NCBI RefSeq assembly: GCF_000379465.1
Contig: NZ_KB905381.1
Location: 62,001 to 126,000 of the forward strand
Direction of reading: 5' to 3'
From: Sciscionella marina DSM 45152
GTDB lineage: Bacteria; Actinomycetota; Actinomycetes; Mycobacteriales; Pseudonocardiaceae
Length of the DNA: 64,000 nt
The translations under genes were made by a program, and so were the position numbers. The notes under the pieces were generated by a model. That model did no database searches. It was not told the origin of the DNA and saw nothing but the letters and a program-made list of their open reading frames with translations. The stretch's first letter is position 1. Every line of letters starts with the position of its first letter. This document shows, in pieces, positions 1 through 64,000 of this stretch.

Positions 1-389
1 TTGACGCGTACGAACCGCGACCCCATCGCGGCGAACCGTTCGATCCACCGTTTGACGAATTCCACGTCGGCAGCGCGTTTGCCGGCGTCGGGCTCGGCAA
101 GGTCGCCACCGTCGATCACGACGTCGATCAACCGGATACCGGCCGTGCCCTGCGCCGTGGCGAACTGATCGAGTTCCGGATCATCGGTACCCACGAACTG
201 GAACCCGACAATCTCGATCGCGTCAACGCCGAACGCGTCTCTGGCCCATGCGGGAAACTCTGGCAGACTCAGTAGCTTCGGGTACGGGAACTCGACGTGT
301 ACGTCGTTGCCCTCGGGATCGACGAAGTCGAACGTGAGCGGGCCGAACTGTTCCCGCCGACTGTACGAGGAAACGGAAAGGCAGCTCAT
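1..389 (-). CDS. Sugar phosphate isomerase/epimerase-like protein, cut by the left window edge
   Basis: Only the first ~129 residues are present; the C-terminus lies beyond position 1. The start (MSCLSVSSYS) overlaps the stop of the P450 gene as ATGA, so the two are translationally coupled. The reading shows EFPYPKLLSLPEF, then AIEIVGFQF and IRLIDVVIDGGD, strand-and-turn blocks typical of the AP-endonuclease-2-like TIM barrel shared by xylose isomerase-type and hydroxypyruvate isomerase-type enzymes. That fold usually isomerises or epimerises a sugar or keto-acid using a divalent metal, whose ligands would lie in the missing part. It is the last visible gene of the 6.5-0 kb operon, after P450, ferredoxin reductase, ferredoxin and a GH89-type glycosidase, so a sugar-derived substrate is plausible. 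The family call is moderately sure; the reaction is unknown. Confidence 0.6.
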   Translation of the reverse strand, partial: MSCLSVSSYSRREQFGPLTFDFVDPEGNDVHVEFPYPKLLSLPEFPAWARDAFGVDAIEIVGFQFVGTDDPELDQFATAQGTAGIRLIDVVIDGGDLAEPDAGKRAADVEFVKRWIERFAAMGSRFVRV

Positions 390-1642
390 GAGTTCTCGTT
401 GTCACCAACGAGTTCCTTTCCGCCGTGCTGCTCCCAGGTGACTCGGACGGTCCCAGGGGAGTAGGTCGGCAGGTCGCCGGCGAAGGCCATCGGTACTTGC
501 TGCGTGGCCTCGACCAGGCGCAGCGTCGGCAGTCGCCGTAGCAGCTGGGTGATCGCTTCGGCAATCACCACGCGAGCCAACTGCTGTCCGATGCATGCGT
601 GGACGCCGTGGCCGAATGCGAGGTGGCCGGACGCTTCCCGGGTGACGTCGAAGGTATCCGGCTCCGGGAACCGCGTCCCGTCGCGGTTTGCGGCCACCGT
701 GGACACCCAGACTGGTTCGCCCTTGTGGAAGTCGATCCCCTCCAGGGTGACATCCTCCGTAACCGTGCGCGGATGCGTCGAGACGAACATCGCGTGGAAC
801 CGCACGAATTCCTCGACCGAAGCGGGGATGCGCTCAGGCTCGCGCCGCAGGAGCTCCAGCTGGCCGGGATCCGACAGGAGCGAGACCATGATTGTCCCGA
901 TCATGTACGCGATCGCGTCCCGCCCCGAACCCATCAGTACCGTGGCGATTCCCAGTTGCTCGGGTCCGGAGAGTTCGGATCGCAAGAGATCGCTGACCGT
1001 GTCCTCGCCGAGGTCGGTACCCTTAAAGTCGAGTACCTCGGCCGCGAACTGCAGCATGTCGCCGAACTTCAGTTCTTCGGTGGCGAATATCGTGGCGAAC
1101 TCCTCGACCTTGCTGTTCGGAATGCCGAGCATCCGGCAATGGGCGAAGACCGAAATCGGAACGGCGAAGTCTTCGAACAGGTCGGCGGTGGACTCGGCGG
1201 CGAGAATCTCGTCGAGCCGCCGCTCCACGAACTCGGCGATCGCCGGCCGTTGCCGGCGCACCGAGCGGACGGAGAAACGGCCGACCGCCGCCCGGCGGAT
1301 CTTCGTATGCTGCGGTGGGTCGAGGCCAAGGACGTTGCCCACCATCAGGGCGTGCATCTTCTCCGCATCGATCGGTGCCCCCATCGGCACTGGCGTTGGG
1401 CCCAGTGGGGTCCGCCGGTCGGCCTGGCTGAAGCGGGTGTCCTGCAGCACCAGGCGGGCCAGGTCGTAGCCGGTGACGAACCATCCGACGTTCCCGTCCT
1501 CGGCTGTGAGCCGGGTCGCGGGCGCCTCGGCGCGCCACTGCGCGAACTGCGGCGATGGATGGAATGGGGTGCCGTCCCTGGGCATCACGGGCGGGTGTGG
1601 AAAAGGGCATCCCGTGGCCTCGGTGTTCAGATAGGTCGTCAT
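386..1642 (-). CDS. Cytochrome P450 (bacterial class I type), 418 aa
   Basis: Heme-thiolate monooxygenase, cytosolic, fed by the adjacent ferredoxin and ferredoxin reductase. The heme loop is FGHGVHACIGQQLA with Cys350 as axial ligand, and the K-helix ExxR is EEFVR near residue 278. The I-helix reads MGSGRDAIAYMIG: the acidic residue is kept (Asp242), but the Thr that normally follows and helps proton delivery to bound oxygen is Ala243. P450s with Ala here exist (P450eryF), where substrate or water takes over. I chose the ATG at 1642 (MTTYLNTEA) because it overlaps the reductase stop as ATGA and gives the usual length of ~400-420; a longer in-frame reading upstream would lie inside the reductase gene. 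The substrate is unknown. The GH89 and isomerase neighbours suggest a glycoside or a methylated sugar. Confidence 0.93.
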   Translation of the reverse strand: MTTYLNTEATGCPFPHPPVMPRDGTPFHPSPQFAQWRAEAPATRLTAEDGNVGWFVTGYDLARLVLQDTRFSQADRRTPLGPTPVPMGAPIDAEKMHALMVGNVLGLDPPQHTKIRRAAVGRFSVRSVRRQRPAIAEFVERRLDEILAAESTADLFEDFAVPISVFAHCRMLGIPNSKVEEFATIFATEELKFGDMLQFAAEVLDFKGTDLGEDTVSDLLRSELSGPEQLGIATVLMGSGRDAIAYMIGTIMVSLLSDPGQLELLRREPERIPASVEEFVRFHAMFVSTHPRTVTEDVTLEGIDFHKGEPVWVSTVAANRDGTRFPEPDTFDVTREASGHLAFGHGVHACIGQQLARVVIAEAITQLLRRLPTLRLVEATQQVPMAFAGDLPTYSPGTVRVTWEQHGGKELVGDNENS

Positions 1643-2832
1643 GGGGCAAGCTGCCTTTCTCCGATGTCCGCTGTCCCGGACGTGAACTGTGCCCGCGCGA
1701 TGCGGAATGCGCGTGGCAGGTTCCACCCCACGACGCCCACCGCCGTACCGTCGCGTGAGGCGAGACCGACGAACTTCCCTTCCGCCGGATCGCCTGCGAC
1801 CACATCGAGGGTGCCTGCGCCGGTGAATCGCCCGTATGCCTGGATGCGAGTTCCGTAGAGCTCCGACCAGAAGAAAGGCACGATGTCCGGCGCGTGCGGG
1901 ATACCGGTGGAAATCGTGCTGGCCACCGCATGGGCCTGTTCGATCGCGTTCTGCTGGTGTTCGACGCGGGCCGAGTGCGTGCCCGGTGTGTCCGACCAGC
2001 GGGCGACATCTCCGACGGCGTAGATGTCCTTGGCTGCCCGGCCCGCCGAATCACACACGACTCCATCAGCCAGCTGCAGATCCGATCCGGCAAGCCACTC
2101 GACCCGCGGGCTGCTGCCCACCGCAGCCACCACGACGTCGGCGGCGACCGTGGAGCCGTCCGACAGTACCGCACCGGTGACGCGATCCGTTCCGAGCAGC
2201 CGGATGACATCGAGCGCGAGCAGCAGGCGCACACCATTCGTCTCGTGGAGATCCGCCACCCGTGACGAGAGCAGCGATCCCGTCTGGCCGAAGCGGATCG
2301 ACCCGCTCCTCCCGACCAGGGTGACCGCTAGGCCGCGTTTCGCCAGTACCGCCGCGATCTCGCTGCCAAGGACACCGGCACCGACGACGAGGACGTGGGT
2401 CGCACCCCTGAGATCTGCGGTGAGCGCGGTCGAATCGTCGAGTGTGCGCAGCGTGTGAAACCCGGCGAGCGCGTATTGCCGTGCGGGCCGTCGGGCCGAA
2501 ACCCCGGTGGCGATCACCAATGAATCGAAGGACAACTCGCCATCTGTGGTCTTGACTGTGCGCCGATCAGTGTCGAGACCGGTTGCCCGTGTGCCGAGGA
2601 CAAGGTCGATGCTCAGCGCGGGGGTCGTCGCAGCCGACGTGATGGTCGCGTCGCCGAGCGCCCATTCCCCGGCGAGGATCTGTTTGGACAACGGCGGGCG
2701 ATGGTACGGCCGGTGTGGTTCCTCCCCGACCACCGTGATCCGGCCGTCGTATCCGTTGCAGCGCAAGGACTCCGCCGTGGTGAATCCGCCGGTCGACGCG
2801 CCGACGACCACCGTTCTGTGTCGCGAGGGCAT
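1639..2832 (-). CDS. NAD(P)H:ferredoxin reductase (FAD, putidaredoxin-reductase family), 397 aa
   Basis: Flavoprotein that passes electrons from NAD(P)H to the small ferredoxin for the P450. The N-terminal FAD-binding motif is VVVGASTGGFTTAESLR. PYHRPPLSK follows at ~40-50, as in rubredoxin and putidaredoxin reductases. The second nucleotide-binding motif, VLVVGAGVLGSEIAAVL, begins near residue 140. The late FAD motif DIYAVGDVARW is also visible. The ATG at 2832 (MPSRHRTVVV) was preferred to an upstream Met at 2874, which would run into the ferredoxin gene. The stop overlaps the P450 start. Spacing from the ferredoxin is 8 bp, so ferredoxin, reductase and P450 form one translational unit and a complete class I electron chain. 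Confidence 0.93.
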   Translation of the reverse strand: MPSRHRTVVVGASTGGFTTAESLRCNGYDGRITVVGEEPHRPYHRPPLSKQILAGEWALGDATITSAATTPALSIDLVLGTRATGLDTDRRTVKTTDGELSFDSLVIATGVSARRPARQYALAGFHTLRTLDDSTALTADLRGATHVLVVGAGVLGSEIAAVLAKRGLAVTLVGRSGSIRFGQTGSLLSSRVADLHETNGVRLLLALDVIRLLGTDRVTGAVLSDGSTVAADVVVAAVGSSPRVEWLAGSDLQLADGVVCDSAGRAAKDIYAVGDVARWSDTPGTHSARVEHQQNAIEQAHAVASTISTGIPHAPDIVPFFWSELYGTRIQAYGRFTGAGTLDVVAGDPAEGKFVGLASRDGTAVGVVGWNLPRAFRIARAQFTSGTADIGERQLAP

Positions 2833-2840
2833 ACGTTCGC

Positions 2841-3032
2841 TCAGTCCGAAAGCGTGATCGCGCGGGCTGGGCACAGCGAGGCCGCCCGCTGGGCGGCGTC
2901 CTGGAATTCGGGCTTGGCGTGGTCGTGCAGCAGGATGACAATGCCGTCGTCATCCTGATCGAACAGGTCCTCCGCGGTGAGGGCACATTGACCGGAACCC
3001 ACACAGGTCGACTGGTTCACCTCGATTTTCAT
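2841..3032 (-). CDS. Three-cysteine ferredoxin, 63 aa, partner of the P450
   Basis: Small soluble electron carrier. Cysteines at 10, 16 and 54 in the arrangement C-x5-C ... CP (CVGSGQC and CPARAI) match the [3Fe-4S] ferredoxins that serve actinobacterial P450s (SuaB/FdxP450 type). The middle is acidic (EDLFDQDDDG), as expected for docking to reductase and P450. A ribosome-binding site AGGAAAG sits just upstream of the ATG (MKIEVNQSTC). It is encoded directly before its reductase and P450. Confidence 0.93.
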   Translation of the reverse strand: MKIEVNQSTCVGSGQCALTAEDLFDQDDDGIVILLHDHAKPEFQDAAQRAASLCPARAITLSD

Positions 3033-3088
3033 GGTGTCTTTCCTCTCTCTGATCCTGTGCTCTGAGACGGAAACTGCTCCCGCTCCGC

Positions 3089-5338
3089 CTATTTCGCCGA
3101 GGTGAGCCGTTCGGCGATCTCGAGAACGGTCATCGCGGCGGTCTTCAAGTCGCCGTGCGAATGGCTCGGGTACTGGCTGTCATGCCGGATCCACTGATCG
3201 GCGAACCGGTACCAGTCGATGGGCGTCGTGGCTTCCCCAGTGAGGACCTCGCGGATCTGCGCCAGCCAGGTGCTCCAGCGCGAGTGGTAGTAGTCGCCGA
3301 CGAGGCCGGCCCAGCCACGATTGCCGTAGTCGACCAGAAAGGCCGCGTCCGCATAGCCCCAGGACGTCAACAGCCGCTTGGCTTCTTCGACAAGGTAGGT
3401 ACCCTCCTCCTCCGTCGAACCCCACGCACGGGCGTCGTCCAGCCATCGCCCGAGCAAAAAATGCTCATTGGTGCGCAGGACTGCTTCCTGGGCATCGATC
3501 AGCTCCAGGTATTCGGCTGCCCGCTGGTCGTAGGCATCGAGGTCCTTCGCCTCGGCTGCCTCAGCGATGAACCGCAGGCCCGCACGAGCTGCGTCGTCGG
3601 CCACCTGGCGGGCAACATCGACGAGGTCGTATTCGAATCCTTTGGTACGCAACGAATCAGCGGCTATCAGCAGATTCCGCAGGGCGGGGATGAGCGCGTC
3701 CTCCGAGTAAGGTAGCGCGCGCGGACCGACCATGCTCGCCTGGTTGGCAAGCATACTCGGGACCGCCGCGATCACCGAGTCAGTGCTCGCGTACGGCATG
3801 GCGAACGTCTCCAGCGTGGGATCAGCAGCCGTCATCGCCGCCAACGGCCCGCCTGAGGCAAGGCCCTTGCCAGGGTCGGCCGGATCGACCGCGTTGCCTG
3901 CCATGGCATGCTGTGTCTCGGCCGAAGTGGCGCCCGCGTTGTCATGCCGCCACGGTCCGAACGCGGTTTCCATCAGGGTCTGCCACGCGGCGCGCGCGTG
4001 GTCGTCGACGGCGCCGTACCGGGCGGCGGTCCAGTCATCGAGCCAGGGCCCGAGCGGGATTTCGTCTTCGGCCCACGCGAGATCGCTGAACAGATCCCAC
4101 AGCACCGGGTTGTTCCCGACACCCTCGGCCATATTCGTCAGGCCGACGAGTCGGGATGGCTCGGTGGCCGCCGTCCAGCGCTTCGGCACTGCAGTGACGG
4201 CCGCCAGGTCGCCGTAGAGCACCGTCCGGCCGCCGTAGTTCGGCAAAATGCCCAGCGCCCACTTCGCGTCCAGGAAGCCGCCGTCGGCGTCAGCGGCCTC
4301 GCCGGTCAGGTCGAGCACGAGGACCCGGGACAGGTCGATGGCCTCGAGTAATTCTCGGCGTGGGTTGCCGATCCAGCCCTGTAGCACCCACGTCGAGTCC
4401 GGGTTCACCGCGATCATGGCGCGCTGCACCCCCCAGGCGGCTTCCGCGAGGCCGACCCCGCCGGTCTTTCCGCCCTCGTGCAGCAAATCCACCGCCCACA
4501 TCCCGCAGGTACCGAACGCGGAACGTTGCGTGGTGTAGAACGTCTCGGCGACCGCGGCATACTCGTCCGAGGTCGTGTCGAGCCAATCCGGCCGCTCCGG
4601 CCCGGCGACATCCACGAACCAGAGCCCTTGCGGAACTACCAGGCAGCCTTCGTTGCGCTCACCGAACTTCGGCGGGACGATACCGCTGCAACCTGGGAAA
4701 ATCGGGGCGATGTCGAGCTCGTGCATTCGCCGGATGACCCGGCGGCCCAGCTCGGCGCGCTTTTCGACCAGCGCGCGTGTCGTACCTTGACCGAAACTCT
4801 GGATGCTGTTGAGCCACAGCCACGGCTGGTGCGATGGTGGCCCGAGCCAGCGTAGAATCTCTTCTTCCGAGTACCCGAACCGAGTGAAGGTCTCCAAGTA
4901 GACAAGTTCCTGGCCGAGGGTGACGTGTGCGGCGTTGACTCCGCTCGCGGCGAGCAGATCGAGTTCGGCTTCCCACTGTGCCCAGTCGAAATACGGCGTC
5001 GTGTATCCCGATACCGTGAGGTTGTAAGCGATGCGCAGATCCAGCTGTGCCCGCCGCTCGATGACCACGTCCGCGGGAAGCTCACGATCAACCGGACGAG
5101 TGCCGAACCGCGACACGTGAGCCGCTCCGGTCCGACGGGCGAATGCGGCGTAGCCTGCAACGGCCGCGCCCGCCCCCGATGCCTCGACATGTAGCTCGTT
5201 ACCCGCGGCCCAGACTCGAAATCCGTCTCCGACACCGGGATCGACTGCGACGTGGATACCGTCGGCGGGGAGACCGCTCAGCCGTCGGATAGCGGCAGCG
5301 GCGTTTGCGGCCGCCGTCTGCGTGGACACGTCATTCAC
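3089..5338 (-). CDS. GH89-type alpha-N-acetylglucosaminidase-like glycoside hydrolase, 749 aa
   Basis: Resembles the NAGLU/GH89 family, which removes terminal alpha-N-acetylglucosamine with retention. Matches to the human enzyme, recalled from memory, run through the catalytic barrel: DWAQWEAELDLLAASGVN with a following GQE, TWVLQGWIGNPR, VLVLDLTGEA, and LTNMAEGVGNNPV. The two catalytic glutamates appear conserved as Glu288 (LLHEGG) and Glu405 (NMAEGVG), numbered from the GTG start. There is an N-terminal carbohydrate-associated region and an all-helical C-terminus. The GTG at 5338 was chosen because AGGAGAA lies 6 bases upstream; an upstream ATG at 5383 would ignore that site. No signal peptide is visible, so it probably acts in the cytosol on an imported glycoside. 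The pairing with a P450 system is unusual. Confidence 0.82.
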   Translation of the reverse strand: MNDVSTQTAAANAAAAIRRLSGLPADGIHVAVDPGVGDGFRVWAAGNELHVEASGAGAAVAGYAAFARRTGAAHVSRFGTRPVDRELPADVVIERRAQLDLRIAYNLTVSGYTTPYFDWAQWEAELDLLAASGVNAAHVTLGQELVYLETFTRFGYSEEEILRWLGPPSHQPWLWLNSIQSFGQGTTRALVEKRAELGRRVIRRMHELDIAPIFPGCSGIVPPKFGERNEGCLVVPQGLWFVDVAGPERPDWLDTTSDEYAAVAETFYTTQRSAFGTCGMWAVDLLHEGGKTGGVGLAEAAWGVQRAMIAVNPDSTWVLQGWIGNPRRELLEAIDLSRVLVLDLTGEAADADGGFLDAKWALGILPNYGGRTVLYGDLAAVTAVPKRWTAATEPSRLVGLTNMAEGVGNNPVLWDLFSDLAWAEDEIPLGPWLDDWTAARYGAVDDHARAAWQTLMETAFGPWRHDNAGATSAETQHAMAGNAVDPADPGKGLASGGPLAAMTAADPTLETFAMPYASTDSVIAAVPSMLANQASMVGPRALPYSEDALIPALRNLLIAADSLRTKGFEYDLVDVARQVADDAARAGLRFIAEAAEAKDLDAYDQRAAEYLELIDAQEAVLRTNEHFLLGRWLDDARAWGSTEEEGTYLVEEAKRLLTSWGYADAAFLVDYGNRGWAGLVGDYYHSRWSTWLAQIREVLTGEATTPIDWYRFADQWIRHDSQYPSHSHGDLKTAAMTVLEIAERLTSAK

Positions 5339-5526
5339 AGGTTCTCCTATCGAAGATCGGTTGTTGCCTGGGTGGAAGGGCATATTTCAACTCTTTCGAC
5401 ACGTGGCAGCGCGAACAACGTCTCCGATGACGAGTTCTGATACCTTTTTTGCTCCGGAAGGACGTGCGGGTCCGATCCGAGGCCCGGTCGCCAGCAGAAC
5501 CGTCCGGCACGCCGCGGGAATCACGC

Positions 5527-6525
5527 TCAGCCGGCTGAGGGGGCCAGGCGGATCTCGCGTCCGCCGATAACCCATTCGCTGACATAGATCGACCCGTCTG
5601 CGCCGACTGCAACGCCATGCGGGCTGTTCAACGTTCCCGCGGTCAGTTTCGGCCGTACGATCGCGCCTTCGTGGTCGAGATTCGGCCACCCCGACTGTTT
5701 CGGCCGCGGTGGGAAGGGGACGATCTCCTCCAACCGGTCACTGGCGAGATCGACCGCCAGCAGCGCCCCGTCGAGATCGGTGACCACGAGTGTGTCGCCC
5801 CAGACGGCGAGACCGGCCGGGCTGCACAGGCAAGGATGGGTAAAGCTCCGCAGGTACGCCCCGTCGAGCCGGTAGGAGACGAGCCGGTGGTTGCCGCGGT
5901 CGGCGACCACCAGTTGCTGCTCCGGGCCGGATCCGAGGATCGCCAGGTCGTGGGGGCACTGGAAACCCGTCCCCGTATCAGTCCCGTCCAGAGTCCGGCG
6001 ATGACCCGAACGGTCGTAAAAATGGACCAGTCCGGCACCGTAGCCGTCGGCCACGACGACCAGATCCGCGCTGAGAGCGATCGCGGTGGGCCGCCACGGC
6101 TGTTCGGCATACGCTGGAAGGTCCGGCTGGGTGAGCGGGCGAAACTCTCGCGTCGCGAGGTCGAGGCATCCGGCGGTGCCGTCTCGTGCCTCCGGCTCGT
6201 AGTGGGGTGGCCGCATCTTGAAACCGGGATCGGCGAGCCACAGCACTTCCAGGCCGTCACGGTCCTCGTAGGTGATTCCGTGGACTTCGAGCAGTGGGAC
6301 CGTGATCCGGACTACGGTCCCACTTTTGGCTGACTGCACCAGAATCGCGCCGCCGGCTGGGTCGGCCCAGTAGACGCTGTCTGCCGGGTCGACGGCGATC
6401 CCCGAATGCGACCATTCCGCGCTGTCTGGTGTACCGGGTGTGAGGGTTCGCCAGGTCATTGCCCGGGGGAAGTTGGCGGGTTCGCCGTGGCTACGCATTC
6501 GCGCGCCGGCCTGGAGGCAATTCAT
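5527..6525 (-). CDS. NHL/SMP-30-like beta-propeller protein, up to 332 aa
   Basis: Repeated blade-like segments are visible (SGIAVDPADSVYWADPAGG, ELVVADRGNHRLVSYRLDG, PAGLAVWGDTLVVTDLDGA, PHGVAVGADGSIYVSEW), the hallmark of six-bladed NHL or gluconolactonase-like propellers. Such proteins act as lactonases, lyases or ligand-binding scaffolds; metal ligands could not be assigned. No signal peptide is obvious. The start is uncertain: ATGs at 6525, 6498 and 6459 are in frame and none has a strong ribosome-binding site. It is the first gene of the minus-strand P450/GH89 operon and is transcribed divergently from the AraC gene. In this setting it may open a sugar lactone, but that is a guess. Confidence 0.72.
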   Translation of the reverse strand: MNCLQAGARMRSHGEPANFPRAMTWRTLTPGTPDSAEWSHSGIAVDPADSVYWADPAGGAILVQSAKSGTVVRITVPLLEVHGITYEDRDGLEVLWLADPGFKMRPPHYEPEARDGTAGCLDLATREFRPLTQPDLPAYAEQPWRPTAIALSADLVVVADGYGAGLVHFYDRSGHRRTLDGTDTGTGFQCPHDLAILGSGPEQQLVVADRGNHRLVSYRLDGAYLRSFTHPCLCSPAGLAVWGDTLVVTDLDGALLAVDLASDRLEEIVPFPPRPKQSGWPNLDHEGAIVRPKLTAGTLNSPHGVAVGADGSIYVSEWVIGGREIRLAPSAG

Positions 6526-6726
6526 CCTGAAGGCTCTGGCAGGCTAATGCGGGATATTCAGCGCGGCCGGGCCGCTGATCGTCGCCGGACCATCGCGAAA
6601 TGATCCGGACATGATGGTAAACATGGATATTCATACCAGAAACCTTGATCGATCGTGGACAGGCGGACAACGCCTTCCGTGACAGATTTTGATACGATCT
6701 TTGCCTCTTGGTACGGGAGGATCCCG

Positions 6727-7557
6727 ATGCAAGATCCCTTCGAGCACGTTGCCCCCGCCTATCCGCTTACCTGGCGGTACTTCAAGTTCAGCGCGGCCAG
6801 GATCTATCCACACTGGCACTTCCATCACGAGTTCGAGCTGACCCACATCGTCCGGGGAAGCGGCACGCGGCTGGTCGGCAACTCGATCGAGGAGTACCAG
6901 TCGGGTGACCTTGCACTGTTCGGGCCAGAGCTCCCGCACAGCTACGTCTCAACCGGCGAAGAAATGGCAAACGAAGCGATCGTAATCCATTTCCGGCGGG
7001 ACTTTCTCGGCGCCGGACTGTTCGAAGCCCCCGCATTCCGGAATGTTGCGGCCATGCTGAACGATGCCGCGAGCGGGATCTGGTTCTCGGACCCCCCAGC
7101 ACTTCCTGTTGGACTGGATACACTCGCCCCGCCTGAACGCACCATCGAACTACTGCGGCTGTTGGTCGCTCTCAGTCGGGCACCATATCGCTTGCTGGCC
7201 ACCGAACAACAACGACCAGCCGATGGCCGTGAGACGGCAGGGCGAGTCGAAGCCATGATGACAGCAATCCACGACCGCTACAAATCTCGGCTCACACTTG
7301 TAGAAATCGCCAGAGCCGCCAGTATGAACGCGAGTGCAGCGAGCCGACTGTTCGCACGGTGCACCGGATCCAGCATCACCCGCTACCTCACCGTCCTCCG
7401 GGTCAACGCTGCCTGCCAGCTGCTACGCGAAACCGGTCAGCCAGTGGCCTCGATCGCGACCGAGTCGGGTTTCACGAACCTGCCCAACTTCAACCGCCGG
7501 TTTCGCGAGGTGAAGCGGATGTCGCCCAGCGAATACCGGGCACACTTCCGTACCTAG
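6727..7557 (+). CDS. AraC-family transcriptional regulator with N-terminal cupin, 276 aa
   Basis: Predicted one-component regulator. The N-terminus is a cupin sensor (HWHFHHEFELTHIVRGSGTRLVG, then GDLALFGPELPHSYVS). The C-terminal ~100 residues hold two HTH motifs, LTLVEIARAASMNASAASRLF and the AraC signature ATESGFTNLPNFNRRFREVKRMSPSEYR. The ATG at 6727 has GGGAGG six bases upstream; in-frame ATG at 6655 has none. It is divergent from the NHL/GH89/P450 operon, its likely target, probably activated by a sugar. The protein is a close paralogue of the AraC protein at 29.4 kb, sharing long identical stretches in both domains. Confidence 0.9.
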   Translation: MQDPFEHVAPAYPLTWRYFKFSAARIYPHWHFHHEFELTHIVRGSGTRLVGNSIEEYQSGDLALFGPELPHSYVSTGEEMANEAIVIHFRRDFLGAGLFEAPAFRNVAAMLNDAASGIWFSDPPALPVGLDTLAPPERTIELLRLLVALSRAPYRLLATEQQRPADGRETAGRVEAMMTAIHDRYKSRLTLVEIARAASMNASAASRLFARCTGSSITRYLTVLRVNAACQLLRETGQPVASIATESGFTNLPNFNRRFREVKRMSPSEYRAHFRT

Positions 7558-7777
7558 GTCTTGTATGAACAAAATGTCGGGCCCAGACGATGACGGCGTA
7601 TCGACGCACCGCAATCGAAGAGTGCAACACGTGTCGACATGGCTCACGATCCGCTGCATTGTGTGACGACCCCTTCTGTCGGGACCGATGCCCGTCCACC
7701 TCCCCGACGTCAGATCCCGAGGCTCGGTGATCAGCTCGTCGATACCCGGCGGCCGTGCTGTCGACGGTGCCAGTGCG

Positions 7778-8494
7778 CTACCGGCGCTTGCCGTGCCCGG
7801 TCGAGGTTCGCCGCGACCGGCGCGACGTCCGGCTGCCGGTGCCGTATGCGGCGAGGAAAACCTCGACGTCGGCAGTGACGGTGGCCGTGATTTCGTCGTC
7901 GGAAGGAAGCAGGCTGGGGTCGAGGAGGGAGTAGAGGCGGCGGGCCTGGACCATCCCGACCAGCTGCAGCGCCGCATGGTCGACGTCGTCGATGGCGAGA
8001 TCGCCTCGGTCGACGAAGTCTTGGAGCGCCGAGGCAAGATGGGCGATCGCCGACAGCGGCCCGGCTTCGAGATAGCGCTTGCCGATGTCCGGACGGTGGT
8101 GCGATTCGGCGACGACCAGACGAAGCAGGGCGACTGTGCGGGGGTCGAACAGAACCTGGGCGTAGCGGCGGGCGAGCGCGGTCAACCTGGTGCGAGGGTC
8201 TTCCTCCGGATCAGTGTGCCGGTCGATCTCCTGGCTGATGCGGTCGGCTGCCGAAGCAACGATCTCGGCCAGCAACTCGTCCTTGCTGCTGAACTTGGCG
8301 TACACGGTGGCCTTCGAGACGTTGGCCGTGGTGGCGACGAGGTCCATCGTCGCGTTGGCGAATCCTCGTTCGAGGAACACCGCCTCGGCCGCTTCGAGGA
8401 TCGCTGAACGTTTCCTGTCGCGAGCACCGCCAGAACGGGCCGAAACCTGCTCGTCCTGGGCCGGGTTCCCGGATGCCTCTTGACGTCGCTCCAT
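7778..8494 (-). CDS. TetR/AcrR-family regulator, 238 aa
   Basis: Predicted repressor. The N-terminal HTH (residues ~28-75) reads [47 protein letters not shown], followed by a helical ligand-binding domain of the AefR-like C-terminal type ([24 protein letters not shown]). The C-terminal tail is Arg-rich and probably disordered. An imperfect inverted repeat lies 25 bases upstream of the start, in the gap shared with the divergent carboxylesterase gene, so it probably controls itself and the esterase/amidohydrolase operon. The 220 bp between this gene's end and the AraC gene carry nothing recognisable. Confidence 0.9.
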
Positions 8495-8518
8495 GGAGAG
8501 CTATGCTACCAGCAGCTA

Positions 8519-8540
8519 AACTAAACGGATCAGTTCAGTT
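8519..8540. promoter_or_regulatory. Probable TetR operator
   Basis: Arms AACTAAAC and GTTCAGTT are separated by 6 bases; 7 of 8 positions are complementary. The site is AT-rich against its surroundings, sits just ahead of the TetR start and ~190 bp before the divergent esterase start. Assignment to this TetR is inference from position. Confidence 0.5.
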
Positions 8541-8726
8541 CACTAGCAGATGATGCGGCGAGGCTCCGACGCGGGCAACCAGAACCGGAGCGTGTGCCGC
8601 CCGCGCGCCTCATGGGCGCAGTCAGTCGACGGGCACCGGCCTGAGGTAGCACCGGGTTTCTGAGCCGAAAAGGCATGGTGCTCCACAACGGACGTTCAAA
8701 AGGCCGGCCGGAAGAGATGAGGTGCG

Positions 8727-10175
8727 ATGACACCGGTTGTGGTGACCTCGGGCGGCGCGGTCCGCGGGTTGCTCGAAGACGGCCTGGCCGTTTTTCGTGG
8801 AATTCCCTACGCGGCCCCACCAGTCGATGACCTACGCTGGCGGCGCGCGCAGTCCCATCCGGGGTGGACCGACGTCCGTGACGCAACGCGGTACGGGCCG
8901 AGCGCGCCCCAGCCCTATCTGCCCGGCGGTGCAAGCCCGATCCTGGGCGAGCACGGTTCGCCGCCCTTCGACGAGGACTGCCTGACCCTGAACGTCTGGA
9001 CGCCGGGACTGGACGGGGCGAACCGGCCGGTCCTGGTGTGGATCCATGGCGGCGGATTCACCACGGGCTCGGGAAGCATTCCTTACTACGCCGGGGATAC
9101 GTTCGCGCGCAACGGGAATCTGGTCGTCGTGACGATCAACTATCGCCTCGGTGCATTCGGATACCTGCACGGCATGGTGCCGGGCCACTCGAATCTCTGG
9201 CTCAGCGACCAGGCTGCGGCACTGAACTGGATCGCGGAGAACGCCGCGGCTTTCGGCGGCGACCCGAACGCGATCACGCTCATGGGCCAGTCCGGAGGAG
9301 GATTCTCCATCGGTGCGCTTGCCCAGCATCCCACGGCCGCACAACAGTTCCATCGCGCGATCGTGCAAAGCGCCCCACTCGGGCTCGACCTGCCGACGCC
9401 CGAAGAAGCAGCCGAACGGACCGATGCCGTTGCGGTTCTGCTCGGCCATGCCGATTGCCGTGGACTGGCCGGGGAACCCACCGCCCGCCTTGTCGAAGGA
9501 ACGGTCGCGGCCCTCGGCCGGTTTGCCGAATTCGGCACCTGGAACCTTGCGTTCTCCCCAGTCCTCGACGACCTTATGTCCGTACCCCCGCGGGACGCCT
9601 TGGCCGATCCCCGTGTCGAGCTGCTGATCGGCTGGACGGAAGACGAAGGCACCTTTCCGTTCGCCACCGATCCGCGGTACGACACGGCCACGGCGGACGA
9701 CGTCGTGGCGGTCTTCGGGAAAAGGCACCAAGACCCCGGACTCGTCTATCGGCGCTATGCGGACGCCCTCGGGGACGACCCGCGTGCCGTGCTGAGCGCG
9801 GAATGCGGCGACCGTCTGTTCAAGGCTCCCGCGCGCGACCTGCTGATCCGCCGTGCGGGCACCGGGAACACCTACGCATACGAATTCGCCCTCGATGCGG
9901 TCGCGTTCGCCGGTGCCCTCGGCGCCACCCACTGCCTGGAACTGCCGTTCACCTTCGCCAATCCGGAGAAGTGGGCCGCTGCCCCTTTTCTCGCCGGGCT
10001 CGATCCGGACACGTTGCGATCACTCGGCACACGCATGCACCGCTCGTGGATCTCGTTCGTGCGCAACGGAAAACCCGAAACCGGATCGCTGCACTGGCCG
10101 GCGTCCGATGGCACGACCGTGATGGTCCTCGACGCAGACAGCAAAGTCGCCACAGTCCGCACCTCACCCGTTTGA
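8727..10175 (+). CDS. Type B carboxylesterase (para-nitrobenzyl esterase family), 482 aa
   Basis: Serine ester hydrolase. The family signature EDCLTLNVWTP is at ~83-93, the oxyanion HGGG at 107-110, and the nucleophile elbow GQSGGG has Ser189. The conserved DQAAALNWIAENAAAFGGDP precedes the elbow. An acid in EDEGTF and a late His (THCLELPF) are placed to complete the triad. Length is slightly below the ~490-530 usual for the family. No signal peptide, so it is intracellular. It is the first gene of a plus-strand run reaching 16.7 kb, 24 bp ahead of the amidohydrolase gene, and divergent from the TetR gene. It probably cleaves an ester as the entry step of that pathway. Confidence 0.92.
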   Translation: MTPVVVTSGGAVRGLLEDGLAVFRGIPYAAPPVDDLRWRRAQSHPGWTDVRDATRYGPSAPQPYLPGGASPILGEHGSPPFDEDCLTLNVWTPGLDGANRPVLVWIHGGGFTTGSGSIPYYAGDTFARNGNLVVVTINYRLGAFGYLHGMVPGHSNLWLSDQAAALNWIAENAAAFGGDPNAITLMGQSGGGFSIGALAQHPTAAQQFHRAIVQSAPLGLDLPTPEEAAERTDAVAVLLGHADCRGLAGEPTARLVEGTVAALGRFAEFGTWNLAFSPVLDDLMSVPPRDALADPRVELLIGWTEDEGTFPFATDPRYDTATADDVVAVFGKRHQDPGLVYRRYADALGDDPRAVLSAECGDRLFKAPARDLLIRRAGTGNTYAYEFALDAVAFAGALGATHCLELPFTFANPEKWAAAPFLAGLDPDTLRSLGTRMHRSWISFVRNGKPETGSLHWPASDGTTVMVLDADSKVATVRTSPV

Positions 10176-10199
10176 CCGGGAGACAGGAGATCTCAACCG

Positions 10200-11885
10200 A
10201 TGATCGCACCCGATCTCATCCTGACCAACGCGAAGATCGTCACCGCCGACCGGGAATTCACCATCGCGGAGGCGCTGGCCGTTTCCCGCGGTGTCATTGT
10301 CGCTGTCGGCGCTCGAGCCGAAGTCGAAGCTCTAGCGGGAGCCGGGACGAAAACGGTCGATTTGCACGGAAAGTGTGTCGTGCCCGGCCAGATCGACAGC
10401 TACCAACATTTCATTACCGCGGGCATCGACATGATCGGCGATCGCGGCGCGGTCGAGCTCATCACCAAGACCTCGATCGACGAGATCCTCTCCGCCATCA
10501 AGAGCCGGGTCGACTCGACCCCGGCTGGGCAGTGGGTCGAGGCCGGGTGCATGTACCGCGGGGCACTCACGGATGGCCGGTGGCCGAACCGCTGGGACCT
10601 GGACCAGATCGCCCCGGATCATCCCGTCTACATCAGGCAGGGCGGGCGGCCGATCATCGCCAACAGCCACGCGCTGCGGTTGGCGGGGATCGGGAGGGAC
10701 ACGCCCGACCCCATCGGGCCGGAAGGCATCATCGGCCGCGACGCGGACGGTGAACCTACCGGCCAGCTCATCGGGGGAGCGGCCGATCTGGCTCGGGAAC
10801 GATGGTCTCAGCTCGTCGGGGGGCCTGCCTGGGAGTGGGACTTCTTGCACTTCGACCGCGAAGCTCTGGTGGACGCGGCCCTTGCGCAGCAACGGGTCAA
10901 CCTTGCCTGCGGCATCACGACCGTTCGCGACGATGCCACCTACCCGGCCGAAATCCGGGCCTGGGTGGAGGCACGGCGGCGTGGTCTGCTGCGGAACCGG
11001 CTGGGCGTGCTGGTCGCCGTGCCCGAGCGGCACCTGTGGGCCAAGGAGGATCGGGACCGATTCTTCGGCTCCTATTTCGAGCCGTGGGAAATGGGCGGTG
11101 ATCTCCTGTGGATCGCGGGCGTGTCGATCGGCTACAACCTCGAAGGCTGGATGCAGATCGATGAACCCCGGTTGAGGGAGATGATCCTGGAATCCGTGGC
11201 CCGCGGCTGGACAGTCGCTATTCCCCCGAGCATCGGGGTGAGCGAATCCGTCGGCGAGGTGCTGTCGATCCTCGAGACGGCAGCGGAAGCCGATCCAGCG
11301 GGGTTTGTGGAGCGCAGACACACGTTGACGCACCCGCACGGGCTGCGCCGGCCCGAGGACATCGAACGCGCGAAGAAGCTGGGGCTCATGGTGAATCCCA
11401 ACCCGTTGCTCAGCTATTACGCGGCCGAACGGTCCCTGCGTATGCACCGCCAGATCGAGGCAACCGGGTTCCACCAAGGGATCGTTCCGGACGCCTGGGA
11501 ACAGGCGGTCGGCATGTGGGCGCCGCGCACCCGGGACTGGTTCGAGGCGAGTCTCGTGGTCAGCGGTGGCTCCAATATCCCGGCGGCGACCTACGATCCC
11601 GAGCGGCCGTTCCTCGGCCAGTACTCGGCGTTGACGAATGGCACCCTCGCCGGCGTGCTCCTGCCGGATCAGGCCATCACCCGGGAGCAGATGGTCCGGA
11701 TGTACACGAGCAACGCTGCCTACGCACTCATGCGGGAGGACCGTATCGGCTCGCTCGAACCCGGGAAGTACGCGGATCTGGCCGTGCTGGACCGGGATGT
11801 CCTGACGTGTCCGGACGGGGAAATCGCCGAACTGAAGGTCCTCGAAACCTACTTCGAGGGCGAACTGGCCCACGAGCGGGGATGA
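10200..11885 (+). CDS. YtcJ-like amidohydrolase-fold protein with substituted metal ligands, 561 aa
   Basis: The overall layout is that of the amidohydrolase-3/YtcJ family: small N-terminal beta domain (LILTNAKIVTADREF), barrel entry PGQIDS, a late HGLRRPEDIERAKKLGLMVNPNP segment, and the C-terminal SLEPGKYADLAVLD. The metal-binding positions are changed. The usual HxH is Y68-Q-H70. The usual HAIGD region reads PPSIGVSES. The usual GSD near the end reads GGSNIP. If my alignment by eye is right, three ligand sites are altered, so it may bind metal differently or not hydrolyse at all. It sits 24 bp after the esterase and 16 bp before the GYD gene, clearly in one operon. Confidence 0.82.
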   Translation: MIAPDLILTNAKIVTADREFTIAEALAVSRGVIVAVGARAEVEALAGAGTKTVDLHGKCVVPGQIDSYQHFITAGIDMIGDRGAVELITKTSIDEILSAIKSRVDSTPAGQWVEAGCMYRGALTDGRWPNRWDLDQIAPDHPVYIRQGGRPIIANSHALRLAGIGRDTPDPIGPEGIIGRDADGEPTGQLIGGAADLARERWSQLVGGPAWEWDFLHFDREALVDAALAQQRVNLACGITTVRDDATYPAEIRAWVEARRRGLLRNRLGVLVAVPERHLWAKEDRDRFFGSYFEPWEMGGDLLWIAGVSIGYNLEGWMQIDEPRLREMILESVARGWTVAIPPSIGVSESVGEVLSILETAAEADPAGFVERRHTLTHPHGLRRPEDIERAKKLGLMVNPNPLLSYYAAERSLRMHRQIEATGFHQGIVPDAWEQAVGMWAPRTRDWFEASLVVSGGSNIPAATYDPERPFLGQYSALTNGTLAGVLLPDQAITREQMVRMYTSNAAYALMREDRIGSLEPGKYADLAVLDRDVLTCPDGEIAELKVLETYFEGELAHERG

Positions 11886-11901
11886 CGAGAGGGGAAGGAC
11901 A

Positions 11902-12246
11902 ATGCCGTTTTATCTGATCCGTTCGAAAGCCACTTCCCAGACCTGGGCCGATCTCATCGAGAACCCGGAAGATCGGCGGGCGCCTTCGGTGCAGGCGGAG
12001 TCGCTCTACGGCGGCAAGGTCCATGGCTACTGGTATGCGTTCGGTGAGTACGACGTGTACGGGCTTTTCGAGGCTCCCGACAACACGTCGGCAGCCACGG
12101 TGCAAGCGGCGATCAGCGCCGGAGGGGCGTACTCGAAGGTCGAAATCGTGCCGTTGCTGTCGGTCGAGGAAATGCTCGCCGCGCTCGAACAGGCGAAAAG
12201 CTTTGTCTACCGGCGGCCAGGGGCGCGTCCGGCCGCGTCATCGTGA
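11902..12246 (+). CDS. GYD-domain protein, 114 aa
   Basis: Small ferredoxin-fold-like protein. It carries the GYD-type signature in modified form: GEYDVYGLFEAPDNTSAATVQAAI, followed by the strand SKVEIVPLLSVEEM. Members are of poorly known function and often accompany catabolic enzymes as monomer or dimer ABC-barrel-like proteins. The start has GGGGAAGGAC upstream. It lies between the amidohydrolase and an alpha/beta hydrolase with short spacers, so it is co-transcribed. An auxiliary or small isomerase/lactonase role is possible but unsupported. Confidence 0.72.
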   Translation: MPFYLIRSKATSQTWADLIENPEDRRAPSVQAESLYGGKVHGYWYAFGEYDVYGLFEAPDNTSAATVQAAISAGGAYSKVEIVPLLSVEEMLAALEQAKSFVYRRPGARPAASS

Positions 12247-12268
12247 ACCACAGGAAGGAGCGGTGGAA

Positions 12269-13084
12269 ATGCCCTATATCAACACCGAAGGGGCCCGGCT
12301 CTTCTACACCGACGAAGGCCAGGGCTCGCGGACGCTACTGCTGATGCACGGGTGGGGCGTGGACTCGAACGACTGGGTCTGGCTCATCCCGCTGCTCAGC
12401 GTGGACTACCGGATCGTGGCCTGCGATCTGCGCGGGCACGGGCATTCGAGTGTGCCCGACGACTACGGCTGGGAACGCATGGTGGCCGACATGGTGGATC
12501 TCGTCCGGCACGTCGGCGGCGGACCCGTGGTCCCGGTGGGGCACTCGCTCGGTGGTGCGCTGGCCGCGTCGATGGCGGTCGAGCATCCCGGGCTCGTGGA
12601 AGCGATGGTCGCGGTGGACCCGGCATACGGGCACACCCCGGAGTTCGTGGCGGTGCTCGAAGCCGGGCGAACGCGGTGGAAGAAGGTGCCGGAGGAAGGA
12701 CAGCGGCTCCTGCTCGACCAGATGACGGCGGCGGGCACGACGCTGGCGACGCCGGAATTCCTGCGGACCTTCAACAACCGGCGCATCCAGAGCATGCCGG
12801 CCGAGATGGTGTGGAAGCCCTACGAGGGCCTCGCCGACGCCACATCAGGAGTGTTCCAGCGCGACACGGCCACGGAGTATCTGAAGCGAAGGCAGGCTCC
12901 GGTACTGGCCGTCCACTCGCTGGCAGGGAAGGCGGCGTGGGAGAAGGAGACCTTCGGGCACCCGTATTCCAAGGCGGTCGAATGGGAAGGTTCCGGACAC
13001 TGCGTGCAGATCGAACGGCACCGCGAGCTGGCACAGGTGATGATCGAATGGCTCCACGGACTGCCGGCCGGTGATCAGCCGTGA
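12269..13084 (+). CDS. Alpha/beta hydrolase, 271 aa
   Basis: Soluble hydrolase of the classical fold. The oxyanion region is LLLMHGWGVDSNDW, the strand-5 motif DLRGHGHSSVP, and the nucleophile elbow GHSLGG at ~92-97. A late His in GSGHCVQIERH completes the triad. The true start is the ATG at 12269 (MPYINTEGAR) with GAAGGAG upstream; the same frame is open far upstream, but that part is a shadow of the GYD gene. The 3' end overlaps the next gene by 4 bases (GTGA). Sequence resembles non-haem haloperoxidase-like and C-C hydrolase-like proteins; the substrate is unknown. Confidence 0.9.
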   Translation: MPYINTEGARLFYTDEGQGSRTLLLMHGWGVDSNDWVWLIPLLSVDYRIVACDLRGHGHSSVPDDYGWERMVADMVDLVRHVGGGPVVPVGHSLGGALAASMAVEHPGLVEAMVAVDPAYGHTPEFVAVLEAGRTRWKKVPEEGQRLLLDQMTAAGTTLATPEFLRTFNNRRIQSMPAEMVWKPYEGLADATSGVFQRDTATEYLKRRQAPVLAVHSLAGKAAWEKETFGHPYSKAVEWEGSGHCVQIERHRELAQVMIEWLHGLPAGDQP

Positions 13085-14475
13085 AGCTCTCCGAACGGCG
13101 CGGGCTGCTAGCCGACGGCACCCCGTTCCTCATGCGGGTGCCGGAAATCTGGAACGGGGTCTTGGTACGCGACATGGATTTCGCCGCCGTCGCGGAAATG
13201 TCCGGGGACGAGGTGCTGCTCGCTTCGACCGGGGCGACCGGAGGCAGCGCGGACCGCTACGCGGACATGCTGACGCGAGGATTTGCGGTCGCTGGTACTG
13301 CACGGCACCCACTCGATTTCTTCCAGTACGACCCCGTGCACGAAATCGCGATGCTCGACGAGGTGCTGGACCGGTTCGAAGCCGAGTTCGCAAGGCCGGA
13401 TCGCGTGATCCACTACGGTGGTTCCGGCGGGGGCCACGTGTCGCTGGCGGTCGCGGAGGACTTCGCTGACCGCATCGACGGCGCGATCGCGTTCGATGCG
13501 CACACGCCCGTGTGGATCATGAACACGCATCTCGACATGTGGTTCTCGCTCAAGACGCTCATCGGGCCGGAGGCCGAGGCCGCGGGCGTGGTGCGGCTCG
13601 ACGAACTGCTCGTCACGGACCTGCCGAACGCGGGCATGCGCCGAATCAAGGACACTATTGCCTACCTTCCGGATGCTGCGTTCGAGCGGTCCTGGCGGGC
13701 AACGATCGACGCCGCACAGCGTACTCCTCTCGGCCGGGCCCGGATCGCCTTGGCGATCACGCTGGGACAGTGGCCTGCCTGGGGAAGCGGACTGCACTCA
13801 CCGCCGATGTTGGATGATCCGGACGCCTTGCAGCACAGCATGTATCACCTCGTGTACCAGGATGCACAGAACGCGGGCGGGGCGGGCCGCATCATCTTCG
13901 AGAATGCGGCACGCGGGCGGCAATTGTCCTGGAACACCGGGGTTGATTATGCCGATTTTTTCGCGAACGGAAACGAACACTACCGAAATGCGGTCGCACA
14001 CCTCTATGAGAAAGCCGGGCGCGACGTGGCGGATGACCTGGCCCTGGTAAATACGGCACCGCGGGTCGAGGGCTCCGAATTCGCGCTCGAATTCTGGAAG
14101 GCACCTGGGCGCACTGTTACCGGCGAGCCTCGCGTTCCGGTACTGCGCGTGCACGGATTGGGCGACACCGCGGTTCCGTTCAGCATTGCCGAGGGGTATC
14201 GCGAGCGCGTGCAGGCCAGGGGAAAAGAAGATCTGGTGCGCTTCGCCTTCGTGGACGCTGACGGGCATCTCGCCGCCAATACCGTCGAAAGCGGCACCCT
14301 GCTCGAGGTGATGACACACCGGCTCGATACCGGGAACTGGGGCGATACGGGGCCGGTCGCACTCAACCGCATGGCCTCGGCTTTGGCCCCGGTAACTCCG
14401 GCGCGCTTCGCCGATGTGCACGAACGCGGTCTTGCCGTGGGCCGATACAACCGAACCTGGATCCCGGAAACGTGA
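13081..14475 (+). CDS. Alpha/beta hydrolase-like protein, 464 aa
   Basis: Larger hydrolase-fold protein starting at a GTG that overlaps the preceding stop. The nucleophile elbow is GGSGGG (HYGGSGGGHVSLAV, Ser ~119), preceded by a domain with VLLASTGATGGSADRYADML and followed by a lid region rich in Trp. A late segment, VLRVHGLGDTAVP, has the usual place of the catalytic acid, and DADGHLAAN supplies a candidate His. I recognise no named subfamily; tannase/feruloyl-esterase-like or DUF6351-like proteins have similar elbows. No signal peptide. It is co-transcribed with the smaller hydrolase. Confidence 0.78.
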   Translation: MKLSERRGLLADGTPFLMRVPEIWNGVLVRDMDFAAVAEMSGDEVLLASTGATGGSADRYADMLTRGFAVAGTARHPLDFFQYDPVHEIAMLDEVLDRFEAEFARPDRVIHYGGSGGGHVSLAVAEDFADRIDGAIAFDAHTPVWIMNTHLDMWFSLKTLIGPEAEAAGVVRLDELLVTDLPNAGMRRIKDTIAYLPDAAFERSWRATIDAAQRTPLGRARIALAITLGQWPAWGSGLHSPPMLDDPDALQHSMYHLVYQDAQNAGGAGRIIFENAARGRQLSWNTGVDYADFFANGNEHYRNAVAHLYEKAGRDVADDLALVNTAPRVEGSEFALEFWKAPGRTVTGEPRVPVLRVHGLGDTAVPFSIAEGYRERVQARGKEDLVRFAFVDADGHLAANTVESGTLLEVMTHRLDTGNWGDTGPVALNRMASALAPVTPARFADVHERGLAVGRYNRTWIPET

Positions 14476-14585
14476 ACCACTCCTAGCGGCCGCCGATTCG
14501 GCAAGTGGCGGCGAATTCCCCCCAGTGTGGCAACCGGACTATCCGGTTTCCTGGAAATCCATGCTGTGCAGACGGAGGTAGCGCC

Positions 14586-16043
14586 ATGTCTGCTTCACCA
14601 AAACCGTCCCGGATACTCCTGGTCGTCACCTGCGGTGTCATCGTCTATTTCCTGCTCGAATCGATGCTGGCGCCGGCTCTGCCCGACATTCAGGCCGGGG
14701 TGGGCGGTACCCCCGCATCAGTCGCTTGGGTGTTCACCGGCCTGCTCCTGTCCTCGGCGGTGACGACCCCGCTCGTGAGCCGGCTCGCCGACGTCGCCGA
14801 CAAGAGGAAGGTGCTACTCGGCGTGCTGGCCGTCGTCGCGGCCGGTGTGGCACTCGCCGGGTCGGCCACCTCGGTGCTGCCCCTGGCGATCGGCCAGATC
14901 CTGCAGGGCGCCGGGTTGTGCCTGGCACCGCTGGCGACCGGCATCGTCCGGGACGTGCAGCCGCCCCATCTGGTGCGCAGGGGCAACGGAATCATCATCG
15001 GCAGTGTCACCTTCACCACCGGGCTGGGGCCCGCGCTTGCCGGCCCCATCGTCACCGCAGTGGGCTACCGGTGGCTGTTCTGGGGTGCGCTCCTGCTGCT
15101 GGTCGTGATCTGCCTGGCCACCGCCCGGGTCGTGCCGCCGATGCGGCCACCGCGCCGAGGCGTCGTCGACTGGTCCGGTGCGGCGTTGCTGGCCGGCGGC
15201 TTGCTGGTGCTGCTGATCGGCGTGACCGAAGCACCCGTCTGGGGATGGCTTTCCTCGGGCTTGCTCGGCTCGATGGCGGGTTCTCTGGTGCTCCTTGCGG
15301 CATTCGTCCTCGTGGAGTTGCGGGTCGAGCAGCCGCTGGTGGACCTTCGGCTGGGACGCCGCGTATTGGGCCTCACGGCGCTGCTTTCGTTCGTGGTCGG
15401 CTTCGCGACGACTCTGGCCTATGTGTGCATTCCGAATCTCGTTGCCGCACCGGGGTCCAGTGGCTACGGTCTTGGCGGCACCGCCGCCACCGCCGGTCTG
15501 CTCCTGGTGCCGTTCGGCTTGGCCGGTGCGGTCGCCGCAGCAGTGACCGGGCCGCTGGACCGGCTGCTGGGGCCGCGGCTGGTGATCGTGCTCGGCAACG
15601 TGCTGACTCTCGGCAGCTGCGCGACGTTGCTCGCCGCTGCGTCCAGCGCCGCGGTGGTCGCGATCGCGGCCGGGTTGCTCGGCATCGGGATCGGGCTCGT
15701 GTTCACCGAACTGATCAACGTGGTCACCGGCTCCGTTCCGGCGGAACGGGCCAGCAGCGTGGCCGGGCTCCCTTTCGTGCTGCGGAGTGTCGGGGGCACG
15801 CTTGGCAGCCAGATCAGCGGCAGCGTGCTGGCGAGCGAGGTGATTCCCGGTGCCGGAGTTCCGTCCTGGAACGCATTCACCACCATGTTCTGGGTGACTC
15901 TCGCCGTCGTGGCCGCCGCCGTCGTGCTCGGCGTGGTGCTCCCTGCCCGTTCGCGGAATTCACCGGCCCTCGAATCGGAGTCCACTCCCGACTCGGCAAT
16001 TGCTCATCCGATGCAGAAAGGAAACCGGAAATGGGACAGATGA
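14586..16043 (+). CDS. MFS transporter (DHA2/EmrB-like), 485 aa
   Basis: Integral membrane secondary transporter. Hydrophobic segments alternate through the whole length, and the loop-2 motif SRLADVADKRKV is present near residue 65. The order of helices, with the RVVPPMRPPRRG loop after helix 6, fits the 12-14-helix drug:H+ antiporter-2 group. The ATG at 14586 (MSASPKPSRI) has ACGGAGG upstream; an earlier in-frame ATG at 14505 does not. It is 110 bp after the hydrolase gene and its 3' end overlaps the cysteine hydrolase gene. It probably moves the cluster's substrate or product; direction is not readable. Confidence 0.9.
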   Translation: MSASPKPSRILLVVTCGVIVYFLLESMLAPALPDIQAGVGGTPASVAWVFTGLLLSSAVTTPLVSRLADVADKRKVLLGVLAVVAAGVALAGSATSVLPLAIGQILQGAGLCLAPLATGIVRDVQPPHLVRRGNGIIIGSVTFTTGLGPALAGPIVTAVGYRWLFWGALLLLVVICLATARVVPPMRPPRRGVVDWSGAALLAGGLLVLLIGVTEAPVWGWLSSGLLGSMAGSLVLLAAFVLVELRVEQPLVDLRLGRRVLGLTALLSFVVGFATTLAYVCIPNLVAAPGSSGYGLGGTAATAGLLLVPFGLAGAVAAAVTGPLDRLLGPRLVIVLGNVLTLGSCATLLAAASSAAVVAIAAGLLGIGIGLVFTELINVVTGSVPAERASSVAGLPFVLRSVGGTLGSQISGSVLASEVIPGAGVPSWNAFTTMFWVTLAVVAAAVVLGVVLPARSRNSPALESESTPDSAIAHPMQKGNRKWDR

Positions 16044-16690
16044 CGCTGGCGGAGCTGGACCCCGAACGATCGGCACTCGTGGTGATGCACTACACCAACC
16101 ACGCGGTGCACCCGGATGGCTTCTTCATGCGGAATTCGCCGCCATGGCCTGCCATGGTCGCGGAGGCGATTCCGCAGGTGCAGACGGCGCTTGCCGCCGT
16201 ACGGCGAGCGGGCCTGCTGGTGGTGTTCGGGCAAGGGGCGTGGTCGGAAGGCTATCCGGATCTCAACACCAAGAGCGGAGGTCTCGGGGAAATCCCCCAG
16301 GTCCGCAGGAACCTCCTCGGCAGCTGGGACGCGGAGTTCTACGAAGCCGTGGCGCCGCAGAAGGAGGAGATCACCATTCGAATGACCGGCCTGAGTGCTT
16401 TCAGCGGCACCCCGCTCGGGCGAATCCTCGTCATGAACGGGGTGATGAACCTCTTCATCATCGGGATCAGCAGCCGTGGATGCCCGGAATCGACCGCCCG
16501 CGACGCACTCGACCACGGATACCGGACCATCGTGCTGCCCGATTGCTGCCCGGGCGAGCCGAGCATGGGCAAGTACGAATACGAGGCCTTCGTCGAGTGG
16601 GCGAACCACGTGGCCACTGCGGTCGTGACCGCGGACGAGTTCTCCGGCTGGTTGGTTCCGGAATCGCCCCACGGGCGGGCGCGGCCCTGA
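16031..16690 (+). CDS. Isochorismatase-like cysteine hydrolase with altered triad, 219 aa
   Basis: Isochorismatase-fold protein. The nucleophile region GISSRGCPESTARDALDHGY keeps the family pattern with Cys151. The other two triad residues seem changed: the usual Asp after the first strand is His20 (ALVVMHYTN), and the usual Lys before the SAF motif is Met118 (EITIRMTGLSAF). So it may use other residues, or act on an unusual substrate. The ATG at 16031 has AAAGGA upstream; an alternative ATG at 16040 would give a 4-base ATGA overlap with the transporter. Last gene of the plus-strand operon, convergent with the 160-aa gene. Confidence 0.83.
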   Translation: MGQMTLAELDPERSALVVMHYTNHAVHPDGFFMRNSPPWPAMVAEAIPQVQTALAAVRRAGLLVVFGQGAWSEGYPDLNTKSGGLGEIPQVRRNLLGSWDAEFYEAVAPQKEEITIRMTGLSAFSGTPLGRILVMNGVMNLFIIGISSRGCPESTARDALDHGYRTIVLPDCCPGEPSMGKYEYEAFVEWANHVATAVVTADEFSGWLVPESPHGRARP

Positions 16691-16748
16691 CCTGCCGTTC
16701 CCGGCGATCCTGCACGAAGTTCTGGTACCGGTCGCCGCAGGCGATAGG

Positions 16749-17231
16749 TCAGCGACGATGGGCCGGCTCGGCGCACAGGCCGACTGGGATGGCGCTCTGG
16801 TCGTCGAGGTCGAGGGTGTCCGCAAGGTTGTCGAGCAGTCGCGGAAGCATGCCCACGTAGTCGAGTACGGCGATGTCGAGACCGTGGACGGCTTCGAGGG
16901 CTCGCAGGGCACGCCGGGTCACCGCGCGGGCCAGCCGGAGCATGGCGGCCGCCATGCTGTGGCCTTGTCCGGACACGGCGGGATTTTCCGCCGATTCGAG
17001 ATGTGCGAGTGCAGCCGTCGCGGACTCGGCGAATGAGGTAACGGTCTCCCGATCCTGGATATCACCCCGGCGGAGATGGTCACTGATCATCCGCAGCCCC
17101 TTGTTCGTGGTCAGCACGGTATCGCGGAGTACCGCCGTTGGCTCGCCGGTGGCCAGGCACGTCTCGATGAAACCGATCACCTCCTCCAGTGTGTCGGCGG
17201 CAATGACTTGCTGGTTCTGGTGCCTGGTCAT
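16749..17231 (-). CDS. Hypothetical helical protein, 160 aa, downstream of a FadR gene
   Basis: Not recognised. The sequence is helix-rich and soluble (TLEEVIGFIETCLATGEPTAVLRDTV, then SFAESATAALAHLESAEN, then MLRLARAVTRRALRALEAVHG), with no membrane segment. The ATG at 17231 (MTRHQNQQVI) has GAAGGAGAA upstream, so it is translated on its own. It lies inside the 3' end of the FadR gene as currently read, sharing 152 bases. Composition and codon pattern are normal for the region. A partner of the regulator, or a small effector-binding protein, would fit. Confidence 0.62.
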   Translation of the reverse strand: MTRHQNQQVIAADTLEEVIGFIETCLATGEPTAVLRDTVLTTNKGLRMISDHLRRGDIQDRETVTSFAESATAALAHLESAENPAVSGQGHSMAAAMLRLARAVTRRALRALEAVHGLDIAVLDYVGMLPRLLDNLADTLDLDDQSAIPVGLCAEPAHRR

Positions 17232-17976
17232 CGGTCGGTTCTCCTTCGCCTGGCAGTGTCGATGTGGTCCCGGTGTAGAACTGGTGGACGTGCTGCGCGA
17301 GGAAGGCGGCGGCTTCGGTTGCTTGCCGTGCACCGATGAGGGCGAGTAGGTGAGCGTGCTCGCCGGCCAGCCGTTGTGCTGTTGCTTCCCAGTCGTCTGA
17401 CTGCTGGAATGCGTTTGTCATCCGGTCTTGGATCGGGATGGCCAGTCCGCCCAACAGCGATTCCTGCAGCCCCCCGGCGGTTTGTGCGAGCCGGAGATGG
17501 AAGGCCGTGTCCAGTTCGCTGAATCGGGTAGGTGTCAGAGACGGTTGCCGCATCCTGACCACGAGCCGATGGAAGTCCCTGAGGTCGTGCGCCGCGGCGG
17601 TGGCCGATGCGGCCGACGCGGAGGCGCGTTCGACAGCAATCCGGACGCCGAGCAGGTCTTCGTCGTTGATGGGGAGTCGACTCAGCAGGACTAACCGCAG
17701 AAGCGTGCTGATGCTTTCAGAACCGGTGCGTTGTAACAACCGCGTCCCATCCGGGGACGGTTCGCTGGAGACGAGGCCGATGGCGCTCAGGGTGTCGAGC
17801 GCGCGCGTCACGCTCTGGCGACTGGTCCCGAGTTCGGTTGCCAGTTCTCTCGCTGTCGGCGCATGGGCACCGGGGTGTGGGTTGGCGCGCAGGATCCATT
17901 TCGCCACGGCCGATGTCGACTCTCGAGGTGAGGAGACTCTGGGTATACGTGTGGCCTCGCCAGGCGCGGTTGGCAT
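17080..17976 (-). CDS. FadR-type GntR regulator, 298 aa as read, 3' end suspicious
   Basis: Predicted transcription factor. The winged HTH is at ~35-80 (TARELATELGTSRQSVTRALDTLSAIGLVSSEPSPDGTRLLQ), followed by an all-helical FCD effector domain. FCD metal-site residues are plausible in SELDTAFHLRLAQTAGG and GEHAHLLALI. The FCD fold ends near residue 245 (HVHQFYTGTT). The last ~50 residues are Arg/His/Gly-rich out-of-frame-looking sequence overlapping the 160-aa gene, so a frameshift near the end, or an unusual long overlap, is likely. The start has GAGGAG upstream. It is divergent from the B12-mutase operon, and two TGGTC-T-GACC sites lie between them, so it probably regulates that operon. 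Confidence 0.85.
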   Translation of the reverse strand: MPTAPGEATRIPRVSSPRESTSAVAKWILRANPHPGAHAPTARELATELGTSRQSVTRALDTLSAIGLVSSEPSPDGTRLLQRTGSESISTLLRLVLLSRLPINDEDLLGVRIAVERASASAASATAAAHDLRDFHRLVVRMRQPSLTPTRFSELDTAFHLRLAQTAGGLQESLLGGLAIPIQDRMTNAFQQSDDWEATAQRLAGEHAHLLALIGARQATEAAAFLAQHVHQFYTGTTSTLPGEGEPTDDQAPEPASHCRRHTGGGDRFHRDVPGHRRANGGTPRYRADHEQGAADDQ

Positions 17977-18045
17977 GGTCGCTCCTCACGTCGGTGTGAG
18001 TGTGTCGAGGTTCGACTCGTGTCCATTCTGACGCTAGCAAGATAA

Positions 18046-18056
18046 TGGTCTGACCG
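18046..18056. promoter_or_regulatory. FadR-type operator, copy 1
   Basis: TGGTC-T-GACCG, a nearly perfect inverted repeat (last pair broken) matching the general TGGTNNNACCA pattern bound by FadR-subfamily GntR proteins. It lies between the FadR gene and hcmB. The same core recurs at 18101 and 22675. Confidence 0.65.
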
Positions 18057-18100
18057 CGATATCTAAATGACCACTTGTGCGATGAGACCAAACAGATCTA

Positions 18101-18111
18101 TGGTCTGACCA
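18101..18111. promoter_or_regulatory. FadR-type operator, copy 2
   Basis: TGGTC-T-GACCA, a perfect 5+1+5 inverted repeat, 29 bases before the hcmB start and so placed to block or overlap its promoter. Copy 1 is 55 bp away, about five helical turns, so cooperative binding on one DNA face is possible. Confidence 0.7.
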
Positions 18112-18139
18112 AGACACGGTATGGCCAAAAGGAGTTGCT

Positions 18140-18562
18140 GTGGACATCAGCGTGGAGGAGCCGATCCGGGTGATGCTCGCCAAGATCGGGCTCGACGGTC
18201 ATGACCGTGGAGTCAAGGTTGTTGCGCGTGTTTTGCGTGACGCGGGCATGGAGGTCATCTACACCGGTCTGCACCGCTCGCCAGAGCAGGTGTTGGAGGC
18301 TGCGGTCCAGGAGGACGTCGACGTTCTGGGAGTGAGCCTGCTGTCAGGGGCACACATGCCGATCTTCACGAAACTCTTCGAGCTGATCGGACAGTTGCCG
18401 GAGGCCCCGCGGTTCGCGATCGTCGCCGGAGGGGTCATGCCGGATGAGGATGAGCTCGCGCTGCGCGAGATAGGCGTCGCCGAGATTCTCGGGCAGGACA
18501 CGCCGCCCGAGACGGTGGCCGATGTCGTGCGCAAACTCGGCGTTGCAGCCGCGGCCCGCTGA
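18140..18562 (+). CDS. hcmB: B12-binding small subunit of a 2-hydroxyisobutyryl-CoA-type mutase, 140 aa
   Basis: Cobalamin-binding subunit of an acyl-CoA mutase. The base-off/His-on signature DGHDRG is at ~19-24, with His21 as the cobalt ligand. SLLSGAH (~75-81) and the GG of VAGGVMPDEDE (~105) complete the Rossmann-like B12 domain. Length equals the separate small subunits of HcmB and IcmB-type enzymes. GTG start with AAAAGGAG upstream. First gene of the operon hcmB-ligase-meaB-hcmA, directly behind the two FadR sites. It works with the large subunit encoded at 20.9 kb; the two are separated by the ligase and chaperone genes. Confidence 0.9.
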   Translation: MDISVEEPIRVMLAKIGLDGHDRGVKVVARVLRDAGMEVIYTGLHRSPEQVLEAAVQEDVDVLGVSLLSGAHMPIFTKLFELIGQLPEAPRFAIVAGGVMPDEDELALREIGVAEILGQDTPPETVADVVRKLGVAAAAR

Positions 18563-18580
18563 GTCGAGGGGAGCACCGCG

Positions 18581-19993
18581 ATGGAGCAGTGGACCTGGCC
18601 GCCTCGGTACGACGAGGATTACCGTCCGGTCGACGACAATCTTTACTGGTTCCCTCGGCGCGAGACCATGCCCGCCGACGAACGGGACGAGCGGATCATC
18701 GAGCGTATCCGCGAGGTCATGACCTACGCCTGGGAGAACGCACCGTTCTACCGTCACAAATGGGAGGCCGCGGGGATTCACCCCTCGGCGATCCGCTCGC
18801 TCGAGGACTTCGAGAGGGTCCCCGTGGTTCGCAAGGATGAGCTGCGCGCCGACCAGCTGGCGCACGAGTCGTTCGGCAGCTACCTCTGTGTGCCGGAGCC
18901 CGAGGTCAAGCACGTGAACGGGACGTCGGGCACCACTGGCCGGCCGACGGCGTTCGGTGTCAACGAGCGCGACTGGCGCAGCGTCGCCAACGCCCATGCC
19001 CGGGTCATGTGGGCCATGGGCATTCGTCCCGCCGACACGGTCCTCGTCGCGTCGCCGTTGAGCCTCTACTGGGGCTCATGGGGCGCCTATATCGGTGCCG
19101 AGCGCCTTGGCGCCCGGGTCTGCCCGTTCGGGGCGGGCCAGAACGGGCAGACCAAGCGCACGATCGCCTGGATGCGCCAGATGGGCGTCACCGTCTTCTA
19201 CGGCACACCGTCCTACGCACTGCACCTCGCCGAGACGGCGAGATCGGAGGGAATCGATCCGGCGTCGCTCGGACTCACCCGGATGTTCTTCTCGGGCGAG
19301 CCTGGTGCCAGCGTGGCCTCGGTCCGGGCGAAGCTCGAGTCGACGTTTGCGGCCTTGGTCTACGACTCCGGGAGCATGGCCGAGGTCAGCCCTTGGATGC
19401 ACCTGGGCGCCGGGCAGGACGAATCGGGTGTCTTCGCTTGGCAGGACCTGGTTTACACAGAGGTCTGCGATCCGGCCACGCTCACCAGAGTGCCGTACGG
19501 GGCCGAGGGAACCCCGGTCTACACGACGCTGGAACGCACGAGCCAGCCGATGATCCGGCTGGTCTCCAACGACCTCACCCGCTGGGAGGCCCCGGATGCC
19601 AGCCGGGGGCGCACGTACCCGTTCCTGCCGAAGGGGATCTACGGGCGTATCGACGACATGTTCCTCGTCCGAGGCGAGAACATCTACCCCAGCGCCATCG
19701 ACGACGTACTGACGGCCGAGGCCGACTACGGCGGCGAGCACCGCATCGTGATCACCCGGCAGACGGCGATGGACCGGCTCGCGGTCCAGGTCGAGACTCA
19801 TCCGGGCCTGGCCGCTACCGAGCACAGCGCATGGGCTGAGCGGCTGTCCTCGCGGCTTCGGTCCGTGCTCGGCGTCGGAGTCGACGTGGTCGTGGTCTCC
19901 CCGAACACGTTCGACAGGACGGATTTCAAGGCTCGCAGGGTGATCGACGATCGAACCCTGCTGCGCGAGATTCAAGGCGGCGGTGCGGCGTGA
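18581..19993 (+). CDS. PaaK-like acyl-CoA ligase, likely 2-hydroxyisobutyryl-CoA synthetase, 470 aa
   Basis: AMP-forming ligase of the phenylacetate-CoA ligase branch. The P-loop HVNGTSGTTGRPT is at ~111-123. The middle motif YDSGSMAEVSPW and the hinge region YGRIDDMFLVRGENIYPSAIDDV are visible, with the late KARR segment near the C-terminus. It would activate the free acid with ATP and CoA for the mutase. In known 2-hydroxyisobutyrate degraders a ligase of this kind and size is encoded next to the mutase, so that substrate is favoured, but specificity is inferred from context only. GAGGGGAG precedes the start; the stop overlaps meaB as GTGA. Confidence 0.85.
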   Translation: MEQWTWPPRYDEDYRPVDDNLYWFPRRETMPADERDERIIERIREVMTYAWENAPFYRHKWEAAGIHPSAIRSLEDFERVPVVRKDELRADQLAHESFGSYLCVPEPEVKHVNGTSGTTGRPTAFGVNERDWRSVANAHARVMWAMGIRPADTVLVASPLSLYWGSWGAYIGAERLGARVCPFGAGQNGQTKRTIAWMRQMGVTVFYGTPSYALHLAETARSEGIDPASLGLTRMFFSGEPGASVASVRAKLESTFAALVYDSGSMAEVSPWMHLGAGQDESGVFAWQDLVYTEVCDPATLTRVPYGAEGTPVYTTLERTSQPMIRLVSNDLTRWEAPDASRGRTYPFLPKGIYGRIDDMFLVRGENIYPSAIDDVLTAEADYGGEHRIVITRQTAMDRLAVQVETHPGLAATEHSAWAERLSSRLRSVLGVGVDVVVVSPNTFDRTDFKARRVIDDRTLLREIQGGGAA

Positions 19994-20934
19994 CCGCCAT
20001 CAGTCCCCTCGCCGAGCGGGTCGTTGCGGGCGAACTCCCCGCGCTCGCCCGTGCGCTGACCTTGGTGGAGCGCCGCCGGGATGGGGTGAACGAGCTGCTC
20101 GCCGACCTGCACCGCCGTACTGGCGGAGCTCAGGTTCTCGGGGTCACCGGACCTCCGGGAAGTGGAAAGTCCACGCTGGTCACCGGGCTCACCGCCGAAT
20201 ACCGTGCGCGCGGACGCACAGTGGGGGTGATCGCCGTCGACCCGTCGAGCATCCTCACTGGTGGCGCGATCCTTGGTGATCGGATCAGGATGACTGGTCT
20301 CGCTGGTGACCCCGGCGTCTTCATCCGCTCGATTGCCACGCGTGGCGCGCTCGGCGGCCTGTCGCGGGCGGCCTTGGACGCGATCACCGTGCTCGATGCC
20401 GCGGGCAAGGACGTCATCGTGCTGGAAACGGTCGGTGTCGGCCAGGCCGAGGTCGACGTGCTGGCCGCGGCGCAGACCGTGGCCGTGGTCAGCGTGCCAG
20501 GGATGGGCGACGATGTGCAGGCCATCAAGGCCGGTCTGCTCGAGATCGCCGACGTGCACGTCGTCAACAAGGCCGACCGCGACGGCGCGCACAAGACGGT
20601 TGCCGAGCTTCGCGAGATGCTGAAGATGACACCGCGCACCGTCGTTGGCTGGAATGTTCCGATACGGCAGACCACCGCTGCCACGGGCGACGGGGTGGCG
20701 CGGCTTGCCGACACCTTCGACGAGCACCGGGCTTGGCTCGACACGAGCGGTGAGGGCGGGGTGCGCGAGCGGCGCAATGCCGGGACTCGCATTCGCTGGA
20801 TGGCCGAGGAATTCGTCATGCGTGGCCTTCGCCCGGGCGCCCCGGATTTCGATACGGCGGTCGCGGCCGTCGTCGGCCGCAGGACCGATCCGGCTCAGGC
20901 AGCGCGGGAACTCGTTCGGGCTCTGTGCCCGTAG
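19990..20934 (+). CDS. meaB: MeaB-type GTPase chaperone for the B12 mutase, 314 aa
   Basis: G3E-family GTPase that protects and reloads cobalamin in acyl-CoA mutases. Walker A GPPGSGKST is at 54-62, switch-region ETVGVGQ at 146-152, and the guanine-specificity NKAD at 193-196. The start GTG overlaps the ligase stop. Length is close to that of MeaB/ArgK proteins. Since the gene is inside the operon, it is probably dedicated to this mutase and not to a methylmalonyl-CoA mutase encoded elsewhere. Confidence 0.95.
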   Translation: MTAISPLAERVVAGELPALARALTLVERRRDGVNELLADLHRRTGGAQVLGVTGPPGSGKSTLVTGLTAEYRARGRTVGVIAVDPSSILTGGAILGDRIRMTGLAGDPGVFIRSIATRGALGGLSRAALDAITVLDAAGKDVIVLETVGVGQAEVDVLAAAQTVAVVSVPGMGDDVQAIKAGLLEIADVHVVNKADRDGAHKTVAELREMLKMTPRTVVGWNVPIRQTTAATGDGVARLADTFDEHRAWLDTSGEGGVRERRNAGTRIRWMAEEFVMRGLRPGAPDFDTAVAAVVGRRTDPAQAARELVRALCP

Positions 20935-20951
20935 ACGACAGGAGTATTGAG

Positions 20952-22655
20952 ATGACCGATATCGAACGAGAGGGACGCTTTGTGGACGAGGACCTCGTCC
21001 GGCACATCGAGGCCGACCTCGCCGACTGGGAAGGCAACGAGCTTGCCGACTTCCTCGAGCGCGCCCCGGAGTCGAAGGACGAGTATCGAAGTGGATCCGG
21101 CATGCCGGTGCAACGCGTGTACACCCCGGCGGACCTGTCGGGGCGCTGGGACGAAATCGGTCTGCCCGGCCGTTTTCCGTACACGCGCGGGCCGTACCCC
21201 ACGATGTATCGCGGCCGGACCTGGACGATGCGTCAGATCGCTGGCTTCGGACAGGCGGAGGAGACCAACCAGCGCTTCCGCTACCTGATCGCGCAGGGTC
21301 AGACGGGGCTGTCGGTCGATTTCGATATGCCAACCCTCATGGGTTTGGACTCCGATCACGCGATGAGCCTCGGTGAGGTGGGCCGGGAGGGCGTCGCCGT
21401 CGACACCCTCCCGGACATGGAGGCGTTGTTCGAGGGAATCGACCTCGAACGGATCAGCGTGTCGATGACGATCAACCCGTCGGCGTGGATTCTGCTGGCG
21501 ATGTATGTTGCCGTTGCCGAGGACCACGGCCTTGATCTGAACAAGCTGTCCGGGACCATCCAGAACGACATTCTCAAGGAGTACGTGGCGCAGAAGGAGT
21601 GGATCTTCCCGGTCCGCTCCAGCATGCGAATCGTGCGGGACACCATCGTCTACTGCGCCGAGCACATGGCGCGGTACAACCCGGTCAACGTCAGCGGCTA
21701 CCACATCAGTGAGGCAGGAGCGAACGCGCAGCAGGAGATCGCCTTCACCATGGCGATCACCAAGGCGTATATCGATGACGTCGTCGCGACCGGCGTCGAC
21801 ATCGACCGGTTCGCGTCCCGGCTGTCCTTCTTCTTCGTCAGCCAGGCCGATCTGTTCGAGGAAGTGGCGAAATTTCGCGCGGTGCGCCGCTATTACGCGA
21901 AGCTGGTGCAAAGCTACGGGGCGGCGAACTCGAACTCCATGCGGCTCCGCTTCCACGCCCAGACCGCAGCGGCCACGCTGACCAAACCGCAGCCGCTCAA
22001 CAACATCGTTCGGACCGCGCTCCAGGCCCTCTCCGCGGTGCTCGGTGGCGCGCAGTCGCTGCACACCAACGGGCTGGACGAGGCATACACGATCCCGAGC
22101 GAGATGGCTATGAAAGTCGCGCTGCGCACGCAGCAGATCCTGGCCGACGAGACAGGTGTGCCGTCGGTGATCGACCCGTTGGGCGGCTCGTACTACGTCG
22201 AGAACCTCACGGATCGGCTCGAACGGGGTATCGGGGAGTACCTGCGCAAGGTGGACGAGATGGGCGGTGTCATCGCCGCCATCGAGCAGGGCTACTTCCA
22301 GCGGGAGATCTCCGACACCGCTTACGACTACGCCAAGCGCAAGGGCAGTGGCGAGCGGCCCGTCATCGGTGTGAACAAGTACGTCGACGTCGACGAAGAC
22401 CAGCAGATCGAGGTGCACAAGCTCGACCCGGAGTCGGAGGCCCGCCAGGTTGCCCGGCTCAAGACGACGCGCGCCAACCGCGACCCGGTCCGGGCCGAGA
22501 AAGCGCTGGCCGACTTGCTCGCCGTAGCGAGGGACGACGCTGCGAACCTGATGCCCGCCACGATCGAGGCCGTCAGGGCTCATCTGTCCATGGGTGAGAT
22601 CACCGGTGCCTTGCAAGGAGTGTTTGGTTCCTACACCGAGACCCCCGTGTTCTGA
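20952..22655 (+). CDS. hcmA: Large (substrate-binding) subunit of 2-hydroxyisobutyryl-CoA-type mutase, 567 aa
   Basis: TIM-barrel substrate subunit of a coenzyme-B12 acyl-CoA mutase. YTRGPYPTMYRGRTWTMRQ, TGTIQNDILKEY-like SGTIQNDILKEY and ISGYHISEAG are family hallmarks, and the separate ~560-aa size fits HcmA/IcmA. Two selectivity positions are decisive. The Tyr89 position of methylmalonyl-CoA mutase is Ile96 (MRQIAGF), and the following Ala/Val position is Asp123 (SVDFDMP). These match Ile90 and Asp117 reported as diagnostic for the Aquincola 2-hydroxyisobutyryl-CoA mutase, with the same 27-residue spacing. The expected reaction is 2-hydroxyisobutyryl-CoA to 3-hydroxybutyryl-CoA. ATG at 20952 with ACAGGAG upstream. 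Assignment to the HCM branch is inference from these residues and the operon. Confidence 0.88.
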   Translation: MTDIEREGRFVDEDLVRHIEADLADWEGNELADFLERAPESKDEYRSGSGMPVQRVYTPADLSGRWDEIGLPGRFPYTRGPYPTMYRGRTWTMRQIAGFGQAEETNQRFRYLIAQGQTGLSVDFDMPTLMGLDSDHAMSLGEVGREGVAVDTLPDMEALFEGIDLERISVSMTINPSAWILLAMYVAVAEDHGLDLNKLSGTIQNDILKEYVAQKEWIFPVRSSMRIVRDTIVYCAEHMARYNPVNVSGYHISEAGANAQQEIAFTMAITKAYIDDVVATGVDIDRFASRLSFFFVSQADLFEEVAKFRAVRRYYAKLVQSYGAANSNSMRLRFHAQTAAATLTKPQPLNNIVRTALQALSAVLGGAQSLHTNGLDEAYTIPSEMAMKVALRTQQILADETGVPSVIDPLGGSYYVENLTDRLERGIGEYLRKVDEMGGVIAAIEQGYFQREISDTAYDYAKRKGSGERPVIGVNKYVDVDEDQQIEVHKLDPESEARQVARLKTTRANRDPVRAEKALADLLAVARDDAANLMPATIEAVRAHLSMGEITGALQGVFGSYTETPVF

Positions 22656-22674
22656 GCAATCCTCCTGGCGGACC

Positions 22675-22685
22675 TGGTCAGACCG
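22675..22685. promoter_or_regulatory. FadR-type operator, copy 3
   Basis: TGGTC-A-GACCG, the same core as the sites at 18046 and 18101 with a different central base. It is 110 bp before the second FadR start and just after the hcmA stop, so it probably serves autoregulation of that gene. Confidence 0.6.
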
Positions 22686-22795
22686 CATGTGCGGACTTAT
22701 CGCGCGTGAGGTCTGTATGTAGGATCGCCTGAGGAGGTCGTGATGCGTGTTCACAGGTATTCGGGAGTGCGCCGCCACCGAGAGGGGGCTCGCTG

Positions 22796-23527
22796 ATGAG
22801 CGCGGAGAGTGGCTGGTCCCCCATTCAGAAGGTGCGGACCCATGAGTTGGTCCTCGCGCAGATCCAGGAGAAGATCCTGGGTGGAGAGTTGAAGGTCGGC
22901 GCCAAGCTGCCGAGTGAAAGGGAGCTCGTCGACGCGCTCGGCGTCAGCCGCAGCAGTGTGCGAGAGGCCCTGCGAGTGCTCGAAACCTTGGGGGTGATCG
23001 ACGCGCAGGCAGGATCGGGGCGCGACTCTGGCTCGGTGGTCTCGGCTCGGTCCACGCAAGCCCTGGGCAATCTGCTGCGGTTGCACGTCGTGCTGGCGGG
23101 CATCGACCTCGAAGACCTGATCGATGTCCGGGTGCAGTTCGAACGACATGCCGTGGTGGGGGCGGCGGAGAATCGGTCGCAGGCGGACGTGGCCGGTCTG
23201 CGCTCGTCGGTGGAGTCGATGCGACCGAACGGTGTCTCGTCGGTGGAGTTCAACGAGCTGGATACCGAGTTTCATGTGAGCGTGGCGCGCGCGTCCGGCA
23301 ATGAGCTGGTCGTCACCCTGATGCAGGCATTGCGGGACGCGATCAAGGCGGAGATGGTACGGGCTTTCACCGAGGTCGAGGACTGGCGCTTGGTGGGACA
23401 GCGCCTTGTCGGCGAACACGCGGCGATTGTCGACGCGATCGAGGACCGGCGTGGAGCGGACGGAGCCGACATGGTGGAGGACCACATCCGGGCCTTCTAC
23501 CGTGATCAGCTTGCCACGCGCCACTGA
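22796..23527 (+). CDS. FadR-type GntR regulator, 243 aa
   Basis: Predicted transcription factor. The winged HTH at ~20-75 has the textbook form LGGELKVGAKLPSERELVDALGVSRSSVREALRVLETLGVI. The FCD effector domain includes the metal-site stretch NELDTEFHVSVARASGN and GEHAAIVDAI. Length is typical. It follows hcmA in the same direction after 140 bp that hold an operator copy. The acyl-CoA or hydroxy-acid made in the pathway is a plausible effector. The 149 bp after it, convergent with the lipase gene, show no clear terminator. Confidence 0.93.
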   Translation: MSAESGWSPIQKVRTHELVLAQIQEKILGGELKVGAKLPSERELVDALGVSRSSVREALRVLETLGVIDAQAGSGRDSGSVVSARSTQALGNLLRLHVVLAGIDLEDLIDVRVQFERHAVVGAAENRSQADVAGLRSSVESMRPNGVSSVEFNELDTEFHVSVARASGNELVVTLMQALRDAIKAEMVRAFTEVEDWRLVGQRLVGEHAAIVDAIEDRRGADGADMVEDHIRAFYRDQLATRH

Positions 23528-23676
23528 GCGAGTGCCGTGTCTTGGCCGCGAGGATCCGGCGCGTCTCGTTGATGTCGACCGACAGCGGTCCGGCCAGTGC
23601 CATTCCCTCCGGTGACCTCCGCCCCCGCAGCAGCGGACGACGAGCCGCCGCTCCGCCGTGCTGGTCACTGCCCGCA

Positions 23677-24645
23677 TCATCCCTCCACCGAGGGAAGAAC
23701 GACCGAAGACCGTGAGTGCGCCAGGAGAAATCGGTCTGATCGGGAGACCGCGGCAACCGCGGCCGGGAGGCCGGACGACTCGAAGCCGTGCTCACCACCA
23801 GGCACGACCTGGAGTTCGACATCCACGTCGGCTGCGAGCATGTGGCACGCGAGGAGCACCGAGTCGTCGAGGAGAGCATCGGCGCTGCCGACGGTCAGCA
23901 GGCACGGCGGGAGTCCGCGCAGATCTGCGTAGCTCGGGGAGACCTCGGGATTTCGCCGCTGCGCAGGATCCGCGACGTACTGTGCGTAGAACCAGTCCAT
24001 CGCTTCACGGAAGATGACGACTCCGTCCTCTTGGAGCGGGAGCCGGGTCGCGTCGTAGTTGCCATAGAAGAGGCTCGCGGCGCGGAACGCACCAGGATGG
24101 CTGGCGTGGACGCGGACGAGTGTGGACACCGCCAAGCTCGCGCCGGCTGACTGACCGGTGATCAGCAGCCGGTCCGTACCGAACTCGGCCTGAGCGTTCT
24201 CGATCAACCAGCGCGCGATCGCTTCGCAGTCGTCCAGTCCCGCCGGGAAGGGGTGTTCCGGTGCCAGCCGGTAGTCAACGCTGATCACGGTCGCACCGAT
24301 GACGTCGGCCATGCGCTCCAGCGCCGCATCCTGATATGCGGCGCCGCCGAAGACGAACCCGCCGGGGTGAAAGTGGAGTACGACCGCGGACGGTGTGGCC
24401 GCGTCCACGATCCGCGCGTGCACCGTCGACGAATCGGTGACAATCGAGCGGGTGCGTGCCCTTGGCGAGCGATAAGAGTCCGCCCCGGCATCCATTGTGG
24501 ATCGGAGTGCCGAGGCGGATTCGGGAGGAAAGGACCAGCCGCCGCTCGCCAGTGCGGAGCGCATCGCTTCGTTGAATGTCCCGGCAGCCGGGTCGGCCGC
24601 GGCCGGGTCGAGGCCGCTGAGGTCGAGCTTGTACTTGTTGGTCAC
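23677..24645 (-). CDS. HSL-family alpha/beta hydrolase (esterase), 322 aa
   Basis: Esterase of the hormone-sensitive-lipase group. The oxyanion motif is HPGG (FHPGGFVFGG, variant of HGGG), the nucleophile elbow GQSAGAS has Ser ~170, and the acid and His are in LTVGSADALLDD and VVPGGEHGF. Conserved SVDYRLAPEHPFPAGLDD lies before the elbow. No signal peptide. Its start overlaps the SDR stop (ATGA), so both are one operon read away from the mutase. It may free an alcohol or acid that feeds the SDR or the mutase. Confidence 0.92.
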   Translation of the reverse strand: MTNKYKLDLSGLDPAAADPAAGTFNEAMRSALASGGWSFPPESASALRSTMDAGADSYRSPRARTRSIVTDSSTVHARIVDAATPSAVVLHFHPGGFVFGGAAYQDAALERMADVIGATVISVDYRLAPEHPFPAGLDDCEAIARWLIENAQAEFGTDRLLITGQSAGASLAVSTLVRVHASHPGAFRAASLFYGNYDATRLPLQEDGVVIFREAMDWFYAQYVADPAQRRNPEVSPSYADLRGLPPCLLTVGSADALLDDSVLLACHMLAADVDVELQVVPGGEHGFESSGLPAAVAAVSRSDRFLLAHSRSSVVLPSVEG

Positions 24646-25454
24646 CGTGCGGCCTGCCTTTCTGCCATGAAGCGAAGGTCCGGGTACCCCGTTGTCGCCC
24701 AGGCGCCGTCGACGATCAGGTTGATCCCGGAGACGTAGGAGGCCTCCCGGGAGGCCAGGAACGCCGCGGCCGCCGCGATCTGTTCGGGTTCGCCCACAGT
24801 GCCGAGCGGGATCCGCTCGAGGTATGCGTCGCGTATCTCGTCCACTGCCAGCCCAGCCTGCGTCAGCGGCGTCCGAGTCAGACCGGGGGAGACCGTATTG
24901 ACCCGGATTCCCGCTTCACCCAGTTCAAGGGCGCCGCACTGCGACAACATCGCGACGCCGGCCTTTGTCGCGCAGTAGGCCGAGCCCATGTGCATGGGGA
25001 CGATCGAGTTGAGTGAGGCGACGTTCACGATCGCACCACCGTGCCCCTGGGCCAGCAGCTGCCGCGCCTCGTATTTCATCCCGAGCATGACGCCGGTGAG
25101 GTTCGCGCCGAGGACGTTGTCCCAAGTCGCTCGGTCCATCTCGACGATGCGCTGCACGTTCCCGATGCCTGCGACATTGAAGCCGACGTCCAGCCGGCCG
25201 AACTTCGAAAACGCGGTGCCCACCGTCCGCTCGACATCCGTCTCGACGGTCATGTCGGCGTCGAGCGCCACACAGCGCTCGCCGAGTTCGTCGGTCATGG
25301 CGTGGAGCCGGTCGGAATTCAGGTCGGCGATCACCACCGCGCCACCTTCACCGACGAACATTCTCGCCACGGCGGCGCCGATTCCGGATGCTCCGCCGGT
25401 CACGACGGCGACTTGGGTCTCGAACCTCGCCACAGCTCGCGGCTCCACCTTCAC
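24642..25454 (-). CDS. Short-chain dehydrogenase/reductase, 270 aa
   Basis: Classical SDR oxidoreductase. Cofactor motif TGGASGIG, with the acidic IADLN after the second strand suggesting NAD(H). FNVAGIG corresponds to the NNAG motif. Catalytic Ser in NVASLNS and Tyr/Lys in SAYCATKAG are intact, and the C-terminal SPGLTRTPL and VDGAWATTG are standard. The GTG at 25454 (VKVEPRAV) was chosen because GAGGAGG precedes it; an in-frame ATG at 25511 lacks one. Divergent from the luciferase-like gene across an AT-rich gap. A hydroxyacyl-CoA or alcohol substrate from the neighbouring pathways is likely but not shown. Confidence 0.92.
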   Translation of the reverse strand: MKVEPRAVARFETQVAVVTGGASGIGAAVARMFVGEGGAVVIADLNSDRLHAMTDELGERCVALDADMTVETDVERTVGTAFSKFGRLDVGFNVAGIGNVQRIVEMDRATWDNVLGANLTGVMLGMKYEARQLLAQGHGGAIVNVASLNSIVPMHMGSAYCATKAGVAMLSQCGALELGEAGIRVNTVSPGLTRTPLTQAGLAVDEIRDAYLERIPLGTVGEPEQIAAAAAFLASREASYVSGINLIVDGAWATTGYPDLRFMAERQAAR

Positions 25455-25573
25455 GCTGACCTCCTCGGCTGTGAGATCCGGTCCTGCCTTGCGCGGTGAC
25501 CAGCAGACCAAGGCAGTGTGGTTGGTTGTAGAACATTATGTCAACTCTATGATCACTATATCTTATTCACAGT

Positions 25574-25608
25574 CAAAAAGACTTGAAATAAGTCAAAATG
25601 TCTTTTTG
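25574..25608. promoter_or_regulatory. AT-rich nested inverted repeats, probable operator
   Basis: Outer arms CAAAAAGAC (25574-25582) and GTCTTTTTG (25600-25608) are perfectly complementary across 17 bases. An inner pair, GACTT and AAGTC around GAAAT, overlaps them. AGTCAAAA occurs twice. It lies in a strikingly AT-rich stretch (about 25520-25640) between the divergent SDR and flavin-monooxygenase genes, just upstream of a TTGACA box. The TetR encoded at 26.9 kb is the most likely ligand. Confidence 0.6.
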
Positions 25609-25609
25609 C

Positions 25610-25638
25610 TTGACAGTGTGTCTACCGAGTGTCAATAC
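25610..25638 (+). promoter_or_regulatory. Possible sigma-70-type promoter for the flavin monooxygenase
   Basis: TTGACA at 25610-25615 is followed after 17 bases by CAATAC (25633-25638), a weak -10. It starts right after the inverted repeat, so a bound repressor would cover the -35 region. The -10 match is poor. Confidence 0.4.
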
Positions 25639-25698
25639 TTGCGAATACCGGGTGTGGTGCACGGCAGAGAACGGCCCATCCACAGTGAGGAGACAGCG

Positions 25699-26844
25699 AT
25701 GCGCATCGGGCTCACGATGTACTTGCAGAACTATGATGATTGGGGCCGTCACCTGGCCTTGGAGGCGGGGGAGGACGCGCCCGCGTTCGAGCCGAACACC
25801 GACGCCTCGATCTGGGCTGAGGAGATAGACGCGATACAACTCGTCGAGGAACAGGGGTTCGACTCGATCTGGACGGTCGAGCACCACGTGTCCCCCTACA
25901 CGATGGTCCCGAATCCGTTACAGCTGCTGAGTTTCGTCGCCGGCGCCACGTCGCGTATCGACGTCGGGACGATGGTCGTGGTCGTCCCGTGGCACAACCC
26001 GCTTCGCGTCGCGGAAGACATCACGATGCTCCAGCATCTGCTGCGCGGGCGGCGAGTTTTTCTCGGTATGGGCAGGGGGCTTGGCCGGCGCGAATACAAG
26101 GCACTCGGCGTCGACCAGAACGAGTCCCGCGAGCGGTTCAAGGAGGGCGTCGAGGTCATCAAGCTTGCGCTCACGCAAGAACAGTTCTCCTACGACGGCG
26201 AGATCCATCACTACGATCGCACCATGATGCGTCCGCGTCCGCGCGATGCGCAGCAACTCGTCGACGATCTGTGCTTCTCGTGGGGAAGCCCGACCTCGGC
26301 GCCGATCGGCGCTTCGCTCGGGCTGCGGCCGCTCATCATCCCGCAGAAGGCATTCGAGGAATACCACGCCGATCTTGCCGCCTTCGGAAAGGCGCGTGCG
26401 GAGATCGGCCTTGCGCCCGTGCGTCCGCGGATCCATTTGCACATGTACTGCGATGCCGACGAGGATCGTGCCCGCGAGGTCGCGACACGGACTATCGGTC
26501 AGTATGCCAACTCGGCGAGCCTGAACTACGAGCTGGCCGGGGCCCACTTCAACGAGCTGAAGGGCTACGAGCACTACGCGCAGATGGGTGCGGTTTCGCA
26601 GGATGCTGTCGACAAGGCATGGATCGACAACTGCATCTGGGGTACCCCGGATCAGTGCATCGAGAAGATCACCAGGCTCTGCGAGGTGTTCCACCCGGCG
26701 GAGTTCATGCTGACCGGGCGATTCGGGAATATGCCGCGGGCGGTGTCGGCTCGTAGTCTCGACCTGTTCGCACGCGAGGTGCTGCCGGCCGTACACGAGA
26801 TCAAGGAGCAGGAGCCGATCGGCTACGAGACGGTGGTCTCGTGA
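25699..26844 (+). CDS. Luciferase-like (LLM-class) flavin-dependent monooxygenase, 381 aa
   Basis: Bacterial-luciferase-fold enzyme that uses reduced FMN/F420-type flavin and oxygen. It begins MRIGLTMYLQNY and contains GFDSIWTVEHHVSPYTMVPNPLQLLSFVAGATSRIDVGTMVVVVPWHNPLRVAEDI, the conserved TIM-barrel core, then LLRGRRVFLGMGRGLGRREYKALG and a C-terminal WIDNCIWGTPDQCIEKI. The start has GAGGAGA upstream. A flavin reductase encoded 0.8 kb downstream would supply FMNH2. Related enzymes carry out Baeyer-Villiger or alkane/alkanesulfonate-type oxidations; the substrate here is unknown. Confidence 0.9.
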   Translation: MRIGLTMYLQNYDDWGRHLALEAGEDAPAFEPNTDASIWAEEIDAIQLVEEQGFDSIWTVEHHVSPYTMVPNPLQLLSFVAGATSRIDVGTMVVVVPWHNPLRVAEDITMLQHLLRGRRVFLGMGRGLGRREYKALGVDQNESRERFKEGVEVIKLALTQEQFSYDGEIHHYDRTMMRPRPRDAQQLVDDLCFSWGSPTSAPIGASLGLRPLIIPQKAFEEYHADLAAFGKARAEIGLAPVRPRIHLHMYCDADEDRAREVATRTIGQYANSASLNYELAGAHFNELKGYEHYAQMGAVSQDAVDKAWIDNCIWGTPDQCIEKITRLCEVFHPAEFMLTGRFGNMPRAVSARSLDLFAREVLPAVHEIKEQEPIGYETVVS

Positions 26845-26921
26845 CAGCGATGTCACCCACAAGCCGTCGCTGCGTGGGTGGTGAGCGGGGGCATGCGCCG
26901 CTGCGGATATCATCGGCTTTG

Positions 26922-27530
26922 ATGGCCGGTCCAGATTCGTTACGGGAACAGAAGCGGACTTTCACACGGTCCCGCCTCGTCGCCGCTGCCCGAGAGGTGA
27001 TCGAGCGAAAGGGCTACGCCTCCGCGACGGTGGACGACATTGCGGCGGCGGCCGGCGCGAGCCGTGCCACCTTCTATCTGCACTTCGCGAACAAGGACAG
27101 CGCTGTCGCCGAGATCGTGGCGGAGGTAGGGCGCTATGCGGTGGAGCGCTACCGTGCACTGGACGAGCTCCTGACGTCGGCACGACCAGACCGGCGAGAC
27201 CAGCTGCGCGCCTGGTTGGCCGACTGGTTGGAATACTGGCGGGGGACCGCCGACCTTCAGCACGCGCTCTCGACCGCGGTCTCCATCAACAGGGAGATCG
27301 AGCGTCAGATGCTGGATATCTCCTCCGTCACCCTGATCGAGCAACTCGAAGGATTCCTCGGAGCCCAGCCGTCCTCGGAACGCGCACGGATCAAAGACAG
27401 GGCAATAATCCTGGAGACGATGACCAGCAACGTCTTCGCCCAAGCCAGCCGCGACCTGATGCCTGCGACCGACGATGCCGTTGTCGATTACCTGACCGAG
27501 ACGTGGGAAGCACTGTTTCTAGCGCGGTGA
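26922..27530 (+). CDS. TetR-family regulator, 202 aa
   Basis: Predicted repressor. The HTH at ~15-60 reads RLVAAAREVIERKGYASATVDDIAAAAGASRATFYLHFANKDSAV. The helical C-terminal domain is of the common ligand-binding type (WLADWLEYWRGTADLQHAL). An alternative GTG at 26841 would overlap the monooxygenase stop as GTGA and add 27 residues without known domain; I prefer the ATG at 26922 because the HTH then begins at the usual distance. It is encoded between the monooxygenase and its reductase and probably controls both through the repeat at 25.6 kb. Confidence 0.88.
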   Translation: MAGPDSLREQKRTFTRSRLVAAAREVIERKGYASATVDDIAAAAGASRATFYLHFANKDSAVAEIVAEVGRYAVERYRALDELLTSARPDRRDQLRAWLADWLEYWRGTADLQHALSTAVSINREIERQMLDISSVTLIEQLEGFLGAQPSSERARIKDRAIILETMTSNVFAQASRDLMPATDDAVVDYLTETWEALFLAR

Positions 27531-27642
27531 TGTGGCGTGCCGCATGCCGACCCTGATGTTCTCGCTGTCGCGGGCTGATCGGCGTTCGGGTTCCCGCCAG
27601 GCGGGGCCGTGCAGTCGAATGATCTTCGACGGGGAGAACTGT

Positions 27643-28152
27643 ATGAATATTCCACCTCTTGACGAGACTGACCTGCGGCGTGTTTACGGCACCTTCCCGA
27701 CCGGCGTCGTCGCGGTCTGTGCTCAACGTGACGGTGCGCCGGTCGGTATAGCAGCAAGTTCGTTCATTCCCGTTTCACTGAGTCCGCCGCTGGTGGCGGT
27801 TTGCGTGCAGCACACTTCGACGACGTGGCCGCTTCTCCAGGACCGTCCCCGCCTGGGCCTCTCGGTCCTCGCATCCGCTCATGAGCAGGTTTGCCGCCAG
27901 ATAGCCGCCAAGACCGGTGATCGCTTCGCTGGGGTGGATACCGTGACGAGCGACGGTGGTGCCGTTCTCTTGGCGGGTGCTCTCGCCTGGCTCGAATGTT
28001 CGCTCCACGAGGCCGTTCCGGCAGGAGACCACGATGTGGCACTGCTGCATGTCGAGGCGGCACGGATCCACGAGGATGTCGATCCGCTCGTTTTTCACGG
28101 CAGCCGCTTCCACCGGTTGTTCCGGCCGTCGGCCACCGCGAGTGCACAGTGA
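27643..28152 (+). CDS. Flavin reductase-domain protein (HpaC-like), 169 aa
   Basis: NAD(P)H:FMN reductase family protein. It opens with LRRVYGTFPTGVVAVCAQRDGAPVGIAASSFIPVSLSPPLVAVCV, the conserved FMN-binding region, then FHGSRFHRL at the C-terminus. The ATG at 27643 has GGGGAGA upstream; the frame is open before it without a start. Stop overlaps the next gene as GTGA. It should supply reduced flavin to the luciferase-like monooxygenase, making a two-component system. Confidence 0.9.
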   Translation: MNIPPLDETDLRRVYGTFPTGVVAVCAQRDGAPVGIAASSFIPVSLSPPLVAVCVQHTSTTWPLLQDRPRLGLSVLASAHEQVCRQIAAKTGDRFAGVDTVTSDGGAVLLAGALAWLECSLHEAVPAGDHDVALLHVEAARIHEDVDPLVFHGSRFHRLFRPSATASAQ

Positions 28153-29258
28153 CCGCCACCCGGTTTCGCGAATCGCGGTCGCTCCGGTCGGCGGTCGCGG
28201 ACCTACGCGACGGCCGACCGGTCATCGTGGCCGATGACTGCCTCGCCGGGGGCACCTACGACGTGGTCCTGCCCGCAGCGCTGTGCGACCGGAAGTGGAC
28301 GGCCTGGATCGTCCGCCACAGCTCCGGTCTGCTCTGCGCACCGCTTACCGCGGACCGTGCCGACGCGCTCGGTCTGCCACCGATGGTGTGGTGCGGCGCA
28401 GATCGCCGTCACGCGACTTACACCGTCTCGGTAGATGCCGCGCGGGGCATCACGACGGGAATCAGTGCCGCTGATCGCTCCCGCGCCGCGCAAGTGTTGG
28501 CGGATCCCGGCGCAATGTCCGAGGACCTCACCCGGCCCGGGCACCTGCTCCCGTTGCGTGTCGTGCCGGGAGGTGTGCTCGAGTTCCCCGGCCAGGCCGA
28601 GGCCGCGGTCGATCTGTGCCGTCTGGCGCGCCTACCACCCGTAGCACTGGCCGCCCGGCTGGTGGTCGACACCGGCGAGTTGGCCGAAGCTGATGACAGC
28701 GCCGTACTCGCACACGAGACGGGGCTACGGGTTGTACACCTCACCGACATCATCTCCCATCGGCTGTACTACGGCGACGGCGAACGCGGGCGAGTGAGTC
28801 GGGTGGCGACGTCGCACGTAGCCACCCGGCACGGCGAGCTTCAGTCTGTCTCGTATCGGGACGAAGTGACCGGCGCCCACCACTTGTGCCTCATCGGAGA
28901 AAGTAGCGACGCGAGCCCGACAGTGTCGGTTCACGCCGAATGCGTCTCCGGCCAGGTTCTCGGTGACACGAGCTGCGGATGCGGGAGCCATCTCGAAGCT
29001 GCGGTAGAAGACGTGGCCAGAAGCGGCGGCGCTCTGGTCTATCTGCGCCAGGCTGCGGGGCGAGACACCGCGAACGATCGCACGGAGTCCGACGCGGGCG
29101 CGACTGGTGCAATCCTCGTTGAGCTGGGCTATTCAGCGGTGCGACTGGCACCTTGTGGCTTCTCGCCCAGTGACGTCGAGCGGCACGATCTGATCGTCCT
29201 GCCGGCACTGTCGCCATTCGGTGTCGCCGCCCCCTTTCATACCCAACCGTCGCCGTGA
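28149..29258 (+). CDS. Degenerate RibBA-like protein (DHBP synthase plus GTP cyclohydrolase II folds), 369 aa
   Basis: Two domains in the order of bifunctional RibBA. In the first, TGISAADR (103-110), PGHLLPL (130-136) and GGVLEFPGQAEAAVDL match 3,4-dihydroxy-2-butanone-4-phosphate synthase, but the acidic metal loop, normally DDEDREDEGD-like, reads DDCLAGGTYD (29-38). In the second, the three zinc cysteines of GTP cyclohydrolase II are kept (Cys265, Cys276, Cys278), but YLRQEGRG became YLRQAAGRDT and the following ~40-residue catalytic stretch (AYxLQ, DTVxAN) is missing. So riboflavin-precursor synthesis is unlikely, and a flavin- or nucleotide-binding role in this monooxygenase cluster is more plausible. 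GTG start coupled to the flavin reductase stop. Confidence 0.8.
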   Translation: MTATRFRESRSLRSAVADLRDGRPVIVADDCLAGGTYDVVLPAALCDRKWTAWIVRHSSGLLCAPLTADRADALGLPPMVWCGADRRHATYTVSVDAARGITTGISAADRSRAAQVLADPGAMSEDLTRPGHLLPLRVVPGGVLEFPGQAEAAVDLCRLARLPPVALAARLVVDTGELAEADDSAVLAHETGLRVVHLTDIISHRLYYGDGERGRVSRVATSHVATRHGELQSVSYRDEVTGAHHLCLIGESSDASPTVSVHAECVSGQVLGDTSCGCGSHLEAAVEDVARSGGALVYLRQAAGRDTANDRTESDAGATGAILVELGYSAVRLAPCGFSPSDVERHDLIVLPALSPFGVAAPFHTQPSP

Positions 29259-29399
29259 GGCATGCGCAGGCAGGGCGGCGTACGCTCGTCGTCCGCGGGA
29301 GCCGGATGATCGCCACCGTGTCGCGGTTGACTGCCTGTCTGTTTATTGTGTGTGTGGCGATGGTGTTGGTGTGGTTTTTGTTTGGCAGGGAGGGTGCGA

Positions 29400-30293
29400 A
29401 TGTCGGTTGTCTATGAGCATCTTGAGTCGCTTTATCCGTTGGGTTGGCGGTGTTTTCGGATCGAGTTGCCTTGGCTTCCGCCGCGTAGTCACGTTCATCC
29501 TGAGTTCGAGTTGACGTGGACTGTGCGTGGATCGGGCACGCGTTTGGTTGGGGAGTCGGTCGAGCAGTTCGAGTCTGGTGATCTGGTGTTGATAGGTCCG
29601 CATCTGGTCCATACACATGCAACGGTCCCGGAGAGCGGGCCGGTGGAGTTGATCGTTGTCCAGTTCACGAGGGACATTCTTGGTGAGCGGTTCTTCGATC
29701 AGCCGGTTTTCGCTGAGGTTGCCGCGCTGCTGGATGCTTCGACCGGCGGGCTCAGATTCGCCGAAGCGCCCCCGATGCTGGCGACCCTTGATGATCTTGC
29801 GCCCGCGGAAAAGACCGTCGCGCTGCTGGACATCCTCGTGACCCTCAGCCGGGGACCCTACGTTCGGCTCACCGCAGGGCAGCCGTCGTCTGTCACCACC
29901 AGTGTGCTCCGGATCGAGACGATCGTGGCGTATGTACACCAGCATTTCTGCTCGCCGATCACGTTGCCTGACATCGCCGATGCGGTAGATATGAACCCGA
30001 GTGCTGCGAGTCGGCTGTTTTCCCGATCGACCGGCTTCACCCTTACCCGGTTCATCACCGTCGTGCGGCTCAACGCCGCATGCCGCCTCCTGCAAGACAC
30101 AGACCTGCCGATCGCGACCATCGCATCCAGATGTGGCTTCGGGAACCTTTCGAACTTCAACCGGCGATTCCGCGAGGTCAAACAGACCACACCGAAAGCA
30201 CACCGCGCGTTGCTTCATACCGGTCGCGCAGGAACAACCACCCAGGAACACCTCCCCGATGGGAAACGAGCCGCGGCATTCTTCGCGGGATGA
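29400..30293 (+). CDS. AraC-family transcriptional regulator with N-terminal cupin, 297 aa
   Basis: Paralogue of the regulator at 6.7 kb. The cupin part reads HPEFELTWTVRGSGTRLVGESVEQFESGDLVLIGPHLVHTH. The DNA-binding part has ITLPDIADAVDMNPSAASRLFSRSTGFTLTRF and the AraC signature ASRCGFGNLSNFNRRFREVKQTTPKAHR. The ATG at 29400 has GGGAGGG upstream. It precedes the dioxygenase gene in the same direction with 171 bp between, which is where an activator site would be expected. Upstream DNA (29.30-29.40 kb) is unusually T/G-rich for the window. Confidence 0.9.
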   Translation: MSVVYEHLESLYPLGWRCFRIELPWLPPRSHVHPEFELTWTVRGSGTRLVGESVEQFESGDLVLIGPHLVHTHATVPESGPVELIVVQFTRDILGERFFDQPVFAEVAALLDASTGGLRFAEAPPMLATLDDLAPAEKTVALLDILVTLSRGPYVRLTAGQPSSVTTSVLRIETIVAYVHQHFCSPITLPDIADAVDMNPSAASRLFSRSTGFTLTRFITVVRLNAACRLLQDTDLPIATIASRCGFGNLSNFNRRFREVKQTTPKAHRALLHTGRAGTTTQEHLPDGKRAAAFFAG

Positions 30294-30464
30294 CCGGACC
30301 CCGGAAGTAGAAACCCCCACGGGCATGTGGCAACACCGCGGAACCGTTCCACACGTGTTCGGCGACAACGCTCTGCTGGATTCGTCCGCCCCAGCACTAG
30401 GTGAAGGTGTGTGCGGAACCGACTACCAGTCGACGACCGGACGATGGTCTGTTATCTTGGCGGT

Positions 30465-31247
30465 ATGAATGAAGTAACGACTCTTGAAACGGTGAACCTC
30501 GATGGCGTCGCTGCCGCTCTTGAGCGCGACGGGTTTGCCGTGGTGCCGGATGTGCTGTCGCCGGAGGAGGTCGATGGGGCGGTGGAGCGGCTTTGGGCGG
30601 CGAGCGAGGAAAGTCGGCGCAGGGGTAACGCGAGTCATGTCCAGGATGTTGATCCGAACGCGAGCAATGTACGGGTGTTCAACCTGATCGACCTTGATCC
30701 GTTGTTCGGTGAGCTGATCCAGCATCCAGTCGCTGACGCGATTGTGGAACGCTGCCTTGGTAGCAACTATGTCGTCAGCAACTTCACCGCCAACATCGCG
30801 CGTCCCGGCAGCGGATCGATGATGATCCACTCCGACCAGGCCTCGGTGGTACCGGAACCGTGGGCGCAGCCGTGGGCGATCAACATCATCTGGTGCCTGT
30901 GCGACCTCCGAGGCGAGAACGGTGCCACCCGACACATCCCCGGCAGCCACCAATGGGCATCGACGAACGAGATGCCAGACGAGCTCGAACCGCTCCTCGT
31001 ACCATTCGAGGCGCCAGCCGGGTCGATCGTGGCAATGGAAGGCCGGGTCTGGCACACCTCCGGTGCGAACATCACCGAAAACGAGGACCGCCCACTCGTA
31101 TTCGGCTACTACACAACACCATTCCTACGACCACAATGGAACTTCAGTGCCGCCCTACAACCCGAAACGCAAGCACAATTCACTCCGACAATGCGCTACC
31201 GACTAGGACTCGACCCCTGGCTCAATGTAGCAAAGCCGCCCAACTAA
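30465..31247 (+). CDS. Phytanoyl-CoA dioxygenase (PhyH)-family protein, 260 aa
   Basis: Predicted Fe(II)/2-oxoglutarate-dependent oxygenase. ALERDGFAVVPDVLSPEEVDGAVERL is the usual N-terminal helix-strand. The iron facial triad appears as His and Asp in MMIHSDQ and a late His in GRVWHTSGAN, with a following Arg (EDRPLVFGYY) for 2-oxoglutarate. The sequence motif RHIPGSHQW is typical of PhyH proteins. A TATCTT box ends 6 bases before the ATG, so the mRNA may be leaderless. Related enzymes hydroxylate lipids, ectoine or natural products; the substrate is unknown. Regulated, by position, by the adjacent AraC. Confidence 0.9.
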   Translation: MNEVTTLETVNLDGVAAALERDGFAVVPDVLSPEEVDGAVERLWAASEESRRRGNASHVQDVDPNASNVRVFNLIDLDPLFGELIQHPVADAIVERCLGSNYVVSNFTANIARPGSGSMMIHSDQASVVPEPWAQPWAINIIWCLCDLRGENGATRHIPGSHQWASTNEMPDELEPLLVPFEAPAGSIVAMEGRVWHTSGANITENEDRPLVFGYYTTPFLRPQWNFSAALQPETQAQFTPTMRYRLGLDPWLNVAKPPN

Positions 31248-31348
31248 ACCCGCTCACCACCGATGACTGACCTTCAAACGAACACACAAAATAACGCAAT
31301 CGTTTTCCGGCGGCCGTTCGCCGAGGAACTGATTCGATCGGAGGGGAA

Positions 31349-31744
31349 GTGGCCTCAGTAGCGTCGCGTACCGACCACACCGCGATCGTGGAACGAGTGG
31401 TCGAAGCATACAACAGTTGTGATTTCGAGACATATGCGAGTTTCCTGACCGAGGACGTGTACTTCTGCCATCACAACCGCTCGCCTGAGTACCGTGGCCG
31501 CGCCGAGGTGATCGCCATGCTGCAGGAGGAGGCCTCGACCATGTTCTCCGATCGAACACTCCAGTCGGCTAAGCGAATCGTTCAAGTCGATGATCTCGTG
31601 TTCCGTGAGCAGTGGTGGACTGGCACCGCGAAGGCCGACCTGCCCGGCGTCTCGCTGGCAAAGGGCGACACGATTTCGCTGGAGTTGTGCAGCGTGTACG
31701 TGTTCAGCGGCCCGAGGATCGCGGAATACCACGAGTACGGCTGA
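31349..31744 (+). CDS. SnoaL-like (NTF2-fold) protein, 131 aa
   Basis: Cone-shaped alpha+beta barrel fold of the SnoaL/ketosteroid isomerase group. It begins HTAIVERVVEAYNSCDFETYASFLTEDVYFCHHNRSPEYRGRAEVIAML, then strands with VFREQWWTG and SVYVFSGPRIAEYHEY. Such proteins are isomerases, cyclases, hydratases or binding proteins. GTG start with CGGAGGGG upstream. It follows the dioxygenase by 101 bp and may act on its product. No catalytic residue can be assigned with confidence. Confidence 0.85.
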   Translation: MASVASRTDHTAIVERVVEAYNSCDFETYASFLTEDVYFCHHNRSPEYRGRAEVIAMLQEEASTMFSDRTLQSAKRIVQVDDLVFREQWWTGTAKADLPGVSLAKGDTISLELCSVYVFSGPRIAEYHEYG

Positions 31745-31943
31745 ACGAGCATCTGATTGGGCGTCTCCAATCCAAGGGTCCGATCTGTACCGAGAAACGT
31801 AGCCGACGGCGCGCTGCCGGTTCCCGGTTCCTGTCGCCGCACTGAGGAGGAGACCGGCCGGTGGGAGCATTGACTCGGGCGATCAGGAACACATTCTTCC
31901 GGTGATCGTCCGTTCCTGACCGACGGTCTTGTAGAATTTTTCC

Positions 31944-32561
31944 ATGCCTGCGTCGAATGACAGTCTCAATACACGCCACGTCGCCGAAACTCGGGCGGCG
32001 TTGGTCCGAGTTGGACGGGAGATGTTCTCCACGGTCGGCTACCATGCGGCGAGTTCCGACGAGATCGTCACTCGGGCACGCGTCTCGAAAGGCGCGATGT
32101 ACCACCACTTCAAGTCGAAGCGGGAACTGTTCGAGGCCGTTGTCATCGAGGTGCTCTCCGAGTATGGGACTCGCCTGTCGAAACCCAGGATCAAGGGCGC
32201 CGACGACTGGGTCCGACTAATTAAGCTCGCGTTGCGGTATCTCAAGGCAGCCTCCGCCGACGACGCATTTCGGCAAGTGGTTCTGATCGACGGCCCCGTA
32301 GTGCTCGGTTGGGTGCGGTGGCGGAAGATCCAGTGGGAGGTGGGCCCGGTTGGGTTCGAGGCAGCGTTGGAAAATTGCATGGCCCGTGGCCTAATAGAAC
32401 CCGCGCCGTCGAAAGCACTGGCGCACACAATCATCGCAGCAGTGAGCGAATCGGTCATGTTCGTCGCCTATGCCAACGATCGTGAGGTGGCCCGGAAAGA
32501 GATGGAGGGTGTGGTCACTACGCTGATGAACGGCTTCCGGATCCGCCCACCTCAAAACTGA
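31944..32561 (+). CDS. TetR-family regulator, 205 aa
   Basis: HTH at ~15-65: ALVRVGREMFSTVGYHAASSDEIVTRARVSKGAMYHHFKSKRELF. The C-terminal domain begins ALRYLKAASADDAFRQVVLIDGPVVLGW, a segment common in a large actinobacterial TetR subgroup. A TAGAAT box ends 6 bases before the ATG, suggesting a leaderless transcript. An 8-bp inverted repeat, TCAGGAAC/GTTCCTGA (31883-31890 and 31912-31919), lies across the likely -35 area and is a candidate operator. It is the last gene before a 1.4-kb empty stretch. Confidence 0.9.
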   Translation: MPASNDSLNTRHVAETRAALVRVGREMFSTVGYHAASSDEIVTRARVSKGAMYHHFKSKRELFEAVVIEVLSEYGTRLSKPRIKGADDWVRLIKLALRYLKAASADDAFRQVVLIDGPVVLGWVRWRKIQWEVGPVGFEAALENCMARGLIEPAPSKALAHTIIAAVSESVMFVAYANDREVARKEMEGVVTTLMNGFRIRPPQN

Positions 32562-33950
32562 CGGTTTGCGGAAGGCACACCCTGCCGCAGTGATTACCGC
32601 AGCGGGCACTACCTCCGGGTTCTGCCAGGTGAAGACTCGTTGTCTCGAGGAATTCGCACAGACCCGACCAGCGGTCCTCGTCGGCGGTGGCCTGCTTTCC
32701 GGTACTCGGCAGCCAGCCGAACGGGGCAGCCGGGCGTGGGATCGGCGTGCGCTGGGGATAGAGCAGGACCGATCGTCGTCACGGTAAGCGCGGTGCGGGA
32801 TGCTTCGGTGAATCCTTCGAGGATCCACCCGCTCGGACGCGCGACCGTCGACGTGAACTTTCCGGCGGCCCAGTTCGCGAGGTCTCGACGGCTATCCGAG
32901 ACGCAAGCAGGTGTCGCGGGTCGTGCTTGCCGACCCCGCTTCGGTGGTCGCGACCAGCCGTGTCGACCGGTGCGGTCGTGAGTCAGAGGAACACCCACGA
33001 TGTGTCAGGCTTGACCCGTTGGGAGACCGGCGTCAGCGTCGGAACGCGAAGTGCGTCCTGATTTGTGCCTCTGCTTGGTCAGATGCCATTGAGGGGCACC
33101 GGCATCACCGGCAACCGTGCTGTCCGATTCGACTGGCTATCGGATCTTATGGTCAGGTTTCTTGGGTCTGCGGCGCATTGGAGCCCTCCTGGACTCCGGC
33201 TGCAGAGCGCACATAGCCCCCGGGCGCGGTGACGATTCTGGAACGGTACTGGCGCTTCGTTACTCGTCGACGATGCCATGGTGGCCGGGAGTTCGGCATT
33301 CGATGGAGACGCACCATGGTGCCGGCTCGTGGGCCAAGACTGGTTGCCGTGCGGGTCGCTGGGATTGCGGACAGCTCATCGGAGATAAAGCCATCGAGCT
33401 TCGCCATCAGGTAACAGGTGGCAGCTGGTCAGCCTCACTGCCGGGACTCCCGTTTCGTGGGCGAGTGCGGTGTTCCCGATGCCAGGTACGGAACGGGCCG
33501 ACCATCATCGTGATCTCCGGTGCTCTGAATCGCGCCGCGAGATGTTGACTTCCGGGCAGCCGCGCGCTCTGGGTGCGATCGCGAGACCAGATGCACTGAG
33601 GCGTGTTTTTGTATTGGAGCTCTCGCGCGACAACTGAAATCGTCGATGTCGCTTGGGCCGGAGGTGGACATGATCGAGGAGCTGTCGTCGGAGGGATCCA
33701 GGAATGCTGTGCCGCCGTTGACAGGGCCCGGGGCGCGTACGGAATGGGACTGCCTGGGTCACTGGACGTGTCTTGCGGCGCCTGTTGGGGGATTTCTACC
33801 GTGTTCGTGCCCCGCTTCGGCCGTAGGCGGGCGGCCGGGATCACTCACGCCGTACCGGCCGGTGGCGACGGCCTCCAATCGGCTGTGATCAGCGAAGGCT
33901 TTCGGCCGTACGGCTTCGACAGTGCAGACCACAAAGGACGGTGAATTGGC
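32562..33950. other. 1.4-kb stretch without a recognisable gene
   Basis: Several short open frames exist on both strands but none shows a recognisable domain, a good ribosome-binding site or consistent codon use. They look like chance openings in high-GC DNA. No inverted terminal repeats or transposase remnants were seen. Near the right end, AAAGGACGG at about 33931 is the ribosome-binding site of folD. I looked for a folate-type regulatory RNA before folD and recognised none. Probably decayed DNA separating two operons. Confidence 0.5.
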
Positions 33951-34802
33951 ATGACCGCGAGAATCCTCGACGGTAAGAAGCTCGCTGCAGAGATTCTCGA
34001 TCACACCCGCGAGGAGGTGGATCTATTTCGTGAACGGACCGGGTCGGTCCCCGGACTGTCGACCGTCCTCGTCGGCGACGACCCGGCTAGCGAGGTTTAT
34101 GTCGCGGGCAAGCGTCGAAAGGCCACAGCTGCGGGCATGGCCGACTTCCACCAACACCTGCCCGCAACGGCGACGGAGTCCGAGGTGGCGGCGATGCTTG
34201 AGGAGCTCGCGGCAGATTCGCGCGTGTCCGGGATCCTGCTGCAGCTCCCGCTGCCTGGTTACCTAGATGCAGCGTCGCTCGTCGAGCGCATCCCCGCCCA
34301 CAAGGACGTCGACGGGCTGACAACGGCGAGCGCCGGTTTGCTCGGGCGGAAGTTGCCAGGCCTGCGCCCGTGCACACCGCAGGGAGTCGTCGAGTTGCTC
34401 GACGCCGCCGCGATCGACGTGGCGGGACGGCGCGCCGTCGTCGTAGGCCGGTCGATGCTGGTCGGTGCTCCGCTAGCACAAATGCTGACCCATCGCGACG
34501 CGACCGTGACGCTCGCCCACTCCCGCACCAAAGACCTGGTCGGGGTCACCCGCTCCGCCGACATCCTCGTCGCTGCGGCCGGAGTCTCCGGCCTGATCAC
34601 CGCTGCACATGTCGCGGAGGGCACGGTCGTTGTCGACGTCGGGATCCACCGCACTCCGGACGGTTTGGTCGGTGACGTCCGGTTCGACGAGGCGCGCGAG
34701 CGTGCCTCATGGATCACCCCGGTTCCCGGTGGCGTCGGGCCGCTCACGATCGCGATGGTTCTGCGCAACACCGTGCAGGCCGCGCAGTATGCCGCCGACT
34801 GA
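33951..34802 (+). CDS. folD: FolD: methylenetetrahydrofolate dehydrogenase/cyclohydrolase, 283 aa
   Basis: Bifunctional cytosolic enzyme interconverting 5,10-methylene-THF, methenyl-THF and 10-formyl-THF with NADP(H). Family features in order: VGDDPASEVYVAGKRRKATAAG with the catalytic Lys, ILLQLPLPGY, HKDVDGLTTASAGLL, CTPQGVVELL, VVVGRSMLVGAPLAQML for the nucleotide, HSRTKDL, and PVPGGVGPLTIAML-like PVPGGVGPLTIAMV. Length is standard. It heads a group of folate genes and is convergent with the VOC gene, 10 bp away. A second, housekeeping folD would be expected elsewhere, so this copy probably serves the local one-carbon pathway. Confidence 0.95.
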   Translation: MTARILDGKKLAAEILDHTREEVDLFRERTGSVPGLSTVLVGDDPASEVYVAGKRRKATAAGMADFHQHLPATATESEVAAMLEELAADSRVSGILLQLPLPGYLDAASLVERIPAHKDVDGLTTASAGLLGRKLPGLRPCTPQGVVELLDAAAIDVAGRRAVVVGRSMLVGAPLAQMLTHRDATVTLAHSRTKDLVGVTRSADILVAAAGVSGLITAAHVAEGTVVVDVGIHRTPDGLVGDVRFDEARERASWITPVPGGVGPLTIAMVLRNTVQAAQYAAD

Positions 34803-34812
34803 GCAGGACGGG

Positions 34813-35595
34813 TCACCGGGGACCCATGCCCGACAGACCACCGTGCCCGGCGGTGCCCGGCTGAGCCAACGAGCGCCCGTCCCACAGCCCGAATAGCCCT
34901 CCCCACGAGTCCTGCAGGAGCGCGTACTCACCGGTTGGGCTGGGTGATCGGGGCACGACGACCCAAGCGCCGAGCGCGGTCGCCCGGGCGATTCCGCGGT
35001 CGACCGTCGGATAATGAAAGTACGGCAACCACTGCGCGGGTGTCGCCGGTTCCAGGAACGACGTCATGTCGAGGATTCCGGCGACGTGCGTGCCGGCTGC
35101 GCTCAGCATGATGTAGTCCGACGGTTCGTCGGGTAGCACGTCGGCCCGCAGATCGAGCGCGGACGAATAGAACGACGTGGCGTCGGCGACCTGCCGGGTG
35201 TAGAGGTCGGCGAGTACCACGTCGTGGGTGCCGGGGTCCCGGTGCCCGGTTCCGACCGACCACAGCTCGAACAGTGCCCCGTCGGGGTCCCGGATCCGCA
35301 GCGCTCCGTCATGCGATCTGGCCGACTGCACTACGGCGCCCGCCGCCGTGCACCGCTCAAGCGCGGCCGGCACGTCTGCCACGGCGAAGCCCACGATCCA
35401 ACGGGAGACGTCTGAGGGGTGTGAGTGAGCGATCCGCTGCCGGGCGGTCGGGAGCGTCGAGTCGCCACTGAAGGCGGCGGCACGTGGGCGTCCGGCGAGT
35501 GCGGAGTAGAAGTCGTCGGCCGAAGCCGGGTCGGGCGAATCGAGCCGCAGCGAGCACATCGTCGTCCTGGCCACTGCGTACCTCTCGGTGTTCAT
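34813..35595 (-). CDS. VOC-superfamily protein with two tandem modules, 260 aa
   Basis: Glyoxalase/bleomycin-resistance/extradiol-dioxygenase fold. Two repeats are visible, each beginning with a FYSALAG/FYSSALDLR segment: residues ~10-115 (SPDPASADDFYSALAG ... IRDPDGALFELWSVG) and ~125-250 (DLYTRQVADATSFYSSALDLRADV ... LLQDSWGGLFGLW). Candidate metal Glu in the first repeat is in LFELWS. Members of this short two-module type include two-domain isomerases and hydroxyketone-type enzymes. The start overlaps the PucR stop (ATGA), so the regulator and this enzyme form an operon pointing at folD. Confidence 0.85.
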   Translation of the reverse strand: MNTERYAVARTTMCSLRLDSPDPASADDFYSALAGRPRAAAFSGDSTLPTARQRIAHSHPSDVSRWIVGFAVADVPAALERCTAAGAVVQSARSHDGALRIRDPDGALFELWSVGTGHRDPGTHDVVLADLYTRQVADATSFYSSALDLRADVLPDEPSDYIMLSAAGTHVAGILDMTSFLEPATPAQWLPYFHYPTVDRGIARATALGAWVVVPRSPSPTGEYALLQDSWGGLFGLWDGRSLAQPGTAGHGGLSGMGPR

Positions 35596-36731
35596 CCGAT
35601 CCTTCCCTCATTCCGTGCGGTGCTCGCTCCCGGGGGCCGGTCCCCGTACCGGGTTGCGATCCAGAAATGCATCCGTCCATCGAAGGTGTCCGGACTCCAC
35701 CCTGTCAGTTCGGCAATCATGTTGAGTCGGTAGCGGAGGGTGTTGCGATGGACGAAAAGGCGTTCGGCCGCACGGGACGCTGAGCAATCGGAATCCAGGT
35801 AGGTGACCAGCGAGTGGACGAGTTCGCTGCCCGTCCGCTCGTCGTGCACGGTCAGCGGCTCCAGGGCGCGCACACCGAACTCCCGCACTGGCACTGTGTC
35901 GGCCGATCCCAATAGAAGGTAGCCCAGGTTGAGCGGACGGGCATGATGCAGCCCGGCAACCGACGCCGCCTCGCGCGCCTGGTGGTAGCTCATCGCAAGC
36001 GAGACGGGATCCGACACCATGGGGCCCACCCCGACCGAGGCGTCCGGGTCCGCGGCCCGCAGGTGTTCCAGCAGCATGCCGGCGATGGTCGGTACGGGAT
36101 CCGCGCTGGGCACGACCAGGACGAGGTCGTCGTCGACGGTAGCGCGGACGTACGGGTCGCCGCGGCCGGCGAGGAGCGAGTGGAGGTTCCACGGACGGCT
36201 GCGTAGCCTGGCTCCGGACAATGTGGATCGTCCAACCAGGACGGAGTAGCTGATCTGCGGGCCCGGCTCGATGCCGATCGTCGAGAGCCGTTCCCGAGCC
36301 TCCTCGCCAAGGCTGCGCCCGCGGAAGACGTCCTCGAGTATCTGCCCGGCCCGTTCGCGTCGACCTGTCAGCAGCGCCTGCAGCCGGGCGAGCTCCAACG
36401 TTGCCAGGTGCGAGGCCATCCGGAAATAGGTCCGGTCCGCCTGTTCGGGCGAGACGACCAGCAGCGCCACCACATCACCCTCCAGAACGACAGGGAACAG
36501 CGCACGTGGCGGGGTTCCCAGCTGCTCCACCCCGGGGCGCCACGACCGCAGATCCTGCAGCGGCCACGGGGCGCGGCTCGGTACCGACGCCAGGAGGCTG
36601 CCACGGACGTCGACGAAGGCGGCCGGAGCGGAGGTGACGCGGCGCAGGACGGCCAGCACACCAGCGAGACCGGCGCCGTCGGTCAGCGCGCGGCACATCG
36701 CGAGCAGTTCGTCGGCTTCGCTCACGCCCAC
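35592..36731 (-). CDS. PucR-family transcriptional regulator, 379 aa
   Basis: Helix-turn-helix activator of the PucR/CdaR type. The C-terminal HTH reads SASRAAERLFVHRNTLRYRLNMIAELTG, and a central GGDEF-like segment precedes it. The N-terminal ~130 residues form a GAF-like sensor (VTSAPAAFVDVRGSLLASVP). The GTG at 36731 was chosen because GGGAGG lies 5 bases upstream; an overlapping ATG there is out of frame, and a longer frame upstream would run into purU's promoter. It is divergent from purU and is the probable activator of the one-carbon operon. Classic PucR controls purine degradation, which agrees with the NCS1 permease here. Confidence 0.9.
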   Translation of the reverse strand: MGVSEADELLAMCRALTDGAGLAGVLAVLRRVTSAPAAFVDVRGSLLASVPSRAPWPLQDLRSWRPGVEQLGTPPRALFPVVLEGDVVALLVVSPEQADRTYFRMASHLATLELARLQALLTGRRERAGQILEDVFRGRSLGEEARERLSTIGIEPGPQISYSVLVGRSTLSGARLRSRPWNLHSLLAGRGDPYVRATVDDDLVLVVPSADPVPTIAGMLLEHLRAADPDASVGVGPMVSDPVSLAMSYHQAREAASVAGLHHARPLNLGYLLLGSADTVPVREFGVRALEPLTVHDERTGSELVHSLVTYLDSDCSASRAAERLFVHRNTLRYRLNMIAELTGWSPDTFDGRMHFWIATRYGDRPPGASTARNEGRIG

Positions 36732-36921
36732 ATGATCCTCCCTCTGCCCACATGCCGTCACCTGGGGCGAACGGATGCATTCGGTTCTTGTCGTCAATCG
36801 TTCACGTGAACGACGGCAGTCGGAGGTGTTGGGCATGTGCACGATGCGCCGGCTCGTTCCCGACCGCGACAGTGTCAACCGACACCGCCGACGAGATGCG
36901 CTCGCTCGGCAGCCGACCCCA

Positions 36922-37836
36922 ATGGCGGACACGGTCATGAAACAGAACTCTTCGGGCTCCGCGGTGACGAACGCGGCAACCCGACGTTGTGCACGAATGC
37001 GGATTCGAGTCACCGGTGGCGACCGCCCCGGTCTCGTCGCCACCCTGACGGGCGTGTTGCACGAGCAGGGGGGCAACATTCGCGAGTCGAGTCAGTTCAG
37101 CACAGACCCGGACGACGGTGCGTTTTTCCTGCGCATGGTCGTTGACGTATCGCATGACACCGTCGATGCGTTCTCCGAGCGGGTCCGGCAGGTCGTCGCC
37201 GAGCTGGGGATGACCTGCGAGCTGCGATCCGCGGATCGGCGCAAGCGGATGGTCGTGCTCTGCTCGACCGGTGATCACTGCGTGCTTGACCTGCTGTGGC
37301 GGACGCAGACCGACGACCTCCATGCCGACGTCCCGCTCGTCGTGTCCAACCACGACAAGCTGCGCACGCCGGTGGAGCAGTTCGACGTGCCGTTCTACTA
37401 CGTCCCCGCGGACCCCACCGACCGGAGCCGTTCGGAACGGCGGATCCTTGATCTGATCGGGTCGGCCGACGCCGACGTCGTCGTGCTGGCGCGCTACATG
37501 CAGATCCTCAGCGAGGATTTCCTGCAGCACCTCGGCGTCCCAGTCATCAACATCCACCACTCGCTGCTTCCGGCGTTCGTCGGCGCCCAGCCATACCGGC
37601 GGGCGTACGAGCGAGGCGTGAAGATCATCGGTGCCACCGCCCACTACGCGACCCCCGAGCTCGACGCAGGTCCGATCATCGCCCAGGGCGTCGAGAACGT
37701 CGGGCACACCGCAGATGCCGCCGCGATGGCGAAGCTCGGTCGCAACGTTGAGCAGACTGTGCTGGCCCGGGCGGTCCGGCTGCACGTCGACGACCGTGTG
37801 CAGGTCCACCGCAATCGGACGATCATCCATGTCTGA
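36922..37836 (+). CDS. purU: PurU: formyltetrahydrofolate deformylase, 304 aa
   Basis: Hydrolyses 10-formyl-THF to formate and free THF. The N-terminal ACT domain reads IRVTGGDRPGLVATLTGVLHEQGGNIRESSQFS. The C-terminal formyltransferase-like domain has VPLVVSNHDKLR, VVLARYMQILSEDFLQ, and the catalytic INIHHSLLPAFVGAQPY with the late ATAHYATPELDAGPIIAQGVE. Asn, His and Asp of the active site are present. The ATG at 36922 is a reasonable start; 36937 is also possible. Overlaps the next gene by 8 bases. In bacterial demethylation pathways (for example of dimethylglycine or DMSP) PurU regenerates THF, which fits the neighbours. Confidence 0.94.
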   Translation: MADTVMKQNSSGSAVTNAATRRCARMRIRVTGGDRPGLVATLTGVLHEQGGNIRESSQFSTDPDDGAFFLRMVVDVSHDTVDAFSERVRQVVAELGMTCELRSADRRKRMVVLCSTGDHCVLDLLWRTQTDDLHADVPLVVSNHDKLRTPVEQFDVPFYYVPADPTDRSRSERRILDLIGSADADVVVLARYMQILSEDFLQHLGVPVINIHHSLLPAFVGAQPYRRAYERGVKIIGATAHYATPELDAGPIIAQGVENVGHTADAAAMAKLGRNVEQTVLARAVRLHVDDRVQVHRNRTIIHV

Positions 37837-38887
37837 GCCATCCGCGGTGCGCGGCGCCGAACATATCCTCATCGTGTTCTGTCATCCGCTGGCCGACTCC
37901 TTTGGGGCTCGGCTGTTGGAGGAGTACACGACCGGGCTTACCGAGTCAGGTCGCTCCTACGAGGTGGCCGACCTCTACGCCGAGGGCTTCGATCCGGTCT
38001 TCCACGCCGCGGATTACGTGCAGTTCGAGGGCGGCCCCCTTCCCCAACGGCTCCTGGAGGAACAAGCGCGGGTGGAGCGGGCGGACGCGATCGTCGTCAT
38101 CAGCCCGCTGTGGTGGCTCGGTACGCCCGCGATGCTGAAGGGCTGGTTCGACCGAGTCTGGAGCAATGGCTGGGCCTACGAGTTCGCGAACGACCCGGAG
38201 GGCAGCCTGCTGCCCCTGCGGCCTTACCTGTTCCTCATGACGACCGGTGGTTCGGCCGGCAGTTTCGACCGCCGCGGCTACGCCGACGCACTCGATGCGC
38301 TCATCCGGGGCGGAATCCTCGGATGGTGCGGTGTGAGTGAGTCGAGCGTCGTTCTGTTGCACGACACGGGGTTCGACGTCGAGACGACCGGCGCGCACCT
38401 CGATTTCGCCCGCGCCACCGGTGCCGGAGCCACGGTGGTCGACCGCGCCCCGTCTCCCGATCCGGCGCGCATCACCGTCCTGAACCGTCCGCTGCCGGCA
38501 CGAACACGAAGGAGTCCTACCGCGATGGATGCTCAGACCGCCATTCGCTCTTATTGCGACGCCTGGGTCGCGAAGGACAACGCCGGGATCGCGCAGCTGT
38601 TCGCCGAGGGAGGAGTCTTCGTCGACCCGCTCCATGAGCGTCCACTCATTGGCCCGGACGACATCTCACGCACGAACCAGTCCGCTGTCGATGAGCTAGA
38701 CGACGTGCACATCGAACTCTTCATGGTGCGGGGCGCCGGTGACTGTGCCGTTGCCGAGGGCCGGATGACCGCGAAAGTCATCGGCGGCGGCGCCCTGGAT
38801 TTCGAGTTCGCCATGGTCGCCGAGACAGCCAATGGTCTGATCACCCGGCTCACCGAGTACTTCGATACCTCTGCGCTGCAGTCCTGA
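37829..38887 (+). CDS. Flavodoxin-fold NAD(P)H oxidoreductase fused to a SnoaL-like domain, 352 aa
   Basis: The first ~225 residues match the NAD(P)H quinone reductase/KefF/MdaB group: ILIVFCHPLADSFGARLLEEY for the flavin, then ADAIVVISPLWWLGTPAMLKGWFDRVW and LFLMTTGGSAGSFDR. After a short linker, the last 120 residues (MDAQTAIRSYCDAWVAKDNAGIAQLFAEGGVFVDPL ... LDFEFAMVAE) form an NTF2/SnoaL domain. The junction contains GAAGGAG and an in-frame ATG at 38525, as if two coupled genes had lost the stop between them. Both forms may be made. The reductase could supply reduced flavin or reduce a quinone-like intermediate in the one-carbon cluster. Confidence 0.82.
   Translation: MSEPSAVRGAEHILIVFCHPLADSFGARLLEEYTTGLTESGRSYEVADLYAEGFDPVFHAADYVQFEGGPLPQRLLEEQARVERADAIVVISPLWWLGTPAMLKGWFDRVWSNGWAYEFANDPEGSLLPLRPYLFLMTTGGSAGSFDRRGYADALDALIRGGILGWCGVSESSVVLLHDTGFDVETTGAHLDFARATGAGATVVDRAPSPDPARITVLNRPLPARTRRSPTAMDAQTAIRSYCDAWVAKDNAGIAQLFAEGGVFVDPLHERPLIGPDDISRTNQSAVDELDDVHIELFMVRGAGDCAVAEGRMTAKVIGGGALDFEFAMVAETANGLITRLTEYFDTSALQS
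38525..38887 (+). CDS. Possible internal start: free SnoaL-like protein, 120 aa
   Basis: ATG at 38525 with GAAGGAG 9-15 bases upstream, in frame with the flavodoxin-fold gene. A separate product MDAQTAIRSY... would be a complete SnoaL/NTF2-fold protein of normal size. The ribosome-binding site inside a coding frame is the evidence that this was, or still is, its own gene. Not counted as certain. Confidence 0.5.
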   Translation: MDAQTAIRSYCDAWVAKDNAGIAQLFAEGGVFVDPLHERPLIGPDDISRTNQSAVDELDDVHIELFMVRGAGDCAVAEGRMTAKVIGGGALDFEFAMVAETANGLITRLTEYFDTSALQS

Positions 38888-38930
38888 TCTGCGGCCGCCA
38901 CCCCGACCACCCGACTCTGGAGGTTTCCCC

Positions 38931-40046
38931 ATGTCGCAGCCCGTCCGCCAGAACCTGATGTACATCACTCGCCGATCGCCGTACTTCGAGCGCACGCTCG
39001 CCGAGGGCGCCCTGGAGTGGGGCGTCTACAACCACACCTACATGCCGTTCGTCTATGACAACGACCCACGTGCGGAATACGACGCCATGGTCTCCGGTGT
39101 CACCCAGTGGGATGTCGGCGCCGAGCGTCAGGCCGAGTTCCGAGGCCCCGACGCACTGAAGTTCGCCGACTACCTCGCTCCGCGGAGTTTGTCGAAGCTG
39201 CCGGTCGGAGGGTGCAAGTACACCCCCCTCTGTGATCAGAACGGCAAGATCATGTCGGAGATCATTGTGCTCCGGCCCTTCGAAGACGTGGTCTGGTTCT
39301 CGCACTCCGACGTGGACGTCTCGCTGTGGGCTTATGGCCTGGCCCAGGCCGGCAGGTTCGACGTCGAGGTCGCCGAGGCCGACATCGCCCCCTTCCAGAT
39401 CCAGGGCCCCAAGGCTCGCGACGTACTGGCTCCGCTCGTCGAGGCCGACCTGGCGTCGCTGCGCAGGTTCCGCTGTGTGGTGACAAAGCTCGCCGGTGTC
39501 GACGTCGTCATCTCCAACACCGGCTGGAGCAAGGAAGCCGGTTATGAGGTCTACCCGATCGGCACCGCCGGTGCCGTCGAGGCGTGGGACGCGGTCCGCG
39601 AGGCCGGCCGTGAGCACGATCTGCTCGTCACCGGACCGAACCTGAACCGGGCAGTCGAGCAGGGAATCCTGGACACCCAGTACGCCACCAACTCCGACAT
39701 GGACCTGCTCGAGGCCGGTCTGGGTGGCTTCCTCGACCTCGACGGCGAGGACTTCATCGGCCGCGACGCGCTGCGGAAAGTCCGCGTGGAAGGCCCCCGC
39801 CGCAAGACGATCGGCCTCGTCTCCGACAACGCCGAGTGGCCGCTGTTCGAGGGCTTCTGGCCGCTGCAGGACAACGCGTCCGGCCAGCAAGTCGGCATCG
39901 TGCGGTGGGCGGTGTGGTCCTACGCCCTGGAGCGCAACATCGCCGTCGCCCTAGTCGACGCCGCAGTCGGCGAAGCCGATGAGTTCACGATCGTGAGCCC
40001 CACTGGAGAGCACAAGGCCAACGTCCACCCCGTCCCGTTCATCTGA
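38931..40046 (+). CDS. GcvT/DmdA-family tetrahydrofolate-dependent methyltransferase (demethylase), 371 aa
   Basis: Folate-binding aminomethyltransferase-fold enzyme. Matches to DmdA (DMSP demethylase) recalled from memory: VYNHTYMPFVYD, VTQWDVGAERQAEFRGPDALKFADYLAPRSLSKLPVGGCKYTPLCDQNGKI, IQGPKARDVLAPL, GWSKEAGYEVYPIG, EAGLGGFLDLDGEDFIGRDAL and terminal HPVPFI. Length equals DmdA (~369). Glycine-cleavage GcvT has a different N-terminus, and no gcvP/H gene is nearby. The expected reaction moves a methyl from a substrate to THF, giving 5-methyl-THF. A metF-like reductase follows, which supports methyl transfer. The substrate is unknown; DMSP is only one possibility. RBS GGAGG before the ATG. 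Confidence 0.88.
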   Translation: MSQPVRQNLMYITRRSPYFERTLAEGALEWGVYNHTYMPFVYDNDPRAEYDAMVSGVTQWDVGAERQAEFRGPDALKFADYLAPRSLSKLPVGGCKYTPLCDQNGKIMSEIIVLRPFEDVVWFSHSDVDVSLWAYGLAQAGRFDVEVAEADIAPFQIQGPKARDVLAPLVEADLASLRRFRCVVTKLAGVDVVISNTGWSKEAGYEVYPIGTAGAVEAWDAVREAGREHDLLVTGPNLNRAVEQGILDTQYATNSDMDLLEAGLGGFLDLDGEDFIGRDALRKVRVEGPRRKTIGLVSDNAEWPLFEGFWPLQDNASGQQVGIVRWAVWSYALERNIAVALVDAAVGEADEFTIVSPTGEHKANVHPVPFI

Positions 40047-40083
40047 TCGGCCGGACCCGGCCGAACGAGAGGAGTAATCCGTC

Positions 40084-40950
40084 ATGACTGTCGAGCCCGA
40101 GCAGCCGGCCCCGCTGGAAGCCCGGTCCTTACGTGAGCGGTCGCGGATCGAGGTGATCCCGCTTCCGTCGCTGAGGAAGCGGCTCGACGCTATCCCGGCA
40201 GGAGCCCGGCTGTCGGTGACCTGTTCGCCCAGCGAGGGGGTCGACGCGAGCGTCGAGATGACCGCCCGTCTGCGCGACGCCGGTCACGACGCAATTCCGC
40301 ACCTCTCAGCGGGAACCGTCACGAGTCGGGAACAACTCGCAGGTATCGTCCGCCGGTGCGACAGGATGGGGGTGAACGAAGTCTTCTTCATCGGTGGGGA
40401 CGTTCGTCAGGGTGGGCCCTTCCAGAACGCGCATGAGCTCGCCACTGCCTACGCCGCGGCGAGCTCGGCTCTCCGGGTGCTCGGTTTCGCCGGATACCCG
40501 GAAGGGCACCCCACGATCAACGAGCACACCCTGGTGACCGCGCTGCACCAGAAGCAGGAGCTTGTGCACTCAGCGGGCCTCGACGGCTACGTGTCGACCC
40601 AGATGTGTTTCGACGGTCGGGCCGTCAGCAAATGGGTCGCCGACCGACGGGCGCGCGGATTGACCCTGCCCGTCCGTTTCGGTGTTCCAGGCCAGGTCGA
40701 CAGGCTCAAGCTCATGACGATCTCCGGCCGGCTGGGAATCGGGAACTCCCTCAAGTTCCTTCGCAAGAACCGGTCGTCGGTCACCAAGCTGATGTCCTCA
40801 CCGACGTTCCGACCGGACGACCTCGTGGCCGAGGTACTCGGCGCGAGCGTCGCAGATCCCACCGCAACGGTCGACGGGCTGCACCTCTTCTCGTTCAACA
40901 ACCTGGCGCCGACCTTCACCTGGTTCGGCGCCTTCACCTCGGCACACTGA
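40084..40950 (+). CDS. Methylenetetrahydrofolate reductase-like (MetF-family) protein, 288 aa
   Basis: FAD-dependent TIM-barrel enzyme family interconverting methyl- and methylene-THF. Recognisable parts: SVTCSPSEGVDASVEMTARLRDAGHDAIPHLSAGTVTSREQLAGIV, EVFFIGGDV, LGFAGYPEGHPTI, and TQMCFDGRAVSKWV with the active Gln-Met-Cys-Phe-Asp segment. Length is typical. It lies 38 bp after the DmdA/GcvT-like gene and 42 bp before the permease. In a demethylation route it would run in the oxidative direction, turning methyl-THF to methylene-THF, which FolD and PurU then take to formate. Confidence 0.88.
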   Translation: MTVEPEQPAPLEARSLRERSRIEVIPLPSLRKRLDAIPAGARLSVTCSPSEGVDASVEMTARLRDAGHDAIPHLSAGTVTSREQLAGIVRRCDRMGVNEVFFIGGDVRQGGPFQNAHELATAYAAASSALRVLGFAGYPEGHPTINEHTLVTALHQKQELVHSAGLDGYVSTQMCFDGRAVSKWVADRRARGLTLPVRFGVPGQVDRLKLMTISGRLGIGNSLKFLRKNRSSVTKLMSSPTFRPDDLVAEVLGASVADPTATVDGLHLFSFNNLAPTFTWFGAFTSAH

Positions 40951-40991
40951 CCATTCGCGCCCGTCAACGACGACGGAGAGGAGTAGTCCCG

Positions 40992-42425
40992 ATGACACAG
41001 GAACGCAGTCCTGCGATCGAGACCCGAACGGTCGAGCACATCCCGCTCGGGGAGCGGCACGGCAAGGCCCTGGAGATGTTCACCATCTGGTTCGGGACGG
41101 GACTCACACTCGCCGCGACGGCGACCGGGTTCCTGGCCACCTCACTGTATGGCCTGCCCTGGTGGGCGGCCGTGTCGGCCCTGATGGTCGGCTGCCTGGT
41201 CGGCGGCTTCGTCATGGCCCTGCACGCGGCGCAGGGGCCGCAGACCGGTGTGCCGCAAATGCTGCAGACCCGGGCGCAGTTCGGCTCGTACGGCAGCCTG
41301 CTCGTCATCGTGCTCGTGGTGCTCATGTACGTCGGGTTCTTCGCCTCGAACCTGGTACTCGGCGCGCAGTCCATCTCGGCACTGACCACCGTCGACGACA
41401 CGACCGCCACGCTGGTCATCGGGACCGTGTCGACGGTGGCGGCGGTCGTCGGATACCGGCTCATCCACCGGCTGGCCGGCGTCATGAGCATCGTGGCAGG
41501 CGCTGCCCTGCTGCTCGCCTTCGTTTGGGCTCTGGGAGTCAACGGAGTCGATCCCGCCACCTGGACGGCCGGGACGGTGACCGGGGTCGGCATCATGGGG
41601 GCGATCTCGCTCGGCAGCCTGTGGCTGATCGCCTGCGCCCCGTTCGTGTCGGACTACACCCGATACATGCCCAAGGATACCGGGGTGCGCGCGTCGTTCT
41701 GGGCGACCTACTGGGGTGCGGTGCTGGGCGCGATCGTGCCCATGGCGCTGGGTGCGCTGATCGGATCCGCACTGGGTGACAGTGACACGGTCACCGGACT
41801 GACGGTGCTCGTGCACGGCATCAGCCCCGTGGTCATCGTCGTGCTGAGCGTGGCCCTTGTGTCCCAATCCGCCATGTTCGTCTACTGCGGTTCACTGTCG
41901 ACGATCACCATCGGGCAGACGATGTTCGAGAACTGGAATCCGCGCGCCGGAGCCCGCACCTGGGTTTCGGTGATCATCTTCGCGGTGGCGACGGTGATGG
42001 CACTGTTCGGCCGGGACAACTTCCTGGTGGTCTTTTCCAGCTTCCTGCTCACCCTGCTCTGCGTCCTGATCCCGTGGACCGCGATCAACCTCATCGACTA
42101 CTACGTCATCCGGCACGGCGAGTACGACCTCGAGGACATGTTCCGGCAGGACGGGGGGCGTTACGGGCGATTCAACACCCCCGCCGTCGCGTCGTACGTG
42201 CTCGGGATCCTGGTCCAGGTACCGTTCCTGAGCACCACGATGTACACCGGACCGCTGGCTGCCGCCATCGGCGGCGTCGACGTCTCGTGGATCGTCGGTC
42301 TGGTCGTGACCTGTCCGCTCTACCTCGTGCTGATGCGCAGGCGTCGCACGAGCACCACCCCGCCCGCGAGTGCGCCGAGCACCACGCGGGGCGAGGGGGA
42401 GACCGCTCCACCGGTCGGCACCTAG
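40992..42425 (+). CDS. NCS1-family permease, 477 aa
   Basis: Membrane transporter of the nucleobase:cation symporter-1 family, about 12 helices. The signature region has FTIWFGTGLTLAATATGF and GLPWWAAVSALMVGCLVGGFVMALHAAQGPQTGVPQMLQTRAQFGSYG, with ACAPFVSDYTRYMPKDTG in the middle and INLIDYYVIRHGEYDLEDMF late. Known members import purines, pyrimidines, hydantoins, allantoin, thiamine or pyridoxine with sodium or protons. The substrate of this cluster is therefore probably a small N-heterocycle, perhaps methylated. Last gene of the purU operon, ending 61 bp before the LysR gene. Confidence 0.92.
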   Translation: MTQERSPAIETRTVEHIPLGERHGKALEMFTIWFGTGLTLAATATGFLATSLYGLPWWAAVSALMVGCLVGGFVMALHAAQGPQTGVPQMLQTRAQFGSYGSLLVIVLVVLMYVGFFASNLVLGAQSISALTTVDDTTATLVIGTVSTVAAVVGYRLIHRLAGVMSIVAGAALLLAFVWALGVNGVDPATWTAGTVTGVGIMGAISLGSLWLIACAPFVSDYTRYMPKDTGVRASFWATYWGAVLGAIVPMALGALIGSALGDSDTVTGLTVLVHGISPVVIVVLSVALVSQSAMFVYCGSLSTITIGQTMFENWNPRAGARTWVSVIIFAVATVMALFGRDNFLVVFSSFLLTLLCVLIPWTAINLIDYYVIRHGEYDLEDMFRQDGGRYGRFNTPAVASYVLGILVQVPFLSTTMYTGPLAAAIGGVDVSWIVGLVVTCPLYLVLMRRRRTSTTPPASAPSTTRGEGETAPPVGT

Positions 42426-42486
42426 AAGCGGCGACCGTTCGGGTGCCGACACCCGTGCATTCTGTTCGCGGGGAGGACACCGCCGG

Positions 42487-43410
42487 ATGGCTGAATTCAC
42501 TTTGACACAGCTGCGCTATTTCGTTGCCGCCGCGTCGACCGGGAGCATGACAGCGGCCGCCATCGACCTGCGGATCGCACAGTCCGCGGTATCGACGGCG
42601 GTCGGCGGGTTGGAACGGTCACTGGGCGTCCAGCTGTTCATCCGCCAGCATGCCCGGGGGCTGAGCTTGACCGGCGCGGGCCACCGACTGCACGTCGCCG
42701 CGCAGGAGCTGCTCGGGCTCGCAGCCGGTCTGGAGGAGACCGCGAGAGGTCTTGCAGTCGCTGCGACCGGCGACATCGCCTTCGGTTGCTTCGTCACACT
42801 CGCACCGTTCGTGATGCCCCAGATCCTGCGGTGGTGCGCCGAACGACACCCGCGGCTGAATCTGAACGCACGCGAACTCGACACTCCCGAGATCACGGCC
42901 GAGTTGCAGGAGGGGCGGATCGAGATCGCTCTGATGTATGACCTCGCACTTGGCACGGGCATCGAACGACACCGGATCGGCTCTGTACCGCCCTACGTCA
43001 TCGTCGCGCCGGACCACCGGCTGGCCAAGGCGCCGGGCATCCACCTGTCCGAGCTGCAGGACGAATCGATGGTCATGCTCGACATCCCGCACAGCGCCGA
43101 GTATTTCGCGGGCCTCATGCGCGCAGCCGGGGTCCAACCGAAGGTTCAGCATCGCAGCACAAGCTACGAAACCGTGCGCAGTCTAGTCGCCCAAGGGCTC
43201 GGCTACGCTGTCCTCAATCAGAGACCCACGTTCGCCACGACCTACAGCGGCGAGTCGGTCGTCTCGTTGCCGCTGTTCGACAATGTCGCCGACCTGCCCA
43301 TCGTGCTCGCCCGGATCGCGCACACCCGACCGACCGGACGAGCACAGGCGGTCGCCCAGGCCTGCGCGGCAGTACTACCCGGCGGCGACGGAACTATTTC
43401 CATCGGTTGA
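42487..43410 (+). CDS. LysR-family transcriptional regulator, 307 aa
   Basis: HTH at ~6-65 (FTLTQLRYFVAAASTGSMTAAAIDLRIAQSAVSTAVGGLERSLGVQLFIR), then the periplasmic-binding-protein-like effector domain (GCFVTLAPFVMPQILRWCAERHPRLNLNARELDTPEITAELQEGRIEIALMYD). GGGGAGG lies 11 bases before the ATG. It reads in the same direction as the one-carbon operon, so it is probably co-transcribed. Together with PucR upstream, two regulators may control the cluster. Confidence 0.93.
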   Translation: MAEFTLTQLRYFVAAASTGSMTAAAIDLRIAQSAVSTAVGGLERSLGVQLFIRQHARGLSLTGAGHRLHVAAQELLGLAAGLEETARGLAVAATGDIAFGCFVTLAPFVMPQILRWCAERHPRLNLNARELDTPEITAELQEGRIEIALMYDLALGTGIERHRIGSVPPYVIVAPDHRLAKAPGIHLSELQDESMVMLDIPHSAEYFAGLMRAAGVQPKVQHRSTSYETVRSLVAQGLGYAVLNQRPTFATTYSGESVVSLPLFDNVADLPIVLARIAHTRPTGRAQAVAQACAAVLPGGDGTISIG

Positions 43411-43872
43411 GCCACCCAGGCACCGGTGGAACAGGTATTTCCCCGGCGATGCAGGTTTTCGGAACACGCACGAGGTCAGGGCTGAAACCCGGTCGTGATC
43501 CTCACCGACACCAACCAGCCTGTGCGGCAGATTCGTCAGCACGGTAGGCAGCCTTCTCTGGCCGCTGAGATGGTGATGATGGACCTCCCCCGAAACCGTG
43601 GAGGGTTTGGTGTGCCCCGAGGGTCGTGGAGTCGGTGATTTGTCGCGGCAGGTTGGGTTATAGCGATCATCGCTACGGCGCATCAGTAGAACGGATGCAC
43701 CACGGTTCTGTCGGCAGCAGAAGCAACTGCCGTCGGCGAGTCGCTCGACAGTCTCCTCGCGAAGCTCGGCCTTGTCTTGTCGAGCTTCCAGTGTCGAGCG
43801 TCGATGTGCGCGTTCGATGCGGCACATCAGGGCACCTGGGTAGCTCGCGTCGGTAAACGGCTTTGAGCACAC
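43411..43872. other. About 460 bp without a recognisable gene
   Basis: Between the LysR gene and the palindromic promoter. Open frames on either strand are short, without a plausible start, and show no domain. GACCTCC at 43582-43588 pairs imperfectly with GGAGGG at 43602-43607. No IS ends or RNA gene recognised. Confidence 0.45.
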
Positions 43873-43900
43873 TTGACCAATACACGACGTCGTGTATTGT
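43873..43900 (+). promoter_or_regulatory. Leaderless promoter of the hydrolase/ligase operon
   Basis: TTGACC (43873-43878), 16-base spacer, TATTGT (43895-43900); ATG of the hydrolase at 43908, seven bases after the -10. Transcription would therefore begin at or next to the start codon, and no ribosome-binding site is visible. The spacer is filled by a 22-bp palindrome. Confidence 0.65.
43878..43899. promoter_or_regulatory. Perfect 22-bp palindromic operator
   Basis: Half-site CAATACACGAC (43878-43888) followed directly by its exact complement GTCGTGTATTG (43889-43899), no spacer. It covers the spacer and -10 of the promoter, the best place for a repressor. The TetR gene at the end of the same operon (48.4 kb) is the likely binder. 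No second copy was seen in the window. Confidence 0.75.
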
Positions 43901-43907
43901 TTTTTGC

Positions 43908-44813
43908 ATGCCGCTCGATCAAGCTGCCGCCGCCTTCATTGAGAACGCCGCCAGCAAACCGTCGAAGCCGTTGTCAGAGACCTCGGTGGCGCAGATGCGT
44001 GAGTCGGTCGATGCGTTGATCCCGCTCGGGTTCGAGCGGGAGGAGGTCCATGCCGTCGAGGACTGGGTGGTCGACGGTGTCGCAGTGCGTAGCTATGTTC
44101 CCGGTGCCCAGTCGTTGGGGAACGTGGTCTATCTGCATGGCGGTTCGTTCACCCGATGTGGACTGCATACCCATGACACCCTGTGTCGCCGGCTGGCCAA
44201 TCGCTCTGGTTGCACCGTCGTCGCGGTCGAGTTCTCTCTTGCTCCCGAGGCGACCTACCCGCGCCAGCTGGATGAAGTCGCCGGCGTTGTGGCGGCTGTT
44301 TCGCGCTCCGAGCCCGGGCAGAAGCTGTTTGTGGCCGGGGAGTCCAGCGGTGGCTGTCTCGCCGCCGCGACGACGCTGCGGGCGCATGACCGAGGCACTG
44401 TACGCGTGGACGGTCTGATGTTGCTGTTGCCCGTGCTGGACCGAGATTCTGGGACGCCGTCGCGGCATGCGCTGAATAAAGACTACCTGCTCACCGATGA
44501 ACAGATGGACTGGATGTTCGAGCAGTACGCCCCGAACGTCGGAGACGACGATCCGCTGGTGTTTCCGTTTCGGGCACCTGCCCTGCACGGGTTCCCACCC
44601 ACCGTCGTAGTCACCGCCGAGTTCGATCCGCTGCGCGATGAGGGGCGGGTGTTCGCCGAACGTATCCGGGCGGCGGGCGGCCATGCCGAGTATGTGTGCG
44701 TTCCCGGCATCATCCACCACGCGCCGCTAGTGCCGAAGCAGATTCCCGCGGGCGCGCGTGTGGTCGACGACGCCGGCGAGCTGCTTCGTGAACTCGCGAG
44801 TTCAACGCGGTGA
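43908..44813 (+). CDS. HSL-family alpha/beta hydrolase, 301 aa
   Basis: Esterase of the hormone-sensitive-lipase type. Oxyanion HGGS (YLHGGSFTRCG; third Gly to Ser), elbow GESSGG with Ser ~147, acid in VTAEFDPLRDEG, His in GIIHHAPL. VAVEFSLAPEATYPRQLDEV matches the family. ATG at 43908; an upstream GTG/ATG frame at 43863 would cross the operator. First gene of an operon with an acyl-CoA ligase, amidohydrolase, MIP18 and Dabb genes. It likely frees a carboxylic acid that the ligase then activates. Confidence 0.92.
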   Translation: MPLDQAAAAFIENAASKPSKPLSETSVAQMRESVDALIPLGFEREEVHAVEDWVVDGVAVRSYVPGAQSLGNVVYLHGGSFTRCGLHTHDTLCRRLANRSGCTVVAVEFSLAPEATYPRQLDEVAGVVAAVSRSEPGQKLFVAGESSGGCLAAATTLRAHDRGTVRVDGLMLLLPVLDRDSGTPSRHALNKDYLLTDEQMDWMFEQYAPNVGDDDPLVFPFRAPALHGFPPTVVVTAEFDPLRDEGRVFAERIRAAGGHAEYVCVPGIIHHAPLVPKQIPAGARVVDDAGELLRELASSTR

Positions 44814-44858
44814 CCCGAGCGCGTTCCATTCCCGCCAAGAAGACGACGAGGTCCTCGG

Positions 44859-46418
44859 ATGATGCTCATTGACTATATCGATCGTGGGGCGGATACGGCT
44901 CCTGATGCTCCGTGTCTGCTCGACCCGGATGGATCGACTGCCATGACCCATGCGCAGTTCCGTGTTCTGACCCATCGCATCGCCGGCGCCCTCATCCGCG
45001 ATGGTGTTCGGCCCGGCGACCGCATCGGCGTTCTGAGTAGCAACCATGCGTTGACGTTCGCGTTGGTGATCGGGATCCTGCGTGCGGGGGCAGTATGGAC
45101 CGCGATCAACGTCACCTCCGGATCGGCTGATCAGGCTGATTTTCTCGGTATGGTCGGATGCCGGCGGATAATCTGCCATCGGGATTTCGCTGGCCGAGCC
45201 GCCGAACTCGAGCAGCGGATTGTGATCCGCGACCCGGCACTGGTGTTCGGCCCGGAGCGCGACGGTGGGCTGGCCTTCACCGAATGGCTTGCGTCGCAGG
45301 ACTTCCGCGCACCGGAACCGGCCTTTGAACCCGAGCGCGTGGCCATGCTGCTCCCGACCGGCGGTACAACGGGGCGATCGAAGGCAGTACCCATCACCGA
45401 CCGCCAAATCCATCTCATGTGCCTGGCGTTCCAGATCCATCTCCGCGAACCCGCGCCACCCCGGTACATCTGCGCCACGCCGATGACTCATGCCGCCGGG
45501 CTGGTGTGCCTACCGGTGCTCGCGCAGGGCGGCGCGGTGATCGTGCACAACGGTGTGCTGCCCGAACAGGTTCTCGGATCGATCGAACGAAACCGGGCCT
45601 CGGCGATCTTTCTTCCACCGACCGCGTTATACAAGCTGCTCGCCACCCCGGGTGTTCGTGAGTACGATTACTCCTCGCTACAGCAGCTCCTGATCGCGGG
45701 TGCTCCACTGGCACCCGAGCGGCTCGCCGAGGCGGTCGAGGTGTTCGGACCGGTGCTGACTCAGACCTTCGGGCAAGCAGAGGCCCCGCTGATCTGCACC
45801 GTCCACGAGGCATCGGAGGTGGCTGCCGCCGCTGCAGATCCATCGCTTGGTCATCGTCTGGCCTCGTGTGGCAGACCATCGGCGATCGCCCGGGTCGAGA
45901 TCATGGACGACGACGGCAATCTGCTCGGGCCCCGACACAGCGGCGAGATCGTCGTGCGATCCGAGCTGGTTTTCGATGGTTACTGGCAGGACCCGGCGGC
46001 GACGGCGTCGACCCGCAGGCCGGGGGGATGGTACGGGACCGGCGATGTCGGTGTCCGTGACGACGAGGGATTCGTCTACATCGTCGATCGCAAGAAGGAC
46101 ATGATCATCACCGGCGGGTTCAATGTGTTCCCGTCCGAGGTAGAGGCTTACCTGCACACGTTTCCGGCAGTGGACGACTGCGCCGTCATCGGCCTGCCCG
46201 ACCCGAAATGGGGGGAGACCGTCACCGCGGTGATCGAAACCAAGCCTGGCTCGCACCTCGACGAACAGGCACTCATCGAGGCTTGCAAAGCGCATCTGGG
46301 TCCGGTGAAGGCCCCGAAAAACATCATCGTGCGCGATCTTCCGCGCTCAGGCGTCGGCAAGGTGCTCAAGCGCGAGCTGCGCGAGGAGTACTGGGCGACG
46401 AGCACGCGCCGGATCTGA
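44859..46418 (+). CDS. AMP-dependent acyl-CoA synthetase/ligase, 519 aa
   Basis: ANL-superfamily ligase. The P-loop is LLPTGGTTGRSKAVP (~165-180; the usual TSGTTG is TGGTTG). YATTP-like ICATPMTHAAG, GQAEAPLICT, the YGTGDVGVRDDEGFVYIVDRKKDMI hinge, and GGFNVFPSEVEAYL follow. The C-terminal catalytic Lys is in RSGVGKVLKREL. Start at 44859 or the adjacent Met at 44862. Medium-chain or aromatic acid substrates are typical; the acid could come from the hydrolase ahead. 45 bp after the hydrolase gene. Confidence 0.93.
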   Translation: MMLIDYIDRGADTAPDAPCLLDPDGSTAMTHAQFRVLTHRIAGALIRDGVRPGDRIGVLSSNHALTFALVIGILRAGAVWTAINVTSGSADQADFLGMVGCRRIICHRDFAGRAAELEQRIVIRDPALVFGPERDGGLAFTEWLASQDFRAPEPAFEPERVAMLLPTGGTTGRSKAVPITDRQIHLMCLAFQIHLREPAPPRYICATPMTHAAGLVCLPVLAQGGAVIVHNGVLPEQVLGSIERNRASAIFLPPTALYKLLATPGVREYDYSSLQQLLIAGAPLAPERLAEAVEVFGPVLTQTFGQAEAPLICTVHEASEVAAAAADPSLGHRLASCGRPSAIARVEIMDDDGNLLGPRHSGEIVVRSELVFDGYWQDPAATASTRRPGGWYGTGDVGVRDDEGFVYIVDRKKDMIITGGFNVFPSEVEAYLHTFPAVDDCAVIGLPDPKWGETVTAVIETKPGSHLDEQALIEACKAHLGPVKAPKNIIVRDLPRSGVGKVLKRELREEYWATSTRRI

Positions 46419-46483
46419 TCCGACTCCCGAGACAAGTCCTCGTGCCGTCTCGTCCGACGGTAAACAACCACCATAGGAGGTCA

Positions 46484-47578
46484 ATGATGATCGACGACTA
46501 TTTCGTGATCAATGCAGTCGCGCATGCCTATAACCTCGAACCGGCCAACGTCCGAAACCGATCGGGACAGCTGCTTTCCGACATGCTCTGGGGCCTCCAT
46601 GAGTCGTGGTCGCCCCCACACGCGCGGATGACATTCGAGGAGTTCACCTCGGACTGGACTGTTGACGCCCTGGCACAAGCCCTTTTCGTGGAGTCCGATG
46701 TCGACATCGCCTCGACGCACACCCTCCGACTCGACTCCTACCTCGACGACGGATTAGCAGCCAGGGAGAAGACCGTCGAGGCGGCGACCAAGTACCCGGA
46801 ACGATTCATCGCCTATGTCGGAGTAGACCCGACTGCGGGGCTCGACACGTGCCTGCGTGACCTGGACGAGCAGATGGCCGAATTACCACAGGCCGTCGGC
46901 TTGAAGATGTATCCGGCTCAAGTCGAGCCGAACCGATCGTGGCGCCTCGATGACCCGGACCTCGCTTTCCCCATCATCGAGCGGGCAATCGAACACGGCC
47001 TGAAGACAGTCGCCATCCACAAGGCGGCCCCGCTGGGGCCGGTGCCGATGAACCCGTACCAGATCGATGACGTGGACGGGGCCGCCGGACGTTACCCGGA
47101 GATGAACTTCGAAATCATCCATGCGGGACTGGCCTTCACTCGGGAGACCTCTCTGGCACTGGCCCGTTTTCCCAATGTGTACGCCAATCTCGAGGTCACG
47201 AGCTTGCTTCTACTCAAGGCGCCACAGCGGTTCGAGGACGTCCTGGCCGACTTCATTCTCTGGGGCGGACCCGACAAGATCCTCTTCTCCGACGGAGCGA
47301 TGTTCGCCCACACTCAACCTTTCCTCGAAGCGTTCACGAAATTCCAGTTCTCCGAGAAAACCTGCGAAGGTATGGGCGTCGAACTGCTCACGCGCGAGGA
47401 CAAAGCCAAGATCCTCGGGCTGAACTACGCTCGTGTAGTCGATCTCGATGTCGAGGCCGCCAAGGCAAAGATCGCCGAGGACCAGTTCTCCATGGTTCGG
47501 CGCACGGCACCACGCCCGGAACCGTATGCGGCCTGGAAAAAGGAATTCGCCACCGACCCAGCCGGGTTTCGGCGATGA
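46484..47578 (+). CDS. Amidohydrolase-2-fold protein with altered metal motif, 364 aa
   Basis: TIM-barrel protein of the ACMSD-like amidohydrolase group. Typical pieces: ATKYPERFIAYVGVDPTAG, VGLKMYPAQ, TVAIHKAAPLG, MNFEIIHAGLAF, FPNVYANLEVTS, KILFSDGAMF and KAKILGLNYARVVDL. The N-terminal DxHxH is NAVAH (INAVAHAY), so two ligands are lost. RBS AGGAGG before ATG. The pair amidohydrolase-2 plus MIP18/DUF59 protein also occurs, from memory, after propane/acetone monooxygenase genes (prm/mim clusters), where the amidohydrolase is needed for activity. No monooxygenase is nearby. Stop overlaps the MIP18 start. Confidence 0.85.
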   Translation: MMIDDYFVINAVAHAYNLEPANVRNRSGQLLSDMLWGLHESWSPPHARMTFEEFTSDWTVDALAQALFVESDVDIASTHTLRLDSYLDDGLAAREKTVEAATKYPERFIAYVGVDPTAGLDTCLRDLDEQMAELPQAVGLKMYPAQVEPNRSWRLDDPDLAFPIIERAIEHGLKTVAIHKAAPLGPVPMNPYQIDDVDGAAGRYPEMNFEIIHAGLAFTRETSLALARFPNVYANLEVTSLLLLKAPQRFEDVLADFILWGGPDKILFSDGAMFAHTQPFLEAFTKFQFSEKTCEGMGVELLTREDKAKILGLNYARVVDLDVEAAKAKIAEDQFSMVRRTAPRPEPYAAWKKEFATDPAGFRR

Positions 47579-47985
47579 ACCCGACGCGGAGTGACCCCAC
47601 GGTAAGCGAGGATTTCCGCACCGCGATCGAGAACGCGATCGCCAAGGTCGACGACCCGTGTAGCATCGCGGCCAACGCGCCGATGAGCGTGCTCGATCTG
47701 GGACTAGTCAGGGAATGGCACCTCGACAGCGAAGGCGCGGTCATCGTCACCGTAAGTCCCACGGCACCCTCCTGCGTACTCATGGCCTCCATCGCCGAGG
47801 GAATCGAAGCTCGCATCGCTGAGGTCGAGGGAGTCCACGCTGTTCGCGTGGAGATCGACACCGTCACGATGTGGACCCCCGACCTGATGACCGAAACCGG
47901 CAGACAGACGCTGGAGGAGCGCCGGTCTACCTCCCTGATCAGTGTTCCCATCTACCCTCGCCAATGGGAGCACAAGCTCGAGTGA
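47575..47985 (+). CDS. MIP18/PaaD-family (DUF59) protein, 136 aa
   Basis: Small protein of the metal-sulfur-cluster assembly family. MSVLDLGLVREWHLDSEGAVIVTVSPTAPSCVLMASIAEGIEARIAEVEGVHAVRVEIDT carries the family core, with the Cys of TAPSC in its usual place and DLGLVR before it. The C-terminal extension ends PIYPRQWEHKLE. Such proteins help mature Fe-S or di-iron enzymes. ATGA overlap with the amidohydrolase gene; the next gene starts 71 bp later. Confidence 0.88.
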   Translation: MNPTRSDPTVSEDFRTAIENAIAKVDDPCSIAANAPMSVLDLGLVREWHLDSEGAVIVTVSPTAPSCVLMASIAEGIEARIAEVEGVHAVRVEIDTVTMWTPDLMTETGRQTLEERRSTSLISVPIYPRQWEHKLE

Positions 47986-48055
47986 GGCGCGCGTAGACGG
48001 TGTTCGGCGGTGTGTTCAGGCGGCCGCCGAATCCGATCCGGACAAGGAGCTGTAC

Positions 48056-48367
48056 GTGATTCGCAATGTGGTACTTGGCGGACTGAAGGACGGAACCGAT
48101 TTCGCTGACCTGCAGAGAGGACTGCAGGCGCTGCGGGACCTGCGTGTGGACGGTGTTGAGCTGGAGCTCGTCACCGGAGCCGACCTTGGCTTACGCGCGG
48201 GAAACGCGGATTTCGTGATCATCGTCGACCTGGCCGACGAACAGGCCTACCGGGCATATGACGAAGACGGCGAGCACGATCGGATCCGCCGCGAGGTCTT
48301 CGAGCCTCTGTGCTCCTGGGTCGAGCGGGTCCAGATCCGGCTGCCGGAGGCCGCCGCCACTCAGTGA
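48056..48367 (+). CDS. Dabb-domain (stress-response A/B barrel) protein, 103 aa
   Basis: Dimeric alpha/beta-barrel fold. VIRNVVLGGLKDGTDFADLQRGLQALRDL is the first strand and helix, then VTGADLGLRAGNADFVIIVDLADEQAYRAYDEDGEHDRIRREVFEPLCSWV with the family YxxxxxH pattern. The GTG at 48056 has AAGGAG six bases upstream and begins right at the conserved strand; the frame is open upstream but outside the domain. Members include small cyclases and peroxide-related enzymes. Function in this operon unknown. Confidence 0.85.
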   Translation: MIRNVVLGGLKDGTDFADLQRGLQALRDLRVDGVELELVTGADLGLRAGNADFVIIVDLADEQAYRAYDEDGEHDRIRREVFEPLCSWVERVQIRLPEAAATQ

Positions 48368-48439
48368 GCGGATAGATCCGCACCGGCGAGGCGGGGCGTC
48401 AATGCGGCAAAGCGCCGGACCAGGCTAGAATCCACCTCG

Positions 48440-49132
48440 ATGTCAGAATCGTCGCGCGCCCACAATGCCACGAAGCGGAAGACCCGTACGGCGCGCCGGC
48501 GCGACGAACTCATCCTGGACGCACTCGAACAGCTACTCGTCGCAACCCCCTTACGAGACCTCGGTGTTGAGCAAATCGCCGAGGCAGCCGGGATCACCCG
48601 CACCCGCTTCTACCACTACTACAAGTCCAAGCACGAAGCATACGCCGCCTTGCTCACCCGGGTTCGCGACAAACTCCTCATCTTCTACGACACTGAGGAC
48701 TCCTGGTTTCAGCGCCCCGAATCCACCAGGCCCAGAGCCTCGATGAAGGCCACGATCCGTGCTGTGGTCGATTTCTGGCTCGAGCACGGAGCAGTGATGC
48801 GCGAAGGAGCAGACCTGTGGAACTCCGTCGCCGAAGCACGCAGCCTATGGCACGACGTGATCGCGCAACCGGTCGAAAGGATGACAAGAGCGATCGAACG
48901 GGAGCGGCAGCGAGGCATTGCGCCAGACGGGCCCGAAGCAGGCCAACTCGCGCACAACCTGATCTGGCACGGCGAACGCATGCTGTTCCTCAGCCTGATC
49001 GACGCGCCAGGAATGATGTCTGTCGACGACCTTGTCGAGTCAGCGACCACCGTTTGGATGCGCACCATCTATTTGGCCGACGACCCACCCACGTCCAAGG
49101 GGACTCGTGCGGGTCGGTCGTCTGATCGCTGA
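48440..49132 (+). CDS. TetR-family regulator (EthR-like), 230 aa
   Basis: Predicted repressor. HTH region: RRRDELILDALEQLLVATPLRDLGVEQIAEAAGITRTRFYHYYKSKHEAYAALL. The C-terminal domain (EGADLWNSVAEARSLWHDVIAQPVERMTRAIERE) resembles the EthR type. A TAGAAT box (48426-48431) lies 8 bases before the ATG, so it may have its own leaderless transcript. It is the last gene in the block and the best candidate to bind the 22-bp palindrome at 43.88 kb. Confidence 0.92.
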   Translation: MSESSRAHNATKRKTRTARRRDELILDALEQLLVATPLRDLGVEQIAEAAGITRTRFYHYYKSKHEAYAALLTRVRDKLLIFYDTEDSWFQRPESTRPRASMKATIRAVVDFWLEHGAVMREGADLWNSVAEARSLWHDVIAQPVERMTRAIERERQRGIAPDGPEAGQLAHNLIWHGERMLFLSLIDAPGMMSVDDLVESATTVWMRTIYLADDPPTSKGTRAGRSSDR

Positions 49133-50238
49133 TGTGGCACACTGCCTCGACTGGCAACTGATCGCGTAACGCCTCCAGCGCCGCAGGGAACTTCCTGGCA
49201 GTTTGACGCGTGAAGGGGCCGCATAGGTCAGCAGCGGGTCGCGGCAAATGAGTTCGACGGCTATGACGCGACTGTCGACCAAGCGGGCTCCACACGTTGG
49301 CATGTCCAGATACAACACGCCAGGCCGCGACCTCGGCCATCGGAAGTGTGGCCGCGAATGCCGCATCCCTACGGGGCGTCCAGCATGTGCCAGGTAACAA
49401 TAAGCGGCGCAGCGGTCGTAACGACCGTGTCGGCCGGGGTATACGGAACGGCAGCGGCGATCCTGGTCATAGAGGGCATCCGTCCTCCGAAAGTGACGAG
49501 CTCTCACAGCACACTGCGGACGCGGCGATCGGCGTGCCCTTTCTGCTTACTGCGTAACCCTTCCTCCAGGGTAACGATCTGAACATCGTCTGCACGGGTG
49601 TATTGATATCAGCAGAGTCTCAGCACGATTCAAACTCACCATTACACGACAGGGACACCTGTCCTGTCACGACTGGGAGCACCCGCTCGGACGCAAACAG
49701 CCGAGCTTGGCTCGGCTGTGCGAGAGAATTAGACCAACTATGCGGTACGAACCGCGATAAACGCTCTGTGTAGCGGAAAGTCGGTGCGTGTTTAGCGTGT
49801 GTGTCGGAGGCCGCAACCGATTCTGTGGTCACGATGGCCGCACGTCCTGGTGCCGGGTGGATTTCCCGCCCTCTCGGGTCTTGATGTCCATGTGCCCAAG
49901 CGAGAGCGCGGCAAGCAACAGGGCGGCGGTCCCGGCTCCGTAGAAGAAGCCGATTTTCTGGACGCTCCGGGCGACGGGTCCGGTGGGAATCGTCGCCGGC
50001 GACCGATCGGCAGTCCACAGCCTGCTCAGCGAGGGCACCGCGGCACACTGGGCCCACCGGGCTGGCTCGTTCAGCGCCACCTACGCCGCCGAAATCTCGC
50101 GACGGGCAGCGGGGCCGGTCCTGACAACCGGGATGAGCTGGCGGACGCCGGCTACGAATTCGAGCAACTAGCCAGCCTCTATCGGTAACCGTGGGATGGG
50201 TTCGGGTCCGGCCCCCGAGCCCGCGCACGATGATGTGG
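49133..50238. other. 1.1-kb stretch without a certain gene
   Basis: Mostly empty. On the minus strand 49829-50080 an 83-codon frame has one plausible membrane helix (IGFFYGAGTAALLLAALSLGH) followed by a polar tail; it may be a small membrane protein or the end of a broken one, but start and homology are lacking. Remaining frames look random. No IS ends or stable RNA recognised. A decayed boundary after the TetR gene is the simplest reading. Confidence 0.4.
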
Positions 50239-50709
50239 CTAGGTCTCCGGGCGGCCGGAGTCGTCCTTGTTTGTCATGCGGGTGTCGAGCTCGGCCGTCT
50301 GGTTGGCGTGGAGCGCGGTGTCGACGGTGTCCTCCAGTTGTGTCCGCAGGACGGGGCAGTCTCGAATGGGGTCGTCGCGGGGGCAGGTGAGCAGGTGTTC
50401 GAGGATGTGTTGTGCCGCGCGGAGCTGCTCTATCTGGTGGTGCATCACGCGGATGGACTCGGCCACGACGTGCCTGGACCCGCCGCTGGGCGGCTTGTCG
50501 GCGAGTGTGGCGGTGGTGTCCGCCAGGCTCATCATCCCGTCGTGGTGGAGCAGTTGGATGAGTGCGAGGCGGCGTAGCTCGTCACGGCCGTAAATGCGGA
50601 CGGTCCCACGTCGCCCAGCCGGGTGTAGCAGACCGACCTGGTCGTAGTAGCGCAGCGCGGAGACGGTGATACCGAAGTACCGCGCCACCTCGCTGATCGA
50701 GTAGTCCAC
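50239..50709 (-). CDS. MerR-family transcriptional regulator, 156 aa
   Basis: HTH at the N-terminus: YSISEVARYFGITVSALRYYDQVGLLHPAGRRGTVRIYGRDELRRLALIQLL, the classical MerR DNA-binding domain. The C-terminal part is a coiled helix plus HLLTCPRDDPIRDCPVLRTQLE. It has two cysteines there, not the four-cysteine [2Fe-2S] motif of SoxR. The GTG at 50709 begins the domain directly; the frame is open upstream but lies over the divergent promoter. A SoxR-box-like palindrome 20 bp from its start suggests self-control and control of the FAD monooxygenase. Confidence 0.9.
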   Translation of the reverse strand: MDYSISEVARYFGITVSALRYYDQVGLLHPAGRRGTVRIYGRDELRRLALIQLLHHDGMMSLADTTATLADKPPSGGSRHVVAESIRVMHHQIEQLRAAQHILEHLLTCPRDDPIRDCPVLRTQLEDTVDTALHANQTAELDTRMTNKDDSGRPET

Positions 50710-50729
50710 ATCACCATGGTCGCACGTTG

Positions 50730-50749
50730 CGCTCAAGTTCACTTGAGCG
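50730..50749. promoter_or_regulatory. MerR-type (SoxR-box-like) palindrome
   Basis: CGCTCAAGT-TC-ACTTGAGCG: 9-bp perfect arms with a 2-bp spacer. The core CTCAAGTT..ACTTGAG matches the SoxR consensus (CCTCAAGTTAACTTGAGG) almost exactly. It sits between the divergent MerR and FAD-monooxygenase genes, as expected for a MerR-type activator site. Confidence 0.75.
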
Positions 50750-50787
50750 AGCACGGTGGACACCCCGTGATCAGTGAGGAGAACACC

Positions 50788-52360
50788 GTGGAGCGATACG
50801 AGGTAGTAGTGGCTGGCGCCGGACCGGTGGGGCTGTCGACGGCGCTGTTCCTGGCGGATCGGGGAGTCCGGGTGTTGGTGGTGGACAAGCGTGACCCGCT
50901 CGATGGTCCGCCACGTGCCAGTACAACAGTGCGAACCCTGGAGCTGTTCCGGGCCATCGGGCTGGGGCCGACGCTGGATCGCGTCGGTTGGGACGGCCCG
51001 CTGCCGATGCGGTCGATGGTCAAGGACAGCGCGGTCGGTGCCGTGCTGCATCGGGCGGCGCCACCGCCGGGCTACGTGGAACGGCTGGATGCCTGCAGCC
51101 CGGTGGATTCCCGGCGCGCGATGACGCAGTACGAGCTGCAGCGAATTGCGTTGACGGAATTGCGGCGCCGCGGTGGGCAGGTCCGGTTCGGCGCCGAGTT
51201 GGTCGAGTTCGCCGTCGATGCCGAAGCCGTGCGCGCTCGGGTGACCGATGTCGGCACCGGCCGCGAGTACCAAGTGGTGAGCAGCTACCTGGTCGGGGCC
51301 GACGGTGCCCGTGGCCGGGTGCGGGAGCTACTCGGCGTCGACATGCCCGACCGGCAGGTCGACGCCAGGCTCAACACGGCCTTCTTCCGGGCCGACCTGC
51401 GAAGCCTGATGCCGGAGTCAGCCACACACGCCTGTTTCATCCGCAACGAACAGGTCTACTGCACGCTGTTCGCGAAGGGGGCGAACGGCGACCGTTGGTC
51501 CTCGCACATCATGGACTACCCCGGCAAACCCGCCGAGCTCACCCAGCTGTCGTCGGAACAGACCCTGCGACTGCTGCATGCGGCGGTCGGCGACGACACC
51601 GTGCCGATCGACCTGATCGAGTGCAATGCGTGGGAGGCCGCGATCGGCCTCGCCTCGGCGCTGCGTCGCGACCGGGTGTTCCTGGTCGGTGACGCCGCCC
51701 ATGTGCAGAGCTCCGCCGGGGGGGCTGGGCATGAACACCGGCATCCAGGACGGGCACAACCTCGCCTGGAAACTCGCCGCCGTGCTACATGGACAAGCCG
51801 GTGAGACCCTCCTCGACAGCTACGAGCCCGAACGCCGAGCCGCCGCCGAGGCATCCCTCGCGCTGTCTCGCCGCCTGCTCCGTGGCTACCAGGCCCACCA
51901 GGACACCAATCAGCTCTACGTGCGGGCGGCCGCCGACTACCTGCGCGGGATGATCTTCTACCGCTACGACTCCCGTGCCGTACTCACCGAAGACGCCGCG
52001 GCCGCCGACATCCTCGACAACCAAGCGATACCCGGCTGCCGCCTGCCGCATCGATGGCTCACCGACAGCGGCCGCCAACTGTCCACACTTGACCTCGCCG
52101 GTGCGCAGTGGACCCTGCTGGCCGGCCCGCACGGCACCGGCTGGCTCACCGCGAGCACAGACGGCCTGCGGGTTCGACAGATCACCGCAGCCATGATCGA
52201 CAGCGATCCCGCCGCATTCACCGAGATAGCCGGAACCGAGCCGGATGGCGCACTCCTGATTCGCCCCGACGGATTCGTCGCCTGGCGATCGCGCAGCCTC
52301 CCCACCGACCCGAACGACACCATCCGCTCCGCCATGCACACCCTGCTCGGACACAGCTGA
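50788..52360 (+). pseudogene. FAD-dependent aromatic monooxygenase (PheA/TfdB family), broken by a +1 frameshift
   Basis: N-terminal part: YEVVVAGAGPVGLSTALFLADRGVRVLVVDKRD (FAD Rossmann), PPRASTTVRTLELFRAIGL, YLVGADGARGRVRELLG, and VFLVGDAAHVQSSAGG. After that the frame is lost: the continuation GLGMNTGIQDGHNLAWKLAAVLHGQAGETLLDSYEPERR and the C-terminal domain to GHS are in the next frame. The break is in a run of seven G at 51718-51724, where six would keep the frame. So it is either a recent indel, phase variation, or a sequencing error. GTG at 50788 has GAGGAG upstream. Divergent from the MerR gene. Intact length would be ~523 aa. Confidence 0.88.
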
Positions 52361-52594
52361 GCGCGCCAATCATCAGACGTATGGAACGAGACCCGAGTCC
52401 GCGTTCGGAGACCCAGCCGGACATCGACACTGGCGCTGGCTCCTCAGGCAGGATTCAGCAAGTTCCAATTCGGGTGGTTGCCGATACTGGACGACCCAGT
52501 GCTCGACATCCGGCATCGTCTGGGAAACTCGATCGGGCCCACCGTGTCGCCGCGCGTGGCCGTCAGTGGCCGGCCCTGGGACTGTACAAACAAC

Positions 52595-52617
52595 GGCTCT
52601 GGCCCGGTCCGGTGGTG
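52595..52617 (+). repeat. Left inverted repeat of the ISL3 element
   Basis: Starts GGCTCTGG, has a 6-base variable middle (CCCGGT) and ends CCGGTGGTG. It pairs with the right end at 54103-54126. Confidence 0.75.
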
Positions 52618-52643
52618 ACTGTCGGTGACGGCGGTATGGCGCG

Positions 52644-54095
52644 GTGCTGAACGGGGTCAGGGTTGTTGCTGCCATGGTGGATGGGTCGGCTGCCTGTCCT
52701 GACTGCGGGGCCGATTCCGAGCGTCTGCCTGGCTATCACTGGCGTTGCGTGGCTGATCTGCCGCTCGACGGGTGGCCGGTCACCGTCCGGGTGTAGGTCC
52801 GTCGGCTGTTGTGTCCCGCGACGGGTTGCCGGCGTACGTTTCGGGAGCAGGTTCCGGGTGTGCTGGGGCGCTACCAGCGTCGGGCCACGCGGTTGAGCAA
52901 GACCGTCGGCGCGGTGGTGCGCGAGCTGGCCGGTCGTGCCGGTGCTCGGTTGTTGGCGGCGCTGCCGGTTCGATGGTCCCGGCATACGGCCATCCGCGTC
53001 CTGCTTCAGATTCCCTTACCGCGCAAGGACATCGCGTCAGTGGTGAGTGTGGATGATTTCGCGTTGCTGCGCCGCCGCCGGTACGCCACGGTCATCGTCG
53101 ACCCCGTCACGCACGAGCGGCTCGAGGTCTTGTCCGACCGCAAATCAGACACAGTGGCCCGCTGGTTGGCCGAGCACCCAGGGGTGGACACGGTGGTGCG
53201 GGACGGCTCGATGACCTACGCCGAAGCGATCCGCCGAGTCCGCCCCGGCGCGACCCAGGTGTCGGATCGCTGGCATTTGTGGCGCGGTTTGGCCCGGGTC
53301 GTGGAGAAAGCGGTCGCCGCGCACGGCCGGTGCTGGGCCGTATCAGGACCGCCGCGGCGTCACCTGGCCCGGGAAACCACCACCATTGAACGCTGGCACG
53401 CCGTGCATGCATTGATCGACCACGGCGTCGGACTGCTGGATTGCTCCCGTCGTCTGGGCTTGTCGTTGAATACGGTGAAGCGGTATGCGCGGGCGATGCA
53501 ACCGGACACGTTGCGTTGCCCTCCGCAATACCGGGCGAGCATCGTGGACCCTCATCGGGACTTCCTGTGGGCCCGGCGGGCTACCGAACCGGGAGTGCCG
53601 GTGACACAGTTGTTCGCCGAGATCAAGGTTCGCGGTTACACCGGCGGGTTGAACCTGCTGTGGCGCTACATCAACGAGGGCCGTCTCGAGGGTGACCGGG
53701 TCGCGGTCTCACCGCGCCGTCTCGCGACCTGGATCATGACCAGGCCATCGCAGCTTTCCGCTGCCCGACGGGAGCATCTGGGCGAACTCGTTGCGGCCTG
53801 TCCCGAGATGACTCGCCTGGCCGCGCTGGTCCGCGATCTCGCCGCGATCCTCACCGAGCGGCAAGGCCGTGACCTGGGCGTCTGGATTGGGCAAGCCTGC
53901 GAGTCCGGGATCGCTGAGCCGGCACCGTTCCTGCGCGGTCTGGAACAAGATCACGACGCCGCGCTCGCCGGATTCACCCCGCCTTACAGCAACGGGCCCA
54001 TCGAAGGAATCAACACGAAAATCAAACTGATCAAAAGACAAATGTACGGGAATGCCGGATACCAGCTCCTACGCCACCGCATTCTCCTCGGATAA
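52644..54095 (+). pseudogene. ISL3-family transposase with an internal amber stop
   Basis: DDE transposase. The N-terminal zinc-binding part reads VVAAMVDGSAACPDCG and GYHWRCVADLPLDGWPVTVRV, then TAG at 52794-52796, then VRRLLCPATGCRRTFREQVPGVL in the same frame, so one base change broke an otherwise continuous gene. Downstream, VIVDPVTHERLEVLSDRKSDTVARWLAEHPGVDTVVRDGSMTYAEAI and QVSDRWHLWRGL are the catalytic core, ending YSNGPIEGINTKIKLIKRQMYGNAGYQLLRHRILL, a standard ISL3 C-terminus. A shorter product from 52809 would lack the first zinc finger. Confidence 0.88.
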
Positions 54096-54102
54096 CCAAG
54101 CC

Positions 54103-54126
54103 CACCACCGGAACTGAGCCAGAGCC
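54103..54126 (-). repeat. Right inverted repeat of the ISL3 element
   Basis: Read on the minus strand it begins GGCTCTGG, has CTCAGTT in the middle and ends CCGGTGGTG, matching the left end apart from the middle. Confidence 0.75.
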
Positions 54127-54454
54127 AGACATGGACAGTCCCCTTGCTGGTTGTCTCAAGGCGGCTTCATCAAGATCAGCCTCAGTTTCGGGCATTTGTT
54201 CGGGGTGTCATTGCAGGGCGGGGCGAGGATCTGATCTCTGGTCCAGCCGCAGGGTGGACTGCTCGGTGTTCGCCGTCTCGGCGCTCACTGAGCCTTCGAG
54301 CCCTTCGTCCCCTTCGTGGTCTAGCTCGGCGCCGAATCGGTCATGCCTTGGGGCGCTCGCGCCCTGCACGATCACCTATGGGCGCGCTGAAGCCGCGCGG
54401 CTATCACCCCGGCCGGTAGGAACTCCAGGCTGGGAAATGTGCTAGTTTTGGTTT
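54127..54454. other. 328 bp between the IS and the aldo/keto reductase
   Basis: No gene seen. At its right end TAGTTT (54443-54448) lies 6 bases before the reductase start codon, so that gene may be transcribed without a leader; no clear -35 or ribosome-binding site precedes it. Confidence 0.4.
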
Positions 54455-55414
54455 GTGAGTGAACTTCGGGCCCTCGGGTCGTCCGGTCTTCAGGTTTCCT
54501 CCTTTTGCCTCGGCGGCAACGTGTTCGGCTGGACCGCGGACGAGAAGCAGTCAGGTGCTGTGCTGGACGCTTATGTCGCCGCGGGCGGCAACTTCGTCGA
54601 CACCTCCGACTCGTACATGAACTACTTCCCCGAGCAGGGCAACGAGCCGGGCCAGTCCGAGACCATCATCGGCAACTGGCTCGCCGCCCGCGGCAACCGT
54701 GACGAGGTGGTCGTCGCGACGAAGGTCGGCGACCACCCGCAGTACCTGGGCCTCGCGCCCGCCACCATCAAAGCTGCCGCCGAGGAGTCTTTGCGGCGCT
54801 TGCGCACCGACCACATCGACCTCTACTACACCCACTTCGACCGCGACGAGTCCATCCCGGTTGAAGACATCATCACAGCGCTCCACGAGCTCGTGAAGGC
54901 CGGCAAGGTGCGCGCCATCGCGACCTCCAACATCAGCCCGGAGCGGCTCGCCGCATCACTGGCCTTCTCCGATCGCGAGGGGCTGGCTCGCTACGTGGCG
55001 CTGCAGCCGCAGTACAACCTCATCTCGCGTGACACCTACGAAGGCCCGCGGCGGGACATCGTGCAGCGCGAGGGCCTGGCCTGCGTTCCGTACTTCGCTC
55101 TCGCCTCCGGGTTCCTCACCGGTAAGTACCGGCCGGGAGTGCCCGTCGAGGGTGTGCGCAACATTCCCGGGATGGCGGGCGGTTACGCCGACACCGATCG
55201 AGGGATGAAAGTGCTCCAGACCTTGGAGCACGTCGCGACGCAGCGAGGGGTGGAGATGGCCACGGTCGCCATGGCCTGGCTCGCACAGCAGCCGACTGTG
55301 ACCGCGCCGATCGCCTCCGCGCGCAGGGTGGAGCAACTGCCTGCACTCTTCGCTATGCAAGATCTGGATCTGTCGGCCGCCGAGCTGGAGGCCTTGACGG
55401 CAGCCTCGTCCTAA
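54455..55414 (+). CDS. Aldo/keto reductase, 319 aa
   Basis: NADPH-dependent TIM-barrel oxidoreductase. Catalytic tetrad: Asp and Tyr in FVDTSDSYMNYF, Lys in VVVATKVG, His in IDLYYTHFDRD. Cofactor-end motifs QPQYNLISRD and IASARRVEQL are present. The start is GTG at 54455 (VSELRALGSS). A stand-alone gene between an IS and empty DNA; it resembles general aldehyde or sugar-ketone reductases of the AKR11/12 type. Substrate unknown. Confidence 0.93.
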   Translation: MSELRALGSSGLQVSSFCLGGNVFGWTADEKQSGAVLDAYVAAGGNFVDTSDSYMNYFPEQGNEPGQSETIIGNWLAARGNRDEVVVATKVGDHPQYLGLAPATIKAAAEESLRRLRTDHIDLYYTHFDRDESIPVEDIITALHELVKAGKVRAIATSNISPERLAASLAFSDREGLARYVALQPQYNLISRDTYEGPRRDIVQREGLACVPYFALASGFLTGKYRPGVPVEGVRNIPGMAGGYADTDRGMKVLQTLEHVATQRGVEMATVAMAWLAQQPTVTAPIASARRVEQLPALFAMQDLDLSAAELEALTAASS

Positions 55415-56241
55415 ACCCGGCCCAGGCGCCGGATGCGATCGCCTCATCGAATTCGACACCAGCGGCCTTTGCGCGTAGGCGGCCCCTCTCATCCACCCTT
55501 CACAAATGAAACGGGCATGAAGTGTCTCGTGAAAAAGTGAAGTCCTTCTTGAGACCCTACAGATCAGTGGGGCGTCATCCTTGGGTCAACGGCTCGTTGT
55601 CTTGAGGATGACCACCACTGTCTCGCATACAGGTGGTTGACCCGACCTATCGCCGGGTGAAACACTCCGCGCGCCACGCGCACTGCATCATCACCCATTT
55701 CCGGGGCCTGTCGTAAATGGCGGGAATGCGCGGCATTTCATGCAGTCCAGCTCGTATATTTCGCTCGGGGTCGGAACGCATGCGGGACCCTTCCTGCGGC
55801 GATCGATGAGCGAGGGGCATGACCGCAGGCCCATGGGCTTGCGCTTTCCTGGCACGCGATGGTTCGCCTGGCTTGTCGATGATCGTATACCGCGGTAAGG
55901 GGAGGGCGGAGTCGATTGCCGACACCTGCTCGGGTCAGGTATGGGGTTGTTGTGCGCAGCTTTTCATCGAGTTTCCGGGGCATCGCGGTGTCGGTTGGTG
56001 AGCGACGACCAGCCGCCTCACGTTCGAGCGGTGTCGAATCGGGGGCGTTTTCGCATCGGGAAGCTGTCAGACCCGGGGTGCACAATCGGCGCCGCGGGAA
56101 GACGCCGGTCATTGGGAGGTTGGCGGATGGCATGTCGTACCTCTCAGCAAGAGGTTCGTCGTAACAGGGCACGGGCCGCGCGCTTTCATGGTTGACCGCG
56201 ATCGGCACCGTGCTAATGTGCGGGAGGGCTGGCTTCGGAGG
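55415..56241. other. 0.8 kb without a gene, with one long palindrome
   Basis: No supported reading frame. The only structure is the imperfect palindrome at 55565-55620. From 55.7 to 56.2 kb the frames are short and have no domain. Probably remnants between two decayed or moved genes. Confidence 0.45.
55565..55620. repeat. 56-bp imperfect palindrome / strong RNA hairpin
   Basis: CAGTGG ... GTCATCCT ... CAACG and its partner CGTTG ... AGGATGAC ... CCACTG pair around a 3-base loop. Six outer, eight middle and five inner base pairs form, with a mismatched bulge. No T-run follows, so it is not a typical intrinsic terminator, though it lies 150 bp after the reductase gene. Confidence 0.55.
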
Positions 56242-56613
56242 ATGACCGAATCTGTCGACGATCGTTATGCGATGGGCCGTACCTCTGCTGAGACCGAGCG
56301 GCTGCAGTTGCAGGCCGATATCCTTGCCCGCACAGTGCGTATCTGGTGCGTTTGGCTGGGATCGAGGCGGGTACTCGGCATCGGTTGCCGTGTGGGGGAC
56401 ACGAGCATGCTGCTTGCCGAACTGGTCGGGCCGGAGGGCTCGGTCGTTGGTGTCGATGTGGCCTCTGCTCGTCTGGATCTGGCCCGTACCGGCGCTGTCG
56501 AGGCGGGTTTGACCGGTGAGTCGTTCGTCGAGTCGGATCTGGCCAAGTTGCGGCGGGATGAGCCGGTCGATGCGCTATTCGGCAGGTGGTTTACCGCGCT
56601 GGGGCCAGGATGA
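56242..56613 (+). pseudogene. SAM-dependent methyltransferase, N-terminal fragment, 123 aa
   Basis: Class I methyltransferase start: YAMGRTSAETERLQLQADILARTVRIWC, then motif I VLGIGCRVGDTSMLLAELVGPEGSVVGVDVASARLDLARTGAVEAG and DEPVDALFGRWF. It stops after ~123 residues, where the family continues for another ~140. The end lies across the 3' end of the convergent hydrolase gene, so the C-terminal half was deleted when the two regions were joined. RBS CGGAGG before the ATG. Probably non-functional. Confidence 0.75.
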
Positions 56614-57364
56614 AGTTCCGAAGCAGCGTGGCTACCTCGTGTTTGGCCTCCAGAGTGATTCCGTGCCGCATGCCGGGCAGTATCTCGAGGCGGGCATGGG
56701 GGATCGCCTTGAGGATCTGCTGTCCGTACTCGGGCTTGCCGAGCGGATCGTCGCCGCCGTAGATCAGCAAGGTAGGTGCGGTGATCTCGCCAAGACGGCC
56801 GAGGACGTCGAACCCGCGGATCGCGTCCATCCGGCGCTTGTCCGCCTCGGCGGGGCGGTGGAGCAGAATTCGCTGGCTCTCGGCGAACAGTTCGGGGGAC
56901 TGTTTTCCCTTCTCGGATAGGACGGCGTCGAGCATGGTGGCTGCGCGGTCTTCCCCGGCATGAGTGAGGTTCTGAGCGGTGGCCGGTGCGGTGGAGAACT
57001 GCGGGATCGCGGTTGCGACGGTCAGCGTCCGCACGGTGTCCGCTCGGCTGATCCCGAGCTGCAGGGCAATGGCGCCGCCGTAGGAGGCGCCGAAGATGTG
57101 CGCGCGTTCGTGGCCGAGGCCCCGGATCAGGGCCGCGCAGTCGTCGGCGAGATCCGCTATCCGGTAAGGCTGCGCGGGATTCGTGGAGCCGCCGGTATCG
57201 CGCTGGTCGTAGGCGATGGCCTGTATTCCCTCGCCGAGCAGCGGCCGGAACGTGTCGTACTGGATGTGGCCGCTCTCTCCGCCGTGGAGCAGGATCAGCG
57301 GTTCGCCGGAGCCGGATTCTTCGTAGGCGATCGTGATGTCACCGTGGGAAATGTACTGAGTCAT
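56591..57364 (-). CDS. Alpha/beta hydrolase, 257 aa
   Basis: Classical fold: LILLHGGESGHIQYDTF (oxyanion), AIAYDQRDTGGST, nucleophile elbow GASYGG with Ser ~95, acid in LLIYGGDDPLGKPEY, His in GMRHGITLE. ATG at 57364 (MTQYISHGDI) overlaps the cupin stop (ATGA). Forms an operon with the cupin gene, headed by the GCAAC..GTTGC site. Lactonase, haloperoxidase or esterase activities are usual for this type. Confidence 0.92.
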   Translation of the reverse strand: MTQYISHGDITIAYEESGSGEPLILLHGGESGHIQYDTFRPLLGEGIQAIAYDQRDTGGSTNPAQPYRIADLADDCAALIRGLGHERAHIFGASYGGAIALQLGISRADTVRTLTVATAIPQFSTAPATAQNLTHAGEDRAATMLDAVLSEKGKQSPELFAESQRILLHRPAEADKRRMDAIRGFDVLGRLGEITAPTLLIYGGDDPLGKPEYGQQILKAIPHARLEILPGMRHGITLEAKHEVATLLRNFILAPAR

Positions 57365-57777
57365 GGCCTTTCCTGCCTCTTCTGGCTGCGCCGGTCGGTC
57401 AACTGTCCCCTGGTGTTGATGGCCCCCGGCAATTCGGTCGGGCTGGGAAAGGGTTCCCCGATCAACTCCACGATGTAGTGGGTGATGCTGCGGTCCTCGA
57501 GGTTGCGAATGCGGTGTGGGCGAAGCGGGCCGCTGTGTCCGACCGTCTTGAACATCGCGAATCCCGGCGTGACATCCAGGGAAAGCGACCATTCGGGATC
57601 GCCGAGGTCCTGACCTTCGGTTCTCCCCGCGTCCGGCCACAGAATGAGGTGGTCGTAGTGGTGCTGGTGGAAGTCGAACATGCCACCGGGAGCCAGGGGC
57701 ATGGACCAGACACGGACGCGGTCGTTCTCGAATATCAGCGTGTCGCCCGGATTGGGCGGATAACGGTCATTTGCCAT
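57361..57777 (-). CDS. Cupin-domain protein, 138 aa
   Basis: Small beta-barrel: FENDRVRVWSMPLAPGGMFDFHQHHYDHLILWPDAG contains the first cupin motif with His residues (FHQHHYDH), and GHSGPLRPHRIRNLEDRSITHYIVEL the second. A metal-binding enzyme or sensor is likely. ATG at 57777 (MANDRYPPNP); the frame stays open upstream but lacks domain sequence. Coupled to the hydrolase gene; 100 bp upstream lies a site shared with the FAD monooxygenase at 60.7 kb. Confidence 0.88.
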   Translation of the reverse strand: MANDRYPPNPGDTLIFENDRVRVWSMPLAPGGMFDFHQHHYDHLILWPDAGRTEGQDLGDPEWSLSLDVTPGFAMFKTVGHSGPLRPHRIRNLEDRSITHYIVELIGEPFPSPTELPGAINTRGQLTDRRSQKRQERP

Positions 57778-58149
57778 GACTGCTCCAAGATCCGGTAGTG
57801 CGGAGGGCTGCTTTGCGCCGCTCCGCAGTGGAGCGGCGGAGTCCACTCCACCTTCCTACCCCGAACGGCGGCTTGGTGCAACTTTTTGTTGCCGCAAGGT
57901 TTCGAGGTTCTCCGGATTCCCTGTGTATGTCTCCGGGATTCCACGCTCGGTGTGTTTTGTCGCTGCGTCGCTTTTCCGCTGTGCAAACGCTTCCGCGCGA
58001 CGGTGACGGTTGCTGTTGATCACCGAGTCTCATCGCTGGTGGCCGGATATCGCTGTGGAGCCCGAAACCGCAACGAGGCTTCGCGGCGCGGTCGTTCCGA
58101 CTTACGTAGTCGCCGTGTCGCTGATCGCGTTACTCGTGCTGCTCATCTG
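57778..58149. other. 370-bp upstream region of the cupin operon
   Basis: Carries the operator at 57878-57892. On the plus strand 58010-58213 a 67-codon frame has one hydrophobic helix (VVPTYVVAVSLIALLVLLICY); it overlaps the end of the MFS remnant on the other strand and may be the tail of a lost transporter. Nothing else seen. Confidence 0.4.
57878..57892. promoter_or_regulatory. TetR-type operator, copy 1 (cupin/hydrolase operon)
   Basis: GCAAC-TTTTT-GTTGC, perfect 5-bp arms. The identical 15 bases recur at 60718-60732 before the FAD monooxygenase. Located 101 bp upstream of the cupin start. Confidence 0.7.
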
Positions 58150-58740
58150 CTACCGGGAGCCGCCGCGCGACGGCGATCCGAAGACATCGTCGCTCCCGAA
58201 TGAGTCTCGATGAGGTTTGTCGCGTAGTTCGCGTAACTGCTTGGATCGATCGCGCTTCCCGGCGGCTACACCGGTGGCGGCGGTGCGCGGTAACCTCCGG
58301 TCGATCGGTGCGAGCAAGAGCAGTACCACGCTGGTGCCGAGCATGATCCAGCCGATGACACCGATCCCCGAGTTGGTGACATTGTCTCGGAAGACGACGC
58401 CGATCACCGCGGACGATCCGGTGGAGCCCAGGTAGCCGAAGGAACGTTACCGGGATAGTGACAATGCCGGAGACAACCGTTATCGGCAGCAACAGCAGTC
58501 CCGCATTCAACCCGGAGAACCGCTTGGCGGCTTCGAGCCATTGGGTGTTGCCGTAGAGAACGAGGTACGAGCAGAGCATCACGATGGCGAAACGGATGTA
58601 GGTACGGGTCAGGGCGAGGTTCTGGCCAGGAGGCGAACATCGAAGAACGGTGTCTTCGCCCGCCGTTCCCAGAGCACGAGGACCGTCCACAGCGCGATCG
58701 TGGTCGCCAGGACGTGCGGACATGGAGGTTCTCCAACAAA
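58150..58740 (-). pseudogene. MFS transporter remnant with at least two frameshifts
   Basis: Pieces in three frames assemble into the second half of a DHA2-type transporter. First LATTIALWTVLVLWERRAKTPFFDVRLL, then LALTRTYIRFAIVMLCSYLVLYGNTQWLEAAKRFSGLNAGLLLLP, then FGYLGSTGSSAVIGVVFRDNVTNSGIGVIGWIMLGTSVVLLLLAP. Each shift is an apparent indel, and the first half is gone. It lies downstream of the TetR gene on the same strand; the transporter may once have been its target. Confidence 0.75.
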
Positions 58741-58828
58741 CCAGGACAGTCCGGTGTTCCTCGAGCCGTGTCCTGATCGAATGACTCGGCGATGAATCCG
58801 TCTGAAGACGTTCATCCCCGGGGATCGG

Positions 58829-59452
58829 CTATTTCCGGACGCGAATGCCGGCCAGGATGATATCGATGATCTGTTCCGCGTCCTCGCGGGTGAAAGAGCG
58901 AGGTCCCCGGCGCAGGAGCAAATGCACCGGACCGGCCAGCATTTCGGTGAGGAAATGAATGTCCACTGGCGGCAGCTCGCCGCGTTCGAACGCCTCGTCC
59001 AGCCGCTGACGCATGGTCGTCATTCGCCGTTCGTGCGCGGCATCCACGATCGCGATCATTTCGTCGTTCGCCGGGGAAGTGGCCGCGACGTTCGACAGCG
59101 CGCGGCCGCGCGGTGTGGACAGGGAATCCGCGAGGGCCACGAGGAAGTCCGCCAGATCCGCGCGGAGGTTACCGGAGTCTTTCACCGTGACGGTGTCCGC
59201 GTCGTAGGAGGACAGTGCCTCGATCACCAGCTCGGCGCGGTCTGGCCAGTTCCGGTAGACGGTGGTCTTATTCACCTCGGCGAGCTCGGCCACTTCCTCG
59301 TAGCGAAACCTCTCGATGCCATCCCGCGCTATGAGCTCGGCCGCAGCGGTCAGCATGCGCTCGCGCAGGCGGGCGTTTCGTCCGCCCGGACGGCGTGCCG
59401 GTGTGGTGCTTCCGGTGTCATTGCCCGTCCTACGGCGCTCGGCCATGCTCAT
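58829..59452 (-). CDS. TetR-family regulator, 207 aa
   Basis: Repressor-type protein. HTH region: RLRERMLTAAAELIARDGIERFRYEEVAELAEVNKTTVYRNWPDRAELVIEAL, with the KTTVYRNW recognition helix of the large actinobacterial TetR group. The C-terminal domain ends EDAEQIIDIILAGIRV. It lies between the two transcription units that share the GCAAC..GTTGC site, so it is the likely binder of both. Its own upstream region has no copy. Confidence 0.92.
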   Translation of the reverse strand: MSMAERRRTGNDTGSTTPARRPGGRNARLRERMLTAAAELIARDGIERFRYEEVAELAEVNKTTVYRNWPDRAELVIEALSSYDADTVTVKDSGNLRADLADFLVALADSLSTPRGRALSNVAATSPANDEMIAIVDAAHERRMTTMRQRLDEAFERGELPPVDIHFLTEMLAGPVHLLLRRGPRSFTREDAEQIIDIILAGIRVRK

Positions 59453-59561
59453 TTGCTCCTGAGGTATCGCTGCTCGGCGGCGGGCCGGTCAGGCACCAGG
59501 GTAGGGGGCGGCGCCACGGTGTCGGCTCTCCGGCGAGGATGCCCGCGGCCTGCCCTTGACT

Positions 59562-60674
59562 TTACTGCGCGGAAAGCAGCCGCGTGTTGCGCTGCTCGAT
59601 TTCCTCTTCCGTGGCGGGGACCATGAGATCGGCCCCACCGCTTGCGGACGCCTGTGCCTTGTCCGAGTAGGGCCGTTGGCGCCGTTCGTATTCGGTGAAC
59701 GCCCCTGCGTGGTCACCGTCGTGCCGGGTAAGTTCTTCGGTGAGGATCCATGCTCCGGTCAGTGCCAGTGAGGTGCCGCGGCCTGCCATTGGGGTCGCGC
59801 AGTGTGCGGCGTCGCCGATGAGTACGACGCGTCCGTCGTGCCATATGGGCATGCGGATCTGGGCGATGGCGTCGAAATACAGTTCCGGGTCGGCGTGGGC
59901 GGCGGCCAGTAACTGGGGGATTTTCCACTGCGGGTCTTCGCCGTAGAAATCGGCGAGGATGCGTTTTTGAGCGGACAGGTCGTGATGGTCGTACTCGATG
60001 CGCTCCGAGCGGAAGGTGAAGATCGCGAGCGCTTGGTCACGATACCGGCCGAGACACGCCATCCGCCCAGGCAGATTGAGGATGTGCACCGAATGCGGTG
60101 CGTTTCCCGAGACCGCCTGCGCTGGTGCGTTGCCGATCGCGACGTACAGACCCAGATGCTTGACGAAGTCCTGTTCCGGGCCGAATACCAGTCGCCGCAC
60201 GTTCGAATGCGCCCCGTCCGCGCCGACGATGAGGTCGTACCGGCCTTCCTGTCCCGACTCGAACACGACGGTCACCTGGTCACCGTCGTCGGACAGGCTC
60301 CGAACGGAGTCCTCGAAACGCAGCTGCGCGCTGTCCGGCAGGGCCTCTCGTAGAAGCCGCATCAGGTCTTCGCGCGGAATCTCGACGTCGTCGTCGGAAT
60401 CGTTGGTCTCCGCCATCGGCTGCGGAGCGATCACCGAACCGTCCTCGGCGACGAACTTCGCCCCTTCGGTCATCGTGATGGAATGCTCGATGACCTCATC
60501 CAGGCACCCCATCTGTTCGATGACACCGACGGCATCACCACGTACGTCGATCGGCGAACCATTGGTACGCAAGTGTCCGGCCCGTTCGACGATCTCGACC
60601 GTGTGCCCCGCACGAGCCAAATCGATGCTCGCGCTCAAACCGGCCACCCCTGCACCACTGACCAGAATCCGCAT
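59562..60674 (-). CDS. FAD-dependent monooxygenase (TetX-like/PHBH fold), 370 aa
   Basis: Single-component flavoprotein hydroxylase. MRILVSGAGVAGLSASIDLARAGHTVEIVERA binds FAD; IVGADGAHSNVRRLVFG and VVLIGDAAHCATPMAGRGTSLALTGAWIL are the family motifs. The C-terminus is short, as in TetX/RdmE-like enzymes. ATG at 60674 has GGGAGA upstream. A GCAAC-TTTTT-GTTGC operator is 44 bp upstream. Probably oxidises and so inactivates a drug or aromatic inducer. Confidence 0.93.
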   Translation of the reverse strand: MRILVSGAGVAGLSASIDLARAGHTVEIVERAGHLRTNGSPIDVRGDAVGVIEQMGCLDEVIEHSITMTEGAKFVAEDGSVIAPQPMAETNDSDDDVEIPREDLMRLLREALPDSAQLRFEDSVRSLSDDGDQVTVVFESGQEGRYDLIVGADGAHSNVRRLVFGPEQDFVKHLGLYVAIGNAPAQAVSGNAPHSVHILNLPGRMACLGRYRDQALAIFTFRSERIEYDHHDLSAQKRILADFYGEDPQWKIPQLLAAAHADPELYFDAIAQIRMPIWHDGRVVLIGDAAHCATPMAGRGTSLALTGAWILTEELTRHDGDHAGAFTEYERRQRPYSDKAQASASGGADLMVPATEEEIEQRNTRLLSAQ

Positions 60675-60717
60675 CCCGGTCTCCCTTCCCTGAATCCCTG
60701 CCGTCGCCACCACTATA

Positions 60718-60732
60718 GCAACTTTTTGTTGC
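60718..60732. promoter_or_regulatory. TetR-type operator, copy 2 (FAD monooxygenase)
   Basis: GCAAC-TTTTT-GTTGC, identical to the site at 57878-57892. The repeat extends by one pair here (A...T). It is centred ~51 bp before the start codon, so it would overlap the promoter. Confidence 0.75.
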
Positions 60733-61302
60733 TCCAGTCGATCTTAATCGGGCGACCCGCGGCGAGTGCACCGGACCGTCGCAGCCCGCCCAGATCCGGA
60801 GGGGAAGCGCACCGCACTCGACTCGCTGGTCGAGGCGTGACCGACATCGCCTGCTGCGCTCACCTTGAAGCCACCATGGTGACCGCCGGACAGGGCTGAA
60901 CACGATCGAGGAGATGCTTCACCGCCTGCGATGATGCCTAGGATTCGGATGCGTTGGTTCCGTCCGCTCTCCGGGTGTCCGTGCTGGAGGTAAGAACGGT
61001 CTCGATGGCGGACCAGGAGGACAAAGCCCCCAGCGCATTCGCACCGCTGGGACAAGGGCGGCCTATGGTCCGCGGTCGGCAGACCGAAGGCGCCGACCTT
61101 TATGTGATGACCGCGCTGCCGCAGCAATCCGGCGACGGCAGCAGCCGCTCGCCGCTCCTGGTTCATCAGTTCTGGGGACATGAACTGCATGGCTGGCGAC
61201 GGCGGGGAACGGCCGACACTATTCGCGCTGTGTTTCCGGGTAGAGGTGGCCGAGGTAGGCGGTGACCGGTTCGCGATACCGAGCGCCGAATCGCCATGTC
61301 CG
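60733..61302. other. 570 bp without a supported gene
   Basis: Minus-strand frames hold a scrap that could be a C-terminus (YREPVTAYLGHLYPE, near 61.23 kb, followed by a stop), but no start or domain is recognisable. Other frames are random-looking. Probably decayed. Confidence 0.4.
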
Positions 61303-61866
61303 TCAGGCGGTGCGGCCCAGCATGGAAAGAAGCTGGACGGCGGGGTCGGTGCTGGTGGTGGGCACCGGAGGGGCGAAAATTCCCAGGCCCGCCACTCGCT
61401 CGGCGTTGGCACGGGCGTAGACCAGGCAGTTGTCGACCGCCGCCGGATCGAGCGACTCGACCTGGCCGGACGCACGGGCCAGGTCCCACTCGTGGACGGT
61501 CAGGTCGACGAGCATCTGGTCCGCGTACATAGTGAGCGGAGCCTCTCCGAAGGAGAACTGGGCCGTCCCGGAAAGATCGGTGCCGTCCCACGCCTCGAGG
61601 GAGCGCTCCGCCGCCTCATCCCACGCCTGCACGGGGTCGGCACCGACCACGTCGCCTTCATAGCGATCGCCGACCTGTTCCAGAGTCTCTCCGGCAAGCA
61701 GATGCGGGACCCACAGGTGCTCGGCGACCAGGTGGTTGACGAGGTCCCGGATCGTCCACTCGGTGCACGGCGTCGGGTCGTTCCACTGGTGGTCCTCGAC
61801 CGCGTGCACCCGTGCGCCGAAACGGTCGATAGCACCGGGGATCAACTGCAGGGCAGAATTTGGCAT
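61303..61866 (-). CDS. TIGR03086-type metal-binding protein (DinB/mycothiol-isomerase fold), 187 aa
   Basis: Four-helix-bundle protein. PTPCTEWTIRDLVNHLVAEHLWVPHLLAG is the signature N-terminal region, with the first His; MLVDLTVHEWDLARASGQ carries another. Actinobacterial paralogues of the mycothiol-dependent maleylpyruvate isomerase fold share these. Such proteins use mycothiol in detoxification. Stand-alone gene among remnants. Start at 61866 (MPNSALQLIP) has no strong RBS. Confidence 0.88.
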   Translation of the reverse strand: MPNSALQLIPGAIDRFGARVHAVEDHQWNDPTPCTEWTIRDLVNHLVAEHLWVPHLLAGETLEQVGDRYEGDVVGADPVQAWDEAAERSLEAWDGTDLSGTAQFSFGEAPLTMYADQMLVDLTVHEWDLARASGQVESLDPAAVDNCLVYARANAERVAGLGIFAPPVPTTSTDPAVQLLSMLGRTA

Positions 61867-62359
61867 GGCGAAAGGCTACGACATGATCCGGGCAGGCAGC
61901 AGCCCGCAGCCAGGAAAGCTTTCGCGGCTGGGTAATCCGGACATAAAAGATCTGCTGCGGTAGTTGTCCGGAGCAGTCGACGTCGGAGCTTTCGGGTGAT
62001 CGAGGTGCGCCCGGAGGCGCGAGCGGGTCGAGTCGAGTTGGTGGGGGTGCTTGCACGGACGGGAGTATTCCTTTGGTGCGCTATTGGCAAGGCGTGCTGA
62101 AACGCCCGACCTCGGCGTGCGCATCCACGGCAACGGCGGCAAGACGTCCGGCCCTGGACCTTCAGTGACGACTACCTCGACGGGCGCCGCGACGCGAAAC
62201 GTTCGGCCAAAGGCGCTAGCCGCGGTTGCATCAACCAGGCGTACACACCCACGCTCGTCCTGTACCACAGCAAAGGTGGTTGGGTTTGTCACCAGCTGGG
62301 CTGTTCCATCTGACGATTGGACCAAGCGCTGTTCGGGTTCGACGCGGTGTGGGCCCGCA
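61867..62359. other. 490 bp without a supported gene
   Basis: A plus-strand frame from about 62.15 to 62.31 kb reads like natural protein (PWTFSDDYLDGRRDAKRS, then a stop after HQLGCSI) but has no start and no recognisable family. Everything else is random-looking. Likely part of the same decayed stretch as the PadR and TetR pieces to the right. Confidence 0.35.
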
Positions 62360-62650
62360 TCAGGCATGCTGGTCGTGCTCTGTTGCTGCACGCGCGATCA
62401 GCTGGTCTGGATCCCAGTGCAGCGTGCCATCATCGATAGCCTCGAGGGTCCGATCGATCCAAGCGATTTCGGCGTCCTGCATCGCCATGATGTAGTCGTT
62501 CTCGATCAGGAAGACGGGCGGCAGGTGCTGTCGCGCACTGCTTGTTCTGTCGGCTTTGCTGGCGAGCTGCTGCGCCAGTTCCTGTCGGCGCTCGCGCAGC
62601 AGCCGAGCCCCATACCGGACGACGACGCAATGAGCTGGCCCGGCATGCGA
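62360..62650 (-). pseudogene. PadR-like regulator, C-terminal fragment
   Basis: The segment VVRYGARLLRERRQELAQQL through LPPVFLIENDYIMAMQDAEIAWIDRTLEAIDDGTLHWDPDQLIARAA resembles the C-terminal helical domain of PadR-family regulators. The DNA-binding N-terminus is missing; the frame upstream becomes low-complexity and runs into the TetR fragment on the opposite strand. The join is near 62.6 kb. The family call is from memory and modest. Confidence 0.45.
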
Positions 62651-62991
62651 TCCTGGAGGCGACCACCCGGCTGATGAGCGCTGAGGCGCCGGGGCCACTG
62701 ACGGTGCAGGCCATCGACGAGCACGCAGCCCAGCTGCTACGCCAGTTCACGGCGCACCGGCGGGAAGCATTACGCGAACTCCTGGACAAGCACTGCGGCT
62801 ACTTCGATCCCGACCTCGACCTCGACCTGCTCGTCGACCAGATATACGGAACTCTCTGGTACCGACTACTGCTCGGGCATGCTTCACTGGACGATACGAC
62901 CGCCGGCGCACTCGCCAACACCGTGCTGACCCGCACCACCGACACGGCGACCAAACCAGGCCCGAACCCCGACGACCTCCCAGAAACCTGA
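62542..62991 (+). pseudogene. TetR-family regulator with a large internal deletion
   Basis: The N-terminal helix NELARHAILEATTRLMSAEAPGPLTVQAI is followed directly by RQFTAHRREALRELLDKHCGYFDPDLDLDLLVDQIYGTLWYRLLLGHASLD, which belongs to the C-terminal domain. About 100 residues, including the DNA-recognition helix, are missing. So it cannot bind DNA. The start is doubtful since the 5' end overlaps the PadR-like fragment. Confidence 0.7.
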
Positions 62992-63008
62992 GCGTCACAC
63001 CCCGACCT

Positions 63009-64000
63009 TCAGGGGCTGCGTGGGGTTGGCGCTGAATGGCATTCCGGTGGGTGGTTGACGATGGGGTCGTGCCGCTTGCGCGGGAATCCGATGCTGCGAT
63101 GTAGTGCGATGCCGAGCCCGGCTGCGAGGGTCGCGGCGAACGCGAGCAGGATCGGGCTCGACTGCCAGCCGAATGCCGTGGTCAGTGCTGCGAGTGCGGG
63201 TGGTCCCAGGGTCTGTCCGAGAGTGGATCCCTGCAGTAGTGCCCCGACGGTGGCGGCCGCCGCATCCGGGCGCGGTGCCAGTTCTGGGGCGGCGGCGAAC
63301 AGGGTGGAGGGGATCATTCCACCCGCGAAGGACAGTGCGAGGCTTCCCGCATAGCGCAGTGCCAGCGGGGTGCCGGTGGCGTAGATGGCGAAGGCGCTCG
63401 CGGCCATTACGGCGCTGGCGGCCCCGATCAGTACCCACCGCGGCACGCCCCGGCCGCGGAGGAATCCGCCGAGGATGTTTCCTGGGATGTTGACCAGGAT
63501 CGCGGTGGCGGTGAGGATCGCGGCGGTCTTCGGTGGGAGCGCGCCCTGTCGGGTGAGCAGGGTGGGCAGGAACCCGAATACCGCGAGGAACTGGGCAGAA
63601 TAGGAGGCGAATACCACCGTAGCGAACAGGATGCCGCGCGATTTGAGCACGGCGCGGATGGATTCCCGGCGTGCCGGATGGGTGTTCGGCGCGGTGGTAG
63701 ACAGGGATCTGGTCGTGGGGACCAGGAATGCCGCGACCAACACCGGGAGCGTTGCGGCGAGCAGCCAGAGTCCGCGCCAGCCGATCGCATCGATCAGCCA
63801 CGGGCCGACCAGCGTTGTCACCCCCGTTCCGGCGGGAATGAACGCGCTCCATAATCCGAGTACGATGCCGCGCTGCCCGGGCGCGCTGATCCTGACCAGC
63901 AAGGGTGGCACCGACAGTGCGGTGGCCGTGAAGCCGACGCCTTCGCCGAGCCGGGAGAGCAACAGCACCGAGACGTTCTCGGCGAACGCGCCGATGCCGC
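63009..64000 (-). CDS. MFS transporter, 5' end beyond the right edge (>330 aa)
   Basis: C-terminal three quarters of a CynX/NimT-like or DHA1-like MFS permease. Readable helices start with LLSRLGEGVGFTATALSVPPLLVRI, then GLWSAFIPAGTGVTTLVGPWLIDAIGWRGLWLLAATLPVLVAAFLV, a central ILFATVVFASYSAQFLAVFGFLPTLL, and five more after ILVNIPGNILGG. A cytosolic tail ends in SAPTPRSP. The start codon is off the window. Direction of transport is unknown. Confidence 0.88.
   Translation of the reverse strand, partial: GIGAFAENVSVLLLSRLGEGVGFTATALSVPPLLVRISAPGQRGIVLGLWSAFIPAGTGVTTLVGPWLIDAIGWRGLWLLAATLPVLVAAFLVPTTRSLSTTAPNTHPARRESIRAVLKSRGILFATVVFASYSAQFLAVFGFLPTLLTRQGALPPKTAAILTATAILVNIPGNILGGFLRGRGVPRWVLIGAASAVMAASAFAIYATGTPLALRYAGSLALSFAGGMIPSTLFAAAPELAPRPDAAAATVGALLQGSTLGQTLGPPALAALTTAFGWQSSPILLAFAATLAAGLGIALHRSIGFPRKRHDPIVNHPPECHSAPTPRSP

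Follow-up and report, generated by a model that had tools for sequence, protein, structure and literature searches.

Introduction

In the Arthrobacter pAO1 operon for N-methylaminobutyrate (MABO-purU-folD), purU and folD lie beside the gene of MABO, an N-demethylating enzyme with a GCV_T domain; MABO is a flavin oxidase yielding methylene-THF, and the operon therefore does without MetF. In the chloromethane (cmu) system of Methylobacterium CM4, as described in the available sections of PMC3621897, dedicated folD, metF2 and purU genes oxidise the methyl group. Transfer of a methyl or methylene group to THF is described for LigM, DesA, Dmt and BrdA in excerpts of PMC9404685 and PMC5547118. Excerpted accounts of Pseudomonas putida U and P. 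aeruginosa give the order and functions of HinF, HinL, HinH and HinG, which turn imidazole-4-acetate (ImAA) into aspartate, and name HinK as the ImAA sensor.

The window analysed here is a 64,000-nt stretch of Sciscionella marina DSM 45152 (contig NZ_KB905381.1, positions 62,001-126,000 of the forward strand), and all coordinates below are window positions.

Gene content of the cluster

A sequence-only reading of the window had placed a demethylation gene set at 33951-42425, and every gene it named was found there (Table 1). The cluster extends past the end assigned to it, with a LysR gene beyond 42425 that occupies the same place in Amycolatopsis jejuensis. The continuous run reaches from purU to this LysR gene and leaves out folD, from which it is separated by the oppositely directed VOC-PucR pair.

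Table 1. Predicted genes and domains of the cluster (window positions)
Feature	Position	Strand	Basis
FolD, methylene-THF dehydrogenase/cyclohydrolase	33951..34802	+	Pfam 198 and 110 bits
VOC (Glyoxalase_6) protein	34813..35595	-	Pfam 47 bits
PucR-type regulator	35592..~36761	-	HTH_30 77 bits; start approximate, frame open to 37079
PurU, formyl-THF deformylase	36997..37836	+	328 bits vs cut-off 286; Pfam ACT + Formyl_trans_N
Flavodoxin-fold NAD(P)H oxidoreductase	37829..38524	+	Flavodoxin_2 130 bits; NQO-type relatives
SnoaL (NTF2-like) domain, possible own start	38525..38887	+	48 bits; start context
Predicted DmdA-like THF-dependent demethylase, 371 aa	38931..40046	+	GCV_T 109 bits, GCV_T_C 37 bits
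Divergent MetF (MTHFR)	40084..40950	+	MTHFR 34 bits; best solved relative 7xg9, 105 bits
NCS1 permease	40992..42425	+	Transp_cyt_pur 173 bits vs cut-off 23.5
HinK-like LysR regulator, outside the range first assigned	42487..43410	+	6m5f (HinK) 180.6 bits

The flavodoxin-fold and SnoaL domains, first read as a fusion, do share a single open frame in the window and in A. jejuensis, but they are two separate genes in Psychromicrobium. A ribosome-binding-like AAGGAG precedes the SnoaL ATG at 38525 in the window, and GGAGGA is found at the corresponding SnoaL start within the A. jejuensis frame. The SnoaL gene of Psychromicrobium lies directly upstream of the DmdA-like gene, and SnoaL adjoins the demethylase gene in all four loci with close orthologues; it may work as a demethylase partner. 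The best solved relative of the VOC protein is Rv0577 (34 bits). Toxoflavin, with its pairing of a VOC protein and a reductase, had been considered and was dropped because the VOC protein is closest to Rv0577/KbpA-type proteins.

The cluster FolD is the second of two in the genome, and FolD, MetF and PurU are all extra copies, with others located elsewhere; the three genes of a MetF-FolD-PurU oxidation cassette are present beside the methyltransferase gene. The dedicated THF-dependent demethylation loop first proposed is supported by the DmdA-like enzyme, these additional folate genes and the conserved neighbourhood described below. Dedicated folate-dependent demethylation is well supported by these comparisons and is the highly probable role of the cluster.

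Family placement of the 371-residue protein

Among NCBIfam models, the 371-residue protein scores best with DmdA (239 bits, against 120 bits for GcvT), although it lies below the curated DmdA cut-off of 410 bits. It also falls below the cut-offs of gcvT TIGR00528 (100 vs 236 bits) and of LigM and DesA (51 and 50 bits vs 580 and 800). The solved structures give the same picture, with 167 bits for DmdA (3tfh) and 102 bits for the best GcvT-type entry. The host genome has a separate canonical GcvT, which reaches 302 bits compared to 110 bits for the 371-residue protein. In a tree that includes this GcvT, the 371-residue protein stands apart from it, in a clade of four of its own (support 100/100) on a long stem. 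It does not group with the dmd-linked DmdA proteins either, and the deep joins are unsure because of long branches. The profile and structure scores and the separate clade agree with the earlier assignment as DmdA-like rather than GcvT, and the grouping with true GcvT that would have contradicted it was not seen.

The residues W199, E206 and Y208, at positions reported for the DmdA clade and mapped by spacing, are kept in all four orthologues. With its GCV_T and GCV_T_C domains and these residues, the protein falls within the broad DmdA type that uses THF as methyl acceptor. It is 35% identical to a dmdD-linked homologue. The genome's own paralogue has the genes of MetF, formate-THF ligase and a DAO-GCV_T oxidase as neighbours. 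The AlphaFold models, built from 4 and 3 sequences, were poor (pLDDT 50 and 51), and their Foldseek matches, at TM ~0.3, only restate the families, two T-protein entries ranking just above 3tfh.

Conservation of the neighbourhood

As the sequence-only proposal would have it, the gene set remains grouped in two distant genomes. In A. jejuensis, nine genes are collinear with the window at 54-82% identity (PucR 72%, VOC 54%, LysR 68%). Psychromicrobium silvestre, from another order, retains the gene content in a rearranged order, with identities to the window of 78% for the DmdA-like protein, 76% for the flavodoxin-fold protein, 67% for SnoaL, 64% for NCS1, 63% for PucR, 48% for VOC, 47% for PurU, 45% for FolD, 44% for LysR and 32% for MetF. 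The suggestion that Psychromicrobium had newly recruited the whole folate set was cut back: its FolD is of the housekeeping type (62% to the other FolD of the window genome) and may be incidental to the cluster, while its MetF looks unrelated in origin to that of the window. Close orthologues of the demethylase are rare, with 2 in 390 genomes of the host's family. A Thermoleophilia MAG has the demethylase and gave no NCS1 match.

Link to hin-type genes

Two further genomes show the demethylase set linked to hin-type genes. In Psychromicrobium, it forms one block with FMO-RidA-DUF1028-M20 genes, which have the same order and type as HinF-HinL-HinH-HinG, and in A. jejuensis these genes lie ~17 kb from the demethylase set. 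The host genome carries them in order, with a lyase and a LysR gene, on another contig (C35). They match the hin type by family and order; of the published Hin proteins, HinK was compared directly, through its solved structure. The P. putida U Hin proteins have accessions in PMC6467879 (Table 3), and identities of 40-65% are reported for Brevibacterium. NCBIfam names the FMO MSMEG_0569-like, below the cut-off, and no paper on DUF1028 was found in the literature searched. Hin-type genes are common without the demethylase (49 of the 390 family genomes, against the 2 above).

A Lichenihabitans plasmid with a DmdA-like gene (35%), MetF, PurU, FolD, a HinF-like gene (65%) and DUF1028 (48%) first seemed to be a case of independent convergence. 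The DmdA-like protein of the plasmid shares 57-59% identity with proteins of Phaeobacter and Loktanella, whose genes adjoin those for enoyl-CoA hydratase and acyl-CoA synthetase. The stretches of the plasmid that were read gave no match to RidA or M20; owing to this kinship and the missing matches, the case is suggestive only.

Comparison of the window LysR with solved structures places HinK clearly nearest (181.9 and 180.6 bits, the latter for 6m5f), followed by a lone C-terminal domain at 101.7 bits and by the next full-length match at 89 bits, a margin that fits a HinK-type regulator. Of two controls, a hin-linked LysR has the same two structures at the top, and a LysR encoded close to a DmdA-like gene does not. 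The window LysR shares 50% identity with the LysR encoded at the hin locus of the same genome, and the Psychromicrobium LysR is closer to the hin-linked LysR than to that of the window.

The window NCS1 permease gave no PDB match at E<=0.001 (phmmer). It is nearest to hin-linked NCS1 proteins, and shares 55% identity with the NCS1 that neighbours the hin genes of the host genome. An NCS1 gene stands beside hin-type genes in 1 of 15 fetched loci of the host's family, in addition to the host's own, the A. jejuensis and one Burkholderia locus.

Proposed pathway and alternative explanations

On balance, the gene content and its linkages lead us to favour a dedicated THF-dependent N-demethylation module that would feed imidazole-4-acetate catabolism. 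The substrate had first been left unknown. A substrate class is indicated by the HinK-like LysR, the kinship of NCS1 and the linkage to hin genes, with an imidazole modestly favoured, and the heterocycle import already ascribed to the NCS1 permease remains probable. The permease would import an N-methylated imidazole acid, likeliest tele- or pros-methylimidazoleacetate, with methylhistamine and methylhistidine as close alternatives. The DmdA-like enzyme would pass the N-methyl group to THF, leaving the demethylated imidazole, and MetF in reverse, FolD and PurU would convert methyl-THF to formate and free THF. The HinF-, HinL-, HinH- and HinG-like proteins and the lyase encoded on the other contig would then take ImAA to aspartate and on, with the HinK-like LysR and the PucR regulator controlling the cluster. 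We infer the methyl donor, the reaction direction and which of demethylation and ring oxidation comes first.

A competing explanation keeps the THF-dependent demethylation and replaces the donor by a different cation or heterocycle that carries a methyl group, such as a betaine, sulfonium, pyridinium or hydantoin, the hin-type genes being a neighbouring catabolic island and the LysR and NCS1 proteins recruited paralogues with other ligands. The fold family does act on sulfonium and O-methyl donors, NCS1 carriers have a broad substrate range (Pfam description), and the host genome shows no linkage to the hin-type genes, which are widespread without the demethylase. We nevertheless consider a non-imidazole donor rather unlikely, in view of the HinK-like LysR within the cluster, the relationship of the permease to hin-linked NCS1 and the single block in Psychromicrobium.

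DMSP, glycine betaine and O-methyl aromatic substrates rank below imidazole on the scores, the paralogue context and the tree. A DMSP or glycine betaine demethylase would fit DmdA topping the NCBIfam models and the company kept by the genome's paralogue, but it is improbable given the sub-cut-off DmdA score, the separate clade, a carrier of NCS1 rather than betaine type, and the lack of dmdB/C/D-like genes among the annotated genes of the cluster. An aryl O-demethylase like LigM, DesA or BrdA, with the VOC protein opening the ring, would share the superfamily and the use of THF, which is known for LigM-type enzymes; it is more improbable still, since the LigM score is far below that of DmdA, the VOC protein is nearest to Rv0577/KbpA-type proteins and no gene for aromatic ring cleavage was recognised in the cluster. 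That the 371-residue protein has only GCV_T domains would suit a stray T-protein of glycine cleavage, or folate genes of a housekeeping kind that share no pathway, an explanation already disfavoured and scarcely credible beside the canonical GcvT, the separate MetF, FolD and PurU copies and the conserved cluster.

Methylimidazoleacetate, methylhistamine and the methylhistidines are end products excreted by animals. It is possible, if not quite probable, that the imidazole pathway rests on a new GcvT/DmdA branch that needs neither B12 nor oxygen nor SAM to move the N-methyl group of an aromatic ring (N-methylimidazole) to THF and may work with an NTF2-fold partner, whereby soil bacteria would mineralise methylated histamine and histidine waste via Hin. 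If true, an aromatic ring nitrogen would join the methyl donors of THF-dependent demethylases, a conserved 'unknown' cluster would gain a substrate and a defined assay, and NCS1 permeases would be suggested as importers of imidazole acids. In the part of the open-access PMC literature covered, nothing relevant was found on demethylation of methylimidazole or methylhistidine, and no bacterial route appeared that would take the methyl group off the ring of these excreted compounds.

Comparison with known systems

The MABO operon resembles the window in combining purU and folD with a GCV_T enzyme, and differs in its flavin oxidase and lack of MetF. With DmdA, the SAR11 DMSP demethylase (PDB 3tfh), the window protein shares fold family, length, predicted THF acceptor and the W/E/Y residues, and it differs in its separate clade, sub-cut-off score and neighbours. 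LigM, DesA, Dmt and BrdA, in their excerpted descriptions, are alike in using THF as acceptor and different in their O-methyl aromatic donors and distant sequence. The partner genes match the Hin pathway of P. putida U and P. aeruginosa in type and order, and the window cluster has a HinK-like regulator; unlike this cluster, the pathway as excerpted includes no demethylase or folate genes. The sequence-only reading knew of no described pathway with this gene set, which stands for the full combination of demethylase, folate set and hin link, not found in print in the literature searched; it does not hold for MetF, FolD and PurU behind a catabolic methyltransferase, known from chloromethane use (PMC3621897). 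There, according to the available sections, the folate cassette is alike and, unlike in the window cluster, the B12-dependent CmuA/CmuB move the methyl group.

Organization of the cluster and its counterparts

The genes listed by the sequence-only reading are present as described; the cluster does not end at 42425, since the LysR gene past that point belongs to it. The purU, flavodoxin/SnoaL, DmdA-like, metF, NCS1 and LysR genes share a single strand in window coordinates, and neighboring genes in this run overlap by 8 bases or are separated by 37-61 bases. The folD gene precedes the run, on the far side of a VOC-PucR pair of opposite direction. The two genes upstream of the cluster (Table) have no counterpart at the Amycolatopsis jejuensis (L022) or Psychromicrobium silvestre (L023) loci.

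Coordinates of features in the window and at related loci
Feature	Location	Positions	Observation
LysR gene	window	42487-43410	
SnoaL start	window	38500-38530	in-frame, with ribosome-binding-like motif, inside flavodoxin/SnoaL frame
SnoaL start	A. jejuensis (L022)	9580-9610	same
Upstream genes	window	29346-31247	AraC-type regulator, then PhyH-family dioxygenase
Genes between GntR and VOC	A. jejuensis (L022)	2500-5980	Fer2/NAD-binding (PaaE-like) reductase, Pfam-less protein, dihydropteroate synthase
Own-paralogue locus (L044)	window's genome, contig C46 (G000:C46)	374000-393999	GntR, DmdA-like (own paralogue), MetF, formate-THF ligase, DAO-GCV_T oxidase, ETF
ALDH adjoining own hin-type genes (L091)	window's genome, contig C35 (G000:C35)	12032-13259	split over two frames
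Plasmid set	Lichenihabitans psoromatis conjugative plasmid (L041/L086)	~40600-53600	DmdA-like, MetF, PurU, FolD, amino-acid ABC transporter genes; HinF-like (65%) and DUF1028 (48%) genes

In A. jejuensis, nine cluster genes occur in identical order with 54-82% identity. In Psychromicrobium, one strand carries SnoaL, DmdA-like, NCS1, flavodoxin, MetF and PurU genes, adjoined by VOC and PucR; flavodoxin and SnoaL are separate genes, unlike the single frame of the window and A. jejuensis. Its front-end proteins are close to the window's (DmdA-like 78%, flavodoxin 76%, SnoaL 67%, NCS1 64%, PucR 63%), whereas the folate proteins share only 32% (MetF), 47% (PurU) and 45% (FolD). Its MetF appears to have been recruited independently, which argues for a functional need. 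The FolD there most resembles housekeeping FolD (62%) and is possibly incidental. In a Thermoleophilia metagenome-assembled genome (MAG), a SnoaL gene (38%) lies divergent from the demethylase gene at the contig end (11.7 of 26.5 kb viewed), and the MAG yielded no NCS1 match.

The cluster's folate genes are additional copies: the window's genome has two FolD copies, three MTHFR-family genes (one, on a different contig, being a canonical MetF at 306 bits) and two proteins above the PurU cut-off. GCV_T was found at seven places, the top one scoring 302 bits and the window's 110 bits.

A predicted DmdA-like demethylase of narrow distribution

Against NCBIfam models, the 371-aa protein reaches 239 bits for DMSP demethylase (cut-off 410), 146 for TMAO demethylase, 120 and 100 for two GcvT models and 51 for LigM. 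The solved structure nearest to it, at 167 bits, is chain 3tfh, by its title a DMSP-dependent demethylase from P. ubique. In a 33-row tree, where several long branches leave deep joins unsure, it forms one clade (support 100/100) with the A. jejuensis (82% identity), P. silvestre (78%) and MAG (61%) proteins, separate from the dmdD-linked homologue, the genome's own GcvT and an actinobacterial group including the own paralogue. With a score below the cut-off and a clade apart from the dmdD-linked homologue, identity with DmdA itself was rejected. The W, E and Y positions described in the DmdA clade (PMC7487153), mapped by spacing, are retained in all four members, and judged by sequence the protein should work like DmdA.

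At E<=1e-90 the protein is found in 2/390 family and 1/296 phylum genomes, both counts including the window's own; the second family match is the same place as in A. jejuensis. A scan of named genomes yielded three close relatives and a single remote one; because it depends on exact short peptides, it can miss members. Homologues occur in 13 of 60 relatives (E<=1e-40) and 15 of 394 class genomes (E<=1e-60, own included), at 36-44% identity apart from the query itself. The flavodoxin-SnoaL protein is found at E<=1e-40 in one of 200 family genomes, the window's own. At the own-paralogue locus and L045-L063, MetF lies <1.5 kb from the DmdA-like gene in 17/20 loci; a candidate reading of this locus type is a THF-dependent glycine betaine demethylase.

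Association with putative imidazole catabolism genes

In the Psychromicrobium demethylase block there are also genes for an FMO-like flavoprotein, RidA and DUF1028 proteins and a hydrolase of the M20 family, along with ALDH and LysR. The A. jejuensis set FMO-RidA-DUF1028-M20 (70%, 77%, 53% and 67% identity to Psychromicrobium, respectively) lies ~17 kb from the demethylase gene, in a region also holding copper amine oxidase, ALDH and a second NCS1. In the window's genome, such genes reside on contig C35 alongside ALDH, NCS1, LysR and a Lyase_1 gene, with identities to A. jejuensis of 80% (FMO), 91% (RidA), 75% (DUF1028) and 84% (M20). The corresponding ALDH of the sister genome (L123) lies in one frame; the split on C35 is either a frameshift or an assembly error.

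The set matches HinFLHG of the histamine pathway, as judged by families and gene order alone. HinF is an FAD monooxygenase (EC 1.14.13.5), HinL an enamine deaminase, HinH and HinG amidases, HinI an aspartate ammonia-lyase, HinD an ALDH and HinK a LysR protein; HinFLHG (P. aeruginosa PA5393, PA5392, PA5391 and PA5390) convert imidazole-4-acetate (ImAA) to aspartic acid (PMC8231116, PMC6467879). The NCBIfam name for the FMO is MSMEG_0569-like, with a score under that model's cut-off.

The FMO is present in 49/390 family genomes; 15 further loci taken from these all carry the four genes and LysR, while copper amine oxidase is found at 4 of them, ALDH at 6 and NCS1 at 1. Among four plasmid records examined out of 739 with a match, those of Arthrobacter, Pseudonocardia and Streptomyces carry FMO-RidA-DUF1028-M20-aspartate ammonia-lyase, the first additionally a primary-amine oxidase and ALDH. 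In the Burkholderia record, FMO-RidA-DUF1028 is accompanied by LysR, a 'cytosine permease' and an argE-labeled gene whose product does not match the M20 protein at E<=1e-6. The Lichenihabitans set (Table) is possibly a parallel assembly.

The best solved relatives of the cluster LysR are 3fzv (181.9 bits) and 6m5f (180.6; 'Crystal structure of HinK'), the next being an isolated C-terminal domain at 101.7 and OxyR at 89. A hin-linked Arthrobacter LysR gave the same top two (179-180 bits), while for a Phaeobacter LysR near a DmdA-like gene the best was another protein, at 57 bits. The cluster LysR shares 50% identity with that of the own hin locus and 23-31% with a pair of LysR encoded close to DmdA-like genes. 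The LysR of Psychromicrobium, in contrast, resembles hin-linked LysR (55%) more than it does the window's (44%). HinK responds to ImAA (PMC8231116). The cluster NCS1 is 55% identical to that of the own hin locus, and among nine A. jejuensis NCS1 matches the hin-linked one is nearest after the orthologue (43% versus <=35%). This kinship of both proteins adds independent weight to the imidazole reading.

Proposed pathway

The THF-dependent demethylation proposed by the sequence-only reading is very probably what the cluster carries out. For the substrate we lean, with reserve, toward an imidazole. This choice is weakened because hin-type genes are unlinked to the cluster in the window's genome and widespread without the demethylase, only two genomes show the demethylase and hin-type genes physically linked, and NCS1 seldom adjoins hin-type genes. 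The occurrence of FMO in both demethylase-bearing family genomes (chance ~0.016; 49/390 x 48/389) is supportive but not strong.

In the proposed pathway, an N-methylated imidazole acid would be imported and its methyl group passed to THF, giving ImAA; MetF, FolD and PurU would oxidize methyl-THF to formate, and HinFLHG-like enzymes would take ImAA to aspartate and fumarate. Protonated methylimidazoleacetate resembles DMSP and betaine in being a methylated cation with a carboxylate; imidazole also makes a reasonable leaving group.

The gene combination and proposed donor were not found among ranked matches in open-access PMC; every component is of a known kind. A drain for methyl-THF would be sensible because the Dmt and Dmt50 demethylases are severely inhibited by methyl-THF (PMC9404685), and growth on chloromethane strictly requires metF and purU (PMC3621897).
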